From: Aquabacterium sp.
GTDB taxonomy: Bacteria; Pseudomonadota; Gammaproteobacteria; Burkholderiales; Burkholderiaceae_C
NCBI RefSeq assembly: GCF_016195855.1
Contig: NZ_JACPYU010000021.1
Coordinates: 1-64,000 of the forward strand
Direction of reading: 5' to 3'
Length of the DNA stretch: 64,000 nucleotides
Part shown: piece after piece, positions 1-64,000 of the stretch
Layout: each line of letters starts with the position of its first letter
How positions within the stretch are numbered: the stretch's first letter is position 1
Position numbers and translations under genes: made by a program
The notes under the pieces: model-generated
The model's input: the letters and a program-made list of their open reading frames with translations, nothing else
Databases searched by the model: none
Told to the model about the DNA's origin: nothing

Positions 1-182
1 ACCCCGCACCGCTGGCTCACGCGGACCTGCGTTACCCGGAGGGTTACGCCGTCAAGCTGCGTGGCCTGACCACTTTGCAGGAGGGCCAGAAGGCCCCTGT
101 GATCAAGAAACCCGTCGTTGCCAAACCGGTGGCTGCGCACAACGCACCGGCCAACAACAAACCTTCGTCTTCAACCAGATAA
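1..182 (+). CDS. ftsQ: Cell division protein FtsQ, C-terminal end only
   Basis: The window opens inside this gene; the reading frame starts at base 3 and ends at a TAA at 180-182. About 59 residues are visible. They include an ADLRYPEGYAVKL stretch typical of the end of the beta-domain of FtsQ, followed by a Lys/Pro/Ala-rich tail. FtsQ is a bitopic inner-membrane divisome protein linking early and late division proteins. The stop lies 13 bases before the ftsA start, the usual ftsQ-ftsA-ftsZ order of the dcw cluster. The call rests on this short piece plus the context. Confidence 0.8.
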   Translation, partial: PAPLAHADLRYPEGYAVKLRGLTTLQEGQKAPVIKKPVVAKPVAAHNAPANNKPSSSTR

Positions 183-195
183 ATCCACACACACC

Positions 196-1425
196 ATGGC
201 CAAGGAATACAAGGATCTGGTCGTCGGGCTGGACATCGGCACCGCCAAAGTGATGGCGGTCGTGGCCGAGGTCATGCCGGGCGGTGACCTGCGCCTGGCG
301 GGGCTGGGCGTGGCGCCCAGCCACGGCCTCAAGCGCGGCGTGGTCGTCAACATCGACGCCACCGTGCAGTCCATTCAGCAAGCCTTGAAAGAGGCCGAAC
401 TGATGGCCGACTGCAAGATCAGCCGTGTGTGGACGGGCATCACCGGCAGCCACATCCGTGGTCAGAACAGCACGGGCATGGTCATCGTGCGGGACAAGGA
501 AGTGGCGCCCATCGACGTGCAGCGTGTGGTGGAAACAGCGAAGGCGATCAACATCCCCAATGATCAACGCCTATTGCTTGTTGAGCCTCAAGAGTTCATC
601 ATTGACGGCCATGAAGTCAAAGAGCCGATCGGCATGAGCGGCGGACGTCTGGAGGTGAAGGTCCACATCGTGACCGGAGCCCAAAGCGCTGCCGAGAACA
701 TCGTCAAGTGCGTTCGCCGCTGCGGCTTGGAGGCCGAACAGCTGGTCCTCAATCCCTCTGCTTCTTCTGCAGCAGTCCTCACCGAAGACGAGAAGTCGCT
801 CGGTGTGGCCATGGTGGACATCGGCGCAGGCACCACAGACGTCTCCATCTTCACCGATGGCTCGGTGCGCCACACCGCCGTGATCCCCATCGCCGGTGAC
901 CTCATCACCAGCGACATCGCGATGGCCCTGCGCACACCGACGAAGGACGCCGAAGATATCAAGGTGGACTTCGGCGTGGCCAAGCAACTGCTGGCCGACC
1001 CCAACGAACAAGTCGAAGTGCCCGGTCTGGGTGACCGCGCACCGCGCATGCTCTCGCGTCAGGCACTGGCTGGCGTGATCGAGCCGCGTGTCGAAGAAAT
1101 CTTCTCGCTGGTCCACCAGGTGATCCGCGAGTCCGGGTATGAAGAGTTGCTGTCTTCCGGCATCGTGCTGACAGGCGGCTCGGCGGTGATGCCGGGCATG
1201 GTCGAGCTGGCCGAAGACATCTTCTTGAAGCCTGTGCGCAAGGGCACGCCCTTGTACTCAGGCGCACTGCACGACATGGTGGCCAGCCCTCGCTCGGCCA
1301 CCGTCATGGGCTTGCTCGAAGAGGCAAGACTCGCGCGCATGCGCGGGATGAAAGCGGCGCAACAAGCAGGGTCCGTACAGACCTTGTTCGGTCGCGTACG
1401 CGATTGGTTTGTAGGCAATTTTTAA
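196..1425 (+). CDS. ftsA: Cell division protein FtsA
   Basis: This is a 409-residue actin-like ATPase that tethers FtsZ to the inner membrane and recruits the later divisome. An N-terminal nucleotide-binding motif (LVVGLDIGTAKV) begins near residue 8, the second phosphate motif (MVDIGAGTTDVSIF) is near residue 206, and the adenosine motif (IVLTGGSAVMPGM) is near residue 324. The C-terminus ends in an amphipathic, Arg/Trp/Phe-containing segment (VRDWFVGNF) that fits the membrane-targeting helix. ATG 196 is chosen over longer in-frame starts because the family begins right before the first motif and ftsQ ends just upstream. ftsZ follows after 59 bases. Confidence 0.97.
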   Translation: MAKEYKDLVVGLDIGTAKVMAVVAEVMPGGDLRLAGLGVAPSHGLKRGVVVNIDATVQSIQQALKEAELMADCKISRVWTGITGSHIRGQNSTGMVIVRDKEVAPIDVQRVVETAKAINIPNDQRLLLVEPQEFIIDGHEVKEPIGMSGGRLEVKVHIVTGAQSAAENIVKCVRRCGLEAEQLVLNPSASSAAVLTEDEKSLGVAMVDIGAGTTDVSIFTDGSVRHTAVIPIAGDLITSDIAMALRTPTKDAEDIKVDFGVAKQLLADPNEQVEVPGLGDRAPRMLSRQALAGVIEPRVEEIFSLVHQVIRESGYEELLSSGIVLTGGSAVMPGMVELAEDIFLKPVRKGTPLYSGALHDMVASPRSATVMGLLEEARLARMRGMKAAQQAGSVQTLFGRVRDWFVGNF

Positions 1426-1484
1426 GCGCCTAACTTGGTACGATTTTCAATTGGCAACTGCTTGATTAATAAAAGAGGTACGAC

Positions 1485-2747
1485 ATGGCAATCGAGATGA
1501 TCGACAACTTCGATATGGGCACACAGATCAAGGTGATCGGTGTGGGGGGCGGCGGCGGCAACGCGGTCGAGCACATGATCTCGCAAGGCGTGCAAGGCGT
1601 GCAGTTCATCTGCGCCAACACCGACTCGCAAGCTCTGCTGCGCTCCAGCGCCGAGATGCAACTGCAACTGGGCAACTCCGGCCTGGGCGCGGGCGCCAAA
1701 CCTGAAGCCGGCAAGGCGGCGGCTGAAGAAGCCACCGACCAGATCCGTGCTGCGCTGGACGGCGCCCACATGGTGTTCATCACCGCCGGCATGGGCGGTG
1801 GTACCGGCACCGGTGCGGCCCCCGTGATCGCACGCGTGGCCAAGGAGATGGGCATCCTGACCGTGGGTGTGGTGACCAAGCCTTTCGAATTCGAAGGCAA
1901 CCGCCGCATGAAGCAGGCTGACACCGGCTTGAACGAACTCGAAGCCAATGTCGACTCGCTGATCGTGGTGCTCAACGAGAAGCTGCTGGAAGTGCTGGGT
2001 GACGACGTCACGCAGGAAGAAGCTTTCGGCAAGGCCAATGACGTGCTGAAGAACGCCGTGGGTGGCATCTCCGACATCATCCACATCCCCGGTCTGGTGA
2101 ACGTCGACTTCGAAGACGTCAAGACCGTGATGAGCGAGCCTGGCAAGGCCATGATGGGCACTGCCACCGCTGGCGGCCCGGACCGTGCCACCAAGGCTGC
2201 CGAAGCCGCTGTGGCCTGCCCGCTGCTGGAAGGCATCGACCTGTCCGGCGCCCGTGGCGTGCTGGTGCTGATCGCTGCAGGCAAGTCCAGCTTCAAGCTG
2301 AGCGAGTCGCGCAATGCCATGAACACCATCCGTCGTTATGCCGCTGAAGATGCACACGTCATCTACGGTACGGCCTACGACGAGAGCCTGGGTGATGCCC
2401 TGCGCGTGACCGTGATCGCCACCGGCCTGTGCGGCTCCAAGCGCCAGCAAGCCCCGATGACCGTGGTCCACAGCGCACCGCAGACGCAAGTCTTCCAACG
2501 CACCGGCACCGACAACATCCCCGTGCTGACCCAGCCGATCGGCCATGCAGGCCACGCGCAAGGTCTGGCTGGCGGCATGGGTGGCATGGGCCACGCCAGC
2601 GCTGGCGGCAACGACTTCAGCGGCCTGAACACGCCCAGCGTGTGGCGCAGTGGTCGCACGCAAGCGGCAGCCAAGGTGGACGCCCTGGCCAGCAACGGCA
2701 TGGATGAAATCGAGATCCCGGCTTTCCTGCGCAAGCAGGCTGACTGA
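1485..2747 (+). CDS. ftsZ: Cell division protein FtsZ
   Basis: A 420-residue tubulin-like GTPase that polymerises into the Z-ring. The GTP-binding signature GGGTGTG is near residue 104, preceded by the glycine-rich IGVGGGGGNAV near residue 18. The synergy-loop region around NVDFEDVKTVM is intact. A Gly/Ala/His-rich linker follows from about residue 335, and the conserved C-terminal peptide (EIEIPAFLRKQAD) that binds FtsA and ZipA is present. An AAGAGG ribosome-binding site sits seven bases before the ATG. Codon choice leans to GCC, GGC, CTG and GGT, as expected of an abundant protein. A strong terminator follows. Confidence 0.98.
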   Translation: MAIEMIDNFDMGTQIKVIGVGGGGGNAVEHMISQGVQGVQFICANTDSQALLRSSAEMQLQLGNSGLGAGAKPEAGKAAAEEATDQIRAALDGAHMVFITAGMGGGTGTGAAPVIARVAKEMGILTVGVVTKPFEFEGNRRMKQADTGLNELEANVDSLIVVLNEKLLEVLGDDVTQEEAFGKANDVLKNAVGGISDIIHIPGLVNVDFEDVKTVMSEPGKAMMGTATAGGPDRATKAAEAAVACPLLEGIDLSGARGVLVLIAAGKSSFKLSESRNAMNTIRRYAAEDAHVIYGTAYDESLGDALRVTVIATGLCGSKRQQAPMTVVHSAPQTQVFQRTGTDNIPVLTQPIGHAGHAQGLAGGMGGMGHASAGGNDFSGLNTPSVWRSGRTQAAAKVDALASNGMDEIEIPAFLRKQAD

Positions 2748-2797
2748 TAGCCTGAAGCTGGCCTGATCAGCCAGCGCGTACCGTTGCCAAGATTTTT

Positions 2798-2828
2798 CCC
2801 CCCGCACCCTCAGGTGCGGGGGGCTTTT
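2798..2828 (+). terminator. Intrinsic terminator after ftsZ
   Basis: An 11-bp perfect stem (CCCCCCGCACC at 2798-2808 with GGTGCGGGGGG at 2813-2823) closes a CTCA loop and is followed by CTTTTGG. It lies 51 bases after the ftsZ stop and closes the fts gene set. No lpxC follows, unlike in many betaproteobacterial dcw clusters. Confidence 0.85.
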
Positions 2829-2935
2829 GGCGTTCCAGCGGGAAGGATGTGCCAGGCAATTGCGCAATACTTTGGTGCGGCAAATGCATTGCCGTATATA
2901 GCCTGAATACCCATCACAACCTGCATCAGAGAGTC

Positions 2936-3577
2936 ATGTACCCATTTCAAGCCACCACCAAAGTGATGTCCGCCATCTTGATGGCACTCGTGATCAGCGG
3001 CTGCGCCACCTCGCAGAAGATGAGCAGCGAGGACAAGCAAAAGATCAAGTCCACGCAGATCAGCCAGTCGGTCGACAAGGGCCAGGTCTTCTTGTTGACG
3101 CCCGGCGGTTCGTCTGCTGGTTTGATGTTTGGCGCAGCTGGCGCACTGGCCACGTCCGGCTCACAGGCAAACGAGCAAACGACTTTTTTGGACTACTTGA
3201 AGAGAAACGACATCTCCATCGAGAAGATCGTCCAGCAGGAGTTTGAATCCGCGCTGCGTGCCTCAGGCAAGTTGGCCGTCGTCAGCGCCCCGGATGCCAG
3301 CGTTCCGACCATCAAGTTGTCCATTCCCCAGTATGGCTTTGGCGTCACCCACCTGCTCAGCTCCAACGTCGTGCCGGTTTTGCAGATCAAGGGTGAAATG
3401 ATCGATGCCTCATCCGGCAAGGTGGTGTGGAGCGCCAGCGACCGGATGCTGCCCTCCATTGCCAGCCCCATGGACGCCATGGAGTGGAAGCAACTGGCCG
3501 GCGACCCCAAGCAGGTCGAAGAACAACTGCGCAAGGCGTCGAAGTACCTCTCCAACAAGCTCGTTCAGTCGCTCTGA
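2936..3577 (+). CDS. Predicted lipoprotein of unknown function
   Basis: 213 residues. The N-terminus (MYPFQATTKVMSAILMALVISGC) is a signal peptide ending in a lipobox LVISGC, so the mature protein should start at Cys24. The first Ser after the Cys is not at +2 (sequence CATSQK), which suggests outer-membrane sorting. The rest is soluble and mixed alpha/beta, with an IVQQEFESALRASGKL helix and a GEMIDASSGKVVWSA strand pair. That pattern resembles small lipoproteins that assemble from a CsgG-like or LPP20-like fold, but this is only an impression. It stands alone between the ftsZ terminator and a convergent acyl-CoA synthetase gene. No function is assigned. Confidence 0.75.
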   Translation: MYPFQATTKVMSAILMALVISGCATSQKMSSEDKQKIKSTQISQSVDKGQVFLLTPGGSSAGLMFGAAGALATSGSQANEQTTFLDYLKRNDISIEKIVQQEFESALRASGKLAVVSAPDASVPTIKLSIPQYGFGVTHLLSSNVVPVLQIKGEMIDASSGKVVWSASDRMLPSIASPMDAMEWKQLAGDPKQVEEQLRKASKYLSNKLVQSL

Positions 3578-3658
3578 CACGGGTGGGCTGAGTAGCCAGA
3601 CCCCGCTTGATGCGGGGCCTGGATCGCTTGGGAAAGGGCGGCTCCATGGAGCCCGCCG

Positions 3659-5458
3659 TCAGGCGCGCCGGGCAATCTGGTGCGCAGGCTGCATCAGTTC
3701 GTAGCCCTGCTCGCCCAGTGCATACAAGGCGTCTTCGACCTTGTCCACATCGAAACCCTCACGCTTGAGCTCCACCTTGCGGTGCTTGAAGGTGGCGGTG
3801 ATCTCGTGCTCGTCACGCACGCGGATGAACAACGGCACGGCGTACTTCGGCAGGGCCTTGTGCAAGGCCTGGGCCAACGCCACGCCATCGAGCGCGCCCT
3901 TGCTGTGATCCCAGCGGATGGCGGCCATGCCGGCGCGGCCATCTGCCCCGGGCACTTCCACGCCATACACCACGGCTTCTTCGATGCCCTCGATGCAGCC
4001 CAGTGCGGCTTCGACTTCGGTGGTGGCCACGTTCTCGCCTTTCCAGCGGAAGGTATCGCCCACACGGTCGACAAAGCCGATGTGGCCAAAGCCCATGTCG
4101 CGGATCAGGTCGCCGGTGTTGAACCAGGCATCACCTGGCTTGAACACGTTGCGGAAGACCTTGGCCTCGGTGGCCTTGCTGTCTGTGTAGCCGTCCAGCG
4201 GCGCCTTGTCGGTGATCTCGGTCAGCAGCAGGCCGCACTCGCCCTTGGCCACCTTGCGCATCGTGCCGGCATTCTTGCCCTCGGCCTGGCGCACCGGCAC
4301 CTCGTTTTCCACATCGAAGGCCACGATGGCGTAGGGCAGGGGGCAGTAACCGGCCGTGCCCTGGAAGTTGAACGCGTTGACGAAGGCGAGGTTGCATTCG
4401 CTGGCGGTGTAGAACTCGGCGATGTGGTCGATGCCAAAGCGTTGCTGGAAGGTCTCCCAGATGTCCGGGCGCAGGCCGTTGCCGATGATGGCGCGCACAC
4501 CATGGGTCTGGTCGCTTGCACGCGCGGGCTGGTTGAGCAGGTAGCGGCACAGCTCGCCGATGTAGCAAAAGGCCGTGGCCTTGTTGGCGCGGATCTCGTC
4601 CCAGAAACGCGATGCGCTGAACTTGCGGCTCAGGGCCATGCAGGCACCCGCCCCTACCACCGCGCTCCACGACACCGTCAGGGCGTTGTTGTGGTACATG
4701 GGCAGCGGGCAGTAGAGCACGTCATCTGACTTGAGGCGCAGGCCCAGCTGGCCCAGGCCCGCCATGCAGCGGTGCCAGCGGTAGTGCGTCATCACCGAGG
4801 CCTTGGGCATGCCCGTGGTGCCGGAGGTGAAGATGTGAAAGCAAGGCTGGCGCAAGGTGATGCGCTCGGTCTGCGGCGGGTTGCTGCTGTCGGCCTTGAG
4901 CGTGCGGCGGCGCAGGCTGTCGGTGCCCGCGGGCGCGGCGGCATCCCCCTCCCACCACCATTGGGCGCCCAGTTCGGCGCGGGTGGCGGGGGGCAGGCTC
5001 TCGAAGGCCTCGACGCATTCTTCACCAAAGATCACGACCTTGGGTTTCGTGATGCGCAGGCTGTGGGCCAGCGGGTCGCCGCGTTGCTGGTTGTTGAGCA
5101 ATGTGGCGATGGCGCCCAGTTTGACGATGCCCAGCACGCAGGCCAGCAACTCGGCGCGGTTTTCCATCAGCACGCCCACCGCGTCGCCCTGGCGGATGCC
5201 GGCGGCTTCCAGGCTGTGCGCGATCTGGTTGGCCCAGATGTTGAACTGCGCGTAGCTCCAGGTGCGGCCTTCAAAAACCAGGGCGGGTTGATCAGGCTGG
5301 CTGGCCGCCAGTTGCGCGAAGCGCAATCCGATCGAGCCGATCTGGTCTGGCTTGAGGGTCACCAGGTTCCACAGCCCCTTGGCGACGTGGGGCAAGGCGG
5401 GTGCGGTGCGTGCAACAGCACCCATCCACTGCAGGAGATTGATCGTTTGGCTGGCCAT
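3659..5458 (-). CDS. Long-chain acyl-CoA synthetase (FadD6/FATP-like)
   Basis: 599 residues of the adenylate-forming enzyme superfamily, predicted to activate fatty acids to acyl-CoA with ATP. The AMP-binding P-loop FTSGTTGMPKASVMTHYRW is near residue 211. The FYTASECNLAF segment near residue 340 and the GYTDSK/WFNTGDL adenylate motif near residues 420-440 are present, and the C-terminal Lys-bearing domain ends with VELKREGFDVD. Overall layout, including the long N-terminal extension (LLQWMGAVARTAPALPHVAKGL), matches the very-long-chain/FadD6-type branch rather than E. coli FadD. It is a single gene, convergent with the upstream lipoprotein. A role in processing fatty acids from alkane oxidation is possible but speculative. 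Confidence 0.88.
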   Translation of the reverse strand: MASQTINLLQWMGAVARTAPALPHVAKGLWNLVTLKPDQIGSIGLRFAQLAASQPDQPALVFEGRTWSYAQFNIWANQIAHSLEAAGIRQGDAVGVLMENRAELLACVLGIVKLGAIATLLNNQQRGDPLAHSLRITKPKVVIFGEECVEAFESLPPATRAELGAQWWWEGDAAAPAGTDSLRRRTLKADSSNPPQTERITLRQPCFHIFTSGTTGMPKASVMTHYRWHRCMAGLGQLGLRLKSDDVLYCPLPMYHNNALTVSWSAVVGAGACMALSRKFSASRFWDEIRANKATAFCYIGELCRYLLNQPARASDQTHGVRAIIGNGLRPDIWETFQQRFGIDHIAEFYTASECNLAFVNAFNFQGTAGYCPLPYAIVAFDVENEVPVRQAEGKNAGTMRKVAKGECGLLLTEITDKAPLDGYTDSKATEAKVFRNVFKPGDAWFNTGDLIRDMGFGHIGFVDRVGDTFRWKGENVATTEVEAALGCIEGIEEAVVYGVEVPGADGRAGMAAIRWDHSKGALDGVALAQALHKALPKYAVPLFIRVRDEHEITATFKHRKVELKREGFDVDKVEDALYALGEQGYELMQPAHQIARRA

Positions 5459-5535
5459 CCGACCAGTCTAGTGCGCGCAGCCCATTCATGGGAAGCGTCA
5501 GACGCACATCTGGCGACAGCAAGGAAACAATGGCG

Positions 5536-6759
5536 TCAAAACCCCCCGAGAACCAGGGCCTCGGTGCGGGCCTGGGCGATGGCCTGGCCAATGGCTTCGC
5601 CGCGCAGGCCGCGTTGTTGCGCTGCAGCAGAGACCTCGGCCGTCTGCACGGCCAGCGCGATGTCCAGCGCCAGGCTCAAGCGTTCGGCTTGGGGGTAGGG
5701 CTCGTCCTGCAGGCCCAGCCGGCCGCGTGCATCGCATTCGCAGGCTTGCAGGATCTCGCGAAAGCGTTGCGGCTTGCGAAACGCGTCGCAGCGCTCCAAC
5801 AGGCGCAGCACGGCGGGGGCATTGAGGGCGTCGCTGCGGTGCACATTGCCATGCTCGCGGGCCACCACGTCGGCCAGCTCACGGCAGTCCACAGGCACAC
5901 GCAGGCGCTCGTTGACTTGCTTGAGCAGCAACGCGCTGCGGCCTTCATGGCCCAGATGCCGGGGCAGCACATCGGGTGGCGTGGTGCCTTTGCCCAGGTC
6001 GTGGCCCAGGCAGGCATAACGCACGGCCAGCGAGGTGTGCAGGCGGGCGCTCATGTCCATCACCATCATCAGGTGCACGCCGGTGTCGACCTCGGGGTGG
6101 TAGTCGGCGCGTTGCGGCACGCCCCACAAGCGGTCGACCTCGGGCAGCAGGCGGGCCAGGGCGCCGCAGTCGCGCAGCACCTCGAACATGCGCGAGGGCT
6201 TGTCTTCCATCAGGCCGCGGGCGAGTTCCTGCCACACGCGTTCGGCCACCAGGTGGTCCACCTCGCCTGCTTCCACCATCTTGCGCATCAGCACCACGGT
6301 GTCTTCGGCCACACCGAAGTCATGAAAGCGCGCGGCAAAGCGGGCCAGACGCAGGATGCGCACGGGGTCTTCGGCAAAGGCGGGCGACACGTGGCGCAGC
6401 ACGCGCTCGCGCAGGTCACGCTGGCCGCCGTAGGGGTCGATGACGTGGCCGTCGTCGTCCTGGGCCATGGCGTTGATGGTGAGGTCACGCCGGGCCAGGT
6501 CTTCTTCCAGGGTGACATCCGGTGAGGCGTGGACCTGGAAGCCATGGTAGCCGTGGCCGCTCTTGCGCTCGGTGCGGGCCAGGGCGTATTCCTCCTTGGT
6601 CTGCGGGTGCAGGAAAACGGGAAAGTCCTTGCCGACGGGCATGTAGCCCAGTGCGCCCATGGCTTGCGGCGTGCTGCCCACCACGACCCAGTCCCGGTCG
6701 CCGGATGGGCGCCCCAGCAAGCGGTCGCGGACCGCACCACCAACGAGGTAAGTTTTCAT
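5536..6759 (-). CDS. cca: CCA tRNA nucleotidyltransferase
   Basis: 407 residues. It adds or repairs the 3' CCA of tRNAs from CTP and ATP. Class II features are clear: YLVGGAVRDRLLG at the N-terminus, the catalytic GDRDWVVVG metal-binding pair near residue 20, and RRDLTINAMA near residue 88. A conserved GQRDL neck (PYGGQRDLRERVLRHV) follows. The C-terminal half carries an HD phosphohydrolase domain with GHDLGKGTTP near residue 247, as in E. coli-type bifunctional enzymes. The gene lies 77 bases upstream of the acyl-CoA synthetase gene on the same strand. Confidence 0.95.
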   Translation of the reverse strand: MKTYLVGGAVRDRLLGRPSGDRDWVVVGSTPQAMGALGYMPVGKDFPVFLHPQTKEEYALARTERKSGHGYHGFQVHASPDVTLEEDLARRDLTINAMAQDDDGHVIDPYGGQRDLRERVLRHVSPAFAEDPVRILRLARFAARFHDFGVAEDTVVLMRKMVEAGEVDHLVAERVWQELARGLMEDKPSRMFEVLRDCGALARLLPEVDRLWGVPQRADYHPEVDTGVHLMMVMDMSARLHTSLAVRYACLGHDLGKGTTPPDVLPRHLGHEGRSALLLKQVNERLRVPVDCRELADVVAREHGNVHRSDALNAPAVLRLLERCDAFRKPQRFREILQACECDARGRLGLQDEPYPQAERLSLALDIALAVQTAEVSAAAQQRGLRGEAIGQAIAQARTEALVLGGF

Positions 6760-6899
6760 CAGGGTGAGTTTAGTGAGCTTCGTGGTGCATCAGGGGCCGG
6801 CGTGTTGCTGCTTTGGTGCAGTAAAGCGGGCAAGGCGCTGGTATGCAATATGCATGGATCCAGCCAGTGTCTTGTTGGTTTTACTTGCAGGAGAGAGTC

Positions 6900-7343
6900 A
6901 TGAAACGCACAGCAGTATCTTTGGGCCTGGCGCTGGCCGTCACGGCAACGGGGGCCCTGGCCGACGAGGTGTCGGGCAGTTTTGTCGGTTCATCGCCGGC
7001 CTACATGACGGGATTTGCCTCGGATGCGGGCGTGTTGACGGCCTCGGTCCTGTCCTCATTCACGGGCAAGGCCGGCTACGACATTTTCTCGGTCCAGATC
7101 GACGGCGCCACCGTGGCAGACCTGTTGCCCGGTCTGGATGACTACTATTACTTCTCGGCCCCGGTGCTCAGTGGCTTTCACACCGTCGCGGTGTTCGGCA
7201 AGTCGTATGGCGGCAGCTTTGTGGGCAGCTACGACGTGACGGCGGTGCCAGAGCCCTCAGCCGAGGCCATGGCGCTGGTCGGCATGCTGCTGGTGGGCAG
7301 CGTGGCGCGTCGCCGCCTGGGTGGATCGCCCAGGGGCGGTTGA
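6900..7343 (+). CDS. Small PEP-CTERM sorting-domain protein
   Basis: 147 residues with an N-terminal signal peptide (MKRTAVSLGLALAVTATGALA, cleavage before DEVSG). The C-terminus is a classic PEP-CTERM signal: VPEPSAEAMALVGMLLVGSVARRR, that is a Pro-Glu-Pro motif, a hydrophobic segment and a basic cluster. Such signals are recognised by exosortase for export and surface or extracellular deposition in biofilm-forming betaproteobacteria. The middle is Gly/Ser/Ala/Tyr-rich beta sequence (DDYYYFSAPVLSGFHTV). A strong AGGAGAGAG ribosome-binding site precedes ATG 6900. No exosortase gene is in the window. It ends 24 bases from the convergent rsmA. Confidence 0.85.
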   Translation: MKRTAVSLGLALAVTATGALADEVSGSFVGSSPAYMTGFASDAGVLTASVLSSFTGKAGYDIFSVQIDGATVADLLPGLDDYYYFSAPVLSGFHTVAVFGKSYGGSFVGSYDVTAVPEPSAEAMALVGMLLVGSVARRRLGGSPRGG

Positions 7344-7367
7344 TCTGGCTGGACGGGCTGGCCTGGG

Positions 7368-8222
7368 TCAGCCCGGCGTGCCTGTGCGCTTGAGCGCGGC
7401 CAGTGCCACGAACTCGGCCACGGGCACTTCTTCGGCGCGGCGCTGCAGATCGAAGTCGGTGTTGATGCCGTTCTGTTCGATCCAGGCGCCCAGCGTGTTG
7501 CGCAGGATCTTGCGGCGCTGCGAGAAGGCCACGGCCACCATTTCTTCCAGCACGTGCGGGTCCACATCCGGGGGCTGGGCCAGCGGCACCATGCGCACCA
7601 CAGCCGAGTTCACCTTGGGCGGTGGGTCGAACGATTCCGGCGGGACATCGACCACGCACTCCATGTCGTAGCGCCATTGCAGCATCACGCTCAGGCGCCC
7701 GAAGTCCTTGTTGCCGGGCGTGGCCACCATGCGGTCGACGACCTCTTTTTGCAGCATGAAGTGCTGATCCTCCACCTGCGAGGCCCAGGGCAGCAGGTGG
7801 AACAGGATGGGGCTGGAGATGTTGTAGGGCAGGTTGCCGATGACGCGCAGCTTTTGCCCACGCTCTTGCGCAATCTGGCCGAAGTCCACCTTGAGCACGT
7901 CGGACTCGATGACCGTCAACTCAGGGCGCTTGCGCAGGCGGGCTGCCAGGTCGCGGTCGAGTTCGACCACGGTGAGGTGCTCGCAGCGCTCGACCACCGG
8001 GTTGGTCAAGGCACCCAGGCCCGGGCCGATCTCGATGAGCGCCTGACCGGGCTTGGGCGAGATGGCGCGCACGATCTCGTCGATGACACCCAGGTCCACC
8101 AGGAAGTTCTGGCCAAAGCGCTTGCGGGCGATGTGCCCGCCGCCACCTTGCACCGCCCGCTTGCCATGAGGCTTGGCAGGGCGTGAAGACGAGGGGCGAT
8201 CAGAGGGGCGGTCAGGGCGCAT
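7368..8222 (-). CDS. rsmA: 16S rRNA (adenine1518-N6/adenine1519-N6)-dimethyltransferase
   Basis: 284 residues. RsmA/KsgA dimethylates A1518 and A1519 in helix 45 of 16S rRNA using S-adenosylmethionine. Motifs include [12 protein letters not shown] at the core start, the SAM motif [23 protein letters not shown], and the adenine-pocket motif [12 protein letters not shown]. The chosen ATG (8222) gives a Ser/Arg/Pro-rich leader of about 33 residues before the core. The start overlaps the surA stop by 11 bases, implying translational coupling. The enterobacterial pdxA, normally between surA and rsmA, is absent here. Confidence 0.95.
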
Positions 8223-9648
8223 CACGCATTTCAATGTAGGCGGCTGCGCGCAACTCGCGGGCCCATTCTTCGTAGGTGGGCTCGAAACGGCGTTCACGCA
8301 GCACCGAGCGGGCGGCTTCGCGCTTTTGCTGCTCGTTGAGCTGCACTTCGCGGCGCTCGATCAGCTGGATCAGGTGCACGCCATAGCGGCTCACCACCGG
8401 CTCGGAGATCTGGCCGGGTTGCAATGCGGTCAGAGCCTTTTCGAACTCGGGCACGAACTGGCCGGGCGCGGCCCAGCCCAGGTCGCCACCGCGTGCGCCG
8501 CTGCCGTCTTCAGAGTACTGGCGGGCCATTTGCGCGAAGCTGGTCTGGCCGCCCACGATCTGCTTGCGGATCTCCAGCATGCGGTCGATCTGCTCGCGCA
8601 CGGCTTGCTGCGGGTTGGTGCGCAGCAGGATGTGGCGGGCGCGTTGCTGTGTGTAGGTGGCCTGGGCGCTGTTTTCGCGCTCGATCAGCTTGATGATGTG
8701 AAAACCCGCGTTGGAGCGCACCACCGGCGCCACCTGGCCGACCTTGAGCTTGGCCGTGGTAGCCACGAAGAGCTCGGGCAGGCGGCTGGCTTCGCGCAGC
8801 CCCAGGGCGCCGCCCTGGTCACGCGTGCCGGTGTCGGCCGAGAACTCCTTGGCCAATTGGGCGAAGTTCGCGCCTTGCGCAGCGCGCTCCTGGATGCCCT
8901 GGGCCTTGGTCATCAAGGTAGCGACCTGGGCTTGGGTGGCCTTTTCGGGCACGGCGATCAGGATGTGGGCCACGTTGAGCGCCACTTCCGATTGCGCCGT
9001 CGGGTCTTCCTTCATGAAGGCGCTGAGTTCGTCTTCGCTGATCTGGATGCGGCTGTTGACCTCGCGCTCGCGCAGGCGCTGCAGCAGCAACTGTTCTCGC
9101 AGGCTGTTGCGGTAACGCTGGAAGTCCAGGCCGTCGGCTTGCATGCGGGCACGCAGGTCCACCAGGGTCATCTGGTTCTGCGCGGCGATGTTCTCGATGG
9201 CGCCGTCGACTTCGGCGTCAGAGATGTCCATGCCGATGGTCCTGGCATACGAGACTTGCACCTTCTCGTCAATCAGGGCGTCGAGCACCTGCTTGCGCAG
9301 CTCTTCGACGGGGGGCAGGCGGGTGCCGGCCGGTGCCGTGTCGGTGATGCGGGCCACCCGCTTGTCGACTTCGGTGTGGGTGATGGGCTCCTGATTGACC
9401 ACGGCCAGGATGTAGTCGGACGTGGTCTGCATGCCGGCGATCTTGAGCTCGGTGCTCAGGTTGCGGGAGCCCGGGATGCGCGGCGTGACAGTGGGCGATT
9501 GCTTGAACTGGGCCCAGGCAGGCGCCGTTGTGCTGACCAACAGGCTCAGGCACAGGCCATGCACCAGGGCGCTGAAGGTGCTGACGGCGCGTGGCTGGCG
9601 TGCGGCGGGGCGATGCGCACGGTGGGTCAGTGGTGTGTGATCAGTCAT
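8212..9648 (-). CDS. surA: Periplasmic chaperone and peptidyl-prolyl isomerase SurA
   Basis: 478 residues. SurA escorts unfolded outer-membrane proteins across the periplasm to the BAM complex. There is a long basic N-terminus, then a signal peptide ([22 protein letters not shown]). The SurA N-domain begins with [21 protein letters not shown]. Two parvulin domains follow at roughly residues 220-320 and 330-430, each with a canonical [12 protein letters not shown] start and a GGDLGW or GGALGL loop. The C-terminal helix is IEMRDAP-tailed. The start overlaps the lptD stop by 8 bases. LptD is a known SurA-dependent client, so the pairing is functional. Confidence 0.95.
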
Positions 9649-12253
9649 CTGTCATGAATGGCGAAGAGCCGGTTGAAGGCGCAGCCTTGCTGTCGTCGTG
9701 CAGCAACTGGTAGCCAGGGATATTGTCCTTCAAGGCGCGCAGCGGGTTGGAGCCCAGGCTGATGCGCGACAGGCCGGCGAGTTCGAGCTGGAACATGATG
9801 CGCGTGCTGGCCTGGGCTCGGCCCACGGACACGCGCTCGGCCACCACGCGGCCAATCCAGCAGCCCGCATCGTATTCGACGCCCAGCAGCGAGTCGGTCA
9901 GGCGGCTGTCGCGCAGGCTGTAGCTCATGCGGCCCACGCTGTACCAGGTGCCACCACAGGCGTTGCTGTTGATGGCGCGTTTGCCGGTGAGGTTGAGCGG
10001 GTCGGCCACGGCCTGGTCACGCACCTGGGCGCTGGAGGGCACGGGGCCGGCCAGCGGCCATTGCCAGCCCAGGTCCAGCTGTTCGCTGGCCTCGCGGGTG
10101 TAGCGGTAGGCCGCACCCACGGTGCGCCAGGGCCCGGGCGAGTAACGCACACCCAGCAGGCCGCGCGACATGGCGTGGTTCTGGGCATTGAACTGCATGG
10201 AGCCGTCCAGGTTCCAGTGGGGGATCACCGAGGCCGAGCCCAGCAGCAGCAGGTCGGACAGGCGTTGCGTGATGGGCTCGGGCCCGTCCGGGTTGATGCG
10301 CTGGTCGGCCAGCAGCAGTTTTTGCACGACGCCCAGGCGCAGGGCTTCGTTGCCGGTGCGGTCGTCCAGCAGGCGCGAGGTCACGCCCACGGTGACCTGG
10401 TTGGCGTCGGAGATGCGGTCGCCGCCCGTGAAGGCGTTTTCGCTGTAGATGGCGTACTGGTTGAAGTCGCGTGGGGCGCTGTCAAACAGGGGCAGCAGGC
10501 TTTGATCGCTGTAGGGCGTGCGCACGTACTGGATGCGCGGCTCCAGGGTCTGGGTCAGGTCACGGTTGAACAGGTGGACGGGGCGTTCCATGGTCAGCCC
10601 CGAGTCCAGACTGAAGGTCGGCAGCACGCGTGTGGCGCTGCGGCTGCCGTTGGCCATGGCCTGGTCCAGGTCGTAGCTGGTGGCGTTGAGGCTGACCTTG
10701 GGCGTCAGGTTCAGGCCGCCCAGGTTGAAGGTCTGGCCCAGCTGGCCGACGGCATTGAGCCGGTTGCCGGTGGGCTTGGTGGTGTCCTGGTTGGTGAAGC
10801 GGTTGAATTCACCTTTCAGGGACCAGACCATGCCGGTGTCATTGCCGCTGCGGCTGCGCAGGCCCATCTGGGGCTCGCGGCGGTAAGGCGTGTCGATCCT
10901 GCTCAAGGCAGGGTCGGCCAGCGGGTCCAGGTCGCGCAGGGTCTGCCAGGTCTGCACGCCGCCGTACAGCGTGGTCTGGCTGTTGCCCAGGCCCCAGTTG
11001 CGCGCGTTCAGCTGGCGCTCGATGGTGGCGTGGCTGTCGTACAGACGCGGGGTCAGAGACGGCAGGCCGTGCGGGAAGTCCTTCCAGTAGTCGTCGTCCG
11101 ACACGCGCAGCCACTTCAGCTCGTAGTTGGTCTGCGCCAGCACATTGCCGTCGTTGAAGTTGCCCTTGTGCCCGAAGTCCACCAGGCCGCGCGAGCGCAT
11201 GGCCACGCGGTCATCGGGCAGGCCCACGACGCGCAGCGTGCCTTCATCTTGCGGGGTCAGGTAGCGGTACTCGGCATCCAGGCCCGCACCACGTCGCACG
11301 GACAGGGTGGGCGCCAGCGTCATGTCCTTGTCCGGCGCGATGTTCCAGTAATACGGTGCAGACAGCTCGAAGCCGCTCTTGCTGTCGAAGTCGAAGCTGG
11401 GCGGCAGCCAGCCGGACTTGCGCGCGTCATTGAGCGGGAAGGTCAAGGTGGGTGCGGCCAGGATGGGCACGCCCTTGAACCAGATCACCGCGCTGTCGGC
11501 CTTGCCTTCGTTCGCATCGAAGTCCAGGTAGATGCGGCTGGTCTTGAGTGACCAGTCTGGCTCGCCCGGGCTGCCGTCGGCCGTATTGGCCGGTGTGCAG
11601 CTGCTGTAGGTGGTCTTGGTGGCGCGCAGGCGGTTGGCACCCAGGAACTCGACCAGTTCGGCATCCCCACCGGCGCGGGTGCGTGCAAACCAGAAGTGCG
11701 GGCGGATGAACTCGCCCTCCAGGGTGTCGAGCTTGAGCATCAGCTCGGGCCCGCTGAAGATGTTGTTGTTGCGCGTGATGACGACGTGGCCCAGCGCGCG
11801 CGCGGTGTTGTCAGCTTGCGTGTGGGTGAGTTCGTCGGCGCGCACGGTGAGGTCGCCCTGGCGCAGGCGCACGGAGCCGGTGGCGCGGGTGCGCGTGCCG
11901 GACTCGCCTTCCAGGTTGTCGGCCTCGAAGAACAGGGGCAGCTTGCCGTTGTGCAGGTCGGCTTGCGGGGCCGGCAGCGTGAAGCTGAAGCGCAAGGGGG
12001 GCGCCAGCGTCGACGTGGGTATCGTGGGGGTGTCGGGGGCGGGGCCGGCCACGCTGAGGCCGCGGTCATCGGCCTGGACGAGGCCGGGCCAGCCGATCTG
12101 GGCCACGGCCAAGCCGGCGGCGACGGCGACAGGGGTCCAGCGCAGGCGCGGCGCGGCAAGGGCGGGGCGGCGGGGCATGGAGGAGGTGGGGCGGGCCAGT
12201 TGAGGAGTCACGGAGGAAGGGGCACAGAGGGCAGGGGTTGCCACGGAAGACAT
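9641..12253 (-). CDS. lptD: LPS-assembly outer-membrane protein LptD
   Basis: 870 residues. LptD forms the outer-membrane barrel that inserts lipopolysaccharide into the outer leaflet with LptE. An N-terminal OstA/LptA-like jellyroll lies at about residues 100-220 (FFEADNLEGESGTRTRATG, GDLTVRADELTHTQADN). The barrel includes the hallmark SGWLPPSFDFDSKSGFELSAPYYWNIAPD. Cysteines near SSCTPANT, NSNACGGTW and DAGCWIG could form the inter-domain disulphides known in the family. ATG 12253 adds about 25 residues before an alternative ATG at 12178 (MPRRPAL) that sits closer to the signal peptide; the shorter start is quite possible. It is transcribed divergently from the sugar kinase gene. Confidence 0.94.
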   Translation of the reverse strand: MSSVATPALCAPSSVTPQLARPTSSMPRRPALAAPRLRWTPVAVAAGLAVAQIGWPGLVQADDRGLSVAGPAPDTPTIPTSTLAPPLRFSFTLPAPQADLHNGKLPLFFEADNLEGESGTRTRATGSVRLRQGDLTVRADELTHTQADNTARALGHVVITRNNNIFSGPELMLKLDTLEGEFIRPHFWFARTRAGGDAELVEFLGANRLRATKTTYSSCTPANTADGSPGEPDWSLKTSRIYLDFDANEGKADSAVIWFKGVPILAAPTLTFPLNDARKSGWLPPSFDFDSKSGFELSAPYYWNIAPDKDMTLAPTLSVRRGAGLDAEYRYLTPQDEGTLRVVGLPDDRVAMRSRGLVDFGHKGNFNDGNVLAQTNYELKWLRVSDDDYWKDFPHGLPSLTPRLYDSHATIERQLNARNWGLGNSQTTLYGGVQTWQTLRDLDPLADPALSRIDTPYRREPQMGLRSRSGNDTGMVWSLKGEFNRFTNQDTTKPTGNRLNAVGQLGQTFNLGGLNLTPKVSLNATSYDLDQAMANGSRSATRVLPTFSLDSGLTMERPVHLFNRDLTQTLEPRIQYVRTPYSDQSLLPLFDSAPRDFNQYAIYSENAFTGGDRISDANQVTVGVTSRLLDDRTGNEALRLGVVQKLLLADQRINPDGPEPITQRLSDLLLLGSASVIPHWNLDGSMQFNAQNHAMSRGLLGVRYSPGPWRTVGAAYRYTREASEQLDLGWQWPLAGPVPSSAQVRDQAVADPLNLTGKRAINSNACGGTWYSVGRMSYSLRDSRLTDSLLGVEYDAGCWIGRVVAERVSVGRAQASTRIMFQLELAGLSRISLGSNPLRALKDNIPGYQLLHDDSKAAPSTGSSPFMTDD

Positions 12254-12375
12254 GTCGCAGTCGCAGTGAGGGGGGCTGCGGCATGGGCCTTCGTCACGGG
12301 GAGCCAGCCTTGCCTAAAATCGACGCATTATTTCATGTCGGCGCCGTTTGCCGACTTCCACGGATCAGTCCCCTC

Positions 12376-13485
12376 ATGACCACAGCTTCTTCTTCTGCCA
12401 TCCACTGGACCGACGAGGCCCGCCAGCAGGCATTTGCCGCCTGGCTGGCTTCGGTGGCGCCCGCGCACGGCCTCCAGCCCGAGACGGTGCGCTCGGCCAG
12501 CGCCGACGCCAGCTTCCGGCGCTATTTCCGGGTGGATGCGCTGAAAGAGGGGGGCAAGGGCAGCTTCATCATCATGGATGCCCCGCCCGACAAGGAAGAC
12601 TGCCGCCCCTTCGTGGCTGTGGACCGCTTGCTGGATGCCGGTGGTGTCAACGTGCCGCACATCCTGAGCTGGGACGAGCCCCAGGGCTTCATGCTGCTGA
12701 GCGACCTGGGCGAGCACACCTTGCTGGCCACCCTGGAGGCGACCGACTACGAGCACGCGCCCGGGTCTGCCAACCGTGCCCGCTATCAGGCCGCCATCGA
12801 TGAACTGGTGCGCCTGCAAGGCGTGGCGCAAGGCGAGGGTGCCCAGGCCATGCCGCCGTATGACGATGCCCTGCTGCAGCGCGAGCTGGACCTCTTCCCC
12901 GATTGGTACATCAGCAAGCTGCGCGGGCAGGTGCTGACCGAGCCGCAGCAAACCCAGCTGGCGCAGGCATTTGCCCTGATCAAGTCCCAGGTCTTGAGCC
13001 AGCCCACCGTGCTGGTGCACCGTGATTACCACTCGCGCAACCTCATGGCACACCCGGCCGACCCTCATGCCCGCCCTGGTGTGATCGATTTTCAGGATGC
13101 GGTATGGGGCCCGGTCACCTATGACCTGGTTTCGCTGCTGCGCGATGCCTACGTGATCTGGGACGAGGACATCCAGCTCGATTACGCCGTGCGCTACTGG
13201 GAACGCGCCCGCAAGGGGGGCCTACCCGTGCCGGCCGATTTCGGCGAGTTCTGGCGCGATTTTGAATGGATGGGCCTGCAGCGCCACCTCAAGGTGCTGG
13301 GCATTTTTGCCCGCCTGGCCCTGCGGGACGGCAAGCGCCAGTACCTGGACGACATCCCCCGTGTCTGGACTTACGCCCACCGCGTGGCCTCGCGCTACCA
13401 GGGCCTGGGCCCGCTGGCGCGCCTGCTGGAGCAGTGCGAGGCGGCCCACGGCGGCACCCAGACGCAGGTCGGATACACCTTCTGA
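12376..13485 (+). CDS. amgK: AmgK-like anomeric sugar kinase (aminoglycoside phosphotransferase fold)
   Basis: 369 residues of the APH/choline-kinase fold. The catalytic loop VLVHRDYHSRNLM is near residue 213 and the metal-binding VIDFQDAVWGP is near residue 236. Next to lptD, this family is normally AmgK, which phosphorylates N-acetylmuramate or N-acetylglucosamine at C1 for peptidoglycan recycling. That identity is taken from context plus family. The usual partner murU (uridylyltransferase) is not adjacent; an RNA helicase gene follows instead. ATG 12376 is preferred because the core (ARQQAFAAWLASV) begins shortly after it; longer in-frame starts run into the lptD promoter region. Confidence 0.82.
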   Translation: MTTASSSAIHWTDEARQQAFAAWLASVAPAHGLQPETVRSASADASFRRYFRVDALKEGGKGSFIIMDAPPDKEDCRPFVAVDRLLDAGGVNVPHILSWDEPQGFMLLSDLGEHTLLATLEATDYEHAPGSANRARYQAAIDELVRLQGVAQGEGAQAMPPYDDALLQRELDLFPDWYISKLRGQVLTEPQQTQLAQAFALIKSQVLSQPTVLVHRDYHSRNLMAHPADPHARPGVIDFQDAVWGPVTYDLVSLLRDAYVIWDEDIQLDYAVRYWERARKGGLPVPADFGEFWRDFEWMGLQRHLKVLGIFARLALRDGKRQYLDDIPRVWTYAHRVASRYQGLGPLARLLEQCEAAHGGTQTQVGYTF

Positions 13486-13514
13486 TTCTTCCCCCTTAAT
13501 TAAATTGCGCAAAA

Positions 13515-15128
13515 ATGCAGCAACAGGCGGATAATCCGCTACCGATGAATTCGAATACCTCCCTTGCGGCTGAACTTGCCGATATCGCCGCCGTCCTGCC
13601 AGACGCCACGCCCGAAGACCTTCCAGCGCGGTTCGACACCTTGCCGCTGGATCCCAAACTGCTGCGGGCCATCGACTACCCGACGATGACGCCGATCCAG
13701 GCCAAGGCCATCCCCTTGGTGCTGGCCGGCCGTGACGTCATGGGCGCCGCGCAGACCGGCACCGGCAAGACCGCCGCCTTCTCCATCCCGCTGCTTCAGA
13801 AAATGATGAAGCACGAGAACGCCAGCATGTCGCCGGCCCGCCACCCCGTGCGTGCCATCGTGCTGGCGCCCACGCGTGAGCTGGCCGTGCAGGTGGCGGA
13901 CAACGTCAAGAAGTACGCGAGCAAATCCAATCTGCGTTCGGCCGTCGTGTTCGGCGGCATGAACATGAAAGAGCAGACGCTGGAGCTCAAGGCCGGCGTC
14001 GAGGTGCTGATCGCCACCCCGGGTCGCCTGATCGACCACATCGAAGCCAAGAATTGCAACCTCTCGCAAGTCGAGTACGTGGTGCTGGACGAGGCCGACC
14101 GCATGCTGGACATCGGCTTCCTGCCGGACCTGCAGCGCATCCTGAGCTACCTGCCCAAGCAGCGCCAGACCCTGCTGTTCTCGGCCACCTTCTCGCCCGA
14201 GATCAAGAAGCTGGCGCAAAGCTATCTGCAGAACCCGATCCTGGTCGAAGTGGCCCGCCCCAACCAGACGGCCACCAACGTCGAGCAGCGTTTCTACAAG
14301 GTCGATGACGACGCCAAGCGCCACGTGATCCGCCAGATCCTGCGCGACCGCGGCATCACGCAAAGCATCGTCTTCGTGAACTCCAAGCTGGGCGCCGCCC
14401 GCCTGGCGCGCACGTTCGAGCGCGATGGCCTGCGCACCACGGCCCTGCACGGCGACAAATCGCAAGAAGAGCGCATGAAGGCCCTGGCTGCCTTCAAGTC
14501 CGGCGAGATGGACCTGCTGGTGGCCACCGACGTGGCCGCGCGCGGCATCGACATCGCGGCCCTGCCTGCGGTGTTCAACTTCGACATCCCCTTCAACGCC
14601 GAAGACTATGTGCACCGCATTGGCCGTACCGGTCGTGCTGGCGCCAGCGGTCTGGCCGTGTCCCTGGTGACGGGCTCGGATGCTCGCCTGATGGCCGACA
14701 TCGAGAAGCTGATCAAGAAGAAGATCGATGTCGAGCCTTTCGAGCTCGAGGGCGGTCGTGGTGGTGACCGTGGTGGTGACCGTGGCGGTGAACGTGGCGG
14801 TGAACGTGGTGCTTACCGCCGTGAACGCCGCAGCGAGGATGGGGACGCGCGCTCTGATGTGGGTGCAGCACCTTCATCGGGTGGCCGTGAGCCGCGTGAA
14901 GCACGCGAGCACCGCGAGCCTTCGCGCTCGATGCGCCCCGCACCGCGTCGCCCGTCCGACCCCTTCTTCGACAAGCCTTACGAGCCTGATCCGTCTGCCG
15001 ACCCGGTCTGGGAAGACAAGACGGCCGCGGCAACGCCCTCCAGCAGTGGCACGGGCCTGTCGCGCTTCATCAAGCCCAAGCGCAAGGTCGCGGCCTTGCT
15101 GGGTGGTTCGGGCACGACGCGTCGTTAA
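13515..15128 (+). CDS. DEAD-box ATP-dependent RNA helicase, RhlE type
   Basis: 537 residues. The helicase core has a Q-motif (YPTMTPIQAKAIP), motif I AQTGTGKTAAF, Ia PTRELAVQ, II LDEADRMLD, III FSATFSPEI, V ATDVAARGIDI and VI HRIGRTGRAG. A tail from about residue 405 holds tandem GGDR/GGER units, then a Ser/Arg/Glu-rich low-complexity region and a basic KPKRKVAALLGG end. Such tails bind RNA non-specifically. Two starts are possible: ATG 13515 (used here) and ATG 13545; neither has a clear ribosome-binding site. Likely roles are ribosome assembly or RNA turnover, by family. Confidence 0.92.
   Translation: MQQQADNPLPMNSNTSLAAELADIAAVLPDATPEDLPARFDTLPLDPKLLRAIDYPTMTPIQAKAIPLVLAGRDVMGAAQTGTGKTAAFSIPLLQKMMKHENASMSPARHPVRAIVLAPTRELAVQVADNVKKYASKSNLRSAVVFGGMNMKEQTLELKAGVEVLIATPGRLIDHIEAKNCNLSQVEYVVLDEADRMLDIGFLPDLQRILSYLPKQRQTLLFSATFSPEIKKLAQSYLQNPILVEVARPNQTATNVEQRFYKVDDDAKRHVIRQILRDRGITQSIVFVNSKLGAARLARTFERDGLRTTALHGDKSQEERMKALAAFKSGEMDLLVATDVAARGIDIAALPAVFNFDIPFNAEDYVHRIGRTGRAGASGLAVSLVTGSDARLMADIEKLIKKKIDVEPFELEGGRGGDRGGDRGGERGGERGAYRRERRSEDGDARSDVGAAPSSGGREPREAREHREPSRSMRPAPRRPSDPFFDKPYEPDPSADPVWEDKTAAATPSSSGTGLSRFIKPKRKVAALLGGSGTTRR
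14757..14804 (+). repeat. 12-bp tandem repeat, four copies, in the helicase tail
   Basis: Four back-to-back 12-bp units: CGTGGTGGTGAC twice, then CGTGGCGGTGAA twice. They encode four RGGD/RGGE peptide repeats. Copies 1-2 and 3-4 are identical within each pair, which suggests recent duplication or slippage. A partial fifth unit follows. Confidence 0.9.
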
Positions 15129-15228
15129 GTCACATTGGTGGCCCAACCCGGCCGCCAGACCTCGCCGCGAAGGTTGGCCTCGTCAAGGCTTTGCGGTTCA
15201 GCGCGATCAGCGGGCCGCCCGTTCAGGC

Positions 15229-16206
15229 TCAGGCCGCTGCCTGCTGGCCGCCGTTGGCCACGGCCACGGTGATGCTGTTGACGGCAGCCAGCCGCTGCTG
15301 ACGCCACACCGAAGGCGAGGCGCCGTATTCGCGCTTGAAGGCCTGGCTGAATGCCGCCTCGGACGAATATCCCACCAGATCGGCGATCTTGCTGATCGAC
15401 AAACCCGACCCGCTCAACTGCCTGGCTGCCAGCCGCATGCGGTGGCGCGTCAGGTAGGTCAAAGGGGGCTCGCCCAGCGTCTGGGTGAAGCGGTCGGCAA
15501 AGGCCGAGCGTGACAGGCAGGCCTGTTGCGCCAGCTCCGGCACCGTCCAGTTGCGGCGCGGGTCGCGGTGCATGTGGGCCAGCGCATTGGACAAGGCGCG
15601 GTCCTTGAGGGCGGCCAGCCAGTTGCCCGAGCCCTCCGGCACGGACTCGACATAGTCCCGGATGCACTCCATGAAGAGGATGTCACCCAGGCGGTTGATG
15701 ATGGCCTGCTGGGCCGGGCGTGGGGCTGCGACTTCCTGAGCCAGGAACTGCAGGCCGATGGCCAGCCACAAGGGCGGCGCTTCGCCCAGGCCACGCACAT
15801 GCATCAAGGCGGGCAGGGCGGCAATCAGTGGTGCGGCCATGTCCACGTCAAAACGGGCGTGCCCGCTGATCAGGTCGCATTTGGGCTCGCCTTGCCCACC
15901 GTGCCGCTGGGGCTCCAGCTCGGACTCGGCCATATGGGGCAGCAGGTCTTGCGCCACGGCCATGGTCTGGGGCTTGTCCTGGATCTGATGCTTGCCGCCG
16001 GCCGGCAGCACGATCAGGTCACCGGTCTGCACCAGCACGGGCTCTTCGCCCTCGCGCAGCAACCAGGCCTGTCCGCTGGTGACCATGTGGAAAGCCGCCA
16101 GGCCGGGTGTTGCCAGACGCCACGCCCAAGGTGTCGAGTTGTGCGTGGACGCGAACACGACACCGTCAAAGTGCATGTCGTCCAAAATCAGGCTGAGGCT
16201 ATCCAT
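15229..16206 (-). CDS. AraC-family transcriptional regulator with cupin sensor domain
   Basis: 325 residues. The N-terminal half is a cupin-like ligand-sensing domain (AFHMVTSGQAWLL, GDLIVLPAGGKHQI), similar to the Cupin_6 type. The C-terminal AraC domain has two helix-turn-helix units, about residues 215-310: WTVPELAQQACLSRSAFADRF and ISKIADLVGYSSEAAFSQAFKREYG. It is transcribed divergently from alkB with 207 bases between the starts, so it is the obvious candidate regulator of the alkane hydroxylase gene. The inducer is unknown. The gene is convergent with the helicase gene. Confidence 0.88.
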   Translation of the reverse strand: MDSLSLILDDMHFDGVVFASTHNSTPWAWRLATPGLAAFHMVTSGQAWLLREGEEPVLVQTGDLIVLPAGGKHQIQDKPQTMAVAQDLLPHMAESELEPQRHGGQGEPKCDLISGHARFDVDMAAPLIAALPALMHVRGLGEAPPLWLAIGLQFLAQEVAAPRPAQQAIINRLGDILFMECIRDYVESVPEGSGNWLAALKDRALSNALAHMHRDPRRNWTVPELAQQACLSRSAFADRFTQTLGEPPLTYLTRHRMRLAARQLSGSGLSISKIADLVGYSSEAAFSQAFKREYGASPSVWRQQRLAAVNSITVAVANGGQQAAA

Positions 16207-16413
16207 ATTTGCTCAGGATGCCATGAAAGGCCAGTCATGGCCGTTGCCGAAAATCCGTGGTTCAGGTGTCAAACGCCGGGAATGTGCGTTCTTTGACAAA
16301 CCTCGGGTAAACACGGATTGGGGTGCGGCGTATCGCGATGGTCGAACGGTCTTTTGCCCCTTCCTGATCCATGTCAAATTCAAGACACTGGCTGCACTTG
16401 AAGGAGATTGAAC

Positions 16414-17601
16414 ATGTCCAACGCCAGCATCATGGCCCCCGTACAGAAATGGGCCGACCCGAAACGATACCTGTGGCTGCTCGGGCCGGCCGTGCCCCTG
16501 ATCGGCATCGTCATGCTGGGGGTGTTCATGCAGACCAAGGCCGTGTGGACCTTGTGGTTCGTGGTGGGCCTGGTGCACGTGATCCTGCCGATGCTGGACT
16601 GGCTCTTTGGCGAGGACGCCGAGAACCCGCCCGACAGCGCCCTGCAAGGCCTGGAAAACGACCGCTACTACAGCTGGGTGCTGTACGCCTTCGTGCCGCT
16701 GCAACTGGCCGTGACCGTGTTTGGAGCCTGGCTGGCCGTCACCTCCGATCTGCCCTGGTACCACCTGGTTGGCCTGGCGCTCAGCGTGGGCATGGTCAAC
16801 GGCATCGCCATCAACACGGCGCATGAGCTGGGCCACAAGAAGTCCAAGTTCGACCGATGGATGGCCCGCATCTCGCTGGCGCCCACGTTCTACGGCCACT
16901 TCTATGTCGAGCACAACCGCGGCCACCACAAGAACGTGGCCACGCCGGAGGACCCCGCCAGCTCGCGCTTTGGCGAATCTTTCTGGGTCTTCCTGCCCCG
17001 CACCGTGTTCGGTAGCCTGCGTTCGGCCTGGCACCTCGAAGCCGAGCGCCTGGCTCGCCAAGGCAAGGGCGTGTGGAGCCTGGACAACGAGAACCTGCAG
17101 TCCTGGGGCATGTCGGTTGTGCTGTTCGCGGTGGTGCTGGCCGTGCTGGGCTGGGCTGCCTTGCCTTTCCTGATCATCCAGGCCATCTATGGCTTCCATC
17201 TGCTGGAGGTGGTGAACTACCTGGAGCACTATGGCCTGTGCCGCCGCAAGAAGGCCGATGGCCGTTATGAGCGCTGCGAGCCCGAGCACTCGTGGAACAG
17301 CAACCACATGGTGACCAACCTGTTCCTGTACCACCTGCAGCGCCACAGCGATCACCACGCCAACCCGACCCGCAAGTACCAGGCCCTGCGCCACTTCGAG
17401 CACAGCCCTCAGCTGCCCTCTGGTTACGCCGGCATGATCACCCTGGCTTACTTCCCGCCCATCTGGTATGCGCTGATGAACAAGCGTGTGTTGGCCCACT
17501 ACAAGGGTGACATGAGCCGCATCAACATGTACGAGCCCCGTCGCGCCGAGCTGACGGCCCGTTATGCCGAGCAGGCGCGTGAACTGGCGCGCCAGGCCTG
17601 A
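16414..17601 (+). CDS. alkB: Alkane 1-monooxygenase AlkB
   Basis: 395 residues. AlkB is an integral inner-membrane di-iron enzyme that hydroxylates the terminal carbon of medium-chain n-alkanes with O2 and electrons from rubredoxin. All four histidine signatures are present: HELGHKK near residue 137, HNRGHHKN near 167, NYLEHYGL near 268 and LQRHSDHHAN near 308. Six hydrophobic segments fit the family topology. ATG 16414 has a strong AAGGAG site seven bases upstream. The rubredoxin gene follows after 65 bases. The divergent AraC regulator suggests substrate-induced expression. Confidence 0.95.
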   Translation: MSNASIMAPVQKWADPKRYLWLLGPAVPLIGIVMLGVFMQTKAVWTLWFVVGLVHVILPMLDWLFGEDAENPPDSALQGLENDRYYSWVLYAFVPLQLAVTVFGAWLAVTSDLPWYHLVGLALSVGMVNGIAINTAHELGHKKSKFDRWMARISLAPTFYGHFYVEHNRGHHKNVATPEDPASSRFGESFWVFLPRTVFGSLRSAWHLEAERLARQGKGVWSLDNENLQSWGMSVVLFAVVLAVLGWAALPFLIIQAIYGFHLLEVVNYLEHYGLCRRKKADGRYERCEPEHSWNSNHMVTNLFLYHLQRHSDHHANPTRKYQALRHFEHSPQLPSGYAGMITLAYFPPIWYALMNKRVLAHYKGDMSRINMYEPRRAELTARYAEQARELARQA

Positions 17602-17666
17602 TCTGATAGAAAAGCAGCTGGCGCCAGAATAGATCAACAGGCGCCGGCCACCGAGGAGACATTTTG

Positions 17667-17834
17667 ATGAAATACCGCTGCCCGAACTGCGGATACGTGT
17701 ACGACGAAACCAAGGGCGAGCCCCATGAGGGCTTCAAGCCCGGCACCCCCTGGACGCTGATCCCCGACGACTGGGCCTGCCCCGAGTGCGCCGTGCGCGA
17801 CAAGGTGGACTTCGAAGCCGAAGAGGCGGCCTGA
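17667..17834 (+). CDS. rubA: Rubredoxin, electron donor to AlkB
   Basis: A 55-residue rubredoxin. The two iron-binding CxxC pairs are CPNCGYVYDE near residue 5 and CPECAV near residue 38, with the typical PGTPWTLIPDDW between them. It carries one electron from a NADH-dependent rubredoxin reductase to AlkB. A GAGGAG ribosome-binding site lies eight bases upstream of ATG 17667. It is the second gene of an alkB-rubredoxin unit. No rubredoxin reductase gene is in the window. Confidence 0.95.
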   Translation: MKYRCPNCGYVYDETKGEPHEGFKPGTPWTLIPDDWACPECAVRDKVDFEAEEAA

Positions 17835-17901
17835 TGGCCCTGGGCGCTGCGGCGTCCTTGCCACGCGCTACAGTGGGGGCTGCTGAAACTGGCCGCCCAC
17901 C

Positions 17902-18573
17902 ATGTCCCGCGACGAATTCCCTTTGACCCTGCCCCCTGATGAAGCCGACCCTGCTGTGTCGGCTTCTGGCGTTTCGGCGCCAGAGGGGGGCGAGCCGCAA
18001 CGGCATGGTCTGCAGGATCAGGCCTTTCTGAGCGCCTTGCGCACCCAGATGATCAAGTTTGCCCAGTTGCATCTGGGGGATCGCCACCTGGCAGAGGATG
18101 CGGTGCAGGAGGCCCTGGCCGGCGCCTGGAGCGGCGCGCAGCGCTTTGGCGGGCGTGCGGCCATCAAGACCTGGGTGTTCGCCATCCTCAAGAACAAGGT
18201 GGCCGACCTGCTGCGCCACAAGCAGCGCATGGTGGACGCCAGCAGCCTCATGAAAGACGACGAAGAGCAGGCCATGTCGGACCTGTTCGACGAGCGTGGC
18301 CACTGGCTGCAAGACAGCAAGCCCACCGCCTGGCATTGCCCCGAAGCCAGCCTGGAGCAGCAGCAGTTCTGGGCCGTGCTGGAAGTCTGCCTGGACGGCA
18401 TGCCGCCTGCGCAGGCCCGCGTGTTCATGATGCGCGAGTTCATGGGCTTCGAGTCCGACGAGATCTGCAGCACCGTGAACGTCAGCAGCAGCAACCTGTT
18501 TGTGCTCTTGCACCGTGCCCGACTGCGCCTGCGCGAGTGCCTGAACCAGCGCTGGTTTGCGCAGGCCGCCTGA
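17902..18573 (+). CDS. ECF-type RNA polymerase sigma factor
   Basis: 223 residues. Region 2 runs from about residue 45 (LRTQMIKFAQLHLGDRHLAEDAVQEAL) through the -10 recognition helix (KTWVFAILKNKVADLLRHK). Region 4 is near residues 155-215 (QARVFMMREFMGFESDEICSTVNVSSSNLFVLLHRARLRLRECL). A 40-residue acidic/Pro-rich leader precedes region 2. Region 3 is absent, as in ECF sigma factors. The next gene encodes a small zinc-finger protein with the look of an anti-sigma factor, and a DoxX protein follows. The stimulus is unknown. The start codon is supported only by a weak upstream ribosome-binding site. Confidence 0.88.
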   Translation: MSRDEFPLTLPPDEADPAVSASGVSAPEGGEPQRHGLQDQAFLSALRTQMIKFAQLHLGDRHLAEDAVQEALAGAWSGAQRFGGRAAIKTWVFAILKNKVADLLRHKQRMVDASSLMKDDEEQAMSDLFDERGHWLQDSKPTAWHCPEASLEQQQFWAVLEVCLDGMPPAQARVFMMREFMGFESDEICSTVNVSSSNLFVLLHRARLRLRECLNQRWFAQAA

Positions 18574-18592
18574 AGTTGAGGAGCACCCCAAG

Positions 18593-18832
18593 ATGTTGAA
18601 ACTCAACTGCGAACAAGCCACCCGCATGATGTCCGAGTCGCAGGAGCGCAAGCTGGGCACCACCGAGCGCACGGTCTTGCGCATGCACACCTGGATCTGC
18701 TCGGGGTGCCGCAACTTTGGCGGCCAACTGGGTTTCATCCGCCAGGCCATGAAGGGCTTCGCGGCGCACGCGGACGATGGTGACGATGCGGCAGGCGGTG
18801 GGGGCAAGCGCCCGCCGCCCGGTGGCGTTTAA
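18593..18832 (+). CDS. Small zinc-finger protein, probable anti-sigma factor (zf-HC2 type)
   Basis: 79 residues. The core has the pattern C-x(n)-H-x3-C-x2-C (NCEQATRMMSES, then HTWICSGCRNF), typical of zinc-binding anti-sigma domains that mask ECF sigma factors. The Gly/Pro-rich tail carries no membrane segment, so this would be a soluble regulator rather than a membrane-anchored one. A GAGGAG site precedes ATG 18593, and the gene starts 19 bases after the sigma factor stop. Pairing with the upstream sigma factor is inferred from position. Confidence 0.75.
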   Translation: MLKLNCEQATRMMSESQERKLGTTERTVLRMHTWICSGCRNFGGQLGFIRQAMKGFAAHADDGDDAAGGGGKRPPPGGV

Positions 18833-18923
18833 GCGGGGTATGCGCCATGGGGCGCGCGTGGTGTAAGAAACCGCCGCTGGCGTCGACCAATGGACATCTG
18901 TGCCACTTTTCGAGGCTTGCACC

Positions 18924-19439
18924 ATGTCCACCACCCACTCATCCCTTTCTGCCGCAGCGGCCTCATCTGACGCTGCTGCCCCTTCCCTGCGCCAGCGCCT
19001 GATCGGGCTGGCCCAAGGCTGGTTGCGATTCGAGGCCTGGCCCCAGGCCCTGGCCTTGTTGGCTGCGCGCCTGTACCTGTTCGACGTGTTCTTCCGCTCG
19101 GGCCTGACCAAAGTACGGGACTGGGATGCCACCTTGTTCCTGTTCAACGAGGAGTACCACGTGCCCGTCTTGCCACCCGAGCTGGCTGCCTGGATGGGCA
19201 CGGGCGGCGAGTTGGGCTTTTCGGTGTTGCTGGCACTGGGGCTGGTGACGCGGCCTGCTGCCGTCGGCCTGTTCTTCGTCAACGCCATGGCCGTGATCAG
19301 CTACCCGGATCTGGCGCCCGCGGCCTTGAAGGACCACCACCTGTGGGGCGTGCTGGCCACGGCGCTGGCGGTGTTCGGTGCGGGCCGCCTGTCGATGGAT
19401 GCGCTGGTGTGGCGGCGCTGGTTGAAGAAGGCTGGTTGA
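18924..19439 (+). CDS. DoxX-family membrane protein
   Basis: 171 residues with about four hydrophobic segments (QALALLAARLYLFDVFF; LGFSVLLALGLVTRPAAVGLFF; AVISYPDL; LWGVLATALAVFGAG). The R-x-FxxSG-like start of the DoxX core (ARLYLFDVFFRSGLTKVRDW) is clear. DoxX-family proteins are inner-membrane proteins of mostly unknown function, often found with ECF sigma factors and stress genes. It is codirectional with the sigma/zinc-finger pair, 91 bases downstream. ATG 18924 is preferred over an upstream in-frame start, although no strong ribosome-binding site is visible. Confidence 0.82.
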   Translation: MSTTHSSLSAAAASSDAAAPSLRQRLIGLAQGWLRFEAWPQALALLAARLYLFDVFFRSGLTKVRDWDATLFLFNEEYHVPVLPPELAAWMGTGGELGFSVLLALGLVTRPAAVGLFFVNAMAVISYPDLAPAALKDHHLWGVLATALAVFGAGRLSMDALVWRRWLKKAG

Positions 19440-19467
19440 GCGGGGCATGACGCACTAAGATGCCCGC

Positions 19468-19683
19468 ATGAAAAAATCCATCATCACATTCGGGGTTGGT
19501 CTGCTGGCAGTCTGGAGCTTGACCGCTTGTTCCACGCAACAGGCGTACAACGCTGGCCAGGCCTGGCGTCAGAACCAGTGCAATGCGCTGACGAACATGG
19601 ACGACCGCCGGCGCTGCATGAACGAGGCTGGTCAGCCCCACGACAGTTATCAAAAGAGCGTGGACGACATCAACAAGAAGTGA
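19468..19683 (+). CDS. Small predicted lipoprotein
   Basis: 71 residues. The signal peptide ends in the lipobox SLTAC, giving a mature protein of about 51 residues after Cys21. Two further Cys (QCNALT and RRCMNEAG) lie 15 residues apart and may form a disulphide. The mature region is polar and Gln/Asn/Asp-rich. It begins 28 bases after the DoxX gene. No function is recognised. Confidence 0.7.
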   Translation: MKKSIITFGVGLLAVWSLTACSTQQAYNAGQAWRQNQCNALTNMDDRRRCMNEAGQPHDSYQKSVDDINKK

Positions 19684-19693
19684 TGCCCTTGTT

Positions 19694-19714
19694 GCCTTGA
19701 TCGGGGATCAGGGC
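19694..19714. terminator. Hairpin between convergent genes
   Basis: GCCTTGATC (19694-19702) pairs with GATCAGGGC (19706-19714) through a GGG loop, with one G-T wobble. It lies just after the lipoprotein stop and overlaps the mtgA stop. There is no T-run, so it is at best a weak or bidirectional terminator. Confidence 0.35.
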
Positions 19715-20508
19715 AGCTCGGCCCCGCCCATGCGCGCAGCGATCGTGCTGGATCGGCTCATGATATAGCCCGAGCGGGGCTGCTGCTCGAAGCGCTTGGG
19801 CGCAGGCAGCATCACGGCCAAGCGGGCGGCCTGTATGGGGCTCAGCTGCGATGCTTCCACCTGGAAGTAATGGCGCGAGGCAGCCTGGGCGCCAAACACG
19901 CCTTCACCCCATTCCACATTGTTCAGGTAGACGGTGAGGATGCGTTCCTTGCCCAGCAGGCCTTCGAGCATGAAGGTGATGATGAACTCTTCGCCCTTGC
20001 GCAGGAAGTTGCGCTCGCTGCTCAGGAACAGGTTCTTGGCGAGCTGCTGCGTGATGGTCGAGCCGCCGATGATCTTGGGTGTGGCGCTGGTGGCGGCCGT
20101 GGGTGGTGGCGGTACAGCGCGGCCGCGTGCCTTGGCGCGGGCCACGGCACGGTCATAGCGGTCCTGGGCCTGCTGGCGCACGCGTTCGGCTTTGGCCTGG
20201 GCCTGGCTGTTCTTCTTCCAGGCGTTCTGCAGTGCATCCCATTCGACACCGTAGTGGTCCACGAAGTTGCCGTCTTCCGAGGCGATCACGGCGCGCTTGA
20301 GGTTGTCGGAGATGGCGTCATAAGGGCGCCAGGTCTGGGTCCAGGTGATGCGGCCTTGCTCGCGTACCAGCCGCGCCATCTCGCTGCGCTGGAAGGTGGT
20401 GGATTGCGGGGCGACCACACGCATCAGGCCGATGCGCGCAGCGAAGTACAGCTGCAGGCTCAGGCCGCTGAGGATCAACAGGACGACGATTCGCCAGACT
20501 GCACGCAT
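19708..20508 (-). CDS. mtgA: Monofunctional biosynthetic peptidoglycan transglycosylase
   Basis: 266 residues. MtgA polymerises lipid II into glycan strands at the outer face of the inner membrane. There is one N-terminal anchor (IVVLLILSGLSLQLYFAARIGL). The GT51 motifs are present: VIASEDGNFVDHYGVEW with the catalytic Glu near residue 77, GGSTITQQLAKNLF near residue 148, and KGEEFIITFMLEGLLGKERILTVYLNNVEWG. Between the first two motifs sits an Ala/Arg/Gln-rich and Pro-rich insert of roughly 35-40 residues not usual for the family. It is the last gene of the exoribonuclease-tonB-aroE-mtgA run. Confidence 0.93.
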   Translation of the reverse strand: MRAVWRIVVLLILSGLSLQLYFAARIGLMRVVAPQSTTFQRSEMARLVREQGRITWTQTWRPYDAISDNLKRAVIASEDGNFVDHYGVEWDALQNAWKKNSQAQAKAERVRQQAQDRYDRAVARAKARGRAVPPPPTAATSATPKIIGGSTITQQLAKNLFLSSERNFLRKGEEFIITFMLEGLLGKERILTVYLNNVEWGEGVFGAQAASRHYFQVEASQLSPIQAARLAVMLPAPKRFEQQPRSGYIMSRSSTIAARMGGAELP

Positions 20509-20545
20509 CGATGGGCTCTTGCTAAATGGGCTGAACGATCAGGAC

Positions 20546-21406
20546 TCAATGAGGCTGGGCCGCGTCAACGAGCGCACGCATGTGGGCCAGCACCGGCGTG
20601 GTATCAGGGCGCACGCCGCGCCACAAGGCAAAGGCCTCGGCGGCTTGTTCCACCAGCATGCCCAGGCCATCGCGTGGGGTGGCACCATGGGCGCGGGCCC
20701 AATCCAGGAAGGCCTGCGCGGCGGGGCCGTACATCATGTCCAGCGCCAAAGTGCCGGCCTTGAGCACCTGAGCGCCAACCGGCACGCCGCTGCCGGCCAG
20801 GCTGGCAGCCGTGCCGTTGATGAACACGTCGAACCCCTCACCGGGGTTTTGCAGGCCACAGGCACTGAGCTGGACGCCGTGTTGGGCGGCCCAGCCGGCA
20901 TGACGGGCCACGATGGCCTGCGCCTTGTCCACGGTGCGGTTGGCCATGACGATCTCGGCGGGGCGGGCCTCGATCAGGGGGCCCAGCACGCCGGCGCTGG
21001 CGCCACCGGCACCCAGCAGCAGCACGCGCTTGCCCGTCAGCGGCATGCCCGCATTGAGGGTGATGTCGCGCACCAGGCCGATGCCATCGGTGTTGTCGGC
21101 CAGCCAGCCGCCATCGGTGTCCGCGTCAAAGCGCAGGGTGTTGGCGGCCTGGGCCAGCTCGGCCCGGGGCGTGCGGCGTGCGGCCAGCTCGAAAGCCTCG
21201 AACTTGAAGGGCACGGTCACGTTGCAGCCTTTGGCACCGCCTGCGGCAAAGGCCCGGATGTGGGCCTTGAAGTCATCCAGCGGGCACAGCAGGCGGCCGT
21301 AGTCCACGGCCTGGCCGGTCTGCTGGGCGAACAGGGCGTGGATCAGGGGCGAGCGGCTGTGTTCAACCGGGTTGCCGGCCACGGCGTAGCGGTCTGCGGT
21401 GGTCAT
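20546..21406 (-). CDS. aroE: Shikimate dehydrogenase (NADP+)
   Basis: 286 residues. It reduces 3-dehydroshikimate to shikimate in aromatic amino-acid synthesis. The substrate-binding start [23 protein letters not shown], the catalytic-Lys region [16 protein letters not shown], the DNTDGIGLV motif and the nucleotide-binding [16 protein letters not shown] are all seen. The ATG at 21406 is the family start. It lies 25 bases after the TonB-like gene and 37 before mtgA, so it is probably cotranscribed with both. Confidence 0.95.
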
Positions 21407-21431
21407 GTGGGGTCTTGCGATCAGGCGCCGC

Positions 21432-22334
21432 TCAGGGCGCGGCCGGTGCGGTGGTCTGGGTAGGGGCAGGCGCCTGGGTGGTGGCCTGCATGCCCGCCTC
21501 ACGCGTGAAACGAAAGCGCGATGAGATCAGCAGCAGGTCGCGCCCGGCGATCACTTCAGACGGCACGGCGCCAAAGGGGCCGGCGTTCATCACGATGGCG
21601 CGGGCGCGCTTGTCGAGCTGTTTGCTGCGCGAGGGCTGGGTGATGATGGCGTCCACCACCTTACCCTGGCGGTCGAGCCAGACTTCCATCACCAACTCGC
21701 CATACAGCTTCTGGCCACCCTGCGTGGGGAAGTGCTCGGTGCCGGCGCGTTCCACCAGGGTGCGGAACTGGCTGTAGTACAGCGCGTCAGCCGACTTCAG
21801 GGTGGCGGGGCTGATGTAGCGCTTCTTGGGGCGCTCGTTTTCTTCGCGGATGCGCTTTTCGATTTCGGCCAGCAGCTTGGTCAGCTGGCGGCGGCGTTCT
21901 TCGTCGGCGCGGTTTTGCTCGGTTTCGGCCTTGGCACGCGGCTGGGGCGGGGGCAGGGCCGACAGCTCGCTTTTGACCTGGGTGAGCAGTTGCTGCTGTT
22001 CCTGCTGCATCTGCTCGATCATGCGGGCCGTCTGCTCCATGGCGTCGCCGGTTTCGGCTTCGGGCGAGGGTGGCAGGGGCGAGGTGGCGCGGCCGGTGCT
22101 CTCGCCGCCACCGGCCAGGTTCTGCTGTGCCAGGGCCTGGGCCTTGTCGGGCGCGGCTTCGCTGCCGGCGTTGACCAGGATGACCTCCAGCGGCGTGTCC
22201 TTGAAGGTGCGGTTGAAGCCTTCAGGGTCCACCAGGCGGAAGCTGAACAGGCCGATGTGCAACAGCGCCGACACCCCCAGGCAGATCTGCAGGAGGCTCA
22301 AGGATTTCCACAGTGATCGAAGGCGTTGCAGCAT
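21432..22334 (-). CDS. TonB-like protein with C-terminal TonB domain
   Basis: About 300 residues. There is an N-terminal membrane anchor ([19 protein letters not shown]), then a long Pro/Gln/Glu-rich periplasmic region with a coiled-coil stretch ([19 protein letters not shown] and ELERRRQL-like repeats). The C-terminal TonB-type domain is at about residues 210-280 ([23 protein letters not shown]). An in-frame ATG at 22409 would overlap the exoribonuclease stop and add a Pro-rich leader; ATG 22334 places the anchor near the N-terminus as in other TonB proteins. It is distinct from the TonB gene at 58 kb. This gene position is common in Burkholderiales. Confidence 0.82.
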
Positions 22335-22371
22335 CCGCGTAGAGGGGCGATGGAGAGGGCTGGTCTGGCGA

Positions 22372-24435
22372 TCAGGCGGTCGGGGCATCCCCTGTGGGGG
22401 CGTCGGCATCCTTCACGTCGATGGCCAGGGTCAGTGGTCCTGCATTGTCCAGCACCTCGTCGTCCTCGCCACCTTCCGATTCACCCTGATCCGCAGCAGC
22501 TGTGGCTTCATCGAGACGCGCCACCACGCTGGCGTGCACGTCCAGGGTCAGCTCGTCCACCCCGGTGACGCGCACGCGCACCTTGGCGTGGCGGGGCAGG
22601 TTGTCCGCACCGATGGCCTTGAAGACCAGGGGCAGGGTGTCGGCGCGCACCAGGCCGTTGACCATGACGGCGCAGTCCAGCTCGGTGAGGCCTTGCTGGC
22701 CCAGGTACTTGAGCGTCCAGTAGCGCTCCAGGCTGGACTGGAAGCCGTTGTAGGCGCTGTAGGCCGTGTCGAAGTTGCTGATGATGGCAAACAGCTCGGC
22801 GTCCTTGGGTTTGAAGGGCGCGGCCAGGGCGGCGGTGCGGCCGTTTTTGGCACAGGCCACGATCTGCCACTGGTTGACCAGGTCCACATAGCGGCGCAGC
22901 GGCGAGGTGGCCCAGGTGTACTGCGCCACGCCCATGCCGGCGTGCGGCGCGGGCTTGGTGCTCATGCGCACCTTGATGCCCGGCTGCAGGCTGGCCTGGC
23001 TGCGGTAGATGCCGGGCACGCCCAGCTCGGCCAGCCAGCCACCCCAGGTGCTGTTGGCCAGGATCATGGCCTCGGCCACGATCAAATCAAGTGCGGAACC
23101 GCGGGCGCGCGTGCCGATCACGACCTGCTCTTGCCCGGTGGGCTCGATGCCGTCGCTCATGGTGTTTTCGCCATTGGGGCCGAGCAGTTTGAAGCTGTAG
23201 TCCGGGCGGTTGAAGGTCTCGGGCTTGCCACGCACGATTTCGCGCTGGGCCTTCAGATGCTTGGCCAGGCGGAAGGCAAAGGCCAGCTCGGGTGCGAAGG
23301 CGTAGTCGGCCGGGGCCTCGCCGCTCAAGGTGGTGTCGGTGATGACGCCATCGAGCTTGTCGTGACGCAGGTTGGCCACGATGGGCACGCGCTCCAGCCT
23401 GGTCTCGCTGCTTTTGACTGCAAGCGTGGCTTCGTCAAACGTGACGTACAGCGACACGGCAGGGCAGTCGCGGCCTTCGATCAGCGTGTAGGTCTGCACG
23501 ACGTCGTCGGGCAGCATGGTGATCTTGTGGCCGGGCATGTAGACCGTGGACATGCGGTTGCGCGCCAGGTTGTCCACGGGTGTGCCGGGGGCAATGGCCA
23601 GGCTGGGTGCCGCGATGTGGATGCCATAGGTGACGGTGCCGCTGCCCAGGCCTTGCACGGACAGCGCGTCGTCGATCTCGGTGGTCATCGAGTCGTCGAT
23701 CGAGAAGGCCTTGACGGCCGCCAGAGGCAACTCGTCCTTGATCGGGGGCGCGTCCAGGGGTGGGAAACCGGTGCCCTTGGGGAAGTACTCGAACAGGAAG
23801 CGCTTGAAGTGGAACTGGTAGGGGCTGTCGATGGCGCCAGCGTCCTTGAGCAGGTCCAGCGGGGCGCGTTGCGTGGCCTTGGCAGCGTCCACCACGGCCT
23901 TGTATTCGGGGCCGTTCTTGTCCGGCTTGAACAGGATCTTGTAGAGCTGGTCCTTGATGGGCTGCGGACAGGTGCCGGCGGCCAGGTCGGTGGCCCATTG
24001 TGCGATCTGCAAGGCCAGCTGTTTCTTGCGCTCGATGGCGACCAGGGCCTGCTTGAGGATGTCCTCGGGTGCCTTGCGGAAACGGCCCTTGCCACGGCGG
24101 TGGAAGTAGTGTGGGGTCTCGAACAGACGCATCAGCATGGCGGCCTGCTGCACGGCGTCCGCATTGGCGCTGAAATATTCCTTGGCCAGCTCGTCGAAGC
24201 CGAATTCTTCTTCGGGGGCAACCTCCCAGATCAGGTCCACGTCGATGTCGGCCGCCTGGGCCGCACCCTGCGCCAGGATCTCGGCGGGCGAGGGCTTGGC
24301 GAACTTGATCAGCACGTTGGCGGCTTTCACCTTCACGCGCTTGCCCGAATCCAGCTCGATCTGCATCGAACTGTCGGCTTCGGACATCACACGGCCGGCG
24401 TGGAACTTACCGGCATCGTCAAAAAGGGCAAACAT
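22372..24435 (-). CDS. Exoribonuclease of the RNase II/RNase R (RNB) family
   Basis: 687 residues, a 3'-to-5' exoribonuclease. The RNB catalytic core holds FSIDDSMTTEIDDALS near residue 247 with the metal-binding Asp cluster, and continues through MLPDDVVQTYTL and ERVPIVANLRHDKLD. The N-terminal part (MFALFDDAGKFHAGRVM) is the start used by this shorter betaproteobacterial subgroup. A C-terminal S1-like region (HAKVRVRVTGVDELTLDVHA) and an acidic tail end the protein. It is shorter than E. coli RNase R and closer in size to RNase II. It is the first gene of the leftward run. Confidence 0.9.
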   Translation of the reverse strand: MFALFDDAGKFHAGRVMSEADSSMQIELDSGKRVKVKAANVLIKFAKPSPAEILAQGAAQAADIDVDLIWEVAPEEEFGFDELAKEYFSANADAVQQAAMLMRLFETPHYFHRRGKGRFRKAPEDILKQALVAIERKKQLALQIAQWATDLAAGTCPQPIKDQLYKILFKPDKNGPEYKAVVDAAKATQRAPLDLLKDAGAIDSPYQFHFKRFLFEYFPKGTGFPPLDAPPIKDELPLAAVKAFSIDDSMTTEIDDALSVQGLGSGTVTYGIHIAAPSLAIAPGTPVDNLARNRMSTVYMPGHKITMLPDDVVQTYTLIEGRDCPAVSLYVTFDEATLAVKSSETRLERVPIVANLRHDKLDGVITDTTLSGEAPADYAFAPELAFAFRLAKHLKAQREIVRGKPETFNRPDYSFKLLGPNGENTMSDGIEPTGQEQVVIGTRARGSALDLIVAEAMILANSTWGGWLAELGVPGIYRSQASLQPGIKVRMSTKPAPHAGMGVAQYTWATSPLRRYVDLVNQWQIVACAKNGRTAALAAPFKPKDAELFAIISNFDTAYSAYNGFQSSLERYWTLKYLGQQGLTELDCAVMVNGLVRADTLPLVFKAIGADNLPRHAKVRVRVTGVDELTLDVHASVVARLDEATAAADQGESEGGEDDEVLDNAGPLTLAIDVKDADAPTGDAPTA

Positions 24436-24549
24436 CGAATGGGGGCTCTGTGGGGGCTTTTGGGGAATCAGGGCGTGATTGTCCCATTTTGTCGCTGGGG
24501 CTTGCGTCAGGGGGTGACAAGGGCTTTGGGATGCGGCATCGTGGGCGCC

Positions 24550-25185
24550 ATGGATCTGCCCCGCCTGATCGACACCCCCCGTCTGCACCTGCGGGACATG
24601 CGCCCTGGCGATGCCGAGGATGTGTTCGCTTCTTACGGCCGTGACCCGGCCGTTTTGCGCTATCTGCAATGGGCGCCACACGAATCGGCCGATGACAGCC
24701 GGCGGCAGATCGCCTATGACATCCACCGCAGGTTGAAGCGCAGTGCCTGGGTCTGGGGCTTGACGCGCCAGGCGCCACACGCGCAGGCCGGGCGGGTGTT
24801 CGGGCAGATCGAATTGCTGCCCATGAGCTTTCCGTCGGAGCAGGCTCACCACCTGCGTTTGGGTTATCTGATGGCGGCCAGCCATTGGGGTCAGGGCTTG
24901 ATGGCGGAGGCGGGGCGAGCGGTGCTGGATGCCGCGTTTGGCGTGGACCAGGTCTGGCGTGTGGATGCGCTGTGTGATGTGGCCAATGGGGCCTCGGCCG
25001 CGATGCTGGCGCGCATCGGCATGCAGCGCGAGGGGTGCATGCGCCGGGCCTTGTCTCACCCCAATGTGTCGGACCAGCCGCGCGACGCGTGGGTCTATGC
25101 CTTGTCGCGCGACGAGTGGCTCAAGCGGATGCCGGCAAACCCAGCCACGACAGCAGCCCGGGCATGTGCTGATCAAAGTCGCTGA
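24550..25185 (+). CDS. GNAT-family N-acetyltransferase (RimJ/RimL-like)
   Basis: 211 residues. The fold starts IDTPRLHLRDMRPGDAEDVF and has the LGYLMAASHWGQGLMAEAGRAVLDAAF acetyl-CoA region near residue 100. RVDALCDVANGASAAMLARIGMQREG completes motifs A and B. This resembles RimJ/RimL-type enzymes that acetylate N-terminal amines or small metabolites; the substrate is unknown. It is divergent from the exoribonuclease gene. Its last 65 bases overlap the tail of the convergent esterase gene. Confidence 0.85.
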   Translation: MDLPRLIDTPRLHLRDMRPGDAEDVFASYGRDPAVLRYLQWAPHESADDSRRQIAYDIHRRLKRSAWVWGLTRQAPHAQAGRVFGQIELLPMSFPSEQAHHLRLGYLMAASHWGQGLMAEAGRAVLDAAFGVDQVWRVDALCDVANGASAAMLARIGMQREGCMRRALSHPNVSDQPRDAWVYALSRDEWLKRMPANPATTAARACADQSR

Positions 25186-25726
25186 CCGCGTGGTCGCTGC
25201 CTTCCAGCAAGGTCAGGTGGCTGCCCTGGTAACGCGCGCTCATCTCGCGCCAGTCCAGCACCTCGTCACCTTTGGCGATCAGGGCCCAGTAGCGCTCGGG
25301 TCGGGTGATGGGGTAGCGGGCCAGGGCCTTGAATTCGTCGATGAACTCGGCGCGGAAGAAGAAGTGGTCCTGCGGGTCGTGGAACGAGGTTTGCTCGCCG
25401 ATGTAGCGGGCCAGATCACGGGCGGGCTCGATGGCCGGGTTGATCACGGCCGCGCGGCAGCCACGGTGCTCGGCCAGCACGGTGGCGTAAAAGCCGCCCA
25501 GGGATGAGCCCAGCACGACCATGGTGTCGGCGGGCCATGAGGCGGTGATCTGCTGCATCAATGACCAGGCCTGGGCGGGCGAGGGGGGCAGTTGAGGGCA
25601 GGACCAGGTCAGGCCCGCGCCTTGCGCATTGAGTTGGGCGATGTGCTGCGCCAGCATCTGCGCCTTGAAGGACTTGGGCGATGAACGGAAGCCGTGCAGG
25701 TAAAGCAGATGGGTGGTCGTGGCCAT
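25121..25726 (-). CDS. YqiA/YcfP-family alpha/beta-hydrolase (esterase)
   Basis: 201 residues. The oxyanion region LLYLHGFRSSPKSFKAQ, the nucleophile motif VVLGSSLGGFYATVLAE near residue 75, an acid near AKGDEVLDW and the catalytic His in EGSDHAVSDFDQH form a complete triad. Small esterases of this family act on short-chain acyl esters in vitro; their natural substrate is unknown. ATG 25726 puts the family start at residue 1. The 3' end overlaps the GNAT gene on the opposite strand by 65 bases. Confidence 0.85.
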   Translation of the reverse strand: MATTTHLLYLHGFRSSPKSFKAQMLAQHIAQLNAQGAGLTWSCPQLPPSPAQAWSLMQQITASWPADTMVVLGSSLGGFYATVLAEHRGCRAAVINPAIEPARDLARYIGEQTSFHDPQDHFFFRAEFIDEFKALARYPITRPERYWALIAKGDEVLDWREMSARYQGSHLTLLEGSDHAVSDFDQHMPGLLSWLGLPASA

Positions 25727-25845
25727 GGCAGGAATCTTGGTGTTTGCACGCAAGGTTGCGCGCCGGTGAAGGCACTACGATGATGCGCCCCGGACGTTTG
25801 CCCGTGGTTCATATTCGTAAATCATCATTTTCAGGGAACAAACCC

Positions 25846-28653
25846 ATGATCAATTCGCATCATGCGGTTCGCTACGCCGTAGCGAGCCTGGTGGCCATGT
25901 GCGCGCAAGCGGCTTTCGCCACTGATTACTACGTCAACACGGCCTCCTGGGGGGATTCTGGCAGCCTCGTCTTCCCTTGGAAGTCGCTGAGCAGTGTCAA
26001 TGCCGCCAATCTGCAGTCCGGGGACCGCGTGCTGTTCCGCAAGGGGCAAGCCTGGGAGGGCACACTCAAGCTCAAGAGCGGCGTCACGTATGCCAGCTAT
26101 CCTGACAGCTCGACCGAGGCCGCACCGGTGATCCGGGCCTCGACCAACCTGGGCGGGCTGACCTGGTCGCGCTACAACGGCAACATCTACGTGGCCGATG
26201 TCTCGTCCAAAGTCTGGGCCGAAACGGACGTGCAAGGCGTGAGCTACCCCGCCGCCATCACCCAGCTGATCTACAACGACAAGCGCCTGCAGCGTGCACG
26301 CTATCCGAACATCGGTGCCAACGGTGGTGGCGGTGTGTTCGGGCGTGGGCAAAACCGTTTCTTGCGCGTGGCAGATGGCACCCCGGTCGTGGACGATGTG
26401 CCTACCCAGACCATGCTGCTGGAGGCCACCGCACTGCCTTCCTCGGTGACGGCCACGGACTTGCTGGGCGCCCAGGTCTATGTGAAGAACTGGGCCTGGT
26501 ACCTCACCCGTTATGACATCACCGCCGCGCCCAGCAAGACCAATGTCACCTTGAATGGTGATGCCGCCTGGCCTGGCGCCAAGAACTACCGCATCACGGC
26601 AGGCAATGGCTACTGGCTGGAGAACAAGCTGTGGATGCTCGACAAGGAAGGCGAGTGGGTCTATGACGCTGGCACCAAGAAGCTCTACGTCTGGTTGCCT
26701 GGCGGTATTTCGCCCAGTGGCGTGAACCTGTATGGCTCATCGCATGTGCACGCCATTGAAGGGCGTGACGTTGCGTCCGTGACCGTCAAAGGCCTGGCCG
26801 CAACGGATTCACGCGCCGATGCCGTGGCCGTCAACCACGCCACCACGTCTGTCGTGCTGGACAAGCTGACGGTGGCGCGCGCAGGGGCCATGGGCATTGC
26901 CATCACCAACAATGGCAACGGCACCGGCACAGTGAGCAACTCGCTGGTGACGGACAGCGCAGGCGCGGGCATCTACCTGGGCAGCAACTCGACGCGCTCG
27001 GTGGATGTCATCAACAACACCGTACGGGATGCTGGTCGAGGCTTTTACGCCCACGCCGGTATCTGGCTGGGGCATGGGTCCAAGGCCACAGGCAATGTGG
27101 TGGAGCGATCGAGTTACATCGGTATCCGAACCGCGAAGGGCAACACCATCAGCGACAACCTGGTGCTCAACAGCTGTCTGGAGTTTGATGATTGCGGCGG
27201 CATCTATGCGCGCGGCCTGGATTACGACGGCACCTTGTATGGCCTGACCTACAAGAACGACATCAACACGACGATCAACAAGAACTTCGTGGACGGCGCG
27301 ACCCTCGCCAATGCGCCCGATCGCCTGGACGGCCTGGTCAATGTGCCGGCTGACGTCAAGACCAGCGGAACCAACGGCATCTACCTGGATGACTTTGCGG
27401 GCAAGGTCACGGTGGACAGCAACTACGTGACGGGCTTTGATGTGGGGGTGATGCTGCACTATGGCCGCAGCAACACGATCACGGGCAACACCGTGGTTGG
27501 CAATGCGCGCACGCAAATCTGGATGCAGGAAAACGGCAGCCCGGCCACGATGAACTTTGTCACCAGTGGCTACTGCGGCACCATGCCCGATTGCGATGCC
27601 ACCAACTACTTGCGCTTCAACACGGTCAGCGGCAACACCTTTGCCTCGCGTGAGGTCAACCCGACCATCGTGCACACGAGTGACTTTGCAGGCGCGGACG
27701 ACTTTGCCACCTACTCGCGCAACGTCTATGCCACCTATGGCACGCCGGTGCTGGCGCAGATCGAGTCTGGTGCAGTGGTGACCAGGACCTTTGGCCAGTG
27801 GGTCGCCAATGGCCAGGACAACATTGCCTTGTCGCCCTGGAACGTGTTTGCTACCTCGTTTGGCGTCAAGCCGATTGCGGGCGCCAGCAACATGGTCGCC
27901 AATGGCGGGTTTGACCAGTCCTTCAGCAGTTGGGCTGATTGGCATGCCATGTCGACGGTGGGCACGACCGGCTGCCTCAACAGCGGCGTGTGCCTGAGCA
28001 CCGAGCCCAGCACAGACGCCGTGGACAGCGGCGGGCGCAAGACCTACATCGTCAACACCACCTCGCCGATCTCTGTGGCGTTGGGGCAAACCTATGTGCT
28101 CACGTTCGACGCGCAGGCTGTGAACGCGGGTGATGTGGTGCGCACCGTACTGCGCAATATGAGCACGTATGCGGACAAGACGAATGTGGTGGGCTTCACC
28201 CTGTCGAGCAACTGGCAAACCTACACCGCCATCCTGACTGGCAAGGAAACACTGAGCAATGCGCGCCTGGACTTCGAGTTGTGGACGCAGGGCAAGGTGC
28301 GCATTGACAACGTGCGACTGGTGCCAGCCCAGACGGTGTCGGGCAACGCGCAGCCGTTTGGCTTCTACAACGCGGGTGCAAGCGCGAAATCGATTGCCTG
28401 TCCGGTCAGCGATACCACCGCTTGCACGAAGTACGTGGACGTCAAGACCGGTGCGGCCGTGACCTTCCCCTTCAGCCTGGCTGCCAAGTCTTCGCGGGTG
28501 GTCGTGCTCAAGGACCCGGTGTGGATGGACAGCGACCGCGATGGTGTACCCGGTGATGGCGCCAGCGGCGGCCTGGATCGTTGCCCTGGCACGGCAGACG
28601 GTGCCAGCGTGAGTGATGCCGGTTGCACGGTTGGCCAGGTGGCGCTGCCTTGA
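25846..28653 (+). CDS. Secreted right-handed beta-helix protein with carbohydrate-binding-like and calcium-repeat domains
   Basis: 935 residues. A signal peptide (VRYAVASLVAMCAQAAFA) is followed by a polysaccharide-lyase-like start (DYYVNTASWGDSGSLVFPWKSL, GDRVLFRKGQAWEG). Right-handed parallel beta-helix repeats span roughly residues 270-600 (SVVLDKLTVARAGAMGIAI, NTISDNLVLNSCLEFDDCGG, NTITGNTVVGN). Residues about 682-830 look like a CBM4/9-type jellyroll (NMVANGGFDQSFSSW to KVRIDNVRLV). Near residue 895 is a thrombospondin-type-3-like calcium motif (DSDRDGVPGDG, then LDRCPGTADG). A polysaccharide-active extracellular enzyme is plausible, but no catalytic residues were identified. It lies just upstream of the type II secretion-like operon, so it is a candidate cargo. 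Confidence 0.8.
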   Translation: MINSHHAVRYAVASLVAMCAQAAFATDYYVNTASWGDSGSLVFPWKSLSSVNAANLQSGDRVLFRKGQAWEGTLKLKSGVTYASYPDSSTEAAPVIRASTNLGGLTWSRYNGNIYVADVSSKVWAETDVQGVSYPAAITQLIYNDKRLQRARYPNIGANGGGGVFGRGQNRFLRVADGTPVVDDVPTQTMLLEATALPSSVTATDLLGAQVYVKNWAWYLTRYDITAAPSKTNVTLNGDAAWPGAKNYRITAGNGYWLENKLWMLDKEGEWVYDAGTKKLYVWLPGGISPSGVNLYGSSHVHAIEGRDVASVTVKGLAATDSRADAVAVNHATTSVVLDKLTVARAGAMGIAITNNGNGTGTVSNSLVTDSAGAGIYLGSNSTRSVDVINNTVRDAGRGFYAHAGIWLGHGSKATGNVVERSSYIGIRTAKGNTISDNLVLNSCLEFDDCGGIYARGLDYDGTLYGLTYKNDINTTINKNFVDGATLANAPDRLDGLVNVPADVKTSGTNGIYLDDFAGKVTVDSNYVTGFDVGVMLHYGRSNTITGNTVVGNARTQIWMQENGSPATMNFVTSGYCGTMPDCDATNYLRFNTVSGNTFASREVNPTIVHTSDFAGADDFATYSRNVYATYGTPVLAQIESGAVVTRTFGQWVANGQDNIALSPWNVFATSFGVKPIAGASNMVANGGFDQSFSSWADWHAMSTVGTTGCLNSGVCLSTEPSTDAVDSGGRKTYIVNTTSPISVALGQTYVLTFDAQAVNAGDVVRTVLRNMSTYADKTNVVGFTLSSNWQTYTAILTGKETLSNARLDFELWTQGKVRIDNVRLVPAQTVSGNAQPFGFYNAGASAKSIACPVSDTTACTKYVDVKTGAAVTFPFSLAAKSSRVVVLKDPVWMDSDRDGVPGDGASGGLDRCPGTADGASVSDAGCTVGQVALP

Positions 28654-28677
28654 TGTCCGTTTAACTTGCGTCCAGCA

Positions 28678-28702
28678 ACGGGGGCCTTGTGCCCCCGTTT
28701 TT
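28678..28702 (+). terminator. Intrinsic terminator after the beta-helix gene
   Basis: ACGGGGGC (28678-28685) and GCCCCCGT (28691-28698) form an 8-bp perfect stem around a CTTGT loop, followed by a T5 run. It separates the beta-helix gene from the secretion operon. Confidence 0.85.
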
Positions 28703-28728
28703 GTTTCCCCCTCGACCCGGTGTGCGGC

Positions 28729-28763
28729 TTGTCACAAAGCTGTCAGCAATAGCCCAATAGGAT
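28729..28763 (+). promoter_or_regulatory. Candidate PhoB box and -10 element upstream of the secretion operon
   Basis: TTGTCAC-AAAG-CTGTCAG at 28729-28746 is a direct repeat of two 7-mers spaced by 4 bases. It matches the known PhoB box pattern CTGTCAT-N4-CTGTCAY at six of seven positions in the first unit, counting C as Y, and six of seven in the second. An 11-base gap leads to TAGGAT (28758-28763), a 4/6 match to TATAAT, which is the spacing of Pho-controlled promoters where PhoB replaces -35 contacts. The gspG ATG is 52 bases further. Phosphate control is inferred. Confidence 0.6.
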
Positions 28764-28814
28764 CACGCCCAGTGCTGCATCAACACCTTGGTGCGGCTGG
28801 AAGGATCCCCTCTG

Positions 28815-29294
28815 ATGAATACCTGTCAAGCGCCTCTGCATGGGGTGCGGGCTGAGCTCGTCCCTGTTGTTTTGACTGCGCGCCAGGCTCGGGCCGCGCG
28901 CGGCTTCACCTTGCTGGAGTTGCTGGTGGTGCTCGTGATCATCGGCCTGCTGGCCGGTTATGTGGGCCCACGCTTTTTCGCCCAGATCGGCAAGTCGGAA
29001 GTCAAGACCGCCGCGGCCCAGCTGGATGCGCTGGGCAAGGCGCTGGACCAGTATCGCCTGGACACCGGCCATTACCCCGCCACCGAGCAAGGCCTGAATG
29101 CCTTGTGGGTCAAGCCGGGTGACGAGACGCGTTGGTGGGGCCCCTATCTGCGCAAGGCTCCGCCCAAGGACCCATGGGGCCGCGAGTACCAGTACAAGGC
29201 ACCCGGCGAGCATGGCGACTACGACCTGTTCTCGCTGGGCAAGGATGGCCGTGAGGGCGGTGAGGGCGAAGACCAGGACATCACCAATTGGTGA
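28815..29294 (+). CDS. gspG: Type II secretion major pseudopilin GspG
   Basis: 159 residues. A leader of about 35 residues ends ARAARG, then the prepilin peptidase site and FTLLELLVVLVIIGLLAGYVGP, with Glu at mature position 5. The body has the GspG hallmark stretches TEQGLNALW, GPYLRKAPPKDPWGREYQY and a calcium-binding C-terminus (EGGEGEDQDITNW). GspG polymerises into the periplasmic pseudopilus. The leader is longer than usual; no later ATG gives a shorter one. It is the first gene of the operon and its stop overlaps the next start. Confidence 0.92.
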   Translation: MNTCQAPLHGVRAELVPVVLTARQARAARGFTLLELLVVLVIIGLLAGYVGPRFFAQIGKSEVKTAAAQLDALGKALDQYRLDTGHYPATEQGLNALWVKPGDETRWWGPYLRKAPPKDPWGREYQYKAPGEHGDYDLFSLGKDGREGGEGEDQDITNW

Positions 29295-30403
29295 TGGGCA
29301 AGGCAGTCACCAGCATGCGTCGCCCCGCTTCTTTGTCCATCGGCCCCGGCAAGCAGGCCACCGCGCAGCGCGGTGCGGCGGACTTCCCGCGCCGGCTGTT
29401 CTGTCAGGAACTGGCCGTGCTGCTGGATGCCGGCATCCCGCTGTACGAGTCCTTGATGACCTTGCGCGAAAAGGAAGCGTCGCAGTCGGTGGCACAGGTG
29501 TTGTCCACACTGACCACGGCCTTGTCGCAAGGCAAGACGCTGTCGCAGGCCATGCGCATGCAGCCCTTGGCTTTCAGCTCCTTGTTGATCGCCTCCATTG
29601 AGGCCAGCCAGCGCACGGGGCAGACGGCGCAGGCGCTGCGTCAGCATGCGGCTTACCTGGCCTGGCTGGGCGGCTTGCGTGACAAGCTGGTGAGCGCGGC
29701 CATCTACCCGGCCATCCTGATTGGCGCGAGCTTGCTGGTCATCACTTTTCTGACGGTGTTCGTGGTGCCGCGTTTTGCAGACATCTACGAAGGCATGGGC
29801 GGGGAGCTGCCCTGGTTGTCGGGCCTGTTGCTGGGCGCAGGCAAGGCCGTGGGCGAGCACCCCTGGCCGGTGCTGGCGGGCCTGGTGGCGATGGCCTTTG
29901 GCGCGGTGGCGGCCTGGCGCTCACCAAGCGTGCGTGCAGCGGCCTCGGCGCGGCTGTGGCGCACGCCAGTGATCGGTCCGCGCATGCGCCTGATCGAGCT
30001 GGCGGCCTTGTACCGCACGCTGGGCCTGCTGCTGCAAGCCGGCGTGGCCGTGGTGCCCGCCATGGAGGCGTCCAGCGAGCTGGTGGGGCCTTCCCTGCGC
30101 GGCTCGCTGCAAATGGCCACACGCCGTGTCAAGGAGGGCACACGCCTGTCCGACAGCCTGCACCAGTGCACGCTGACCACGCCGGTGTCCTTGCGCATGA
30201 TGCGCGTGGGTGAACAGACGGGCGAGCTGGGCCCCATGCTGGAGCGTGCCGCCACCTTCTATGACGAAGAGCTGGCCCGTTTCACCGAATGGGTGGGCAA
30301 GGTGGTCAGCCCGGTGTTGATGCTGGTGATGGGCGTGCTGATTGGCGGCATCGTCGTGCTGATGTACCTGCCCATCTTCCAGGTGGCGGAGCAGATTCAA
30401 TGA
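29294..30403 (+). CDS. gspF: GspF-type inner-membrane platform protein
   Basis: 369 residues with two T2SSF repeats. The first is FCQELAVLLDAGIPLYESLMTL and the second is ELAALYRTLGLLLQAGVAVVPAMEAS. Three membrane segments are seen: LVITFLTVFVVP near residue 150, PVLAGLVAMAFGAVAAW near 195, and VLMLVMGVLIGGIVVLMYLPIF at the C-terminus. The protein forms the central membrane platform on which GspE acts. ATG 29294 overlaps the gspG stop as TGATG. Confidence 0.9.
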   Translation: MGKAVTSMRRPASLSIGPGKQATAQRGAADFPRRLFCQELAVLLDAGIPLYESLMTLREKEASQSVAQVLSTLTTALSQGKTLSQAMRMQPLAFSSLLIASIEASQRTGQTAQALRQHAAYLAWLGGLRDKLVSAAIYPAILIGASLLVITFLTVFVVPRFADIYEGMGGELPWLSGLLLGAGKAVGEHPWPVLAGLVAMAFGAVAAWRSPSVRAAASARLWRTPVIGPRMRLIELAALYRTLGLLLQAGVAVVPAMEASSELVGPSLRGSLQMATRRVKEGTRLSDSLHQCTLTTPVSLRMMRVGEQTGELGPMLERAATFYDEELARFTEWVGKVVSPVLMLVMGVLIGGIVVLMYLPIFQVAEQIQ

Positions 30404-31980
30404 GTGCCGTGCTCAAACCCGATCTGGCGATCCAGCCCGAGCTGGACGAGGCCGCGTCGATCCTGAGTTGGACGCCGGACTGGGCCATCTGGCCTTTGGC
30501 CAAGGCCATGCGTTTGCGCGTGGTGGTGGCGCATGACGCGGCGCAGCAGTGCTGGGCGCTGACGCCAGTTGTCGATGATGTCTTGCTGCGCGAGGCCGTG
30601 AGCCGCGCCGTGGCACGGCCCGTGTCGTGGCGCGAGGTGGACGAAGACACGCTGGCGGTGCTGCTGGCGCAAGGCGAGCAGAGCTACGAGGCGCGCGGTG
30701 CGCTGATCCGTGATGAAGCGGGCAGCGATGCCGGCCAGCAGGGGGGTGAGGTGCACGCCTTGTCGGTGGACGCCATCAGCCGCCAGAGCAGCCCGGTGGT
30801 CAAACTGCTGGATGCCACCTTGTTCGATGCGCTCAAGGCCCAGGCCAGCGACCTGCATCTGGAGTCCACCGCCTCGGGCATGGTGATTCGCCATCGCCTG
30901 GATGGCGTGATGGTGCACGTGGGCGATGTGGGCTCGCGCGAGGTGGCCGAGCAACTGGTGTCGCGCTTGAAGGTCATGGCCGAGCTGGACATCGGCGAGC
31001 GCCGCCTGCCGCAAGATGGCCGCTTCAAGCTGCGCGTGCAGCAGTCGGCCGAGTCGGGCGTGCGGGATGTGGACTTCCGTGTCTCCATCATGCCCAGCAG
31101 CTTTGGCGAAGACGCGGTGCTGCGGATTCTGGACCGCAGCCGCCTGTCCACCGAGGCGCAGGCCCTGAGCCTGGAAGGGCTGGGCTTTGACGGCGATGAC
31201 GCGGCCGTGGTGCGCCGCCTGGCGCGCAAGCCCTATGGCATGTTGTTGGTGACCGGCCCGACCGGCAGCGGCAAGACCACCACGCTGTACGCCGTCGTGC
31301 AGGAGATCAACGATGGCACCGACAAGATCATCACCATCGAAGACCCGGTCGAGTACCAGCTCGGTGGTGTCGTGCAGATCCCGGTGAACGAAAAAAAGGG
31401 CCTGACCTTTGCGCGTGGCCTGCGCAGCATCCTGCGCCATGACCCGGACCGCGTGATGGTGGGCGAGATCCGCGATGCCGAGACGGCGCAGATTGCCTCG
31501 CAAGCCGCGCTCACAGGCCACCTGGTGCTGTCCACCATCCACGCCAACAATGTGTTTGACGTGGTGGGCCGCTTCATGCACATGGGGGTGGACCTTTACA
31601 ACATGGTGTCGGCGCTCAATGGTGTGGTGGCGCAGCGCCTGATGCGCAAGCTGTGCATGGCCTGCGCCCAACCCTGGCAACCCGCTGCGGCCGACCTGAG
31701 GATGGCGCAACTGCCACTGGACACGCACGGCCAGTTCTTCAAGTCCGTGGGTTGCCCGGCCTGCCGTGGCACGGGCTTCAAAGGGCGCCGGGCCGTGTCC
31801 GAGATCCTGCTGATGGACGATACCTTGCGCGACCTCATCGTCACGCGGGCTTCGCTCATCAAGATCAAGGCGCACGCGCGCGCCAGTGGCACCAGGTTGC
31901 TGCGGGAGTCTGCGCTGGCGGCGGTCTTGCGTGGCGAGTCCACGCTGGACGAACTCAACCGCGTGACGCTGGCGGAATGA
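30400..31980 (+). CDS. gspE: GspE/PilB-type assembly ATPase
   Basis: 526 residues. The cytoplasmic hexameric ATPase powers pseudopilus assembly. The N-terminal domain is divergent. The N2 domain has DLHLESTASGMVIRHRLDG, Walker A is GPTGSGKTTT near residue 286, the Asp box is IITIEDPVEYQL, Walker B is MVGEIRDAETA and the His box is TGHLVLSTIHANN. A zinc-binding tetracysteine (CMACAQ near 419, CPACRG near 453) is intact. The start overlaps the gspF stop as ATGA. Confidence 0.93.
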   Translation: MSAVLKPDLAIQPELDEAASILSWTPDWAIWPLAKAMRLRVVVAHDAAQQCWALTPVVDDVLLREAVSRAVARPVSWREVDEDTLAVLLAQGEQSYEARGALIRDEAGSDAGQQGGEVHALSVDAISRQSSPVVKLLDATLFDALKAQASDLHLESTASGMVIRHRLDGVMVHVGDVGSREVAEQLVSRLKVMAELDIGERRLPQDGRFKLRVQQSAESGVRDVDFRVSIMPSSFGEDAVLRILDRSRLSTEAQALSLEGLGFDGDDAAVVRRLARKPYGMLLVTGPTGSGKTTTLYAVVQEINDGTDKIITIEDPVEYQLGGVVQIPVNEKKGLTFARGLRSILRHDPDRVMVGEIRDAETAQIASQAALTGHLVLSTIHANNVFDVVGRFMHMGVDLYNMVSALNGVVAQRLMRKLCMACAQPWQPAAADLRMAQLPLDTHGQFFKSVGCPACRGTGFKGRRAVSEILLMDDTLRDLIVTRASLIKIKAHARASGTRLLRESALAAVLRGESTLDELNRVTLAE

Positions 31981-32816
31981 GCATGAGCACCATTGTTGTA
32001 TCGCCCGCCTCTTCGTCTTCTTCCGGACATTCTGCGGGGCTGACCGCCTGGTTCCAACCCGGGCACTGGGTGGCTTGCCTGCGCGGCCGCCTGCGCACCA
32101 CGTTCCAGCCGCGCGTGGTGTATGTGCAGGCAGACCCGTCGGCCATGGAGCCGGCCTGGGCCGGTGTGGCGCAAAGCTTTGCTGCCTGGTGCGCGGCCCA
32201 TGTGGGCGAGCGCTGCATGGTCGGGCTGTCCAGCCACGGCTTGCTCCATGCCCTGGTGGACGCCGATCTGAACGAGCAGGATGCCGTGGCGCAGGCGGTG
32301 CAGCAGTGGGCGCATTACCTGGACATGGATGCCGCTTCGCTGCAGGAAGACTGGCTCTTGCGTCGGGTCACGGTGGGTGGGCGGCATCTGGTGTCTGCGG
32401 CGCCGATGGCCCTGATCGATGCCTTGCTGGATGGCGCCCAGGCGCATGGCGTGCGCCTGAGCTGGGTGGGCCCCTGGTGGGCGCGTGGCGCGCAAAGCTG
32501 GTTGCGCAATCTGAGTGGATCGGGTGGCGGTCAGCCTGATGCCAGCGAGGCCACATGGACGCTGGAGGCGCGCGAGCCCGGCCTGGTCACGCGCATCGAG
32601 GCCCGCGCTGTACCAGGGCAAGCCCCCCGTCTTCAACGCCTGTGGATGGAAGCGGACAACGGTGCCTCGGCGTCGGCGAGCGCGGTGTCGGTCAGGCTGG
32701 CATCGCCCCAACAACAGGGCATCGCATGCGAAGCCCATCACGCCCATGTCTGGGATCAGGATCAGCTGCGGCCCTTGCTGCAAGGTGACAACGCGGCATG
32801 GGGTTTGAAGCGATGA
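31977..32816 (+). CDS. Probable PilM/GspL-like cytoplasmic assembly protein (divergent)
   Basis: 279 residues, no signal peptide and no clear membrane segment. Weak resemblance to the actin-like PilM/GspL cytoplasmic domain comes from a QAVQQWAHYLDMDAASLQEDW segment, followed by HLVSAAPMALIDALLDGAQAHGVRL. These match the spacing of a membrane-proximal helix and the second subdomain in PilM-type proteins. The N-terminal Ser-rich leader and a Gly/Ser linker near residue 180 are unusual. Its place directly before a PilN-like gene supports the call. The start overlaps the gspE stop (ATGA at 31977); a second ATG at 31983 is possible. Confidence 0.5.
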   Translation: MSMSTIVVSPASSSSSGHSAGLTAWFQPGHWVACLRGRLRTTFQPRVVYVQADPSAMEPAWAGVAQSFAAWCAAHVGERCMVGLSSHGLLHALVDADLNEQDAVAQAVQQWAHYLDMDAASLQEDWLLRRVTVGGRHLVSAAPMALIDALLDGAQAHGVRLSWVGPWWARGAQSWLRNLSGSGGGQPDASEATWTLEAREPGLVTRIEARAVPGQAPRLQRLWMEADNGASASASAVSVRLASPQQQGIACEAHHAHVWDQDQLRPLLQGDNAAWGLKR

Positions 32817-33430
32817 AGCGTCGACTGCAGCACATGATGAGCCCACCCCAATGGGCGCAGGAGCTGGACTTCGTCGGGCCCCGCATCAGCCCCTCTCCCT
32901 GGTCATGGTTGCTCTTGCTGCTGGGCCTGGTGGCGCTCGGTGTGGTCCTGCCGCAGGTGCAGGCGGTGACGGCGCAAGAGGCCGAAGCCCAGGCCACGCT
33001 CAAGCGCCTGCAACGTGCGGTGCACCAGCAAACACTGGCAGCCAAGGCGCCCAAGGCCCCGGTGCCAAAAGCCGATCAGGCGCCCACCTTGTCGTCCGAT
33101 TCGGCCCGGCATGCAGCGCAGATGGCGCAGTGGCTGGGTTACCCATGGCTGGGTTTGCTGAGCCAGGTGGAAGAAGCCGCCCAGGCCGAGCAAGCCGTGA
33201 TGCTGGGCTTCAACCTGGATCTGGCCACCTTGGGCAACCGCCCGGACAGCGCACCTGACGTGCACCTCAGCGCAGCCGTTAAGGACGACGCCTCGGCCTT
33301 GCGTTGGGTGCAGGCGCAAGGCAGTGTGGCCCAGCTGCTCAGCCGTGAGCGCTTGAGCACACCGTTTGTGGCCGCTGCGGGCAACTACGAATGGCGTGCA
33401 GAAGCCTTGCTCAGCGGGGTGTCGCCATGA
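32813..33430 (+). CDS. PilN/GspL-C-like bitopic membrane protein
   Basis: 205 residues. A short basic cytoplasmic start (MKRRLQHMM) with a WAQELDFV motif recalls the end of GspL/PilN cytoplasmic parts. One membrane segment follows (SWLLLLLGLVALGVVLP), then a heptad-like Ala/Gln/Glu stretch and a small periplasmic domain. This is the PilN or periplasmic GspL architecture, which links the cytoplasmic platform to the periplasmic ring. Sequence identity is low and the call rests on topology and gene order. It starts with an ATGA overlap. Confidence 0.6.
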   Translation: MKRRLQHMMSPPQWAQELDFVGPRISPSPWSWLLLLLGLVALGVVLPQVQAVTAQEAEAQATLKRLQRAVHQQTLAAKAPKAPVPKADQAPTLSSDSARHAAQMAQWLGYPWLGLLSQVEEAAQAEQAVMLGFNLDLATLGNRPDSAPDVHLSAAVKDDASALRWVQAQGSVAQLLSRERLSTPFVAAAGNYEWRAEALLSGVSP

Positions 33431-33999
33431 TGAGCCTGCGCACATGGCAACGCTTTGGCCTGGCAGGCCTGCTGGGTGCGCTGCTGCTCGGCGGTGCGGC
33501 CTGGGCGCATTTCGTGTGGCTGCCCAGGCAGCAGGCCCAGATCGATGAATGGGGCTCGCAGGTACGCCGCACCCGCCATGAATTGCAAGCCGCCGTTCAG
33601 GTGCAGGCCAGCAGCCAGCCCGAGGTCTTGAGCACCCCCGATCAGGCCTGGCAGCGCCTGTGGCAGACCCTGCCCGGCGCCGACCAGCGTGTGACACTGC
33701 AGTCGCAGGTGCTGGCACAGGCCCGGCAGCAGGGCTTGACGGTCAACTCGGTTCAGTACCTGGGCAGCAAGCAGACGTGGGCCGCGCAAGAGGGTGCCGT
33801 GCTGTGGCGCCAGCGCATGGTGATGCCGGTTGAGGGCGGTTACGGCGCCGTGCGCATCTGGCTGGCGCAGTTGCTCAAGGAGCCCGCGCTCAGCATCGAC
33901 AGCCTGGACCTGCAGCGCAGCGACGTCATGAGCGACCAGGTCAAGGCGCGTGTGTCGGTGTCGCTGTGGTGGCGCCGCCAGGAAAGGGCCAGGCCATGA
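33427..33999 (+). CDS. PilO/GspM-like bitopic membrane protein
   Basis: 190 residues. One N-terminal membrane segment (FGLAGLLGALLLGGAAWAHFVWLP) is followed by a helical region and a ferredoxin-like periplasmic part, including GYGAVRIWLAQLLKEPALSIDSLDLQRS, typical of GspM/PilO folds. Such proteins pair with PilN/GspL in the inner-membrane complex. Tandem ATGATG at 33427/33430 offers two adjacent starts, the first overlapping the previous stop. Function is inferred from topology and position. Confidence 0.65.
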   Translation: MMSLRTWQRFGLAGLLGALLLGGAAWAHFVWLPRQQAQIDEWGSQVRRTRHELQAAVQVQASSQPEVLSTPDQAWQRLWQTLPGADQRVTLQSQVLAQARQQGLTVNSVQYLGSKQTWAAQEGAVLWRQRMVMPVEGGYGAVRIWLAQLLKEPALSIDSLDLQRSDVMSDQVKARVSVSLWWRRQERARP

Positions 34000-34652
34000 A
34001 CCGCGGTCTGTTGCTGGTGCTGGCCCTGGTGGGCGGCCTGAGCCTGTATCTGGGCAACCAGTCTGATGATGACTTGCTCGCGGCATCGCGCCAGCCAGGC
34101 GGCAAGCCAGGGGCCCAGGTGAGCCGCACCGCGCCAGGCAATCAGGGCGAACAAGGCGAGCGGGTTGAGCAGCCTGAAAGGACTCGTGCCACGACCAGCG
34201 CGCCCCGCCCGGCAGACAAGCGGGCGCCCCCGATGGAGGCTTGGCTTGCCGATGGGCTGACGCAGGGCGCCACGCGATGGCAGGCGCGCCTGGCCGGGCA
34301 AGGGCCGAGCACCACGGGTGATCCCGCTGCCTGGCGCAGTGTGCAGCCGCCCCCACCGCCCCGCACGGCCGTGGTCGACACCGGGCCACCGCCTGCGCCG
34401 ACTGCGCCACCCTTTCCGCATGCGTGGGTTGGCCGCTTCAACGATGAAGCCGTCGCTGTGGCTGCCAGCGGGGCGTCGGCGCCCGCATCTCAAGTCATTG
34501 CCCGTGCCGTGCTGGCCGGGCCCCAAAGCACCTGGGTCGTCCGTGCGGGCGACGTGATCGAAGGCCAATGGCGCATCGATCGCATTCAGGACCGAACCAT
34601 GAGTCTGACTTACCTGCCCTTGAAGCAGCAGCAGACCGTTGTGATGAGATGA
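33996..34652 (+). CDS. PilP/GspC-like periplasmic linker protein
   Basis: 218 residues. There is a single N-terminal hydrophobic segment (GLLLVLALVGGLSLYLG), a long Pro/Arg/Gly-rich disordered linker (about residues 30-145, with a PPPPPR run) and a small C-terminal beta domain. That domain has AVLAGPQSTWVVRAGDVIEGQWRIDRIQDRTMSLTYL, as in the homology region of GspC or PilP. It would connect the inner-membrane complex to the secretin. It starts with an ATGA overlap with the preceding gene and is itself followed by one. Confidence 0.7.
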   Translation: MNRGLLLVLALVGGLSLYLGNQSDDDLLAASRQPGGKPGAQVSRTAPGNQGEQGERVEQPERTRATTSAPRPADKRAPPMEAWLADGLTQGATRWQARLAGQGPSTTGDPAAWRSVQPPPPPRTAVVDTGPPPAPTAPPFPHAWVGRFNDEAVAVAASGASAPASQVIARAVLAGPQSTWVVRAGDVIEGQWRIDRIQDRTMSLTYLPLKQQQTVVMR

Positions 34653-36850
34653 ACATGATGGATTTGTCGGCGCTGCGTGCGCAGCTGGTGATGGCGATGT
34701 TGTTGATCGCGGCCTATCTGGCAGGGTGCGCCAACCCGGCCATTGAGGACGCGCATCGGCTGGCTGGCCAGGGCCAGCACGAAGCCGCCTTGCAACGCCT
34801 GACCCAGGCGGCAGGCGAGGACCAGGCCGACCGGCAACTGCGCAATGAAGTGCTGATGCAGCGTGACGCCACCGTGGGCTACCTGGTTTACATGGCCGAT
34901 GCCGCCAGGTCTGCCGGCCGGCTCGATGAGGTCGAGAAGGTGCTCAAGCGGCTGGAGCAGGCTGCCCCCCAGCACCCCCGCGTGGCCTGGCTGCGCAGCG
35001 AGCTGGCCCGTCTGCAGCGCCACCAGCGCCTGATGGTGGAAGCCCAGCAGCGCCTGGACGCCAGGCAGTTTGAGCGTGCAGAAGCCGCCCTGCAGACCGT
35101 GTTGGCCGAAGACCCCGGCAACGGCAAGGCGCGCGCCCAGATGGCCCGTGTGGCCGAGCTGCGTGAATCACAAAGCCGCAAGCAATCCACCTTGCAACTG
35201 GCAACGGCCTCCAACCCGGTGACCCTGGAGTTCCGCGAGGCGTCCGTGCGCACGGTGTTCGAGACCCTGTCGCGCGCGGCCAATGTCAACTTCGTGTTCG
35301 ACAAGGATGTGCGCGGTGATGCCAAGGTCACCCTGTTCCTGAAGAACACCACGGTGGACGAGGCCATGCGGGTGATCCTCAACACGCAGCAGCTGACCGC
35401 CAAGCTGCTCAATGACAACACCGTGCTGGTGTTCCCAGCCACGCAGCAAAAGCAGCGTGACCTGCTGGACACCGTTACGCGCACTTTTTACCTGGTCAAC
35501 GCCGACCCCAAGCAGGCACAGTCCCTGGTGCGAACCGTAGCCAAGACGCGGGACATCTTCGTTGACGAGCGTTTGAACCTGCTGGTGGTGCGGGATACGC
35601 CGGAGGTGGTGCGCCTCGTCGAGCGCCTCATCCAGAGCATCGACCTGGCCGATCCGGAGGTGATGCTGGAGCTGGAGGTCATGGAGGTCTCCAACAACAA
35701 GCTCAATTCGATGGGCCTGAGCTGGCCCACCAATGTGTCCTACGGCGTGCCCGGCAGCACCGCCCCGCTCACCACCTTCACCGGCTTGCAGGCCTACACG
35801 GCCAACCCCCTGGCGCTGGCCACGCTCAAGGCCTCGCACGACACGACCAACATCCTGGCCAACCCCAAGATTCGGGCGCGCAACCGTGAAAAGGCCAAGG
35901 TGCTGCTGGGCGAGAAGCTGCCGGTGTTCACCACTACGTCCACCCCCAGCAATGGCGCGATCTCGAACGCCGTGTCCGTGAGCTACATCGATGTGGGGCT
36001 CAAGCTCGAAGTGGAGCCGCAAGTGCAGCTGGACAACGACGTGACCATCAAGGTGGCGCTGGAAGTCAGCAGCATCACCAACAAGGTGTCCGGCCCATCC
36101 GACTCCTTTGCCTACCAGGTCGGCACGCGCCAGGCGACCACCACGCTGCGCTTGCGTGATGGTGAAACGCAGATCCTCGCCGGCCTCATCAATGACAACG
36201 AAAGTCGCAGCTCGGCTGGTATCCCCGGCCTGCATGACCTGCCGATCGCGGGCCGCCTGTTTGGCCTGACCACCACCGAACACAAGAAGTCCGAGATCAT
36301 CCTGCTGGTGACGCCGCACATCGTGCGCAACGTGATCCAGCCGGGCACCACGGCCGCCTTCATGCCATCGGGTACCGAGACACAGCCCGGGGCCCCCGCC
36401 CTGATCTTGCGCGACGAGGCCAGCCTGTCCGGTTCCGGAACAGGCGGCGCGGGCGAGCAGCGCGGCGCATCTGCACCCAAGCCCGCCAATGGTGTGGGGG
36501 AGGGCTTCACGGTGAGCGGTCCCGATGAGGTCAGCCCCGGCGCGAGCTTCCAGGTCACCCTGAGCAACCAGAAGGGCCAGGCCTCGCCTGTGACGCTGGT
36601 GGTGGACCCCGCGGTGCTGGAGCTGGATGGCGCCGCCAATGCCAATGGCCGCCTGACCGTGACCTTGCCCCCCAATGGCTCGCAAGCCGTGACCATCCGG
36701 ATGCGCGCTGACGCGACGCAAAGCGAAGCCCTGCTCTTGCTGGAGCCTTCCGGCGCGTCCTGGCGGATCAAGGTCCACAACGAAGCCACCGCACCAGACA
36801 GCGACGGCCAACAAGGCGGGGATGCCGGCAATGGTGCAGCCTTCCATTGA
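34649..36850 (+). CDS. gspD: Lipoprotein secretin, GspD/MshL/PilQ superfamily
   Basis: 733 residues. The signal ends in lipobox YLAGC, so the secretin is probably self-lipidated. Residues 25-170 are helical, TPR-like (GQHEAALQRL, RFERAEAAL-type repeats). A secretin short N-terminal domain follows (VTLEFREASVRTVFETLSRAANVNFVFDK), then N-domains and the secretin core (NILANPKIRARNREKAKVLLG, VGLKLEVEPQV, LRDGETQILAGLI, IPGLHDLPIAGRLFG, EIILLVTPHIV). Beyond the core, about 130 extra residues form a cohesin-like beta domain. It forms the outer-membrane gate. The start overlaps the previous stop; the next gene begins inside its last 29 bases. Confidence 0.9.
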   Translation: MNMMDLSALRAQLVMAMLLIAAYLAGCANPAIEDAHRLAGQGQHEAALQRLTQAAGEDQADRQLRNEVLMQRDATVGYLVYMADAARSAGRLDEVEKVLKRLEQAAPQHPRVAWLRSELARLQRHQRLMVEAQQRLDARQFERAEAALQTVLAEDPGNGKARAQMARVAELRESQSRKQSTLQLATASNPVTLEFREASVRTVFETLSRAANVNFVFDKDVRGDAKVTLFLKNTTVDEAMRVILNTQQLTAKLLNDNTVLVFPATQQKQRDLLDTVTRTFYLVNADPKQAQSLVRTVAKTRDIFVDERLNLLVVRDTPEVVRLVERLIQSIDLADPEVMLELEVMEVSNNKLNSMGLSWPTNVSYGVPGSTAPLTTFTGLQAYTANPLALATLKASHDTTNILANPKIRARNREKAKVLLGEKLPVFTTTSTPSNGAISNAVSVSYIDVGLKLEVEPQVQLDNDVTIKVALEVSSITNKVSGPSDSFAYQVGTRQATTTLRLRDGETQILAGLINDNESRSSAGIPGLHDLPIAGRLFGLTTTEHKKSEIILLVTPHIVRNVIQPGTTAAFMPSGTETQPGAPALILRDEASLSGSGTGGAGEQRGASAPKPANGVGEGFTVSGPDEVSPGASFQVTLSNQKGQASPVTLVVDPAVLELDGAANANGRLTVTLPPNGSQAVTIRMRADATQSEALLLLEPSGASWRIKVHNEATAPDSDGQQGGDAGNGAAFH

Positions 36851-37316
36851 TCGTTCGCGTGGTTTCACGCTCATCGAGATGGTCGTGGTGGTGCTGATCG
36901 TCAGCATCCTGGCCAGCGCGGCCATGCCACTGGCGGCCTTGCACAAGAAACGCACGCAGGAGGCTGAGCTACGGCAGGCCCTGCGTGTGCTGCGCACTGC
37001 CCTGGATGACTACAAGCACGCCTGGGACCAAGGCCGCATCGAGAAGAAGCCCGATGAATCGGGTTACCCGCCCAAGCTGGATGTGCTGGTCAAGGGGGTC
37101 AAGGACGCGGCGTCCCCCAAGGGCCTGCGCATCTACTTCCTGCGGCGTTTGCCACGCGACCCTTTTGCCGACCCCAACTTGCCGGCCGCCGAGACCTGGG
37201 GCTTGCGCAGCTATGCCAGCCCACCCGATGCACCGGCCGTTGGCGCCGACGTGTTCGATGTGTATTCCACCAGTGAAGGACAGGGGCTGGACGGTACGCC
37301 TTACCGGCAATGGTGA
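36822..37316 (+). CDS. Type II secretion/type IV pilus prepilin-like protein (1)
   Basis: 164 residues. The leader ends DRSRG, followed by FTLIEMVVVVLIVSILASAAMP with Glu at mature position 5. A helical body follows (QALRVLRTALDDYKHAW), then LRRLPRDPFAD and a C-terminal DVYSTSEGQGLDGTPYRQW. It belongs to the GspG-related minor pseudopilins. ATG 36822 has an AAGGCGGGG site at the right distance; ATG 36831 is an alternative. It overlaps the secretin end by 29 bases. Confidence 0.85.
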   Translation: MPAMVQPSIDRSRGFTLIEMVVVVLIVSILASAAMPLAALHKKRTQEAELRQALRVLRTALDDYKHAWDQGRIEKKPDESGYPPKLDVLVKGVKDAASPKGLRIYFLRRLPRDPFADPNLPAAETWGLRSYASPPDAPAVGADVFDVYSTSEGQGLDGTPYRQW

Positions 37317-37334
37317 GCCAGCCCTGAGCACATC

Positions 37335-37730
37335 ATGACCATCCACACCAGGCGCCCCCATCGCGGCTTCACCTTGATCGAGTTGATCGTCGTGCTGGCC
37401 ATCATCGGCCTGCTGGCCAGCATCGTGGCACCGCGTTATGTGCGCACCGTTGACAACGCGCGTGAGGCCTCCCTGCGCACCTCGCTCAACGTCATGCGCG
37501 ATGCCATCGACAAATACGTGGGCGATAAAGGCCACTACCCGGACTCGCTCGATGAGCTGGTCACGCTAGGCTACATCCGCCAGATCCCCGAAGACCCCGT
37601 GACCGGCCGCCGCGACAGCTGGCAGATGCTGCCGCCGCCCGTGGACGGCAGCGTGCCCGGCAAGATGGCCGATGTGCGCAGTGGTGCAGCGGGCAACGGG
37701 CAGAACGGCCGCCCCTTTTCATCATGGTGA
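37335..37730 (+). CDS. Type II secretion/type IV pilus prepilin-like protein (2)
   Basis: 131 residues. The leader MTIHTRRPHRG precedes FTLIELIVVLAIIGLLASIVAP, with Glu at mature position 5. The body is GspG-like (NVMRDAIDKYVGDKGHYPDSLDELVTLGYIRQIPEDPVTG). The C-terminus, SGAAGNGQNGRPFSSW, resembles the preceding pseudopilin end. It starts 18 bases after the previous gene and overlaps the next start by 7 bases. Confidence 0.87.
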   Translation: MTIHTRRPHRGFTLIELIVVLAIIGLLASIVAPRYVRTVDNAREASLRTSLNVMRDAIDKYVGDKGHYPDSLDELVTLGYIRQIPEDPVTGRRDSWQMLPPPVDGSVPGKMADVRSGAAGNGQNGRPFSSW

Positions 37731-38173
37731 AGGCCATGCAAGGCAGGCGTGCACAAGGCGGCTTCACCTACCTGATGCTCATCTGGTGGGTGGCGATCTC
37801 GGGTGTGATGCTGGCAGCCCTGGCCGACAACTGGTCGCATGCCATGCGCCGCCAGCGTGAGGCCGAACTGGTGTTTCGGGGTGAACAGATCCGCAAGGCC
37901 ATCGAGGCCTATCACCAGGTGGTCGCACCCGGTGGCGCATCCCAATGGCCCACGCAACTTGAAGACTTGCTGGAAGACCGGCGCGGGCCCGTGGTCATGC
38001 GTCATTTGCGGCGCCTGTGGCCTGATCCCATCACGGGTGAGCGAACCTGGGGGTTGGTCAAAGAGGGTGCAGGCATCAAGGGCGTGTACAGCAATTCACC
38101 CGCCAGGCCTTTGGCTGCGCCCGAAGGGGTGGGGCAGTACAAGCTGTGGCTTTTTGTGGTGTCAAACGGATAA
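37724..38173 (+). CDS. Prepilin-like protein lacking the conserved Glu5
   Basis: 149 residues. The leader ends AQGG, then FTYLMLIWWVAISGVMLAALA. The site Gly-Phe is kept, but mature position 5 is Met instead of Glu, a feature shared with the tip pseudopilin GspK. A long amphipathic helix (HAMRRQREAELVFRGEQIRKAIEAYHQVV) follows, then LWPDPITGERTWGLVKEGAGIKGVYS. It could cap the pseudopilus, although it is much shorter than GspK. It is the last gene of the operon. Confidence 0.75.
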   Translation: MVKAMQGRRAQGGFTYLMLIWWVAISGVMLAALADNWSHAMRRQREAELVFRGEQIRKAIEAYHQVVAPGGASQWPTQLEDLLEDRRGPVVMRHLRRLWPDPITGERTWGLVKEGAGIKGVYSNSPARPLAAPEGVGQYKLWLFVVSNG

Positions 38174-38192
38174 AGGTGGTTTCACGAATGTT

Positions 38193-38226
38193 TCGTCAAC
38201 AAACCGTCATTGACCGTTCCTAGACT
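38193..38226 (+). promoter_or_regulatory. Candidate second PhoB box and -10 element upstream of the EpsA-type regulator gene
   Basis: TCGTCAA-CAAA-CCGTCAT at 38193-38210 fits two 7-mers with a 4-base gap. The second unit matches CTGTCAT at six of seven positions, the first at only four. TAGACT (38221-38226) follows after 10 bases. The geometry equals that of the site at 28729, which raises confidence, but the first unit is weak. Confidence 0.4.
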
Positions 38227-38251
38227 ACGGCCGCTATCCCCTCTACCCACC

Positions 38252-39079
38252 ATGCCATATCCCAACATCGCACCAGAGCAATCCGAGTGTTTGCTGCGCG
38301 TCGTTGAGGCCGCGCCTCAAGTCCGCCGCAGACACCAGTACTTTGTCTGGTGCCAGGGCGACTTCCAGCGCTGGTTGCCTCACAAGTTCAGCGTTTGCGG
38401 CAGCTATGACCGGGACCAGCGTGATGTGGTGTTCGATCTGTTCAACAGCGTGCCGGTTCCGGAAGACATCGCAGAACGGCTGAAAAATGCACGCGCGCCC
38501 TTGATGGCAGCTGCCTTGCAATGCTGGCGCCGCGCGCGCTATCAGGCTTGCCGCCTGGATCTGGTCTTGCTGGACCGGGCAGACCCTGCTGTGCGCAGCT
38601 TGCTGGACATGGGCTATCAGCACCTGTTGATCCATGGGGTGACCAGGCCGGGGCGGCCTGAAGAGCTGGAGAGCTTCTTTGTCTTCGGGCAGCCGCAGCG
38701 CCTCTATGACGACCCCGACATCCTGGCACTGGAGATGCTCCTGCCCTGCCTGCACACGGCGTACCAACGCGTGTGCGTGACCGAGCGCCAGATGGTGTCC
38801 GCCAGGTTGCCGATGGCCGGCACCAGCAGCCCTGCACCTTATCAACGGGTGGTGCCCATCACCGAGCGCGAGCGCGAGATCCTCTTGTGGGTGCGTGATG
38901 GGCTGAGCAACCAGCAGATCAGCGAGAAGCTGGGGATCAGTGCCTTGACCGTCAAGAACCATGTCCAGAAGATTCTGCGCAAGCTGGGTGCGGCCAACCG
39001 CGCGCAGGCTGTGGCCAAGGCCATGACCATGAATGCCTTTGGCGCGATGCCCCATGGCTCGGGCGAGGCTTATTACTGA
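38252..39079 (+). CDS. epsA: EpsA-type LuxR-family transcriptional regulator
   Basis: 275 residues. The N-terminal 190 residues form a sensor domain (LLRVVEAAPQVRRRHQYFVWCQGDFQRWLPH, DVVFDLFNSVPVP) as in EpsA-type regulators linked to PEP-CTERM/exosortase-type exopolysaccharide clusters. The C-terminal LuxR helix-turn-helix has ITEREREILLWVRDGLSNQQ, then SALTVKNHVQKILRKLGAANRAQAV. No receiver Asp is visible. No exosortase or polysaccharide genes are in the window, but two PEP-CTERM proteins are. ATG 38252 is chosen by family start. The ankyrin gene follows after 9 bases. Confidence 0.82.
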   Translation: MPYPNIAPEQSECLLRVVEAAPQVRRRHQYFVWCQGDFQRWLPHKFSVCGSYDRDQRDVVFDLFNSVPVPEDIAERLKNARAPLMAAALQCWRRARYQACRLDLVLLDRADPAVRSLLDMGYQHLLIHGVTRPGRPEELESFFVFGQPQRLYDDPDILALEMLLPCLHTAYQRVCVTERQMVSARLPMAGTSSPAPYQRVVPITEREREILLWVRDGLSNQQISEKLGISALTVKNHVQKILRKLGAANRAQAVAKAMTMNAFGAMPHGSGEAYY

Positions 39080-39088
39080 AGCAGCAGC

Positions 39089-39961
39089 ATGAACCATCTC
39101 CATGGTGGTCGCGCCCTTTGCGCGACCTTCTTTTGTCTCATCAGCCTGGCGGCTCAGGCTCAGGGTATCAGCAGCGGTGATCAGACCGAGTGGTCGTCGT
39201 TCATCCCCGCAGGCAACCAGCCCGAACGCACGGGCCCTGTGCCGGATCTGGTCTTGCAGGATGTGCGCCGCGATGGCCCCTGGTCGCGCCAGGCCGAGGG
39301 GGCCTTGTCAGCCTCTGAGCGCACGTTGCTGCAGATGCTGGGTGACAAGCGCTGGCGCGAAGCCCTGGCATGGCTCAAACAGAACCAGCCGGACCTCAAC
39401 CGCCGCGATGAATCAGGTCGCACGCCCTTGACCATGGCGGTGCAGGCCGATCAGCTGGAGCTGGTCAGGGAGTTGATCAAACGTGGCGCCGACCTGGATC
39501 AGGTGGGGGCATCGGGCATGACGCCGCTTGGCGCTGCCGCCCTGGCGGGGCAGGAGACCATGGTGCGTGACCTGCTGAGAAAGGGCGCCGACATCGACCA
39601 GCCCAACGCCCTGGGGCAGACCGCCTTGCACCTGGCTTGTGTCAGTGGCCAGCAGCGCACGGTGGCCTTGTTGCTCGACGGCGGCGCCGATTGGCGCCTG
39701 ACCAACAAACAAGGGCGACACGCCCTGGCCGAGGCCGCACATGCCGGGCAAATGCCTGTCTTGCAGTTGTTCAAGGCGCGGGGCATGGACTTGTCCACGC
39801 CCGATGGCTACGGGCTCAACGCTGTCCATGCTGCGGCATTGGGTGAACAGCGCGAGACCTTGTTGTGGTTGCGTGCACAGGGTGTGCTCGTGAGTTCGGT
39901 GTTGACGCAGGTGCTCATCGATCAACTGGGCAGCGATCAGGCCGCCGCCATCCCGCATTGA
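39089..39961 (+). CDS. Secreted ankyrin-repeat protein
   Basis: 290 residues. A signal peptide (ALCATFFCLISLAAQAQG) is followed by about 80 polar residues. Five or so ankyrin repeats span roughly residues 105-270 (DESGRTPLTMAVQADQLELV, GASGMTPLGAAALAGQETMV, NALGQTALHLACVSGQQRTV, NKQGRHALAEAAHAGQMPVL). Ankyrin domains mediate protein binding, here presumably in the periplasm. It is probably cotranscribed with the EpsA-type regulator. Its partner is unknown. Confidence 0.85.
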   Translation: MNHLHGGRALCATFFCLISLAAQAQGISSGDQTEWSSFIPAGNQPERTGPVPDLVLQDVRRDGPWSRQAEGALSASERTLLQMLGDKRWREALAWLKQNQPDLNRRDESGRTPLTMAVQADQLELVRELIKRGADLDQVGASGMTPLGAAALAGQETMVRDLLRKGADIDQPNALGQTALHLACVSGQQRTVALLLDGGADWRLTNKQGRHALAEAAHAGQMPVLQLFKARGMDLSTPDGYGLNAVHAAALGEQRETLLWLRAQGVLVSSVLTQVLIDQLGSDQAAAIPH

Positions 39962-39997
39962 ATGGCCTGATCACCAGGCCAGCCATCGCGGCAAGCG

Positions 39998-40030
39998 CAA
40001 CGCCACGTACCCGAAAGGGACGTGGCGTTG
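39998..40030 (+). terminator. Strong hairpin after the ankyrin gene
   Basis: CAACGCCACGT (39998-40008) pairs perfectly with ACGTGGCGTTG (40020-40030). An inner CCC/GGG pair closes a GAAA tetraloop. TTC follows but no long T-run. It probably terminates the regulator-ankyrin transcript or stabilises its 3' end. Confidence 0.6.
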
Positions 40031-40359
40031 TTCATGGTGCACGCGGGAGCGCCTCTCCACTCAAACAAGGGGGGGAGGGGGGCGCAGGCAGCACTGACGC
40101 CGGGATGTCACGTGACTTGGTCCTTTCGGATCACGTCAGGTGCCCTTGTCGGGCTCTATCGGTGTCACGTCTGCTGACTATCGTGAGCCGAGTTGCGGAG
40201 GGCCTGCCAGCGGCAGTCTGAACGGCTCATGTGCACTCAGGGTTGACCCGGAACGCCTGTCACACGTGTTTTTGACACTGCAGGCACTTCGAGGAGCAGT
40301 TCGCTCGGGGTTCCAAAAAATTTCTTCCTTCTATCTGACTTCCTAAACGGAGCAAGCAC
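40031..40359 (+). promoter_or_regulatory. Long intergenic region with repeated TGTCACGT motifs
   Basis: No gene is seen in these 329 bases. TGTCACGT occurs at 40106-40113 (inside the palindrome GTCACGTGAC, 40107-40116) and again at 40163-40170. TGTCACACGT lies at 40258-40267, and GATCACGTCA, a related inverted form, lies near 40129. TTGACA at 40272 has no good -10 partner. The end of the region gives a CGGAG ribosome-binding site for the PEP-CTERM gene. It is probably the control region for the downstream cluster. The binding protein is unknown. Confidence 0.45.
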
Positions 40360-41247
40360 ATGAAATTGCAAACCATCGTCGCCGCCCTGGCCCTGGCCGC
40401 CACTGGCGCCGCCAACGCTAGCCTCAACGGCATGGACGCCGGCACCGCCAACTCGGTCGCCTTCGTTTCGTTCGACGCCACTGGCGCTGTTCAAGGTTCC
40501 GTGTTCGTGGACCTGGGCTATGCCTTCTCTGACTTCATGCCCGCATCGGTTGGCGGCACTGCAGGCAACCTGTCTGACGTGAACAATACCGTGGTGTGGA
40601 ACTTCGCCAACAACACCATCACCCGCAACGGTCAAGTGGTCGGTGGCGTGACCAACGACTTCTCGGCTTTCGCTCCTTACGCCGCTGCTGCTGGTGCTGA
40701 CGCTCGCTGGGGCGTGATCGCTGGTGACACCGTTGGCGTGGACTTCATCACCCGTTATCTGAGCACCGGTACGCCCACTGCTTCCCAGTTGAACGCCCAA
40801 GCCGATTCGTCGGCCCTGCAACTTGTTGCCCCACTGTACGACCTGACCCGCAATGCCATCACCGGTTCGGCTGACAACGGTTCGTACTTCGCTTCCTCCA
40901 ACACCGACCCGGCCTGGGTTGCCAGCAACTCCACCGGCATCGGCACCCTGGGCAAGTGGCAGAACAACATCAGCTGGAACGGCACGACTGCCGGCACGCA
41001 AACCAACTTCCTGTACCTCAATGGTGACGGCAGTGAAGCCTTTGTCGGCGCATCTCCCGTGGGCTCCACCACCACTGGCCTGCTGAACGCCCGTGGCACC
41101 TTCACGCTGAACGCTGCTGCCCAGACCCTGACCTGGCAGACCGCCACCGTGGCTGTGACGCCTTCGATCCCTGAGCCCAGCACTTACTCCCTGGGCCTGG
41201 TGGCCCTGGCCGCCATGGGCTTTGCTGCCCGTCGCAAGACCAAGTAA
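40360..41247 (+). CDS. PEP-CTERM sorting-domain protein
   Basis: 295 residues. The signal peptide (MKLQTIVAALALAATGAANA) is followed by a Gly/Ala/Asn/Thr-rich beta-structured body. The C-terminus, IPEPSTYSLGLVALAAMGFAARRKTK, is a complete PEP-CTERM signal: PEP, hydrophobic segment, Arg cluster. Codons are rich in GCT, GGT, TCC and ACC compared with neighbours, suggesting high expression. It would be exported and cleaved by an exosortase encoded elsewhere. No enzymatic motif is recognised. The next gene follows after 75 bases. Confidence 0.88.
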   Translation: MKLQTIVAALALAATGAANASLNGMDAGTANSVAFVSFDATGAVQGSVFVDLGYAFSDFMPASVGGTAGNLSDVNNTVVWNFANNTITRNGQVVGGVTNDFSAFAPYAAAAGADARWGVIAGDTVGVDFITRYLSTGTPTASQLNAQADSSALQLVAPLYDLTRNAITGSADNGSYFASSNTDPAWVASNSTGIGTLGKWQNNISWNGTTAGTQTNFLYLNGDGSEAFVGASPVGSTTTGLLNARGTFTLNAAAQTLTWQTATVAVTPSIPEPSTYSLGLVALAAMGFAARRKTK

Positions 41248-41255
41248 TGCCTGAA

Positions 41256-41277
41256 GGGCGCAGCGCTGGCTGCGCCC
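41256..41277 (+). terminator. Perfect 9-bp hairpin after the PEP-CTERM gene
   Basis: GGGCGCAGC (41256-41264), loop GCTG, GCTGCGCCC (41269-41277). No T-run follows, so this is more likely an attenuating or mRNA-stabilising hairpin between two highly expressed genes than a full terminator. Confidence 0.45.
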
Positions 41278-41322
41278 ATGTCATGCCCCGCTTCATCCCT
41301 CCGCTTTAACTGGATACCCACT

Positions 41323-42621
41323 ATGAAACTCTCCAAGCTGATGATCGCTGCCATCGCCGTGTGCGGTGCTTCGCAAGCCATGGCCGCCGGCGTGACCCGC
41401 CTGACCGGTTCTTCCGCTTCGTCCATCAACGTTGTTCGCGGTGCCGTGAACATGTGCGTGAACAACGGTGGCTCTGCCCTGGTGTACAAGACGACTGCCG
41501 CCACGAACGCACTGGGCAACCAGTTCACCGTGACCTGCTCGACCGATTTCGACGCCACCATCCCTGTCACTGCCAACGAACTGCGCGTGAACGTGGCCAA
41601 CGGCTCTGAAACCGCCATCACCAACGCCGCTGCCTATCCTTCTTCGACGGCCACCACATTCCTGGTCCCCACCGGTTCGTGCACACCGCTGGCTGCTGGC
41701 ACCGAAGCCCTGTCCTTCCTGGCTGCTGGCCAGATGCTGAACTGCGGCACCACCCTGGCCGACAGCAGCAAGTCCGACGGCGGCTTCCTGGACGTGGAAG
41801 GCCCCATCTTCAACACGGCCTACGATGGTGGTGACTTCACCGCCGCCGGCTTCAGCCAAGTGTTTGGCATCGCCGTCAACTCGACGCTGTACAACGACCT
41901 GCAGGCCTACCAGAAGACCGCAGCCGGTGGCAACGTCGTGCCCGCTACCTGCGCCGCTGGCGACACCACGCCTGCTTGCCAGCCTAGCCTGAGCCGTGCC
42001 CAGGTTGAGTCGCTGATCAACTCGGCTACTTCCAACCCCGCCAAGACAGGCGGCCTGGCTTACCTGGTGGCCGCCGCCAACCAGACCACTGGCCTGACCA
42101 ACAAGATCACCTATTGCAAGCGCCCTCAGTCTTCGGGCACGCAACAAAGCGCCCAGCTGTACTTCCTGAACTACGACGCACAGGGCCCCCTGGGTGGCAA
42201 GGAGCCTATCGTCGGCAACGTGACCCTGTCCAAGTACGCTTCGGTTGAAAACGCTTCGTCGGGCAACGTCAAGACCTGCCTGAACGCCAACACTTTGGCT
42301 GATGGCTACAAGTTCGGTGCCCTGTCCTTGGAAAACAACCCCATCGGTGGTGCTGACACTTACCGCTTCGTTCGCCTGAACGAAGTGTCCGCTACCGAAG
42401 GTGTGGCTGGCGCTTCGCAAACCGCTACCGCCATCGCTGGTCGTTATGACTTCGTGTACGAGCTGTCGGCTTACTGCCCCGCCGGTACTTGCGCCCCCGT
42501 CATCGACGGCATCAAGTCGGCTGTGACCGCTGGTTCTTCCAGCCCCGGCATCTTCATCACCGGTGTCGAGTCGAAGTTCGGCCGCGGCGGCAACTCCAAC
42601 AAGCCTTACGCCTCGCGTTAA
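41323..42621 (+). CDS. Secreted cysteine-rich protein with PstS-like N-terminus
   Basis: 432 residues. A signal peptide (LMIAAIAVCGASQAMA) is followed by GVTRLTGSSASSINVVRGAV. This recalls the phosphate-loop start of PstS-type binding proteins, but only over this short stretch. The mature protein holds ten Cys (for example NMCVNN, VTCSTD, GSCTPL, LNCGTT, YCPAGTCAP), fitting disulphide bonding outside the cytoplasm. No membrane segment or sorting signal is present. Codon use is like the preceding PEP-CTERM gene. It sits directly upstream of the two-partner secretion pair. Its function is unknown; solute binding is a guess. Confidence 0.7.
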   Translation: MKLSKLMIAAIAVCGASQAMAAGVTRLTGSSASSINVVRGAVNMCVNNGGSALVYKTTAATNALGNQFTVTCSTDFDATIPVTANELRVNVANGSETAITNAAAYPSSTATTFLVPTGSCTPLAAGTEALSFLAAGQMLNCGTTLADSSKSDGGFLDVEGPIFNTAYDGGDFTAAGFSQVFGIAVNSTLYNDLQAYQKTAAGGNVVPATCAAGDTTPACQPSLSRAQVESLINSATSNPAKTGGLAYLVAAANQTTGLTNKITYCKRPQSSGTQQSAQLYFLNYDAQGPLGGKEPIVGNVTLSKYASVENASSGNVKTCLNANTLADGYKFGALSLENNPIGGADTYRFVRLNEVSATEGVAGASQTATAIAGRYDFVYELSAYCPAGTCAPVIDGIKSAVTAGSSSPGIFITGVESKFGRGGNSNKPYASR

Positions 42622-42632
42622 TTGGTGACGGC

Positions 42633-42676
42633 GCCCCTGAACGCTTGTTCGGGGGCCTGATACCCGGGCTTTTTTA
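42633..42676 (+). terminator. Probable terminator after the cysteine-rich protein gene
   Basis: GCCCCTGAAC (42633-42642) pairs with GTTCGGGGGC (42647-42656), with one G-T wobble, around GCTT. A T6 run follows at 42670-42675, 14 bases after the stem, so termination may be partial. Confidence 0.5.
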
Positions 42677-42730
42677 GCTCTTTTGCACACAGTCCCCACT
42701 TGGGGACTGTTGCTTTGTGTGCAGTCTCAA

Positions 42731-44356
42731 ATGAAAAAACTGGCTTCCCTGTTTGTGTTGTCTGCTCTGGCCGCGTTTGCGCAGGCTCAGGCACCCGCAG
42801 CCGTCACCTTCGACGTCATGGAGTTCGTGGTTGAAGGCAACACGGTTCTGCCGCCCGAGCAGGTCGAACGTGTGGTCTCCCCCTTCATGGGCCCTGGCAA
42901 GACATTCAAGGACATGGAAGCCGCCCGCACGGCATTGGAAAAAGCCTATCAGGATGCAGGCTACCTGTCGGTGGTGGTCAACCTGCCCGACCAGCGCGTG
43001 GACGCGGGTGAGGTGAAGCTCGAAGTCATCCAGGCCAGTGTGGAAAAACTCAAGGTCACCGGTGCGCAGTACCACCGGCCCAGCCTGATTGCCGACAAGA
43101 CGCCGGCATTGGCTCCTGGCAAGGTGCCCTACTTCCCCGAGGTGCAGGAGCAGTTGGCGACCGTGCAGACACAGGATGTGGACGTCACCCCCCTGATCGG
43201 GCCCGGCCAGGATCCACAAAAAATCGAAGTAGACCTCAAGGTCAAGGACAACCTGCCCGTGCATGGCTCGCTCGAAGCCAATTCGCGCCAGAACTTCAAC
43301 ACCACACAAGGCCGCACCGAGGCCGTGCTGACTTACGGCAACCTCTTCCAGCGGGATCACACCATTGGCCTGAGCTGGATCTACGCCCCTTCCAGACCGG
43401 CCGATGCCAACACCCTGGCCGCGCTCTACAGCCTGCCGCTCACCCCGGTGGACAGCGTGTCCGCCTACTTTGCGCGCAGCAACACCGACACGCCCACCAA
43501 GTCCGGGCTGGGCGGCTCCACGTTCACGCGTGGCCGTTATGCCGGCCTGGTCTACCACCACGACCTGCAGGCCCGGCAGTGGCCCGTGACCCACGGCTTC
43601 GACCTGGGCCTGGATTTCAAGCGCAGCAGCGACCGCAACATCGACATCGGTGGCGTCACCACCGAAAAGCCCAGCCTGCACTACGAGGTGCTGTCGGCCC
43701 GCTACAACCTGAGCTGGCGCGGTGAGAACGACAACGTCACCAACTGGCGTGCGGGCCTGTATTCATCGTTCCGATCCATCTCGGAGCGCCAGGTGGACTG
43801 CAATGGCATCAGGCTGGAGCAGTTCGCCTGCAAGCGCAGCGGTGCATCGGCAGACTTCAGCGTGTTCAAGCTGGGCATGGGCCGCGTGCAGAACCTGCCC
43901 GCCAACTGGCAAGTGAAGTTCGACATCGACGCGCAACTGGCATCCGGCCCCTTGGTGCCCGCCGAGCAATACAGCCTGGGTGGCATCGACTCCATCCGGG
44001 GCTACTACGACTACGAGCAATCTGCCGACCAGGGCTGGAACACGCGCCTGGAGCTGATTTCGCCGGCCTGGCTCAAGCTCAAGGACGGCGAAGGCGTGCG
44101 TGCCCTGTTGTTCTGGGACCGGGGCGAGCTGCGCCTGATCAAACCGTTGCCCACCGAGATTCAGAAGGTGCAGATGGGCAGCTATGGCCTGGGTCTGCGC
44201 CTGGACAACAGCAAAGGCCTGACAGCCCGCCTGGACCTGGCCTTCCCGATTTACGACACGAGCAAACCCACCGAGTCTGGCGGCCAGGAGGCCGCAACAG
44301 GCAGTCAGAGCGCGCGCCGCTGGCGCGTGGACGCGGCCCTGCGCCAGTCCTTCTGA
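42731..44356 (+). CDS. Two-partner secretion transporter TpsB (ShlB/FhaC family)
   Basis: 541 residues. The signal peptide ends AAFAQAQA. A POTRA domain is present at about residues 30-110 (VMEFVVEGNTVLPPEQVERVV, EAARTALEKAYQDAGYLSVVVNLPDQ), then a linker and a 16-strand barrel. The conserved loop-6 tip reads SIRGYYDYE near residue 420, equal to the VRGY/F motif of Omp85-type transporters. The C-terminus ends in Phe (DAALRQSF), as expected for BAM recognition. It exports the TpsA encoded 30 bases downstream. ATG 42731 is the start that places the signal peptide first. Confidence 0.9.
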   Translation: MKKLASLFVLSALAAFAQAQAPAAVTFDVMEFVVEGNTVLPPEQVERVVSPFMGPGKTFKDMEAARTALEKAYQDAGYLSVVVNLPDQRVDAGEVKLEVIQASVEKLKVTGAQYHRPSLIADKTPALAPGKVPYFPEVQEQLATVQTQDVDVTPLIGPGQDPQKIEVDLKVKDNLPVHGSLEANSRQNFNTTQGRTEAVLTYGNLFQRDHTIGLSWIYAPSRPADANTLAALYSLPLTPVDSVSAYFARSNTDTPTKSGLGGSTFTRGRYAGLVYHHDLQARQWPVTHGFDLGLDFKRSSDRNIDIGGVTTEKPSLHYEVLSARYNLSWRGENDNVTNWRAGLYSSFRSISERQVDCNGIRLEQFACKRSGASADFSVFKLGMGRVQNLPANWQVKFDIDAQLASGPLVPAEQYSLGGIDSIRGYYDYEQSADQGWNTRLELISPAWLKLKDGEGVRALLFWDRGELRLIKPLPTEIQKVQMGSYGLGLRLDNSKGLTARLDLAFPIYDTSKPTESGGQEAATGSQSARRWRVDAALRQSF

Positions 44357-44386
44357 CCCTGTAGTGAACCCCTTGGAGCAGTTGAC

Positions 44387-47300
44387 ATGAACAAGCACAT
44401 CCACCGTCTGGTTTTTGATCGCAAGCGTGGCATGCGTGTGCCCGCCGCAGAGAGCGTGCGCGCCGCCGGCAAGGCCGCTGGTGGTCAGACCCGTGCCCGC
44501 GCCGTGGCCGGCGTGACCCTGGTGTCCATGGCCTTGAGCGGCGTGGCCGATGCGCGGGATGTGACCCCCTCAACCAACCGCAGCATCGTGGACACCATGA
44601 TGCGCGCCTCGACCTTCAACATCGCGCGCAACACCGGCCCGGTGTGGAGCGCAGCCCGTGATGCTGGCAAGGCCTCGCAGTTCAAGGTCACCAACCCGGA
44701 TGGCCTGACGACGCAGATCGACCAGTACGACAGTCGCGTCATCATCAACTGGGACAGCTTCAATGTGGGCGCCGACTACAGCGTGCTGTTCAACCAGCCC
44801 AAGGGTGGCTCGGCCTACAACCGCATCTGGGATCTCAACCCGACGGTCATCATGGGCAAGATCACCGCCAATGGCGAGGTGATCCTGGAGAACACCCATG
44901 GCGTGATCTTTGGCGCCACCGCGCGCGTGCAGACCGGCCGCTTCGTGACCACGGCCTTGAAGATGACCGAAGAGGCCATCACCAAGGGCCTGCGCGCCAA
45001 CCGCGATGGCCAGGTGATGTTCGGTGGCGATGACGCTGATCCCACTGGCTTCATCACCATCGAGCGTGGTGCCGAAGTCAAGGCCCTGGCTGGGGGCGAT
45101 GTGCTGATGATCGCCCCCAAGGTCTACAACGAAGGCACGATTGAAACCCCCAAGGGTCAGACCGTGCTGGCGGCTGGCCAGAAGGTCTACCTCTACAGCT
45201 CGCTGGACCCGGCACAACGCGGCCTGCTCGTGGCCGTGGACCCGTTCGCATCGGGCCCAGCCGGCGTCAACACCGTTGAAAATGCCGCGGCGGCCGAGTA
45301 CCGCACGGTGGACGGCAAGACGGTAGACAACAGCACGCCAGACAGCACCGCAGGCCTGGCCAAGCAGGTCAACCAGATCGTGGCCGAACAAGGCTCGATT
45401 AACCTGGTGGGCCTGACCGTGCGCAACAACGGCATCCTCACCGCCACCACAGCGGTGAAGGGGCAGAACGGCGCGATCTATTTGCAGGCGCAGAAGACGA
45501 CGACCACGTTCAACGGCACGCCCCTGACAGGCGACAGCGGCGCAGCGCCCCGGATGGCAGCCCAACTCGGCACGGTCGAACTCGGATCGGGCAGCGTGAC
45601 CCAGATCACGCCGTCTACCGCGCAGGTCTACAACGAAGACACCAAGAAATTCGAGGCGCCAACCCAGACCGATGCAGAGACTTTCAACCAGTCGCGTATC
45701 GAGATCAGTGGCGCCAGCATCCGTGTGCAGGGTGGTGCCCAGGTGGTGGCGCCGTACGGCAAGATCAGCCTGCTGGCCAGTGAAGACGCGTCCAAGTCAG
45801 CACTGTTTGGCTTCAACGAAATCGGCAAGGACAACAGCGCCATCGTGATTGAAGACGGTGCGCTCGTCAGCGCCGCGGGCCTGCGCGATGTGCTGCTGCC
45901 CATGAGCCGCAACCAGTTGAACGGGCGCCTCTTTGCTAACGAGCTGGCGGATTCGCCCGTGCAGCGCGGTGGTGTGCTGTACCGCAGCGAGGTCTCAGCC
46001 GATGCGCGCAGCCTGGTCAAGGTGGCCAATGTCAGCGGCTTTTACAACCTGGTTGGCCGCACAGCTGAAGAGATCGCCACCAAGGCGGGTACGGTCAAGA
46101 TCCAGGCGCAAGGCAGCACGGTGGTGGCTGATGGCGCCAAGGTCGACGTGTCGGGCGGCAGCGTGGTCTACCAGGCCGGCACCATCAACAGCAGCCTGCT
46201 GCGCAAGGGCAATACGCTGGTCAAACTTGAAGATGCCCAGGCTGGCGTCAAGTATGACGAGTTGATCTCCGGCACCGGCCGCGGCACATCGGCTCAGCTG
46301 GCCAGTTATGTCGAAGGCAAGGATGGCGGCGAGATCCAGCTGTTCGCGCCGCAGTTCTACATCGGCGAAGGCACGCTCAAGGGCGACGTGGTGGTGGGGC
46401 CGTATCAGCGCGGGGGCCCCATTTCCTCCAGCGTGGACCTGGCCAAGAGGCCGGATCTCTATGCCTCGCTTCGCCCTCTGGGCGCGCGCCTGACGCTGGG
46501 CTTTTCTGAAGATTTGGCGCTCGCCATGGACGGCGTCACGGTGGCTGGGGCGCGCTCCGGCACATTGGGGCCGGTAGCTGGCGTGGACGCGACCGCCGTG
46601 ACGCAACTGGTGAGCGCTTCGTTGATGCGCAACCAGCTCACCACCGACACCTTGAGCAAGGGCGGCTTTGCCGGCCTGTCGGTGTATGCCACTGCGCTCA
46701 ATGTGGCCAAGGACGCGCGTCTGGATCTGGGTCCCACCGGCTCATTCAGCGCCAACAAGGCCAAGCAGATTCAGATCGATGGTCAGATCAAGGCAGCAGG
46801 CGGCAGCGTCAGCCTGAGCGCCATTGGTGATGTGGTGCTGGGTGAAGGTGCGGCGATTGATGTGTCGGGCAGCAAGCTCGATGAACTGGGGCAGGCAACG
46901 GGCACGGTGCCTGTGGATGTCAATGGTGGTGCCGTGGCGCTCAAAGCTGGCGGCTCGGTGCGCCTGAGTGAGCGCAGCCAGATCGACGTCTCTGCCGGCG
47001 CATGGCGAGCCAGCACAGGGGGCATCACCACGGGCAAGGCGGGCTCGCTTGCACTGGAGGCCAATGTTGATCAGACCCAATCTTTGCCGGGCACGGTGGT
47101 GCTCAATGGGCGACTAAGTGGTTATGACTTCCAGTCCGGCGGCAAGCTGAGTATCAAGGGGGCGCCGGGTTTGTCGATCGGGCAAGGCGGCAAGGCTGAT
47201 GACCTGCAACTGACCGCAGCCTTCTTCAGTGACAACGGTTTTGGCAGCTTTGAGCTGAGTTCGCTGGGGGATGTGGACGTGGTGGCCGGCACGGTGCTGA

Positions 47301-50300
47301 CACCTCGATTGAAGAACTACCAGCTTGATGCGGCGCGCGTGGGCTCCGGCAACGGGGCGGCGCTGTTTATCACCACAGAGGTGAACGATGCGCAACGCGC
47401 CCCCGTCAACCTGACGCTCACGGCGATCAAACCGAACCAGGACAACCGCCAGGGCTACAAGGAGGGGGGGCGTGTGCGCATTGGCGCCGGTGCCCAGCTT
47501 GATCTGGGTGCAGGCGGCCGTTTCGCGGCATTGGCAGGGCGCCAGATTGTTCTCGGGCAGGAAGCCAGCATCACGGCACACGGCGGCTCGGTGGCCATGA
47601 CACTGACGGGGCGTCGCGGCAGTAACCAGGCTGAGGACAAGAACTCGGCCGACGTCATCGGTTATGTGGCCGACAACGAGGTCCGCCTGAGCGCCGGCTC
47701 TCGCATTGATGTGTCGGGCGTGGCCAGGACCCAGACACAGGTTGTGAGCGGCCAGGAACGCGTGACCGGTACCGTCTTGGGTGGCGGCACCGTCAGCTTG
47801 AACTACAACCCCACTGATGAAGAAAGTGGCCAGCGTGGACGTGTGATCACGGAAGCAGCCACAGACAAGCTGGCAGCCTCCTTGATCGATGTCAGCGGGC
47901 AGTCGGCGCAATTGAACCTGGGGCGAGGTTCACGCCGCACCACGGTGAGCCAAGGCGCTGGCAGCGTGAAGGTGGGCGGTGCGGACGGGTTCGCGCTCAT
48001 GGGTGACATCCATGCCCAGGCGCCCGACGCTTCGGTGGGCGGCGGTGAGTTCATCGCGTCCGTCAGTCGCGAGGGCAAGAGCGATGCGACTTTCAACCCA
48101 TCGAAGTACCCGAGCGCCGATCGCGTGGTCCGCGTCACGGCCACGCAAAGTGAAGTGGCCACGCATGCAGACGCTTACGGCGAAGGCGTCGTCTCGGCCC
48201 AGCAACTGGCCGATGCCGGCTTTGACCGCATCAGCCTGCGTGCTGATGATCGCGTCGTGCTGGACAAGGGTGCCAGCATTGGCACCAGCGAGGGACAGAA
48301 GCTGCGTGCCATCATCGTGTCGGCACCTGTCTTGAAGGCAGAAGACGGCGGCGCACATGAACTGCGCGCCAGCTATGTGGCGCTGGGTGATGTCAATCTG
48401 GTCAGCAAGTTCGGCACCACGAAGGACAGCCGGCCGGCCTCTGCCGCGGGCAATGCCACGCTGGCGGTGAACGCCGGGCTGATCGAGCTGCACGGCAAGT
48501 CGGCCTTCCAGGGCTGGCAGTCGGTGGACCTCAATGCCACGCTGGACAAGTCCTTTGGTGACACCCGCCGTGATGGCGAGATTCGCTTCATCGGCCGCAC
48601 TTTTGATAACAACAGCACCGACCTGATCGGCTACCTGGGCTTTGATGGCGTGCTGACCCTGCGTGCGGGCCAAAGCTATGCCACCACCTTGTCCAAGGTC
48701 ACGGTGCAGGGCGCATTGGGGCATGCCACGCTGAAAACGGAACAGCCATCCGCTGGCAGTTCCACCAGCGCCACACCGCTGACCGCGCTGGCCTCGCTCA
48801 CCTTGCAGGCTGATGACATCGCGCACAACGGTGTCCTGCGCCAACCCTTTGGCGCCCTGACCCTCAATGCCGTCAACAAGGTCACGCTGGGCGCGGGCAG
48901 CACCCTGTCCGTGTCGGGTGATGGTGTGACGGTGCCGGTGGGCACCACGGTCAACGAGCGCAGCTGGGTGTACACGCCCAACCCTTCTGATTCAACGATC
49001 ACCACGCCCCTGGTGCAAAACCTCGATGGCCTGCCTGTGGCCAAGGGCATCCAGGTCAAGGGCCAGGGCATCAGCCTGAGCAACACGAGCATCGTCCAGG
49101 CACAGGCCGGGGGCGACCTGCAGGCCTGGGAGTTCATCCGGGGCGTGGGCGGCAGCACCGACACGCTCAACCGTGCCAATTTGTTTGCGGTCCTGCCCAA
49201 TTACCAATACGACTTCGCCCCCTACGACACCGAGATCGCCAAGTCGACGGCGCTGAGCGGCACGTCGCTGCAAGCGGGTGACAAGATCACGATCAGCACA
49301 GCCAATGGCGTGCTGGCGAAGGGTACCTATACCTTGCTGCCGTCTCGCTATGCCTTGCTGCCCGGCGCGGTGCTCGTGTCTGCGGCCAACGTGGGCGCGG
49401 GTGGCACATTGAACCAGGCGATCACGCAAGACGATGGCAGCGTGTTCGTGTCGGGCCAACGCACGGCCACCGGCACCAGCACCACGGGTGGCGACCCCCG
49501 CCAGACTTTCATGCTGGAGTCGGCGGCCACCTTCCGCGCCAAATCGGCGTATGCGCTGACCTCCATCAACAGCCTGCTCACCGATCGCGCCGTGCAGCTG
49601 GACACCTTGCTGCCCAGCCTGGCCGGTGACGCCGGGCGCGTGTCGCTGGAGGCCAAGGGTGCCTTCGACCTGCTGGGTCAGTTCAACCTGGCCGGCAAAG
49701 GCAGCCTGGCGGCCGGCCAGCTTGACGTCGTCATGCCCTCGATGACCGTGGCCGACGATGGCGACACCCAGGTGCAGATTGAGGCAGGTTCTGCCCGTGT
49801 CTCGGCCCAGTCGCTCAACGGCACGCATGCCGGCAGCATCATGCTCGGCGGCGTGCGCACCGGGACGGTAGAAGGCGCCACGGCGACGGTGTCGTCCAGC
49901 CAGGTGCGCCTGGCCAGCAGCAGCTTGTCTGCAGGCGAAGTGATCGCGGTGGCCACGGACACGGTCACCGTGGACGACGGCGTCAAGTTGACAGCCGAAG
50001 GGGCGGTGGGCAATAAGGCCAACCAGCTCACCATCAAGGGCCAGGGTGCTGCCGTGGTGGTCAGCCAGAACAGCAACACCGACATCCGGCGCGACCTGAG
50101 CGGCGTGACGGTGAACAAGGGCACGCTGAACATCGGGCAGGCCACGCTGTCGGGCCAGGCCGTTCAACTGGACGCCTCGCAGAGCCTGAACCTCAACGCC
50201 CATGCCACCATCAACAGCAAACTGTTTGGCTTGGGCGCGCCGCGCATCGTGGTGGGTGGTGCGGCTGACACGGCTGGCGCGGTGGCGCTGGACGGCGTCT

Positions 50301-53300
50301 TGCTGAACTCGCTCAAGGGTGCAGACAGCATGCAGCTTCGCAGCTACAGCAGCATCGACTTCAAGGGTGCGTTGGCTTTTGATGCGCGTGGTGCAGACGG
50401 CAAGCCCGTCTTGCGCAAGGTGGTGCTCGATGCGCCCCAGCTGCGCGGCCTGGGCCAAAGCGCTGACACGGTCAGCGTGACGGCGCAAAGCGTCATCTTG
50501 CGCAACACATCCGGCATTGTGCCGTCGGCCACCGAAACCGGCACCTCGGCGCTGGCCATCCAGGCCGAGCCGGTGCTGTCTGACAAGGTCACGGGTGGCA
50601 TCACCATTGGCGAAGGTGCGCAGCGCCTGGCCTTCGCCAACAGCACGCTGACATCCAAGGGCGACATCGTGTTCGACGGCAAGGGCCAGCTGGGTGTGCA
50701 GGGTGACGTCACGCTGGCTGCGGCCCGTGTGACCGCCACCAGCACGGCTGACCACGGTGTGGACAGTGCGGCCACCTTGACCATCACCTCGGCCGCCAAC
50801 GCCCGCACGCTCAATGAACGCGTGGGGGCAGGCGGTGCCTTGACCCTGAGCGGTGAGCGCGTGGTGCAGGACGGCGTGGTGGACGTGGCCTCCGGCAAGA
50901 TCAACATCATCGGCAAGGGCAACACCACACAGCGGCGCGACACCGTGACGCTGACCGAGCGCTCGGTCACCAAGGCCGCGGGCTGGACGCAACAAGCGGG
51001 CAAGAGCTGGTCGGTCGATGCGCCTGGCGGTGATGTCACCGTGCAGGCGGTGCAGGGCGACCTGATCTGGCGTGGCCAGATCGACGTGTCGGCCCCGGTG
51101 GCCAGCACCAAGCCCGAGCAAGGCCAGGCCGCTGGCACCGTGACGCTGCTGGCCAATGGTTTCAACCCGACCGATGGCTACCGTGGCCAGCTGGTGGTGG
51201 GCACCAACGCCAGCCTCAAGGGCAGCGCGGGCAGCGACCGCTTGTCTGCCAGCTTGAGCGTTGACGCGCAGCGCCTGAGCAACGAGCAAACCCCAGGCTT
51301 GTCTGACGCTGCACAGGCCGCAGCCATCACGCATGGCACGCTGGACCGCCTGGCCGAGATCACCAAGGCCGGTGGCGTACGCCGAGAAGTGGACTGGCGC
51401 ATCCGCGAAGGTGCGCAATCGCTCAACACGGAACTGACCGCGCAACGCGTGTTCATCAGCGCTGACGCTGGCAGCCTGCAGCTGGGGCAAAGCCAGACGC
51501 TGCTGGCCAACGGCCAGCTGGCAACGCACACCGGCACCATCGATGCCCGCGCGCCTCAAGGTGGCGTGGTGCAACTGGCGGCGGGGCAAGACCTGATCAT
51601 CGGCGCGAACGTCCTAGCCGATTCGTCGCGTGTGGGCGCCAATGGTGGCGACATCCTGCTCGCCTCAGCCGAGGGCCAGGTGCGCATCCAGGATGGCGTG
51701 ACCTTGTCTGCCGGTGGCGACGATGAGCAGGATGGCCGCGTGGTCATTCGTGCGCTGCGCACCGACGACGGCAACTTGCCTGACGAGTTGCGTGTCAACG
51801 TGGACGCCATCGGCCCTAACACCAAGGTCAAGGCCGGTGAGTTCACCGTGGAAGCCGTGCGTGTCTACACCGGTACCAAGCTGACCACGGGCGCCAGCAC
51901 GGGCACCACGCTGGGCCAGCTCAGCCTGATGGCCGACAACGATGACTTCATGGTCAGCAAGGACAGCATTGCCAGCGCTATGGGGTTGGGCCGTTTTGCC
52001 AACGCCCACCTGCGCTCCGGCGTCGAAATTCAATCCAGCGGCAACTTCGAGGTCAGCAAGGACTGGAACCTGTGGAGCGAAGAGCGCGCAGGTGGCGAGC
52101 CCTTGAACCTCACCATCCGCGCAGCGGGTGACCTCAACATCAAGGGCAGCCTCAGTGATGGTTTTGCCACCGCCACGCGCATCGGCACGGGCGACAGCCT
52201 GCCCACCGAAGTCAAGGCCGGGCCGGCTGCGTCCTTCCGCCTGGTGGCGGGGGCAGACCTGTCTGCGGCCAATGTGCTCAAGACAGACGCCAAGACCAGC
52301 AATGGCAACCTGCGCATCGATGGCGGCAAGATGGTCCGCACGACCAGTGGCTCGATCGAACTGGCGGCCGCCAAGGACATCGAGCTCAAGGCCGGCACAG
52401 GTGCCTCACCTGTCCAGGCGGTGGTGTATGTGGCTGGGCAACGTGCCGAGTTGCCAGCGGGGCAGTCTTACACCGCACCCAATGACTGGGCGCAGTTCAC
52501 AAACCATGGCGGGCGTGTGTCGCTGGCTGCGGGCGGCAACATCGTGGCGCCTGCGGCGGCGCAGTTGATCAACAACTGGTTCCAGCACGCGGGTGAAAGC
52601 GAGATCACCGGCGGTTCCTGGTACAGCTTCTTTGACAGCTTCAAGCAGGGTGTGGGCTCATTCGGCGGCGGCAACATCGATGTACGCGCCGGCCAGTCGA
52701 TCAACAACCTCGGCGTGGTGGCACCCACCTCCATGAGGCAGGTGACGGATGACGTCACCGCCGAGCGCACGCAGGTGGTGGACAACGGGGGCGACATCCA
52801 TGTGCATGCGGGCCAGGACATCAAGGGCGGCGTGTACTTCCTGGGGCGTGGCGACGCGCTGATTCAGGCAGGGGGCGCCATCACCAAGGGTGACAGCCTC
52901 AAGTCCGGGGTGCCGCAAGTTGGCGCCGTGGTCGGGCTGATGGATGGTCATGTGGCCTTGCAGGCGACCAAGGGCGCCACCATCGCAGCGGTATACAACC
53001 CGACGGCCTTGCCCTCATCCAACCGAACGGGCGACCTTGGGGGAAGCTATTTCACCTATGGCGCTGATGCGGGCGTATCGATCACCAGCACGTCCGGCGA
53101 CGTGAACTGGACCCCTGAAGGTGACGGATTCAAGGACTACCTGAATCAACTCAACAAGATCGCTGGCCAGGATCAATTGCCCACGCAATATGTGACCAAC
53201 TATCCCTTGACGATGATCGCGCCACCATCACTGGCGGTGTCCGCGCTGTCGGGCGACGTGGTGTTCAGTACACCCGTCACCAACATGGTCATGACGCTCT

Positions 53301-55267
53301 TTCCCTCATCGCAAGGTCAGCTTGATCTGTTTGCCGGTCGCGATCTGAAGATGAACGCCAGGTTGGTCATGGCCGATGGCGATCCCAGTCTGTGGCCCAC
53401 CTTGAGCACCGCAGTGGACGCGTCTCAGTCGGACTCGGCGTGGGCGACCAACTTCCTCAAAGCCTTCCAGAGCTACCGCGTGGGTGGGATGGCTGTTTTG
53501 ACTGCACCGGGTAGCGGCTTGCCCTCGTCCACCTTGCATCAGAACGACGCTACTGTGGCCCACATCCATGCGGAACGGGACATTGGGGGAGCGGCGACGG
53601 GTTTCACGGGTACGTCCTTCAATTTGCCAAAAGCCGCTGAGATCACAGCGGGGCGGGACATCATCGGGCTAACCTATGTGGGGCAGCAATACCACGATGG
53701 CGACGTGACACGCATCGAAGCGGGGCGCAATATCCTGGGCAAGAACACAGGTTCGTTCACGGCCGGGCTCGGAGGTTCGTCGGGCTTGATTGCCCTGGCC
53801 GGCCCAGGCGAGCTGCAAGTCAAGGCGGGCCGCCAGCTTGATCTGGGCGACGCTGGCGGCGTGCGCACAGTGGGCAACAAGTACAACACCGAGCTGTCGG
53901 CGGACTCTGCCAAGATCACGCTCGCAGCCGGCATGGCCAAGACGCTGGATGCGGATACCTTCGTGCAGCGCTTCTTGCCTGCCGGTGACGCAGCCCGTGC
54001 CGATCTGGTGGTCTATGTGCAGCAGGTGCTCAAATTGAGCGATGCCGACTTGCCTGCCGATCCTGCAGCGGCCTATGAGCAGGCGTTGAGTTACTACAAG
54101 GCCTTCACGCGTGAGCATCAGCTTGCCTTCGCGGATGCCGTGGTCAACAAGGCCTTCATCCAGGCCTACCTGGCCAGCGGCAGTGACTATGCCCTGGCAT
54201 GGCAAGCCAAGGCGAAGGGCATGGGCGTGTCCGACACCGCCTATGACAGCACCGCCTTTGCCCAATTCAAGGCCGATGTGGTCATGAACGAGCTCAAGGT
54301 CTGGGGCAAGGCGGCGGCCGATGTGGCGCTGTCGCTGGACCCGGCTGCCAATGCGCTGGCCAATGCCCAACGCCAGGCGCTGTACGACAAGGCTTTTGCC
54401 GCCATCGATCTGGCTGGCCTGGGCAAGGGCTTCCACTTCGTGGGCGACATCCAGATTGCCGGCAGTGGCGTGCAGACGCAGGGCAAGGGCGACCTGAACA
54501 CCGGTGGCATCGACATCTTCGCGCCAGGTGGCGGTGTGCTGGTGGGGCTCAATGCCTTGACGAAGGCGCAGCAGGATCAAGCCAAGGACCACGGCTTGGT
54601 CACCTACGGCGGCGGCAGCATCCGCGCCATGTCCGCGGGTGACTTCCTGGTCAACGCCCAGAAGACCTTTGTGGTGGGCAATGGCGACATCATGCTGTGG
54701 TCGTCCTACGGCAGCCTGGACGCCGGCCGTGGCGCCAACACCGACGTGACCGTGCCGCCGCCTGTGGCCGTGCGCAACGCCGATGGCAGCGTGAGCTTCG
54801 AGTTGCCGCCCCTCACCACGGGCAGTGGCATCGGCCGGCTCACGTCTTCGGAAGGTGCGTCGCAGGGGCAGGTCTACCTGAACGCACCCAACGGTGAGAT
54901 CCGCGCACTGGATGCGCAGATCCGCAACGAGGGCGGCGGTCAGATCAACATCGGTGCCCAGGTGGTCAAGGGCGGCGACAACATCGCCGGCAAGGTCAAC
55001 GGCGCGCCGCCTGCGGTCTCCGTCAACGTAGCCATCAACGTCAACACCAGTGTGCCCAGCCAGACCGCAGCCGGTGCGCAAGCCGCAGCCAGCAGCCAGG
55101 ATGGCAAGCCCAAGGACCCCGCCTCCGTGGTGACGGTGGACCTGCTGGGCATGGGTGACGACGCCAACGCGCCCGCTGCCGGCAACACCGCGCCAGCGGC
55201 CGGCACCGAGGCCTGCGAAGACGATGACAAGAAGAAGGACAAGGCCAAAGCCTGCACCAAGCGCTGA
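44387..55267 (+). CDS. Giant TpsA exoprotein, filamentous-haemagglutinin family
   Basis: 3,626 residues. The N-terminus is an extended signal peptide (MNKHIHRLVFDRKRGMRVPAAE, then a hydrophobic core ending SGVADA). The TPS domain follows, with FNQPKGGSAYNRI and NGEVILENTHGVIFGA; the usual NPNGI has become NTHGV. The body is a long beta-helix of degenerate repeats with many VDVSGG/IDVSG units. A region from about residue 2,900 (LTYVGQQYHDGDVTRIEAGRN, GPGELQVKAGRQLDLGDAGG) fits DUF3739, which is known from TPS proteins linked to VreARI-type signalling. The extreme C-terminus is acidic/basic with two Cys (CEDDDKKKDKAKACTKR). It is predicted to be a surface adhesin or biofilm protein. Confidence 0.9.
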   Translation: MNKHIHRLVFDRKRGMRVPAAESVRAAGKAAGGQTRARAVAGVTLVSMALSGVADARDVTPSTNRSIVDTMMRASTFNIARNTGPVWSAARDAGKASQFKVTNPDGLTTQIDQYDSRVIINWDSFNVGADYSVLFNQPKGGSAYNRIWDLNPTVIMGKITANGEVILENTHGVIFGATARVQTGRFVTTALKMTEEAITKGLRANRDGQVMFGGDDADPTGFITIERGAEVKALAGGDVLMIAPKVYNEGTIETPKGQTVLAAGQKVYLYSSLDPAQRGLLVAVDPFASGPAGVNTVENAAAAEYRTVDGKTVDNSTPDSTAGLAKQVNQIVAEQGSINLVGLTVRNNGILTATTAVKGQNGAIYLQAQKTTTTFNGTPLTGDSGAAPRMAAQLGTVELGSGSVTQITPSTAQVYNEDTKKFEAPTQTDAETFNQSRIEISGASIRVQGGAQVVAPYGKISLLASEDASKSALFGFNEIGKDNSAIVIEDGALVSAAGLRDVLLPMSRNQLNGRLFANELADSPVQRGGVLYRSEVSADARSLVKVANVSGFYNLVGRTAEEIATKAGTVKIQAQGSTVVADGAKVDVSGGSVVYQAGTINSSLLRKGNTLVKLEDAQAGVKYDELISGTGRGTSAQLASYVEGKDGGEIQLFAPQFYIGEGTLKGDVVVGPYQRGGPISSSVDLAKRPDLYASLRPLGARLTLGFSEDLALAMDGVTVAGARSGTLGPVAGVDATAVTQLVSASLMRNQLTTDTLSKGGFAGLSVYATALNVAKDARLDLGPTGSFSANKAKQIQIDGQIKAAGGSVSLSAIGDVVLGEGAAIDVSGSKLDELGQATGTVPVDVNGGAVALKAGGSVRLSERSQIDVSAGAWRASTGGITTGKAGSLALEANVDQTQSLPGTVVLNGRLSGYDFQSGGKLSIKGAPGLSIGQGGKADDLQLTAAFFSDNGFGSFELSSLGDVDVVAGTVLTPRLKNYQLDAARVGSGNGAALFITTEVNDAQRAPVNLTLTAIKPNQDNRQGYKEGGRVRIGAGAQLDLGAGGRFAALAGRQIVLGQEASITAHGGSVAMTLTGRRGSNQAEDKNSADVIGYVADNEVRLSAGSRIDVSGVARTQTQVVSGQERVTGTVLGGGTVSLNYNPTDEESGQRGRVITEAATDKLAASLIDVSGQSAQLNLGRGSRRTTVSQGAGSVKVGGADGFALMGDIHAQAPDASVGGGEFIASVSREGKSDATFNPSKYPSADRVVRVTATQSEVATHADAYGEGVVSAQQLADAGFDRISLRADDRVVLDKGASIGTSEGQKLRAIIVSAPVLKAEDGGAHELRASYVALGDVNLVSKFGTTKDSRPASAAGNATLAVNAGLIELHGKSAFQGWQSVDLNATLDKSFGDTRRDGEIRFIGRTFDNNSTDLIGYLGFDGVLTLRAGQSYATTLSKVTVQGALGHATLKTEQPSAGSSTSATPLTALASLTLQADDIAHNGVLRQPFGALTLNAVNKVTLGAGSTLSVSGDGVTVPVGTTVNERSWVYTPNPSDSTITTPLVQNLDGLPVAKGIQVKGQGISLSNTSIVQAQAGGDLQAWEFIRGVGGSTDTLNRANLFAVLPNYQYDFAPYDTEIAKSTALSGTSLQAGDKITISTANGVLAKGTYTLLPSRYALLPGAVLVSAANVGAGGTLNQAITQDDGSVFVSGQRTATGTSTTGGDPRQTFMLESAATFRAKSAYALTSINSLLTDRAVQLDTLLPSLAGDAGRVSLEAKGAFDLLGQFNLAGKGSLAAGQLDVVMPSMTVADDGDTQVQIEAGSARVSAQSLNGTHAGSIMLGGVRTGTVEGATATVSSSQVRLASSSLSAGEVIAVATDTVTVDDGVKLTAEGAVGNKANQLTIKGQGAAVVVSQNSNTDIRRDLSGVTVNKGTLNIGQATLSGQAVQLDASQSLNLNAHATINSKLFGLGAPRIVVGGAADTAGAVALDGVLLNSLKGADSMQLRSYSSIDFKGALAFDARGADGKPVLRKVVLDAPQLRGLGQSADTVSVTAQSVILRNTSGIVPSATETGTSALAIQAEPVLSDKVTGGITIGEGAQRLAFANSTLTSKGDIVFDGKGQLGVQGDVTLAAARVTATSTADHGVDSAATLTITSAANARTLNERVGAGGALTLSGERVVQDGVVDVASGKINIIGKGNTTQRRDTVTLTERSVTKAAGWTQQAGKSWSVDAPGGDVTVQAVQGDLIWRGQIDVSAPVASTKPEQGQAAGTVTLLANGFNPTDGYRGQLVVGTNASLKGSAGSDRLSASLSVDAQRLSNEQTPGLSDAAQAAAITHGTLDRLAEITKAGGVRREVDWRIREGAQSLNTELTAQRVFISADAGSLQLGQSQTLLANGQLATHTGTIDARAPQGGVVQLAAGQDLIIGANVLADSSRVGANGGDILLASAEGQVRIQDGVTLSAGGDDEQDGRVVIRALRTDDGNLPDELRVNVDAIGPNTKVKAGEFTVEAVRVYTGTKLTTGASTGTTLGQLSLMADNDDFMVSKDSIASAMGLGRFANAHLRSGVEIQSSGNFEVSKDWNLWSEERAGGEPLNLTIRAAGDLNIKGSLSDGFATATRIGTGDSLPTEVKAGPAASFRLVAGADLSAANVLKTDAKTSNGNLRIDGGKMVRTTSGSIELAAAKDIELKAGTGASPVQAVVYVAGQRAELPAGQSYTAPNDWAQFTNHGGRVSLAAGGNIVAPAAAQLINNWFQHAGESEITGGSWYSFFDSFKQGVGSFGGGNIDVRAGQSINNLGVVAPTSMRQVTDDVTAERTQVVDNGGDIHVHAGQDIKGGVYFLGRGDALIQAGGAITKGDSLKSGVPQVGAVVGLMDGHVALQATKGATIAAVYNPTALPSSNRTGDLGGSYFTYGADAGVSITSTSGDVNWTPEGDGFKDYLNQLNKIAGQDQLPTQYVTNYPLTMIAPPSLAVSALSGDVVFSTPVTNMVMTLFPSSQGQLDLFAGRDLKMNARLVMADGDPSLWPTLSTAVDASQSDSAWATNFLKAFQSYRVGGMAVLTAPGSGLPSSTLHQNDATVAHIHAERDIGGAATGFTGTSFNLPKAAEITAGRDIIGLTYVGQQYHDGDVTRIEAGRNILGKNTGSFTAGLGGSSGLIALAGPGELQVKAGRQLDLGDAGGVRTVGNKYNTELSADSAKITLAAGMAKTLDADTFVQRFLPAGDAARADLVVYVQQVLKLSDADLPADPAAAYEQALSYYKAFTREHQLAFADAVVNKAFIQAYLASGSDYALAWQAKAKGMGVSDTAYDSTAFAQFKADVVMNELKVWGKAAADVALSLDPAANALANAQRQALYDKAFAAIDLAGLGKGFHFVGDIQIAGSGVQTQGKGDLNTGGIDIFAPGGGVLVGLNALTKAQQDQAKDHGLVTYGGGSIRAMSAGDFLVNAQKTFVVGNGDIMLWSSYGSLDAGRGANTDVTVPPPVAVRNADGSVSFELPPLTTGSGIGRLTSSEGASQGQVYLNAPNGEIRALDAQIRNEGGGQINIGAQVVKGGDNIAGKVNGAPPAVSVNVAINVNTSVPSQTAAGAQAAASSQDGKPKDPASVVTVDLLGMGDDANAPAAGNTAPAAGTEACEDDDKKKDKAKACTKR

Positions 55268-55283
55268 GCCCGGCCTGCCCCAT

Positions 55284-55318
55284 ACCGACACCCCCGTCTG
55301 CGGGGTGTCGGTCCTTTA
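55284..55318 (+). terminator. Intrinsic terminator after tpsA
   Basis: ACCGACACCCC (55284-55294) pairs with GGGGTGTCGGT (55302-55312) around CGTCTGC, followed by CCTTTA. An 11-bp perfect stem just after the stop makes this a good terminator, so the ExbB fusion gene probably has its own promoter. Confidence 0.75.
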
Positions 55319-55436
55319 TGACCAAGCTGTGACACCCCATCGTCGTCAACGATGGTCCTTTTGGATCATGCGTTTTCCCGAGGGCGACACATGCACTTTT
55401 GACAATAGCCGTTTGTATTTGGACGGACTGAGCCCC

Positions 55437-57143
55437 ATGAACACTGTCAGATCCTTGATGCTGGGTGCAGCCCTGATGGGCGGCCTCTTCTCCACCTCTG
55501 CCCACGCCTGGTGGAACGGCGACTGGAAGGCCCGGGCCAAGATCACCTTGAACACCACGGCGCAAGGCGTGGAGACCAAGGAAGCCCTGTCGGGCGTGGT
55601 GGTGCCTGTGCGCCTGCATTCCGGCAACTTCGACTTCCTGTCGGCCAAGCCCGATGGTGCAGACCTGCGTGTGGTCGCCGCTGACGACAAGACCCCGTTG
55701 AAATACTGGGTCGAGCGTTTTGATGGCACGAACGAGCTGGCCGTGATCTGGGTGCAGGTGCCCAGCGTGGCGCCTGGCACCGACAAGAACGTCGTGTACG
55801 TCTACGCTGGCAATGACAAGGCCACAGCCGAGCAGACCTCGACCGCTGTGTACGACGGCAGCATGAGCGCCGCCTTCTCGTTTGCGGGCAAGGATGGCGC
55901 TGTCGCCCAGGATGCGGTCAACCAGATTGCCAGCGCTGCCCCTGTGGCCCGCGAGATCAATGGCCTGATCGGCCCGGCCGCCAAGCTCGATGGCCAGCAA
56001 GCTATCGTGATCCCCGCAGCGGACAAGCTCAAGGCCTCGGCCTCCGGCCCTTACACGGTCAGCCTGTGGATCAAGCCCGTGACGCTCACCGGCACGGTCT
56101 TCCAGCAAGGCCCCCTGTCGCTGACCCTGAACGCAGGCAAGCTGCAAGCCAGCCTGGGCAAGCTGCAAGCCGCTGGCGGTGAACTGCCCGCTTCGGCCTG
56201 GGCCCATGTGGCCGTGGTCGTGGGCAACAGCAAGCTCAGCCTGTACCTCAATGGCGAGCAAGCCGCGCAGGCTGACCTGGCCGCCTCGACCACGCCCATC
56301 GAAGGCGAGATCAGCCTGGGCCAAGGCCTGGCAGCGCAAATCGACGAGCTGGAAGTCGCCAGCACCGCGCGCAGTGGCGACTGGCTGAAATTGGCCCGCG
56401 CCGCGCAAAGCGCTGACGCCAAGCTGGTGGCCGGCATCAGCCAGACACCGGACACCGCCAAGGACGGCGGCGGCGAGCCGGGCTACTTCGGCATCCTGGT
56501 GGGCAACCTCACCGTGGACGCCTGGGTGGTGATCGGCATCCTGGGTGTGATGTTCGCCGTGGCCGCATGGGTCATGTATGCCAAGGCCGTGTTCGTGGGC
56601 CGTGCCGACAAGGCCAACCGTGCTTTCCTGCAGCGCTTTCGCGGTGCGCGCGACGTGATGCAGATCGAGGCCAAGGCCCTCAAGCACTCGTCATTGCAGC
56701 GTCTGTACGAAGCCGGCCTGCGCGAGTTGACCAAGCGCGATGTGGGCAAGGCGGGTTCCAACCCCTTGTCGGGCGCTTCGATCGACGCCGTCAAGGCCGC
56801 CATCGACGCCGACCTGGTCCGTGAGAGCCACGAGCTGAACTCCAAGATGGTGCTGCTGACCATCGCCATCTCCGGCGGCCCGTTCCTGGGCCTGCTGGGC
56901 ACCGTGGTGGGCGTGATGATCACCTTCGCGGCCATTGCCGCGGCGGGCGACGTCAACGTCAATGCCATCGCTCCCGGCATCGCGGCGGCCCTGTTGGCCA
57001 CGGTGGCGGGCCTGGGCGTGGCCATCCCTGCGCTGTTTGGCTACAACTACCTGGCAGCGCGCATCAAGAACATCTCGTCGGACATGCAGATCTTCGTCGA
57101 TGAGTTCGTGACGCGCGTGGCCGAAACCTACGGCGCTCGCTGA
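55437..57143 (+). CDS. DUF2341/LamG-like periplasmic domain fused to an ExbB/TolQ/MotA proton channel
   Basis: 568 residues. A signal peptide (MNTVRSLMLGAALMGGLFSTSAHA) is followed by WWNGDWKARAKITLNT, the start of a DUF2341-type domain (to about residue 135). A LamG/concanavalin-like domain runs to about 340 (PYTVSLWIKPVTLTGTVFQQG, SAWAHVAVVVGNSKLSLYLNGEQ). Next come TM1 (DAWVVIGILGVMFAVAAWVMY, near 361), a cytoplasmic part and the ExbB core with TM2 (SGGPFLGLLGTVVGVMITFA, near 478) and TM3 (IAAALLATVAGLGVAIPALFG, near 515). Membrane topology fits ExbB, with the extra domains in the periplasm. An exbD pair follows after 13 bases. Confidence 0.88.
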   Translation: MNTVRSLMLGAALMGGLFSTSAHAWWNGDWKARAKITLNTTAQGVETKEALSGVVVPVRLHSGNFDFLSAKPDGADLRVVAADDKTPLKYWVERFDGTNELAVIWVQVPSVAPGTDKNVVYVYAGNDKATAEQTSTAVYDGSMSAAFSFAGKDGAVAQDAVNQIASAAPVAREINGLIGPAAKLDGQQAIVIPAADKLKASASGPYTVSLWIKPVTLTGTVFQQGPLSLTLNAGKLQASLGKLQAAGGELPASAWAHVAVVVGNSKLSLYLNGEQAAQADLAASTTPIEGEISLGQGLAAQIDELEVASTARSGDWLKLARAAQSADAKLVAGISQTPDTAKDGGGEPGYFGILVGNLTVDAWVVIGILGVMFAVAAWVMYAKAVFVGRADKANRAFLQRFRGARDVMQIEAKALKHSSLQRLYEAGLRELTKRDVGKAGSNPLSGASIDAVKAAIDADLVRESHELNSKMVLLTIAISGGPFLGLLGTVVGVMITFAAIAAAGDVNVNAIAPGIAAALLATVAGLGVAIPALFGYNYLAARIKNISSDMQIFVDEFVTRVAETYGAR

Positions 57144-57156
57144 ACAGGGGCAAGCC

Positions 57157-57564
57157 ATGGCCGGCGACGTCAAAGCGGATAACCAGCCTTACGACGACAT
57201 CAACATCACCCCGATGTTGGACCTCGCGTACGTGTTGCTGGTGACGTTCATCATCATGACCACGGCCTCCGTGCAGGGCGTGAAGGTCCAGCCGCCCTTG
57301 ACCCAGGCCACCAACAACCTGGCCAAGCCGCAAACGCGTGGCATCACGATCACCGCCGATGGCCAGGTCTATCTGGATGCCTACCCTGTGAGCCTGGACC
57401 AGCTCCAGTCCTCGCTGGCGCAGTACAAGGCCGCCAACCCGGCCTTGCCTGTGGTGCTCAAGGCCGATGCGGCCACGCAATACGACAAGGTCATGGCTGT
57501 GCTGGAGATCGCCAAGAAGCTCGACATCACCGAGATCGGCCTGGCGACCAAGCGCCTGCAATAA
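57157..57564 (+). CDS. ExbD/TolR-family protein (first copy)
   Basis: 135 residues. Short cytoplasmic start, then TPMLDLAYVLLVTFIIMTTA with the essential membrane Asp near residue 22. A periplasmic domain follows (GITITADGQVYLDAYPVSLDQLQSSLAQY, VVLKADAATQYDKVMAVLEIAKKLDITEIGLAT). It works with ExbB to convert the proton gradient into conformational work on TonB. It is translationally close to both neighbours (13 and 14 base gaps). Confidence 0.92.
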   Translation: MAGDVKADNQPYDDINITPMLDLAYVLLVTFIIMTTASVQGVKVQPPLTQATNNLAKPQTRGITITADGQVYLDAYPVSLDQLQSSLAQYKAANPALPVVLKADAATQYDKVMAVLEIAKKLDITEIGLATKRLQ

Positions 57565-57578
57565 AGGCGGAACACCCC

Positions 57579-57980
57579 ATGCAAGTTCAAGACGACGCCA
57601 AACCCTACGACACCATCAACGTCACGCCCATGCTGGACCTGGCGTACGTGCTGCTCGTGGTGTTCATCCTGATGACGACCGCTTCGGTGCAAGGCCTGAG
57701 CGTCAACATGCCCAAGCCCAGCAACAAGCCCAGCACCGAGAAGCACCCCCTCAAGGTGGTGCAGGTGCTGCCTGAGGGCACGCTGGCCCTCAATGGCGTG
57801 CCTGTGAGCCTGGCTGAGCTGGAGACGCGTCTGCAGCAAGCCAAGGCCGAGGACGCCAAGATGAGCGTGGCCATCAAGGGTGACGCGCGCACGCAGTACG
57901 CCAAGGTTGTGGCCGTCATCGACCTGTGCAACAAGCTGGAAGTGTCGATGGGGCTGGTCACAGCCCGCATCGGCACGTGA
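57579..57980 (+). CDS. ExbD/TolR-family protein (second, divergent copy)
   Basis: 133 residues. Same layout as the first: TPMLDLAYVLLVVFILMTTASVQG in the membrane with the conserved Asp, then a periplasmic domain (LPEGTLALNGVPVSLAELETRL). The N-terminal two-thirds resembles the first copy strongly in the membrane segment and weakly after it. This suggests an old duplication rather than a recent one. Two ExbD proteins may form a heterodimer in the channel pore. Confidence 0.92.
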   Translation: MQVQDDAKPYDTINVTPMLDLAYVLLVVFILMTTASVQGLSVNMPKPSNKPSTEKHPLKVVQVLPEGTLALNGVPVSLAELETRLQQAKAEDAKMSVAIKGDARTQYAKVVAVIDLCNKLEVSMGLVTARIGT

Positions 57981-57989
57981 GGAGCAGGC

Positions 57990-58676
57990 ATGGCTGTGGC
58001 CGATGACCTTCAGGACGACGACGGTGCAGGCTGGGGTAGCAAGCTCGCCTTGCTGGGCGCATTGCTCGCGCTGGCAGGCTTGATCTATTGGGCCGTGAGC
58101 GCATTCCATTCGGGCGCCAGCGGCCCCAAGCGCCAGACCGTGAAGATCGCGGTCCTGCCTGACACGCCGCCCCCACCGCCCCCGCCTCCGCAGGAAAAAA
58201 AGCCCGAGCCCGAGATCAAGGAGCAAAAGCCCCAGCCCCAGCAGGAAGAGCAAAAGCCGCTGGACAAGGCGCCCGAGCCCGAGCAACTCAAGATGGAGGG
58301 CGCAGCCGGCGATGGCCCCAGCGCCTTCTCTGCCGGTGCCGTGAACAACGACTACCAGAAGGGCGAGATCGGCACAGGGCAGGGCGGTGGCGACCGCTTG
58401 CAGGAGGCCCTGTTCGGTCGCCGCCTGCAAAAGCACATCCAGCTGGCACTGGCGCGTGACAAGTCCATCAAGCTGGGTGACTACCGCGTCAAGGTCAGCG
58501 TCTGGCTGGACGAGCACGGCGTGATCCAGCGCGTGCAGCTCGACGCCCCGACTGGCGACGACAAGATCGATCAGGCCTTGCGCGATTCGTTCGCGCGCCT
58601 GCCTCCCGTTTCCGACATGCCAGCAGGCATCCGCCAGCCGGTGCGGCTGGGCATCTCCAACCGCATGACCGGTTGA
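57990..58676 (+). CDS. TonB-family energy transducer
   Basis: 228 residues. An acidic cytoplasmic start, one anchor (SKLALLGALLALAGLIYWAVS), a Pro/Glu/Lys/Gln-rich rigid linker at about residues 55-100 (DTPPPPPPPPQEKKPEPE) and a C-terminal TonB fold (YRVKVSVWLDEHGVIQRVQLDAPTGDDKIDQAL). It completes an ExbB-ExbD-ExbD-TonB set. Its outer-membrane partner is unknown; no TonB-dependent receptor is in the window. It starts 9 bases after the second ExbD gene. Confidence 0.9.
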   Translation: MAVADDLQDDDGAGWGSKLALLGALLALAGLIYWAVSAFHSGASGPKRQTVKIAVLPDTPPPPPPPPQEKKPEPEIKEQKPQPQQEEQKPLDKAPEPEQLKMEGAAGDGPSAFSAGAVNNDYQKGEIGTGQGGGDRLQEALFGRRLQKHIQLALARDKSIKLGDYRVKVSVWLDEHGVIQRVQLDAPTGDDKIDQALRDSFARLPPVSDMPAGIRQPVRLGISNRMTG

Positions 58677-58692
58677 CCCTTGAAGTGAAGCT

Positions 58693-60393
58693 ATGAAACC
58701 CTTGAACACAAGCTGGTGGCCGAAGCTGACCACCCTGAGCCTGGCCCTGAGTCTGGCCATGAATGCCGGCCTGGCCCATGCAGACGAACGCGAATCACTC
58801 GAAGCCCTGCGTCAGACCACGCTGGGCCTGATCAACGCCCTGGTGGACAAGGGCGTGCTCAGCCGTGATGCGGCTGATGCCATGCTCAAGCAGGCGCAGG
58901 CCAAACAGTCGGCACCTGCACAGGCTGCAGCGGCGACACCGGCCACCCCCACGGCCGATGCCAAGCCCGTGCAGCGCATCCCTTATGTGTCAGACGCCAT
59001 GAAGGCGCAGATCCGCAACGAGGTCAAGGAAGAGGTGCTCACGCAGGCCCGCGCCGAGCGCTGGGGCGTGCCCAATGCCTCGCCGGCCTGGGTGGACCGC
59101 ATCAAGGTTGATGGCGACTTCCGCTTCCGCTATCAGGCTGACCACGCTGGCAACAGCAACACGCCGGCCTACAACTACCTGGCCAGTGAAGACCTCAACG
59201 ACGGCATCATCCGTTCTGCTGATTTCGCCAGTTACCTGGCGGGCAACTCGGGCGTGGCCACGGGCTCGACCACCGACAACCGCAACCGCGAGCGCATCCG
59301 CTTGCGCCTGGGCATCACCGCCAAGGTGTCCGACGAGGTGGGCGTGGGCGTGCGCCTGGCCACGGGCAGCACAACGGACCGTGTCTCCACCAACCAGACC
59401 CTGGGCCAGGGCTTCAACAAATACCCCTTGCTGGTGGACCGCGCCTTCGTGCGTTTGACCCCGGTTGAAGGCGTGGACGTGCTGGCAGGCCGTTTCCCCA
59501 ACCCCTGGTTCAGCACCGACATGGTCTGGAGCGAGAACCTCAACTTCGAAGGCCTGGCCACCACCGCCCGCTGGGAACAGCCTGAAGCCACCTTCGTGCC
59601 TTTTGCCACGGTGGGTGCTTTCCCCTTGCGCGAAGAGTCGCCCCCCACCCGTGGTGGTCGCTGGTTGTATGGCGCGCAGGCCGGTGCCAGCTGGGTGCCT
59701 GCCGAGCGCACCAGGTTGAAGTTCGGCCTGGCCTACTACCAGTACAAGAACCTGGCAGGCCGCCAGGACCAGGACTACACCGTGTCGGGCAGCACCTTCT
59801 CGCCCGGCGCCACCTATGGCCAGTACGAATACGCCGCGGGCCTGCGCCAGAAGGGCAACACCCTGTTCGAGACCAACCCGGCATCGCCATCCAACCTGGC
59901 GCCGGTGTGGGGCCTGGCCTACCAGTTCAAGCCGCTTGTGCTGACCGCCTCGGCCGAGTTCACGCACTTCAGCCCCTACAGCCTGCTGCTGTCGACCGAG
60001 TTCGTGAAGAACACCGCCTTTGATGCCGCTGACTTCAAGCGCCGCTCGGGCCTGAACGTCGAGCCTGGTGGCAAGGACAAGGGCTACCAGCTCAAGGCCG
60101 CGTTTGGCGCCGCCGAGGTGCGTGACCCGGGCCAATGGCAAGCAGCCGTGTCCTACCGCTACCTGGGCTCGGACGCCGTGCTGGACGCCTTCAATGACAG
60201 CGACCTTGGTCTGGGCGGCACCAATGTGCAGGGCTACACCCTGGGCGTCACGTATGGCCTGTACCGCAATACCAACCTGGGCCTGCGTTACCTGTCCTCG
60301 CGCACCATCGATTCGCCCATCAATGACCAGTTCGAACCCAATGCGCGATACCGCGTGAACTCTGTGCAGGTGGACCTCAATGTGCGCTTCTGA
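58693..60393 (+). CDS. Putative outer-membrane porin
   Basis: 566 residues. A signal peptide (LTTLSLALSLAMNAGLAHA) is followed by a coiled-coil-prone segment (ERESLEALRQTTLGLINALVDKGVLSRDAADAML) and an Ala/Pro linker. A beta-barrel follows from about residue 135 (VDGDFRFRYQADHAG, RERIRLRLGITAKVSDEVGVGVRLATG), with the C-terminal strand ending in Phe (VQVDLNVRF). This matches the Porin_5-type putative porin family. Its position next to TonB suggests it may be the energised partner, which would be unusual for a porin. Confidence 0.88.
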   Translation: MKPLNTSWWPKLTTLSLALSLAMNAGLAHADERESLEALRQTTLGLINALVDKGVLSRDAADAMLKQAQAKQSAPAQAAAATPATPTADAKPVQRIPYVSDAMKAQIRNEVKEEVLTQARAERWGVPNASPAWVDRIKVDGDFRFRYQADHAGNSNTPAYNYLASEDLNDGIIRSADFASYLAGNSGVATGSTTDNRNRERIRLRLGITAKVSDEVGVGVRLATGSTTDRVSTNQTLGQGFNKYPLLVDRAFVRLTPVEGVDVLAGRFPNPWFSTDMVWSENLNFEGLATTARWEQPEATFVPFATVGAFPLREESPPTRGGRWLYGAQAGASWVPAERTRLKFGLAYYQYKNLAGRQDQDYTVSGSTFSPGATYGQYEYAAGLRQKGNTLFETNPASPSNLAPVWGLAYQFKPLVLTASAEFTHFSPYSLLLSTEFVKNTAFDAADFKRRSGLNVEPGGKDKGYQLKAAFGAAEVRDPGQWQAAVSYRYLGSDAVLDAFNDSDLGLGGTNVQGYTLGVTYGLYRNTNLGLRYLSSRTIDSPINDQFEPNARYRVNSVQVDLNVRF

Positions 60394-61051
60394 CAAACAG
60401 GCCCGCCAGGCGCGCTGGCGCCCGGTGATGGCCGCGATGCTGGCCGTGTTCATGGCCACGCATGCCTGGGCCGATTCGGGTGAGCGCGAGCAGGAGCAAC
60501 TGCGCCGCCTCAAGCTGCAGCTACGCCAACAGCAGCAAGAGAAAGACGCCGCCGTGCAGGACGCCCAGGCCAAGGCCAGCGCCGACAAGGCTGCCATGGC
60601 CGCGACCTTGCAATCCGCGCAAGGCGACGCGCAAGCCCAGCGGCGCGCCGCCAGCGCGGCCAGCCGCCGTGCGCAGACGCTCGAGGCCGAGGTGAGCACG
60701 CTCAAGCAGGACAAGGAGCAGCTCGCCCAGCAAGTGGCCCAACTGCAAAAGGCACTGGATGACAGCAAGGCGCAGTCGACCAAACAAGGTCAGCAGGCCG
60801 CCGCGACCCTGGCGTCCACCCAAGCGAGCCTCAAAAACGTGAGCGATCAGCATGACCAGTGCCGCACGCAGAACGCGGCCCTGTACGAGCTGGGCAGCGA
60901 CTTGTTGGCTCGCTACGAGCACAAAGGCCTGGGCGACATCCTGGCCAGCAAGGAGCCCTTCATCCAGACCGCCCGCGTCACGCTGGAGAACACCAAGGCC
61001 CAGTACCAGGACAAGCTGGACGCTGCCCGCCTGAAGGTGGCTGCGCCCTGA
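60380..61051 (+). CDS. Periplasmic coiled-coil protein
   Basis: 223 residues. ATG 60380 overlaps the porin stop by 14 bases; an in-frame ATG at 60428 would put the signal peptide (MAAMLAVFMATHAWA) first. The mature protein is almost entirely a predicted coiled coil (EREQEQLRRLKLQLRQQQQ, LKQDKEQLAQQVAQLQKAL), then a short C-terminal domain with one Cys (HDQCRTQNAALYELGSDLLARYEHKGLGDIL). It is the last gene of the ExbB-TonB-porin set. It might span the periplasm between inner and outer membrane; no enzymatic motif is seen. Confidence 0.82.
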   Translation: MCASDKQARQARWRPVMAAMLAVFMATHAWADSGEREQEQLRRLKLQLRQQQQEKDAAVQDAQAKASADKAAMAATLQSAQGDAQAQRRAASAASRRAQTLEAEVSTLKQDKEQLAQQVAQLQKALDDSKAQSTKQGQQAAATLASTQASLKNVSDQHDQCRTQNAALYELGSDLLARYEHKGLGDILASKEPFIQTARVTLENTKAQYQDKLDAARLKVAAP

Positions 61052-61154
61052 TCAAGGCCGGGCTGGATGGGCACAGCAATCGGACTCCCTCGGGGCGTCA
61101 ATTTGAGCGTAAGCTGATCGTCGTCCCGATTGATTGTGATGAAAGCCGCCCCTC

Positions 61155-61475
61155 ATGCCCGTCAAGTTCAAAAGTCAGGCCACCGGTGATCTGGTGATGG
61201 TGCAAGCCCACGCGAACGCCTTGTTGAAAGTCATTGGCAAGGCCGATTCAGCCAAGGGCATCCTGGAGCCCGCCGACATGCCGGCGGCCCTGCAGGCCCT
61301 GCGCGCCTTGAGCGACGACGCGCCCCCGCCTGCCGAAGGGGCCCCGGACAGCGAGGACCCCAAGAACCCCGCTTTCCAGGACGAGGCCGTCAGCCTGCGC
61401 AAACGCGCCTGGCCGCTGATGAAGATGATCGAAGAGGCCCAGGCCGCCGGCAAACCCATCGTTTGGGGTGTGTGA
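61155..61475 (+). CDS. DUF1840 family protein
   Basis: 106 residues. The family pattern is complete: MPVKFKSQATGDLVMVQAHANALLKVIGK at the start and VSLRKRAWPLMKMIEEAQAAGKPIVWGV at the end, with an acidic Pro-rich linker. Small soluble proteins of this family are common in Burkholderiales and have no known function. It stands alone, 103 bases after the coiled-coil gene. Confidence 0.85.
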   Translation: MPVKFKSQATGDLVMVQAHANALLKVIGKADSAKGILEPADMPAALQALRALSDDAPPPAEGAPDSEDPKNPAFQDEAVSLRKRAWPLMKMIEEAQAAGKPIVWGV

Positions 61476-61525
61476 TTCAGCCGGGGTGTTGTGCAGTGCA
61501 GCAATCCTGAGGCATGATTCTGACC

Positions 61526-62209
61526 ATGTCAGATCAAGTCACCCGCCTGCTCGTCATCCGCCACGGCGAGACCGCCTGGAACACCGAGGCCCGCATCCAG
61601 GGTCACATTGACATCCCGCTCAATGACAAGGGGCGCTGGCAGGCCGAGCGCCTGGCTCAGGCCCTGGTGGACGAAGAGCTCCATGCCATCTACAGCAGCG
61701 ACCTGGCACGCGCGCGGCACACGGCCGAGGCCGTGGCTCAGGTGGCCCAGTTGCAACTGAACCTGGACAGCAACCTGCGTGAGCGCCACTTCGGGCGCTT
61801 CGAAGGCATGACCCAGGAAGAGGTGGCTTCGCAATGGCCTGAAGAAGCCCGCCGCTGGCGTCAGCGAGATCCCGGTTATGGCCCCGAAGGCGGCGAAACG
61901 CTGCAAGCCTTCTACGACCGCTGCCTGAGCGCCCTCACGCGTCTGGCGCAGCAACATCCAGGGCAAAGCATCGCTGTGGTGGCCCACGGTGGCGTGCTCG
62001 ATTGCTTCTACCGCGCCGCCAATGGCCTGGAGCTGGACTTGCCCCGCAACTGGCAGATCACCAATGCCAGCGTCAACCGCCTGCTCTTCAATGGCGAAGG
62101 CTTCAGCCTGGTGGGGTGGGCCGACAACCGCCACCTGGATGGGCCCGATGCCGATGGGTCGGCCAGCCTGGACGAGCGCACCGATGGCATGGTGGCCCGC
62201 CGCGCCTGA
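61526..62209 (+). CDS. Histidine phosphatase family protein (phosphoglycerate-mutase fold)
   Basis: 227 residues. The catalytic LLVIRHGETAWN begins near residue 8, the second Arg/Glu region is YSSDLARARHTAEAV and LRERHFGRFEGMT, and the second His is in SIAVVAHGGVLDCF near residue 150. This is a complete branch-1 histidine phosphatase. Substrates range from phosphoglycerate to small phosphoesters and cannot be read from sequence. ATG 61514 is an alternative start, adding four residues; neither has an ideal ribosome-binding site. Confidence 0.88.
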   Translation: MSDQVTRLLVIRHGETAWNTEARIQGHIDIPLNDKGRWQAERLAQALVDEELHAIYSSDLARARHTAEAVAQVAQLQLNLDSNLRERHFGRFEGMTQEEVASQWPEEARRWRQRDPGYGPEGGETLQAFYDRCLSALTRLAQQHPGQSIAVVAHGGVLDCFYRAANGLELDLPRNWQITNASVNRLLFNGEGFSLVGWADNRHLDGPDADGSASLDERTDGMVARRA

Positions 62210-62223
62210 ACGGCGTTCAGGCG
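62203..62223. terminator. Perfect hairpin between convergent phosphatase and TetR genes
   Basis: CGCCTGAAC (62203-62211), loop GGC, GTTCAGGCG (62215-62223). It overlaps the phosphatase stop and ends 4 bases before the tetR stop. There is no T-run, so it may act as a shared, bidirectional 3'-end hairpin. Confidence 0.4.
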
Positions 62224-62226
62224 GGC

Positions 62227-62835
62227 TCAGCGCAGGCCGTTGAGGAACAGGTCGATGCCCGCATCGGCCGCGCAGACCAGCTCATAGCGGCTCTGGTCGA
62301 GCATCCAGTTGTGGATCAGGCCATTGACCAGGGCCATGTAGGTCACGGCCAGCACATGCAGGTTCAGATCAGCCCGGATCTGCCCCAGGGCCTGGGCACG
62401 GCGGAAGGTGGCCTCGACGTGGTTCTGGCACGAGCCATGCACGCTCAGATGCCGGTCCCGGATGCCCGAGAGCTCTTCCACGTATTCAACCTTCAGGGTG
62501 GCGATGTCAAAGACCCGCTGTGTTCGCGGGTCATGCGCAATGCGCCGCATCACGTCCATCATGGAAGCTTTAAGTTCGGCCAAAGGGTTGGCTTCGCGCT
62601 CGGTGTCGATGGACTTGAGCGTGTCCTCCATCGGCAGGGTGGTGCGCGACATCATCGCGTTGAACAGCTCGGCCTTGTCCTGAAAGTGCCAGTACACGGC
62701 CCCCCGTGTGACGCCGGCCGCCTTGGCAATGTCCTGCAGGGAGGTGCGAGACACGCCACGTTCGGCAAACAGCCGCTCGGCCGCGTCCAGCAGGCTCTCG
62801 CGGGTGTGTTGTGCATCTTCTTTGGTACGGCGCAT
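62227..62835 (-). CDS. acrR: TetR/AcrR-family repressor of the adjacent efflux genes
   Basis: 202 residues. The N-terminal helix-turn-helix (RESLLDAAERLFAERGVSRTSLQDIAKAAGVTRGAVYWHFQDKAELFNAM) matches AcrR/TtgR-type repressors closely. The C-terminal ligand-binding domain is variable (EYVEELSGIRDRHLSVHGSC). It is divergent from the acrA-like gene, with an AcrR-type operator between them, so it should repress both. ATG 62835 (MRRTKED) is the family start. Efflux substrates would be its ligands. Confidence 0.9.
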   Translation of the reverse strand: MRRTKEDAQHTRESLLDAAERLFAERGVSRTSLQDIAKAAGVTRGAVYWHFQDKAELFNAMMSRTTLPMEDTLKSIDTEREANPLAELKASMMDVMRRIAHDPRTQRVFDIATLKVEYVEELSGIRDRHLSVHGSCQNHVEATFRRAQALGQIRADLNLHVLAVTYMALVNGLIHNWMLDQSRYELVCAADAGIDLFLNGLR

Positions 62836-62889
62836 GACGGGATGAAGAAAACCGTGAAGTCTGAGGGTGATTGTCGCTGATCCTTGAGC

Positions 62890-62911
62890 ATACATACAAG
62901 CATGTATGTAT
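62890..62911. promoter_or_regulatory. AcrR-like operator
   Basis: TACATACA (62891-62898), spacer AGCA, TGTATGTA (62903-62910) form a perfect inverted repeat, extended one base each side to 62890-62911. The half-sites are the same as in the E. coli AcrR operator, as I recall it. It lies 55 bases upstream of the tetR start and 45 upstream of the acrA start, fitting control of both promoters. The TATACT just after could be part of a rightward -10. Confidence 0.8.
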
Positions 62912-62955
62912 ACTCACCATATTGTTGACCAGGCAAGTATTTCAAGAGGTGTCCC

Positions 62956-64000
62956 ATGGCGAGTCGTGAGATGGCGGTTTCACAAGAAGAAAATAACGTG
63001 GTGGCTGCAGCGAAGGCACCCTTGTTGAACAAGGACCAGTTGTGGCGCTGGACGGCCAATGCCGTTGGCGTGCTGGCCTTGTGTGCGGTGGCCGCGTCTT
63101 TCCTGACCGGTTGCGGCCAGAAGGACCAGCAGGCCGGCGCTGGCGCAGCCAAGGCCGGTGGCGGCATGCCGCCCGCCCAGGTGGGCGTGGTGACGGTGCA
63201 GACGCAGAGCGTGCCCGTGATGGCCGAGTTGCCGGGCCGCCTGGAAGCGCTGCGCACCGCCCAGGTCCGTGCCCGCGTGGCCGGCATCCTGCAGCAGCGC
63301 CAGTTCACCGAAGGTGCAGACGTGAAGGCCGGGCAAGCCCTGTTCCAGATCGATGCCAGCACCTACAAGGCCGCGCTGGACAGCGCCCGTGCCACCCTGG
63401 CCAAGGCCGAAGCCAATCTGGCCCAAGCCACCGCCCTGGCTGACCGCTATCAGCCGCTGCAGGCCGCCAAGGCCATCAGCCCGCAGGAGTACCTCAACGC
63501 CCAGGTGGCACAACGCCAGGCCCAGGCCGATGTGGCGTCTGCCAAGGCCGCCGTGCAGACCGCCGGCATCAACCTGGGTTACGCCTCGGTGACGGCCCCC
63601 ATCTCGGGCCGCATCGGCCGTGCACTGGTGACCGAAGGCGCGCTGGTGGGCCAGGGTGAGGCCACCCAACTGGCCTTGATCCAGCAGGTCAACCCTTTGT
63701 ACGTGAACTTCACCCAGTCGGCCAACGACGTCATCAAGCTCAAGAAGGCCATGGAAGCGGGCACCATCAAGAAGCTCGGCAACCAGGCCGCCGCGGTGCG
63801 CGTGGTGCTGGACGATGGCACCGAGTACCCCTTGCAGGGCAAGCTGTTGTTCTCTGATTTGAGTGTGGACCCGACCTCCGGCCAGGTCTCGCTGCGCGCC
63901 GAGTTGCCCAACCCGCAAGGCTTGCTGCTGCCCGGCATGTATGTGCGTGTGCGCCTTGAGCAGGCCCAGGTGGATGGCGGCATGCTGCTGCCCCAGCAGG
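62956..64000 (+). CDS. acrA: RND efflux periplasmic adaptor (AcrA family), cut by the window end
   Basis: About 348 residues are visible; the 3' end is outside. The N-terminus has a signal with lipobox SFLTGC. The core follows: VPVMAELPGRLEALRTAQVRARVAGIL, GADVKAGQALFQIDASTYKAAL, the alpha-hairpin (ARATLAKAEANLAQATAL, QRQAQADVASAKAAVQTAGI), the lipoyl return YASVTAPISGRIGRALVTEGALVG, and the barrel part PNPQGLLLPGMYVRVRLEQ. A 20-residue extra stretch precedes the signal core. It connects an inner-membrane RND pump (probably acrB next) to an outer-membrane channel. It is predicted to be repressed by the divergent TetR protein. Confidence 0.93.
   Translation, partial: MASREMAVSQEENNVVAAAKAPLLNKDQLWRWTANAVGVLALCAVAASFLTGCGQKDQQAGAGAAKAGGGMPPAQVGVVTVQTQSVPVMAELPGRLEALRTAQVRARVAGILQQRQFTEGADVKAGQALFQIDASTYKAALDSARATLAKAEANLAQATALADRYQPLQAAKAISPQEYLNAQVAQRQAQADVASAKAAVQTAGINLGYASVTAPISGRIGRALVTEGALVGQGEATQLALIQQVNPLYVNFTQSANDVIKLKKAMEAGTIKKLGNQAAAVRVVLDDGTEYPLQGKLLFSDLSVDPTSGQVSLRAELPNPQGLLLPGMYVRVRLEQAQVDGGMLLPQQ

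Follow-up and report, generated by a model that had tools for sequence, protein, structure and literature searches.

A Tol/Ton-type motor module linked to two-partner secretion of DUF3739 exoproteins, and its possible part in late export

Two-partner secretion (TPS) commonly passes for the simplest of the export routes, one without a dedicated energy source. Why, then, do genes for a proton-driven envelope motor stand directly behind a TpsB/TpsA pair in the window, by which we mean the whole stretch of 64,000 nucleotides that was analysed (Aquabacterium sp., contig NZ_JACPYU010000021.1, positions 1 to 64,000)? An earlier note on this DNA had described the region at 55437-61051 as six tightly spaced genes following such a pair, and both the coordinates and the Pfam identities of the products agree with that description. 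Here, we noticed that the six genes are co-directed and spaced by 9-16 bp, plus one 14-bp overlap, and that a spacer of 169 bp separates the TpsA gene from that of the first motor protein. We hold it almost certain that they make up a conserved, dedicated module, while what the motor would do for the exported fibre can be put forward more tentatively. The features of the region are as follows.

39089..39961, + strand: ankyrin-repeat protein, possible accessory (Ank repeats by Pfam; signal peptide by eye)
41278..42621, + strand: 447-aa protein upstream of TpsB, possible accessory exoprotein (no Pfam family)
42683..44356 (first ATG 42731), + strand: TpsB outer-membrane exporter (POTRA_2 and ShlB above cut-off)
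44387..55267, + strand: TpsA giant exoprotein, 3,626 aa (ESPR, TPS domain, DUF3739)
54683..55006, + strand: DUF3739 domain of TpsA (residues 3433-3540, 85 bits versus a cut-off of 27)
55127..55159, + strand: conserved strand VVTVDLLGMGD near the TpsA C-terminus, candidate docking peptide (pattern search of tails)
55437..57143, + strand: fusion ExbB (signal peptide by eye, DUF2341, LamG, TolQ/ExbB core)
56985..56987, + strand: Ala517 codon of the fusion ExbB (alignment to TolQ and E. coli ExbB)
57157..57564, + strand: ExbD/TolR-like protein 1 (PF02472, 92 bits; membrane Asp kept)
57579..57980, + strand: ExbD/TolR-like protein 2 (PF02472, 83 bits; membrane Asp kept)
57990..58676, + strand: TolA/TonB-like arm with one membrane helix, Pro-rich spacer, and putative TolA-III-like end domain
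58693..60393, + strand: Porin_5 outer-membrane barrel with N-terminal helical part
60380..61051, + strand: coiled-coil protein (signal peptide by eye, conserved C-terminal part; no Pfam family)

Between the TpsA and ExbB genes, the scanned region held 7 terminator-like sites versus 5.4 expected, and the search for a promoter there gave none. The two genes that come after the coiled-coil gene belong by Pfam to the DUF1840 and histidine-phosphatase families and seem unrelated to the module, while type II secretion (T2SS) genes lie at 29-37 kb of the window.

The label ExbB-ExbD-ExbD-TonB, under which the module had at first been described, stands as far as the protein superfamily is concerned, but is imprecise for its ExbB and TonB parts. 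In fact, the first gene encodes a three-domain fusion, in which Pfam finds DUF2341, Laminin_G_3, and MotA_ExbB (the last at 99 bits versus a cut-off of 22.9), all above cut-off and arranged as a signal peptide (by eye), DUF2341, LamG, and then the MotA/TolQ/ExbB core. TolQ is the closest NCBIfam model to this protein, at a score under its cut-off, and is also nearest in the PDB search. The glutamate of the third membrane helix is essential in ExbB. Our alignments place Ala517 of the window protein at this glutamate of TolQ and E. coli ExbB, and the position is Ala, Ser, or Gly in all 98 of the fusion ExbBs in which the site was found, for which reason the motor may not work like TolQ/ExbB. Both ExbD proteins are closest to TolR among the NCBIfam models (scores below the cut-offs), with ExbD as the top PDB match of ExbD1, and their membrane aspartate is conserved in the window pair and in relatives. 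As for the arm, TonB_2 of Pfam reaches 20.9 bits versus a cut-off of 22 and TIGR01352 of NCBIfam 21.9 versus 27.1, and the predicted fold of its end domain (residues 128-228) scores higher to TolA (nearest TolA-III) than to TonB in searches with whole predicted models, low-confidence parts included. 'ExbB-TonB' is thus a loose name; on closer inspection, the ExbB seems nearer to TolQ and the arm nearer to TolA. TolB and Pal are both absent, by Pfam, from the six genes and the two genes after them.

The fifth protein matches Porin_5 (PF16930) above cut-off at 512 bits over positions 2-535 of 535, and in its predicted model helices come before a barrel, while Pfam detects no plug domain. OmpM porins carry an S-layer-type anchor. 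On closer examination, the module porin looks closer to the attachment porin OmpM1 of Veillonella parvula, though at 16% identity and over the barrel only (model residues 115-566), with the first 114 residues outside the match, and Pfam finds neither an S-layer nor an OmpA-type anchoring domain in it. Relatives of the coiled-coil protein sit at the same place in 68 of the best 80 of at least 575 loci.

The secretion pair itself is of a recognisable kind. The window TpsB contains POTRA_2 (58 bits), ShlB (49 bits), and Omp85 (31 bits), all above cut-off, and belongs to the module-linked TpsB clade (profile E 2e-179), while the first 1000 residues of TpsA contain the TPS domain (76 bits) and ESPR (34 bits). 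TpsA length is nearly constant in module loci: the ten complete module TpsAs, the window's included, range from 3,422 to 3,626 aa (one more closed ORF, belonging to the split TpsA at L061, has 2,270 aa), and 20 of the 23 DUF3739 frames in the genome sample span 3,399-3,636 aa, the rest having 4,193, 1,470, and 334 aa, whereas the 12 control TpsAs with closed frames have 1,080-2,668 aa. Moreover, module TpsAs end in a flexible Ala/Ser/Gly/Thr-rich stretch followed by a short conserved VEVLGFG-like strand, in part with a short tail after it. A loose pattern for this strand, composed after some tails had been seen and applied to loci some of which are repeats of one genome, matched 53 of 62 module tails and 0 of 12 control tails, as against a mean of 5.4 and a maximum of 12 of 62 when module tails were shuffled; a strict pattern matched 39 of 62 and 0 of 12, respectively. 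Partners of TonB and TolA are usually gripped via tethered strand-adding peptides, which makes the TpsA end strand a natural candidate docking site for the arm. A general disulfide hook at the TpsA end was considered and rejected, as at least two cysteines follow the strand in only 15 of the 53 strand-bearing tails. Likewise dropped was the idea that a missing N-terminal plug helix in TpsB marks the clade, the ranges overlapping between 41 module and 18 control TpsBs (by a rough script).

To what extent the motor and the secretion pair belong together can be read from their distribution. In a class sample of 369 genomes drawn evenly, the window's genome included, we found the fusion ExbB in 22 (E up to 1e-35), full-length Porin_5 in 24 (E 5e-140 or better; next match 2e-34), DUF3739 in 23, and the linked TpsB clade in 21, the last with a clean gap between E 4e-154 or better and 3e-95 or weaker for all other TpsBs. 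The union of these four families amounts to 24 genomes, 19 of which have all four, while the other 345 have none of them at these thresholds. ExbB is missed in G141 and G240, TpsB in G110, G144, and G261, and DUF3739 in G144, and these genomes are 64-85% complete except for G141 (99%), where TpsA runs into the contig end. Pairwise Fisher values lie between 1e-26 and 1e-35 with kinship ignored; agreement with the TpsB clade is partly built in, since its profile came from 20 module TpsBs and the clade was defined from linked copies, whereas Porin_5 and DUF3739 are outside models. Where ExbB and TpsB both occur, they lie on one contig within ~30 kb in 18 of 19 genomes, and on two contigs in G350.

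The same holds nearer to the window. The fusion ExbB is carried by 22 of 24 genomes of the same genus and by 3 of 16 others of the order, and in this sample of 41 relatives the TpsB clade (E <1e-130) occurs in 25 of 26 fusion-bearing versus 0 of 15 fusion-lacking genomes, the sole exception being G014, which is 53% complete. In addition, protein distances of TpsB, ExbB, the TolA-like arm, and Porin_5 rise and fall together across 40 loci (r 0.84-0.93), a level that 0 of 1000 permutations reached; nine loci (cousins, split stretches, and duplicates from a single genome) had been excluded beforehand, and shared species history contributes to the correlation. Conserved co-occurrence of the module with TpsA/TpsB, which the earlier note had set beforehand as the test of its idea, was found, and the wider system that it had predicted is seen as linkage far outside close relatives.

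How far this reaches is indicated by the named loci, which are the best 80 of at least 575 confirmed relatives (in at least 581 stretches) and hence the closest ones. Their sources are Alpha-, Beta-, and Gammaproteobacteria (Roseateles saccharophilus DSM 654 and Methylophilus sp. 42 among them), along with five records whose titles give Verrucomicrobia or an allied group and one Anaeromyxobacter metagenome-assembled genome (MAG); many are MAGs, and some record titles may be wrong. Within these best 80, ExbD is present in 80, a TolA-like arm in 77, Porin_5 in 74, and a TpsA or TpsB sequence in 75, TpsA being counted by N- and C-terminal profiles, and two ExbDs occur in 28. TpsB lies inside the examined stretch in 32 loci, and a further 34 have a same-strand TpsB 10.3-18.9 kb upstream, on a shared contig as judged from coordinates; of the remaining 14, 13 end at a contig edge on the expected TpsB side. 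Several gene orders are seen, namely TpsB-TpsA-motor (as in the window), TpsB-motor-TpsA, TpsA-TpsB-motor, motor-TpsB-TpsA, and a divergent arrangement (L145). Porin and TPS genes are present in L102 and L118, where the coiled-coil gene was undetected, while L121, the last of those 14, has ExbB, ExbD, and the arm, with porin, coiled-coil, and TPS genes absent from the 4.3 kb before ExbB and the 10 kb after it. Cousin motors that lack a porin and have no TPS pair of their own occur in L138 and L150, where they adjoin V-type ATPase genes, and once in L147, beside T2SS genes, which indicates that the core of the motor has uses elsewhere as well.

Conversely, matches to fusion ExbB, ExbD, TolA-like arm, Porin_5, or coiled-coil protein (E up to 1e-3) were found at none of 20 control TpsB loci (L155-L174), drawn from 34 TpsB places outside the clade, four of the 20 being in module-bearing genomes (two in G131, one each in G253 and G159). 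The motor is therefore not needed for TPS in general. The remark that no TonB-dependent receptor is in sight also proved correct: none of the 13 receptors of this genome is on the window's contig, and one stands near only 1 of 100 loci (L142, ~6 kb past the porin) by a profile built from 10 own-genome ORFs, one (L178) probably wrong-strand. The 100 loci (L055-L154) are not all independent, as L152 is the contig of L093, and each of the pairs L143/L144, L146/L147, and L148/L149 stems from a single genome. An ordinary ExbB-like gene on contig C10 of the same genome does have a receptor on either side, as expected for an uptake system.

Accessory genes recur in part of the loci. ECF-like and FecR-like genes are each found in 7 of the best 80 of at least 575, upstream of the module in some, and proteins with STN plus a TolA/TonB-type end likewise lie upstream in some module loci; Pfam supported these where checked (ECF in L092, FecR in L092 and L132, STN in L092 and L113). 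A PpiC-like group follows downstream in nine loci, with Pfam checks for some.

The earlier note had mentioned exbB/exbD genes beside a TPS pair in Pseudomonas aeruginosa, and the excerpted text of Llamas 2009 (PMC2729926) bears this out for PA0690-PA0695, listing PA0690 as tpsA, PA0692 as tpsB, PA0693/PA0694 as exbB2/exbD2, and PA0695 as a tonB homologue, followed by PA0696, PA0697, and the PpiC-type PA0699. According to the same excerpts, these genes adjoin the Hxc T2SS and alkaline phosphatase and stand under Vre (VreI) regulators as one regulon. This PUMA3/Vre cluster is like the module in having TpsA, TpsB, ExbB, ExbD, a TonB homologue, and two signal-peptide proteins, with PpiC, T2SS, and Vre regulators nearby, and the recurrence of the same accessory types (ECF, FecR, STN, and PpiC) in module loci makes PA0690-PA0699 very likely a member, the likeness being one of gene descriptions. 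PA0696 and PA0697 would then correspond to the porin and the coiled-coil protein. To call the system poorly described was fair, but its association was already in print, as homologues of TPS, ExbBD, and PA0696 are stated in those excerpts to accompany PUMA3 in several other genomes. The excerpts also report that insertion mutants in tpsA, tpsB, PA0695, and PA0696 retain VreI-induced virulence in zebrafish embryos, a result uninformative on export.

When set against known systems, the module resembles each in part. It shares with Tol the closeness of its ExbB to TolQ, of both ExbDs to TolR, and apparently of the arm end to TolA-III, but differs in scoring below the NCBIfam cut-offs, in the DUF2341-LamG head, in the missing TolQ glutamate, and in a gene set without TolB and Pal. 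With ExbB-ExbD-TonB it has in common the superfamily, the Pro-rich arm, and the retained ExbD aspartate, but not a nearby receptor (99 of 100 loci), a TonB_2 score above cut-off, or a TonB fold score as high as that for TolA. An ordinary TonB uptake system was rejected on the TolA-like end domain, the sub-threshold TonB scores, and the missing receptors. The pair itself is like FHA-type TPS (type Vb), having POTRA_2 and ShlB in TpsB and ESPR and the TPS domain in TpsA, but adds DUF3739, a near-constant TpsA length, a dedicated motor, a porin, and a coiled coil.

In the model that we propose, a proton-powered Tol/Ton-type trans-envelope motor would serve the TPS subclass with near fixed-length DUF3739 TpsA (~3,400-3,630 aa). 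Judging from the families, an ExbB pentamer would surround an ExbD dimer, which would give the motor a periplasmic crown of five LamG heads, and the arm would span the periplasm to an outer-membrane partner. More speculatively, the arm might grip the C-terminal tail of TpsA, the helical foot of the Porin_5 barrel, or both; the tail might be the last portion to exit via TpsB, and pulling might govern the final export step, in which the fibre is released, retained, or put under tension. Such energy may nonetheless be dispensable for bulk export through TpsB. That a Tol-type motor dedicated to DUF3739 TPS fibres acts late in export, on the fibre or on outer-membrane partners such as the porin, seems to us a tentative reading with close to an even chance. 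We are more guarded about the fuller version, a possible one, in which this whole TPS subclass is proton-powered and a Tol-like motor bearing a five-fold lectin-type crown would take hold of the C-terminal strand of TpsA in the periplasm so as to pull, tension, move, or release the surface fibre. The computed support consists of component identity, co-occurrence, linkage, TolQ/TolA-like features, and the TpsA end strand, and for the model we count the four-family overlap, the several gene orders, the empty controls, the distance correlation, the ExbD aspartate, the TolA-like end of the arm, the TpsA strand, and the scarcity of receptors. Against it we count the loss of the ExbB glutamate, the cousin motors, L121, the TPS systems without a module, and the virulence retained in zebrafish, as far as the excerpts of PMC2729926 go.

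Other explanations take the same proteins differently. The presence of the porin in each of the 24 genomes that carry at least one of the four parts, the T2SS genes in the window, and the Hxc and alkaline phosphatase genes beside the P. aeruginosa cluster (excerpts of PMC2729926) would suit energised nutrient uptake, in which the TpsA fibre or T2SS enzymes capture or free a substrate, Porin_5 imports it, and the TolA-like arm drives gating or passage. We judge this unlikely, given a barrel preceded by helices in which Pfam finds no plug domain and the 99 of 100 loci without a receptor; uptake alone, moreover, leaves the giant constant-length fibre unexplained. Anchoring of the envelope, whereby porin and motor would form a Tol-Pal-like or OmpM-like strut against fibre drag and proton force would serve placement rather than secretion, is distinctly unlikely, in that the OmpM1 match stops at the barrel and Pfam finds no S-layer/OmpA-type domain.

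In gliding Flavobacteria, the GldLM motor moves the SprB adhesin. A 5:2 motor moving a surface fibre in a comparable manner would fit a proton motor of the same superfamily beside a giant constant-length surface protein, with no receptor near 99 of 100 loci, but the TolA-like arm favours pulling or binding, and we consider such movement improbable. A signalling role, with the motor serving a VreA-like protein (STN plus a TolA/TonB-type end), an ECF sigma factor, and FecR in reporting the state of fibre or envelope, draws on the ECF- and FecR-like genes with Pfam support and on the VreI regulation in P. aeruginosa (excerpts of PMC2729926). It strikes us as very improbable, considering that such genes went undetected within 10-kb flanks of the other named loci (best 80 of at least 575) and that Pfam named no ECF, FecR, or STN genes among the window genes checked. 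Mere operon neighbourhood, in which shared regulation keeps the genes together with no common machine, agrees with the single regulon described for P. aeruginosa in the excerpts, but has to contend with the nearly matching distributions over 24 of 369 genomes, with the variety of gene orders, and with control TpsB loci of which 0 of 20 have the module, and we give it hardly any credence.

Returning to a motor that may act late in export, the consequences are mainly these. In the sampled genomes, one TPS subclass hardly ever occurs without the motor, and TPS energisation thereby becomes testable by single-gene deletion; this suggests that an export route held to need no energy may be actively driven in one bacterial subgroup. 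If the fuller version given above is true, no TPS pathway before this one would, to our knowledge, have had an inner-membrane engine of its own. DUF2341, DUF3739, Porin_5, and an unnamed coiled-coil family are joined into one system, and the module suggests what the P. aeruginosa genes next to the TPS pair may do. Beyond what the excerpts of PMC2729926 contain, the present analysis shows how wide the linkage is and that four families co-occur, sets controls beside this, and describes the DUF2341-LamG head of ExbB, the likeness of the arm end to TolA and of the porin to OmpM, and the strand at the end of TpsA.

Two genes upstream of TpsB in the window have relatives at other module loci. Those of the ankyrin-repeat protein stand next to the coiled-coil gene at 8 further loci (a single contig accounting for two of these), and those of the 447-aa protein adjoin TpsB or the module at 7 distinct places (L069, L072, L139, L143/L144, L145, L146/L147, and L148).

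Homologues of a type II secretion system (T2SS)-like cluster of the window stand beside the module in three loci around fusion-ExbB relatives in other genomes: L061, L062, and L094.

Window 28788-38173: T2SS-like cluster (GspF, GspE, and secretin), upstream of the TPS genes

A similar placement is seen in Pseudomonas aeruginosa, where the Hxc T2SS adjoins the TPS cluster (PMC2729926). At L147, a second fusion-ExbB/ExbD/TolA-like set follows the genes for a secretin, GspE-like, GspF-like, and DsbC-like proteins, placed as if it were a member of a type II secretion operon.

L147:7447-15891: second fusion-ExbB/ExbD/TolA-like set with T2SS-type genes
L147:15910-16551, minus strand: protein of 214 aa whose TPS secretion domain scores 38 bits against a cut-off of 33.5

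The latter protein, far shorter than a usual TpsA, is encoded next to the type II secretion genes of this locus.

Upstream of TpsB, near the module, genes for an ECF sigma factor, FecR, and STN plus TolA/TonB-type proteins occur in L092, L101, L113, L118, and L132; these resemble VreI-VreR-VreA, with Pfam support for part of the genes.

Window 40360-41247: PEP-CTERM protein, directly upstream of the gene for a 447-aa protein, which TpsB follows

Relatives of this protein were sought beside the module at the other loci, and only a weak match (L080) was found.

In two genomes of different families, V-type ATPase subunit genes adjoin cousin motor sets that lack porin and TPS genes.

L138:1605-11804: cousin fusion-ExbB/ExbD/TolA-like set and V-type ATPase genes
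L150:1-8142: cousin fusion-ExbB/ExbD/TolA-like set and V-type ATPase genes

Downstream of the module, a related gene group is present in nine loci (L104, L105, L106, L110, L111, L116, L117, L124, and L126), its L104 copy being a PpiC-type prolyl isomerase, the type to which P. aeruginosa PA0699 also belongs (PMC2729926). Membrane proteins related to one another occupy this side in L074, L075, L076, L079, L080, L082, and L131, and the L074 copy matches an Rce1-like CAAX protease. Small proteins, scarcely more than a TolA/TonB-type end domain, are likewise encoded there in eight loci, with two copies each in L097, L101, and L104, the others being L092, L105, L106, L110, and L112.
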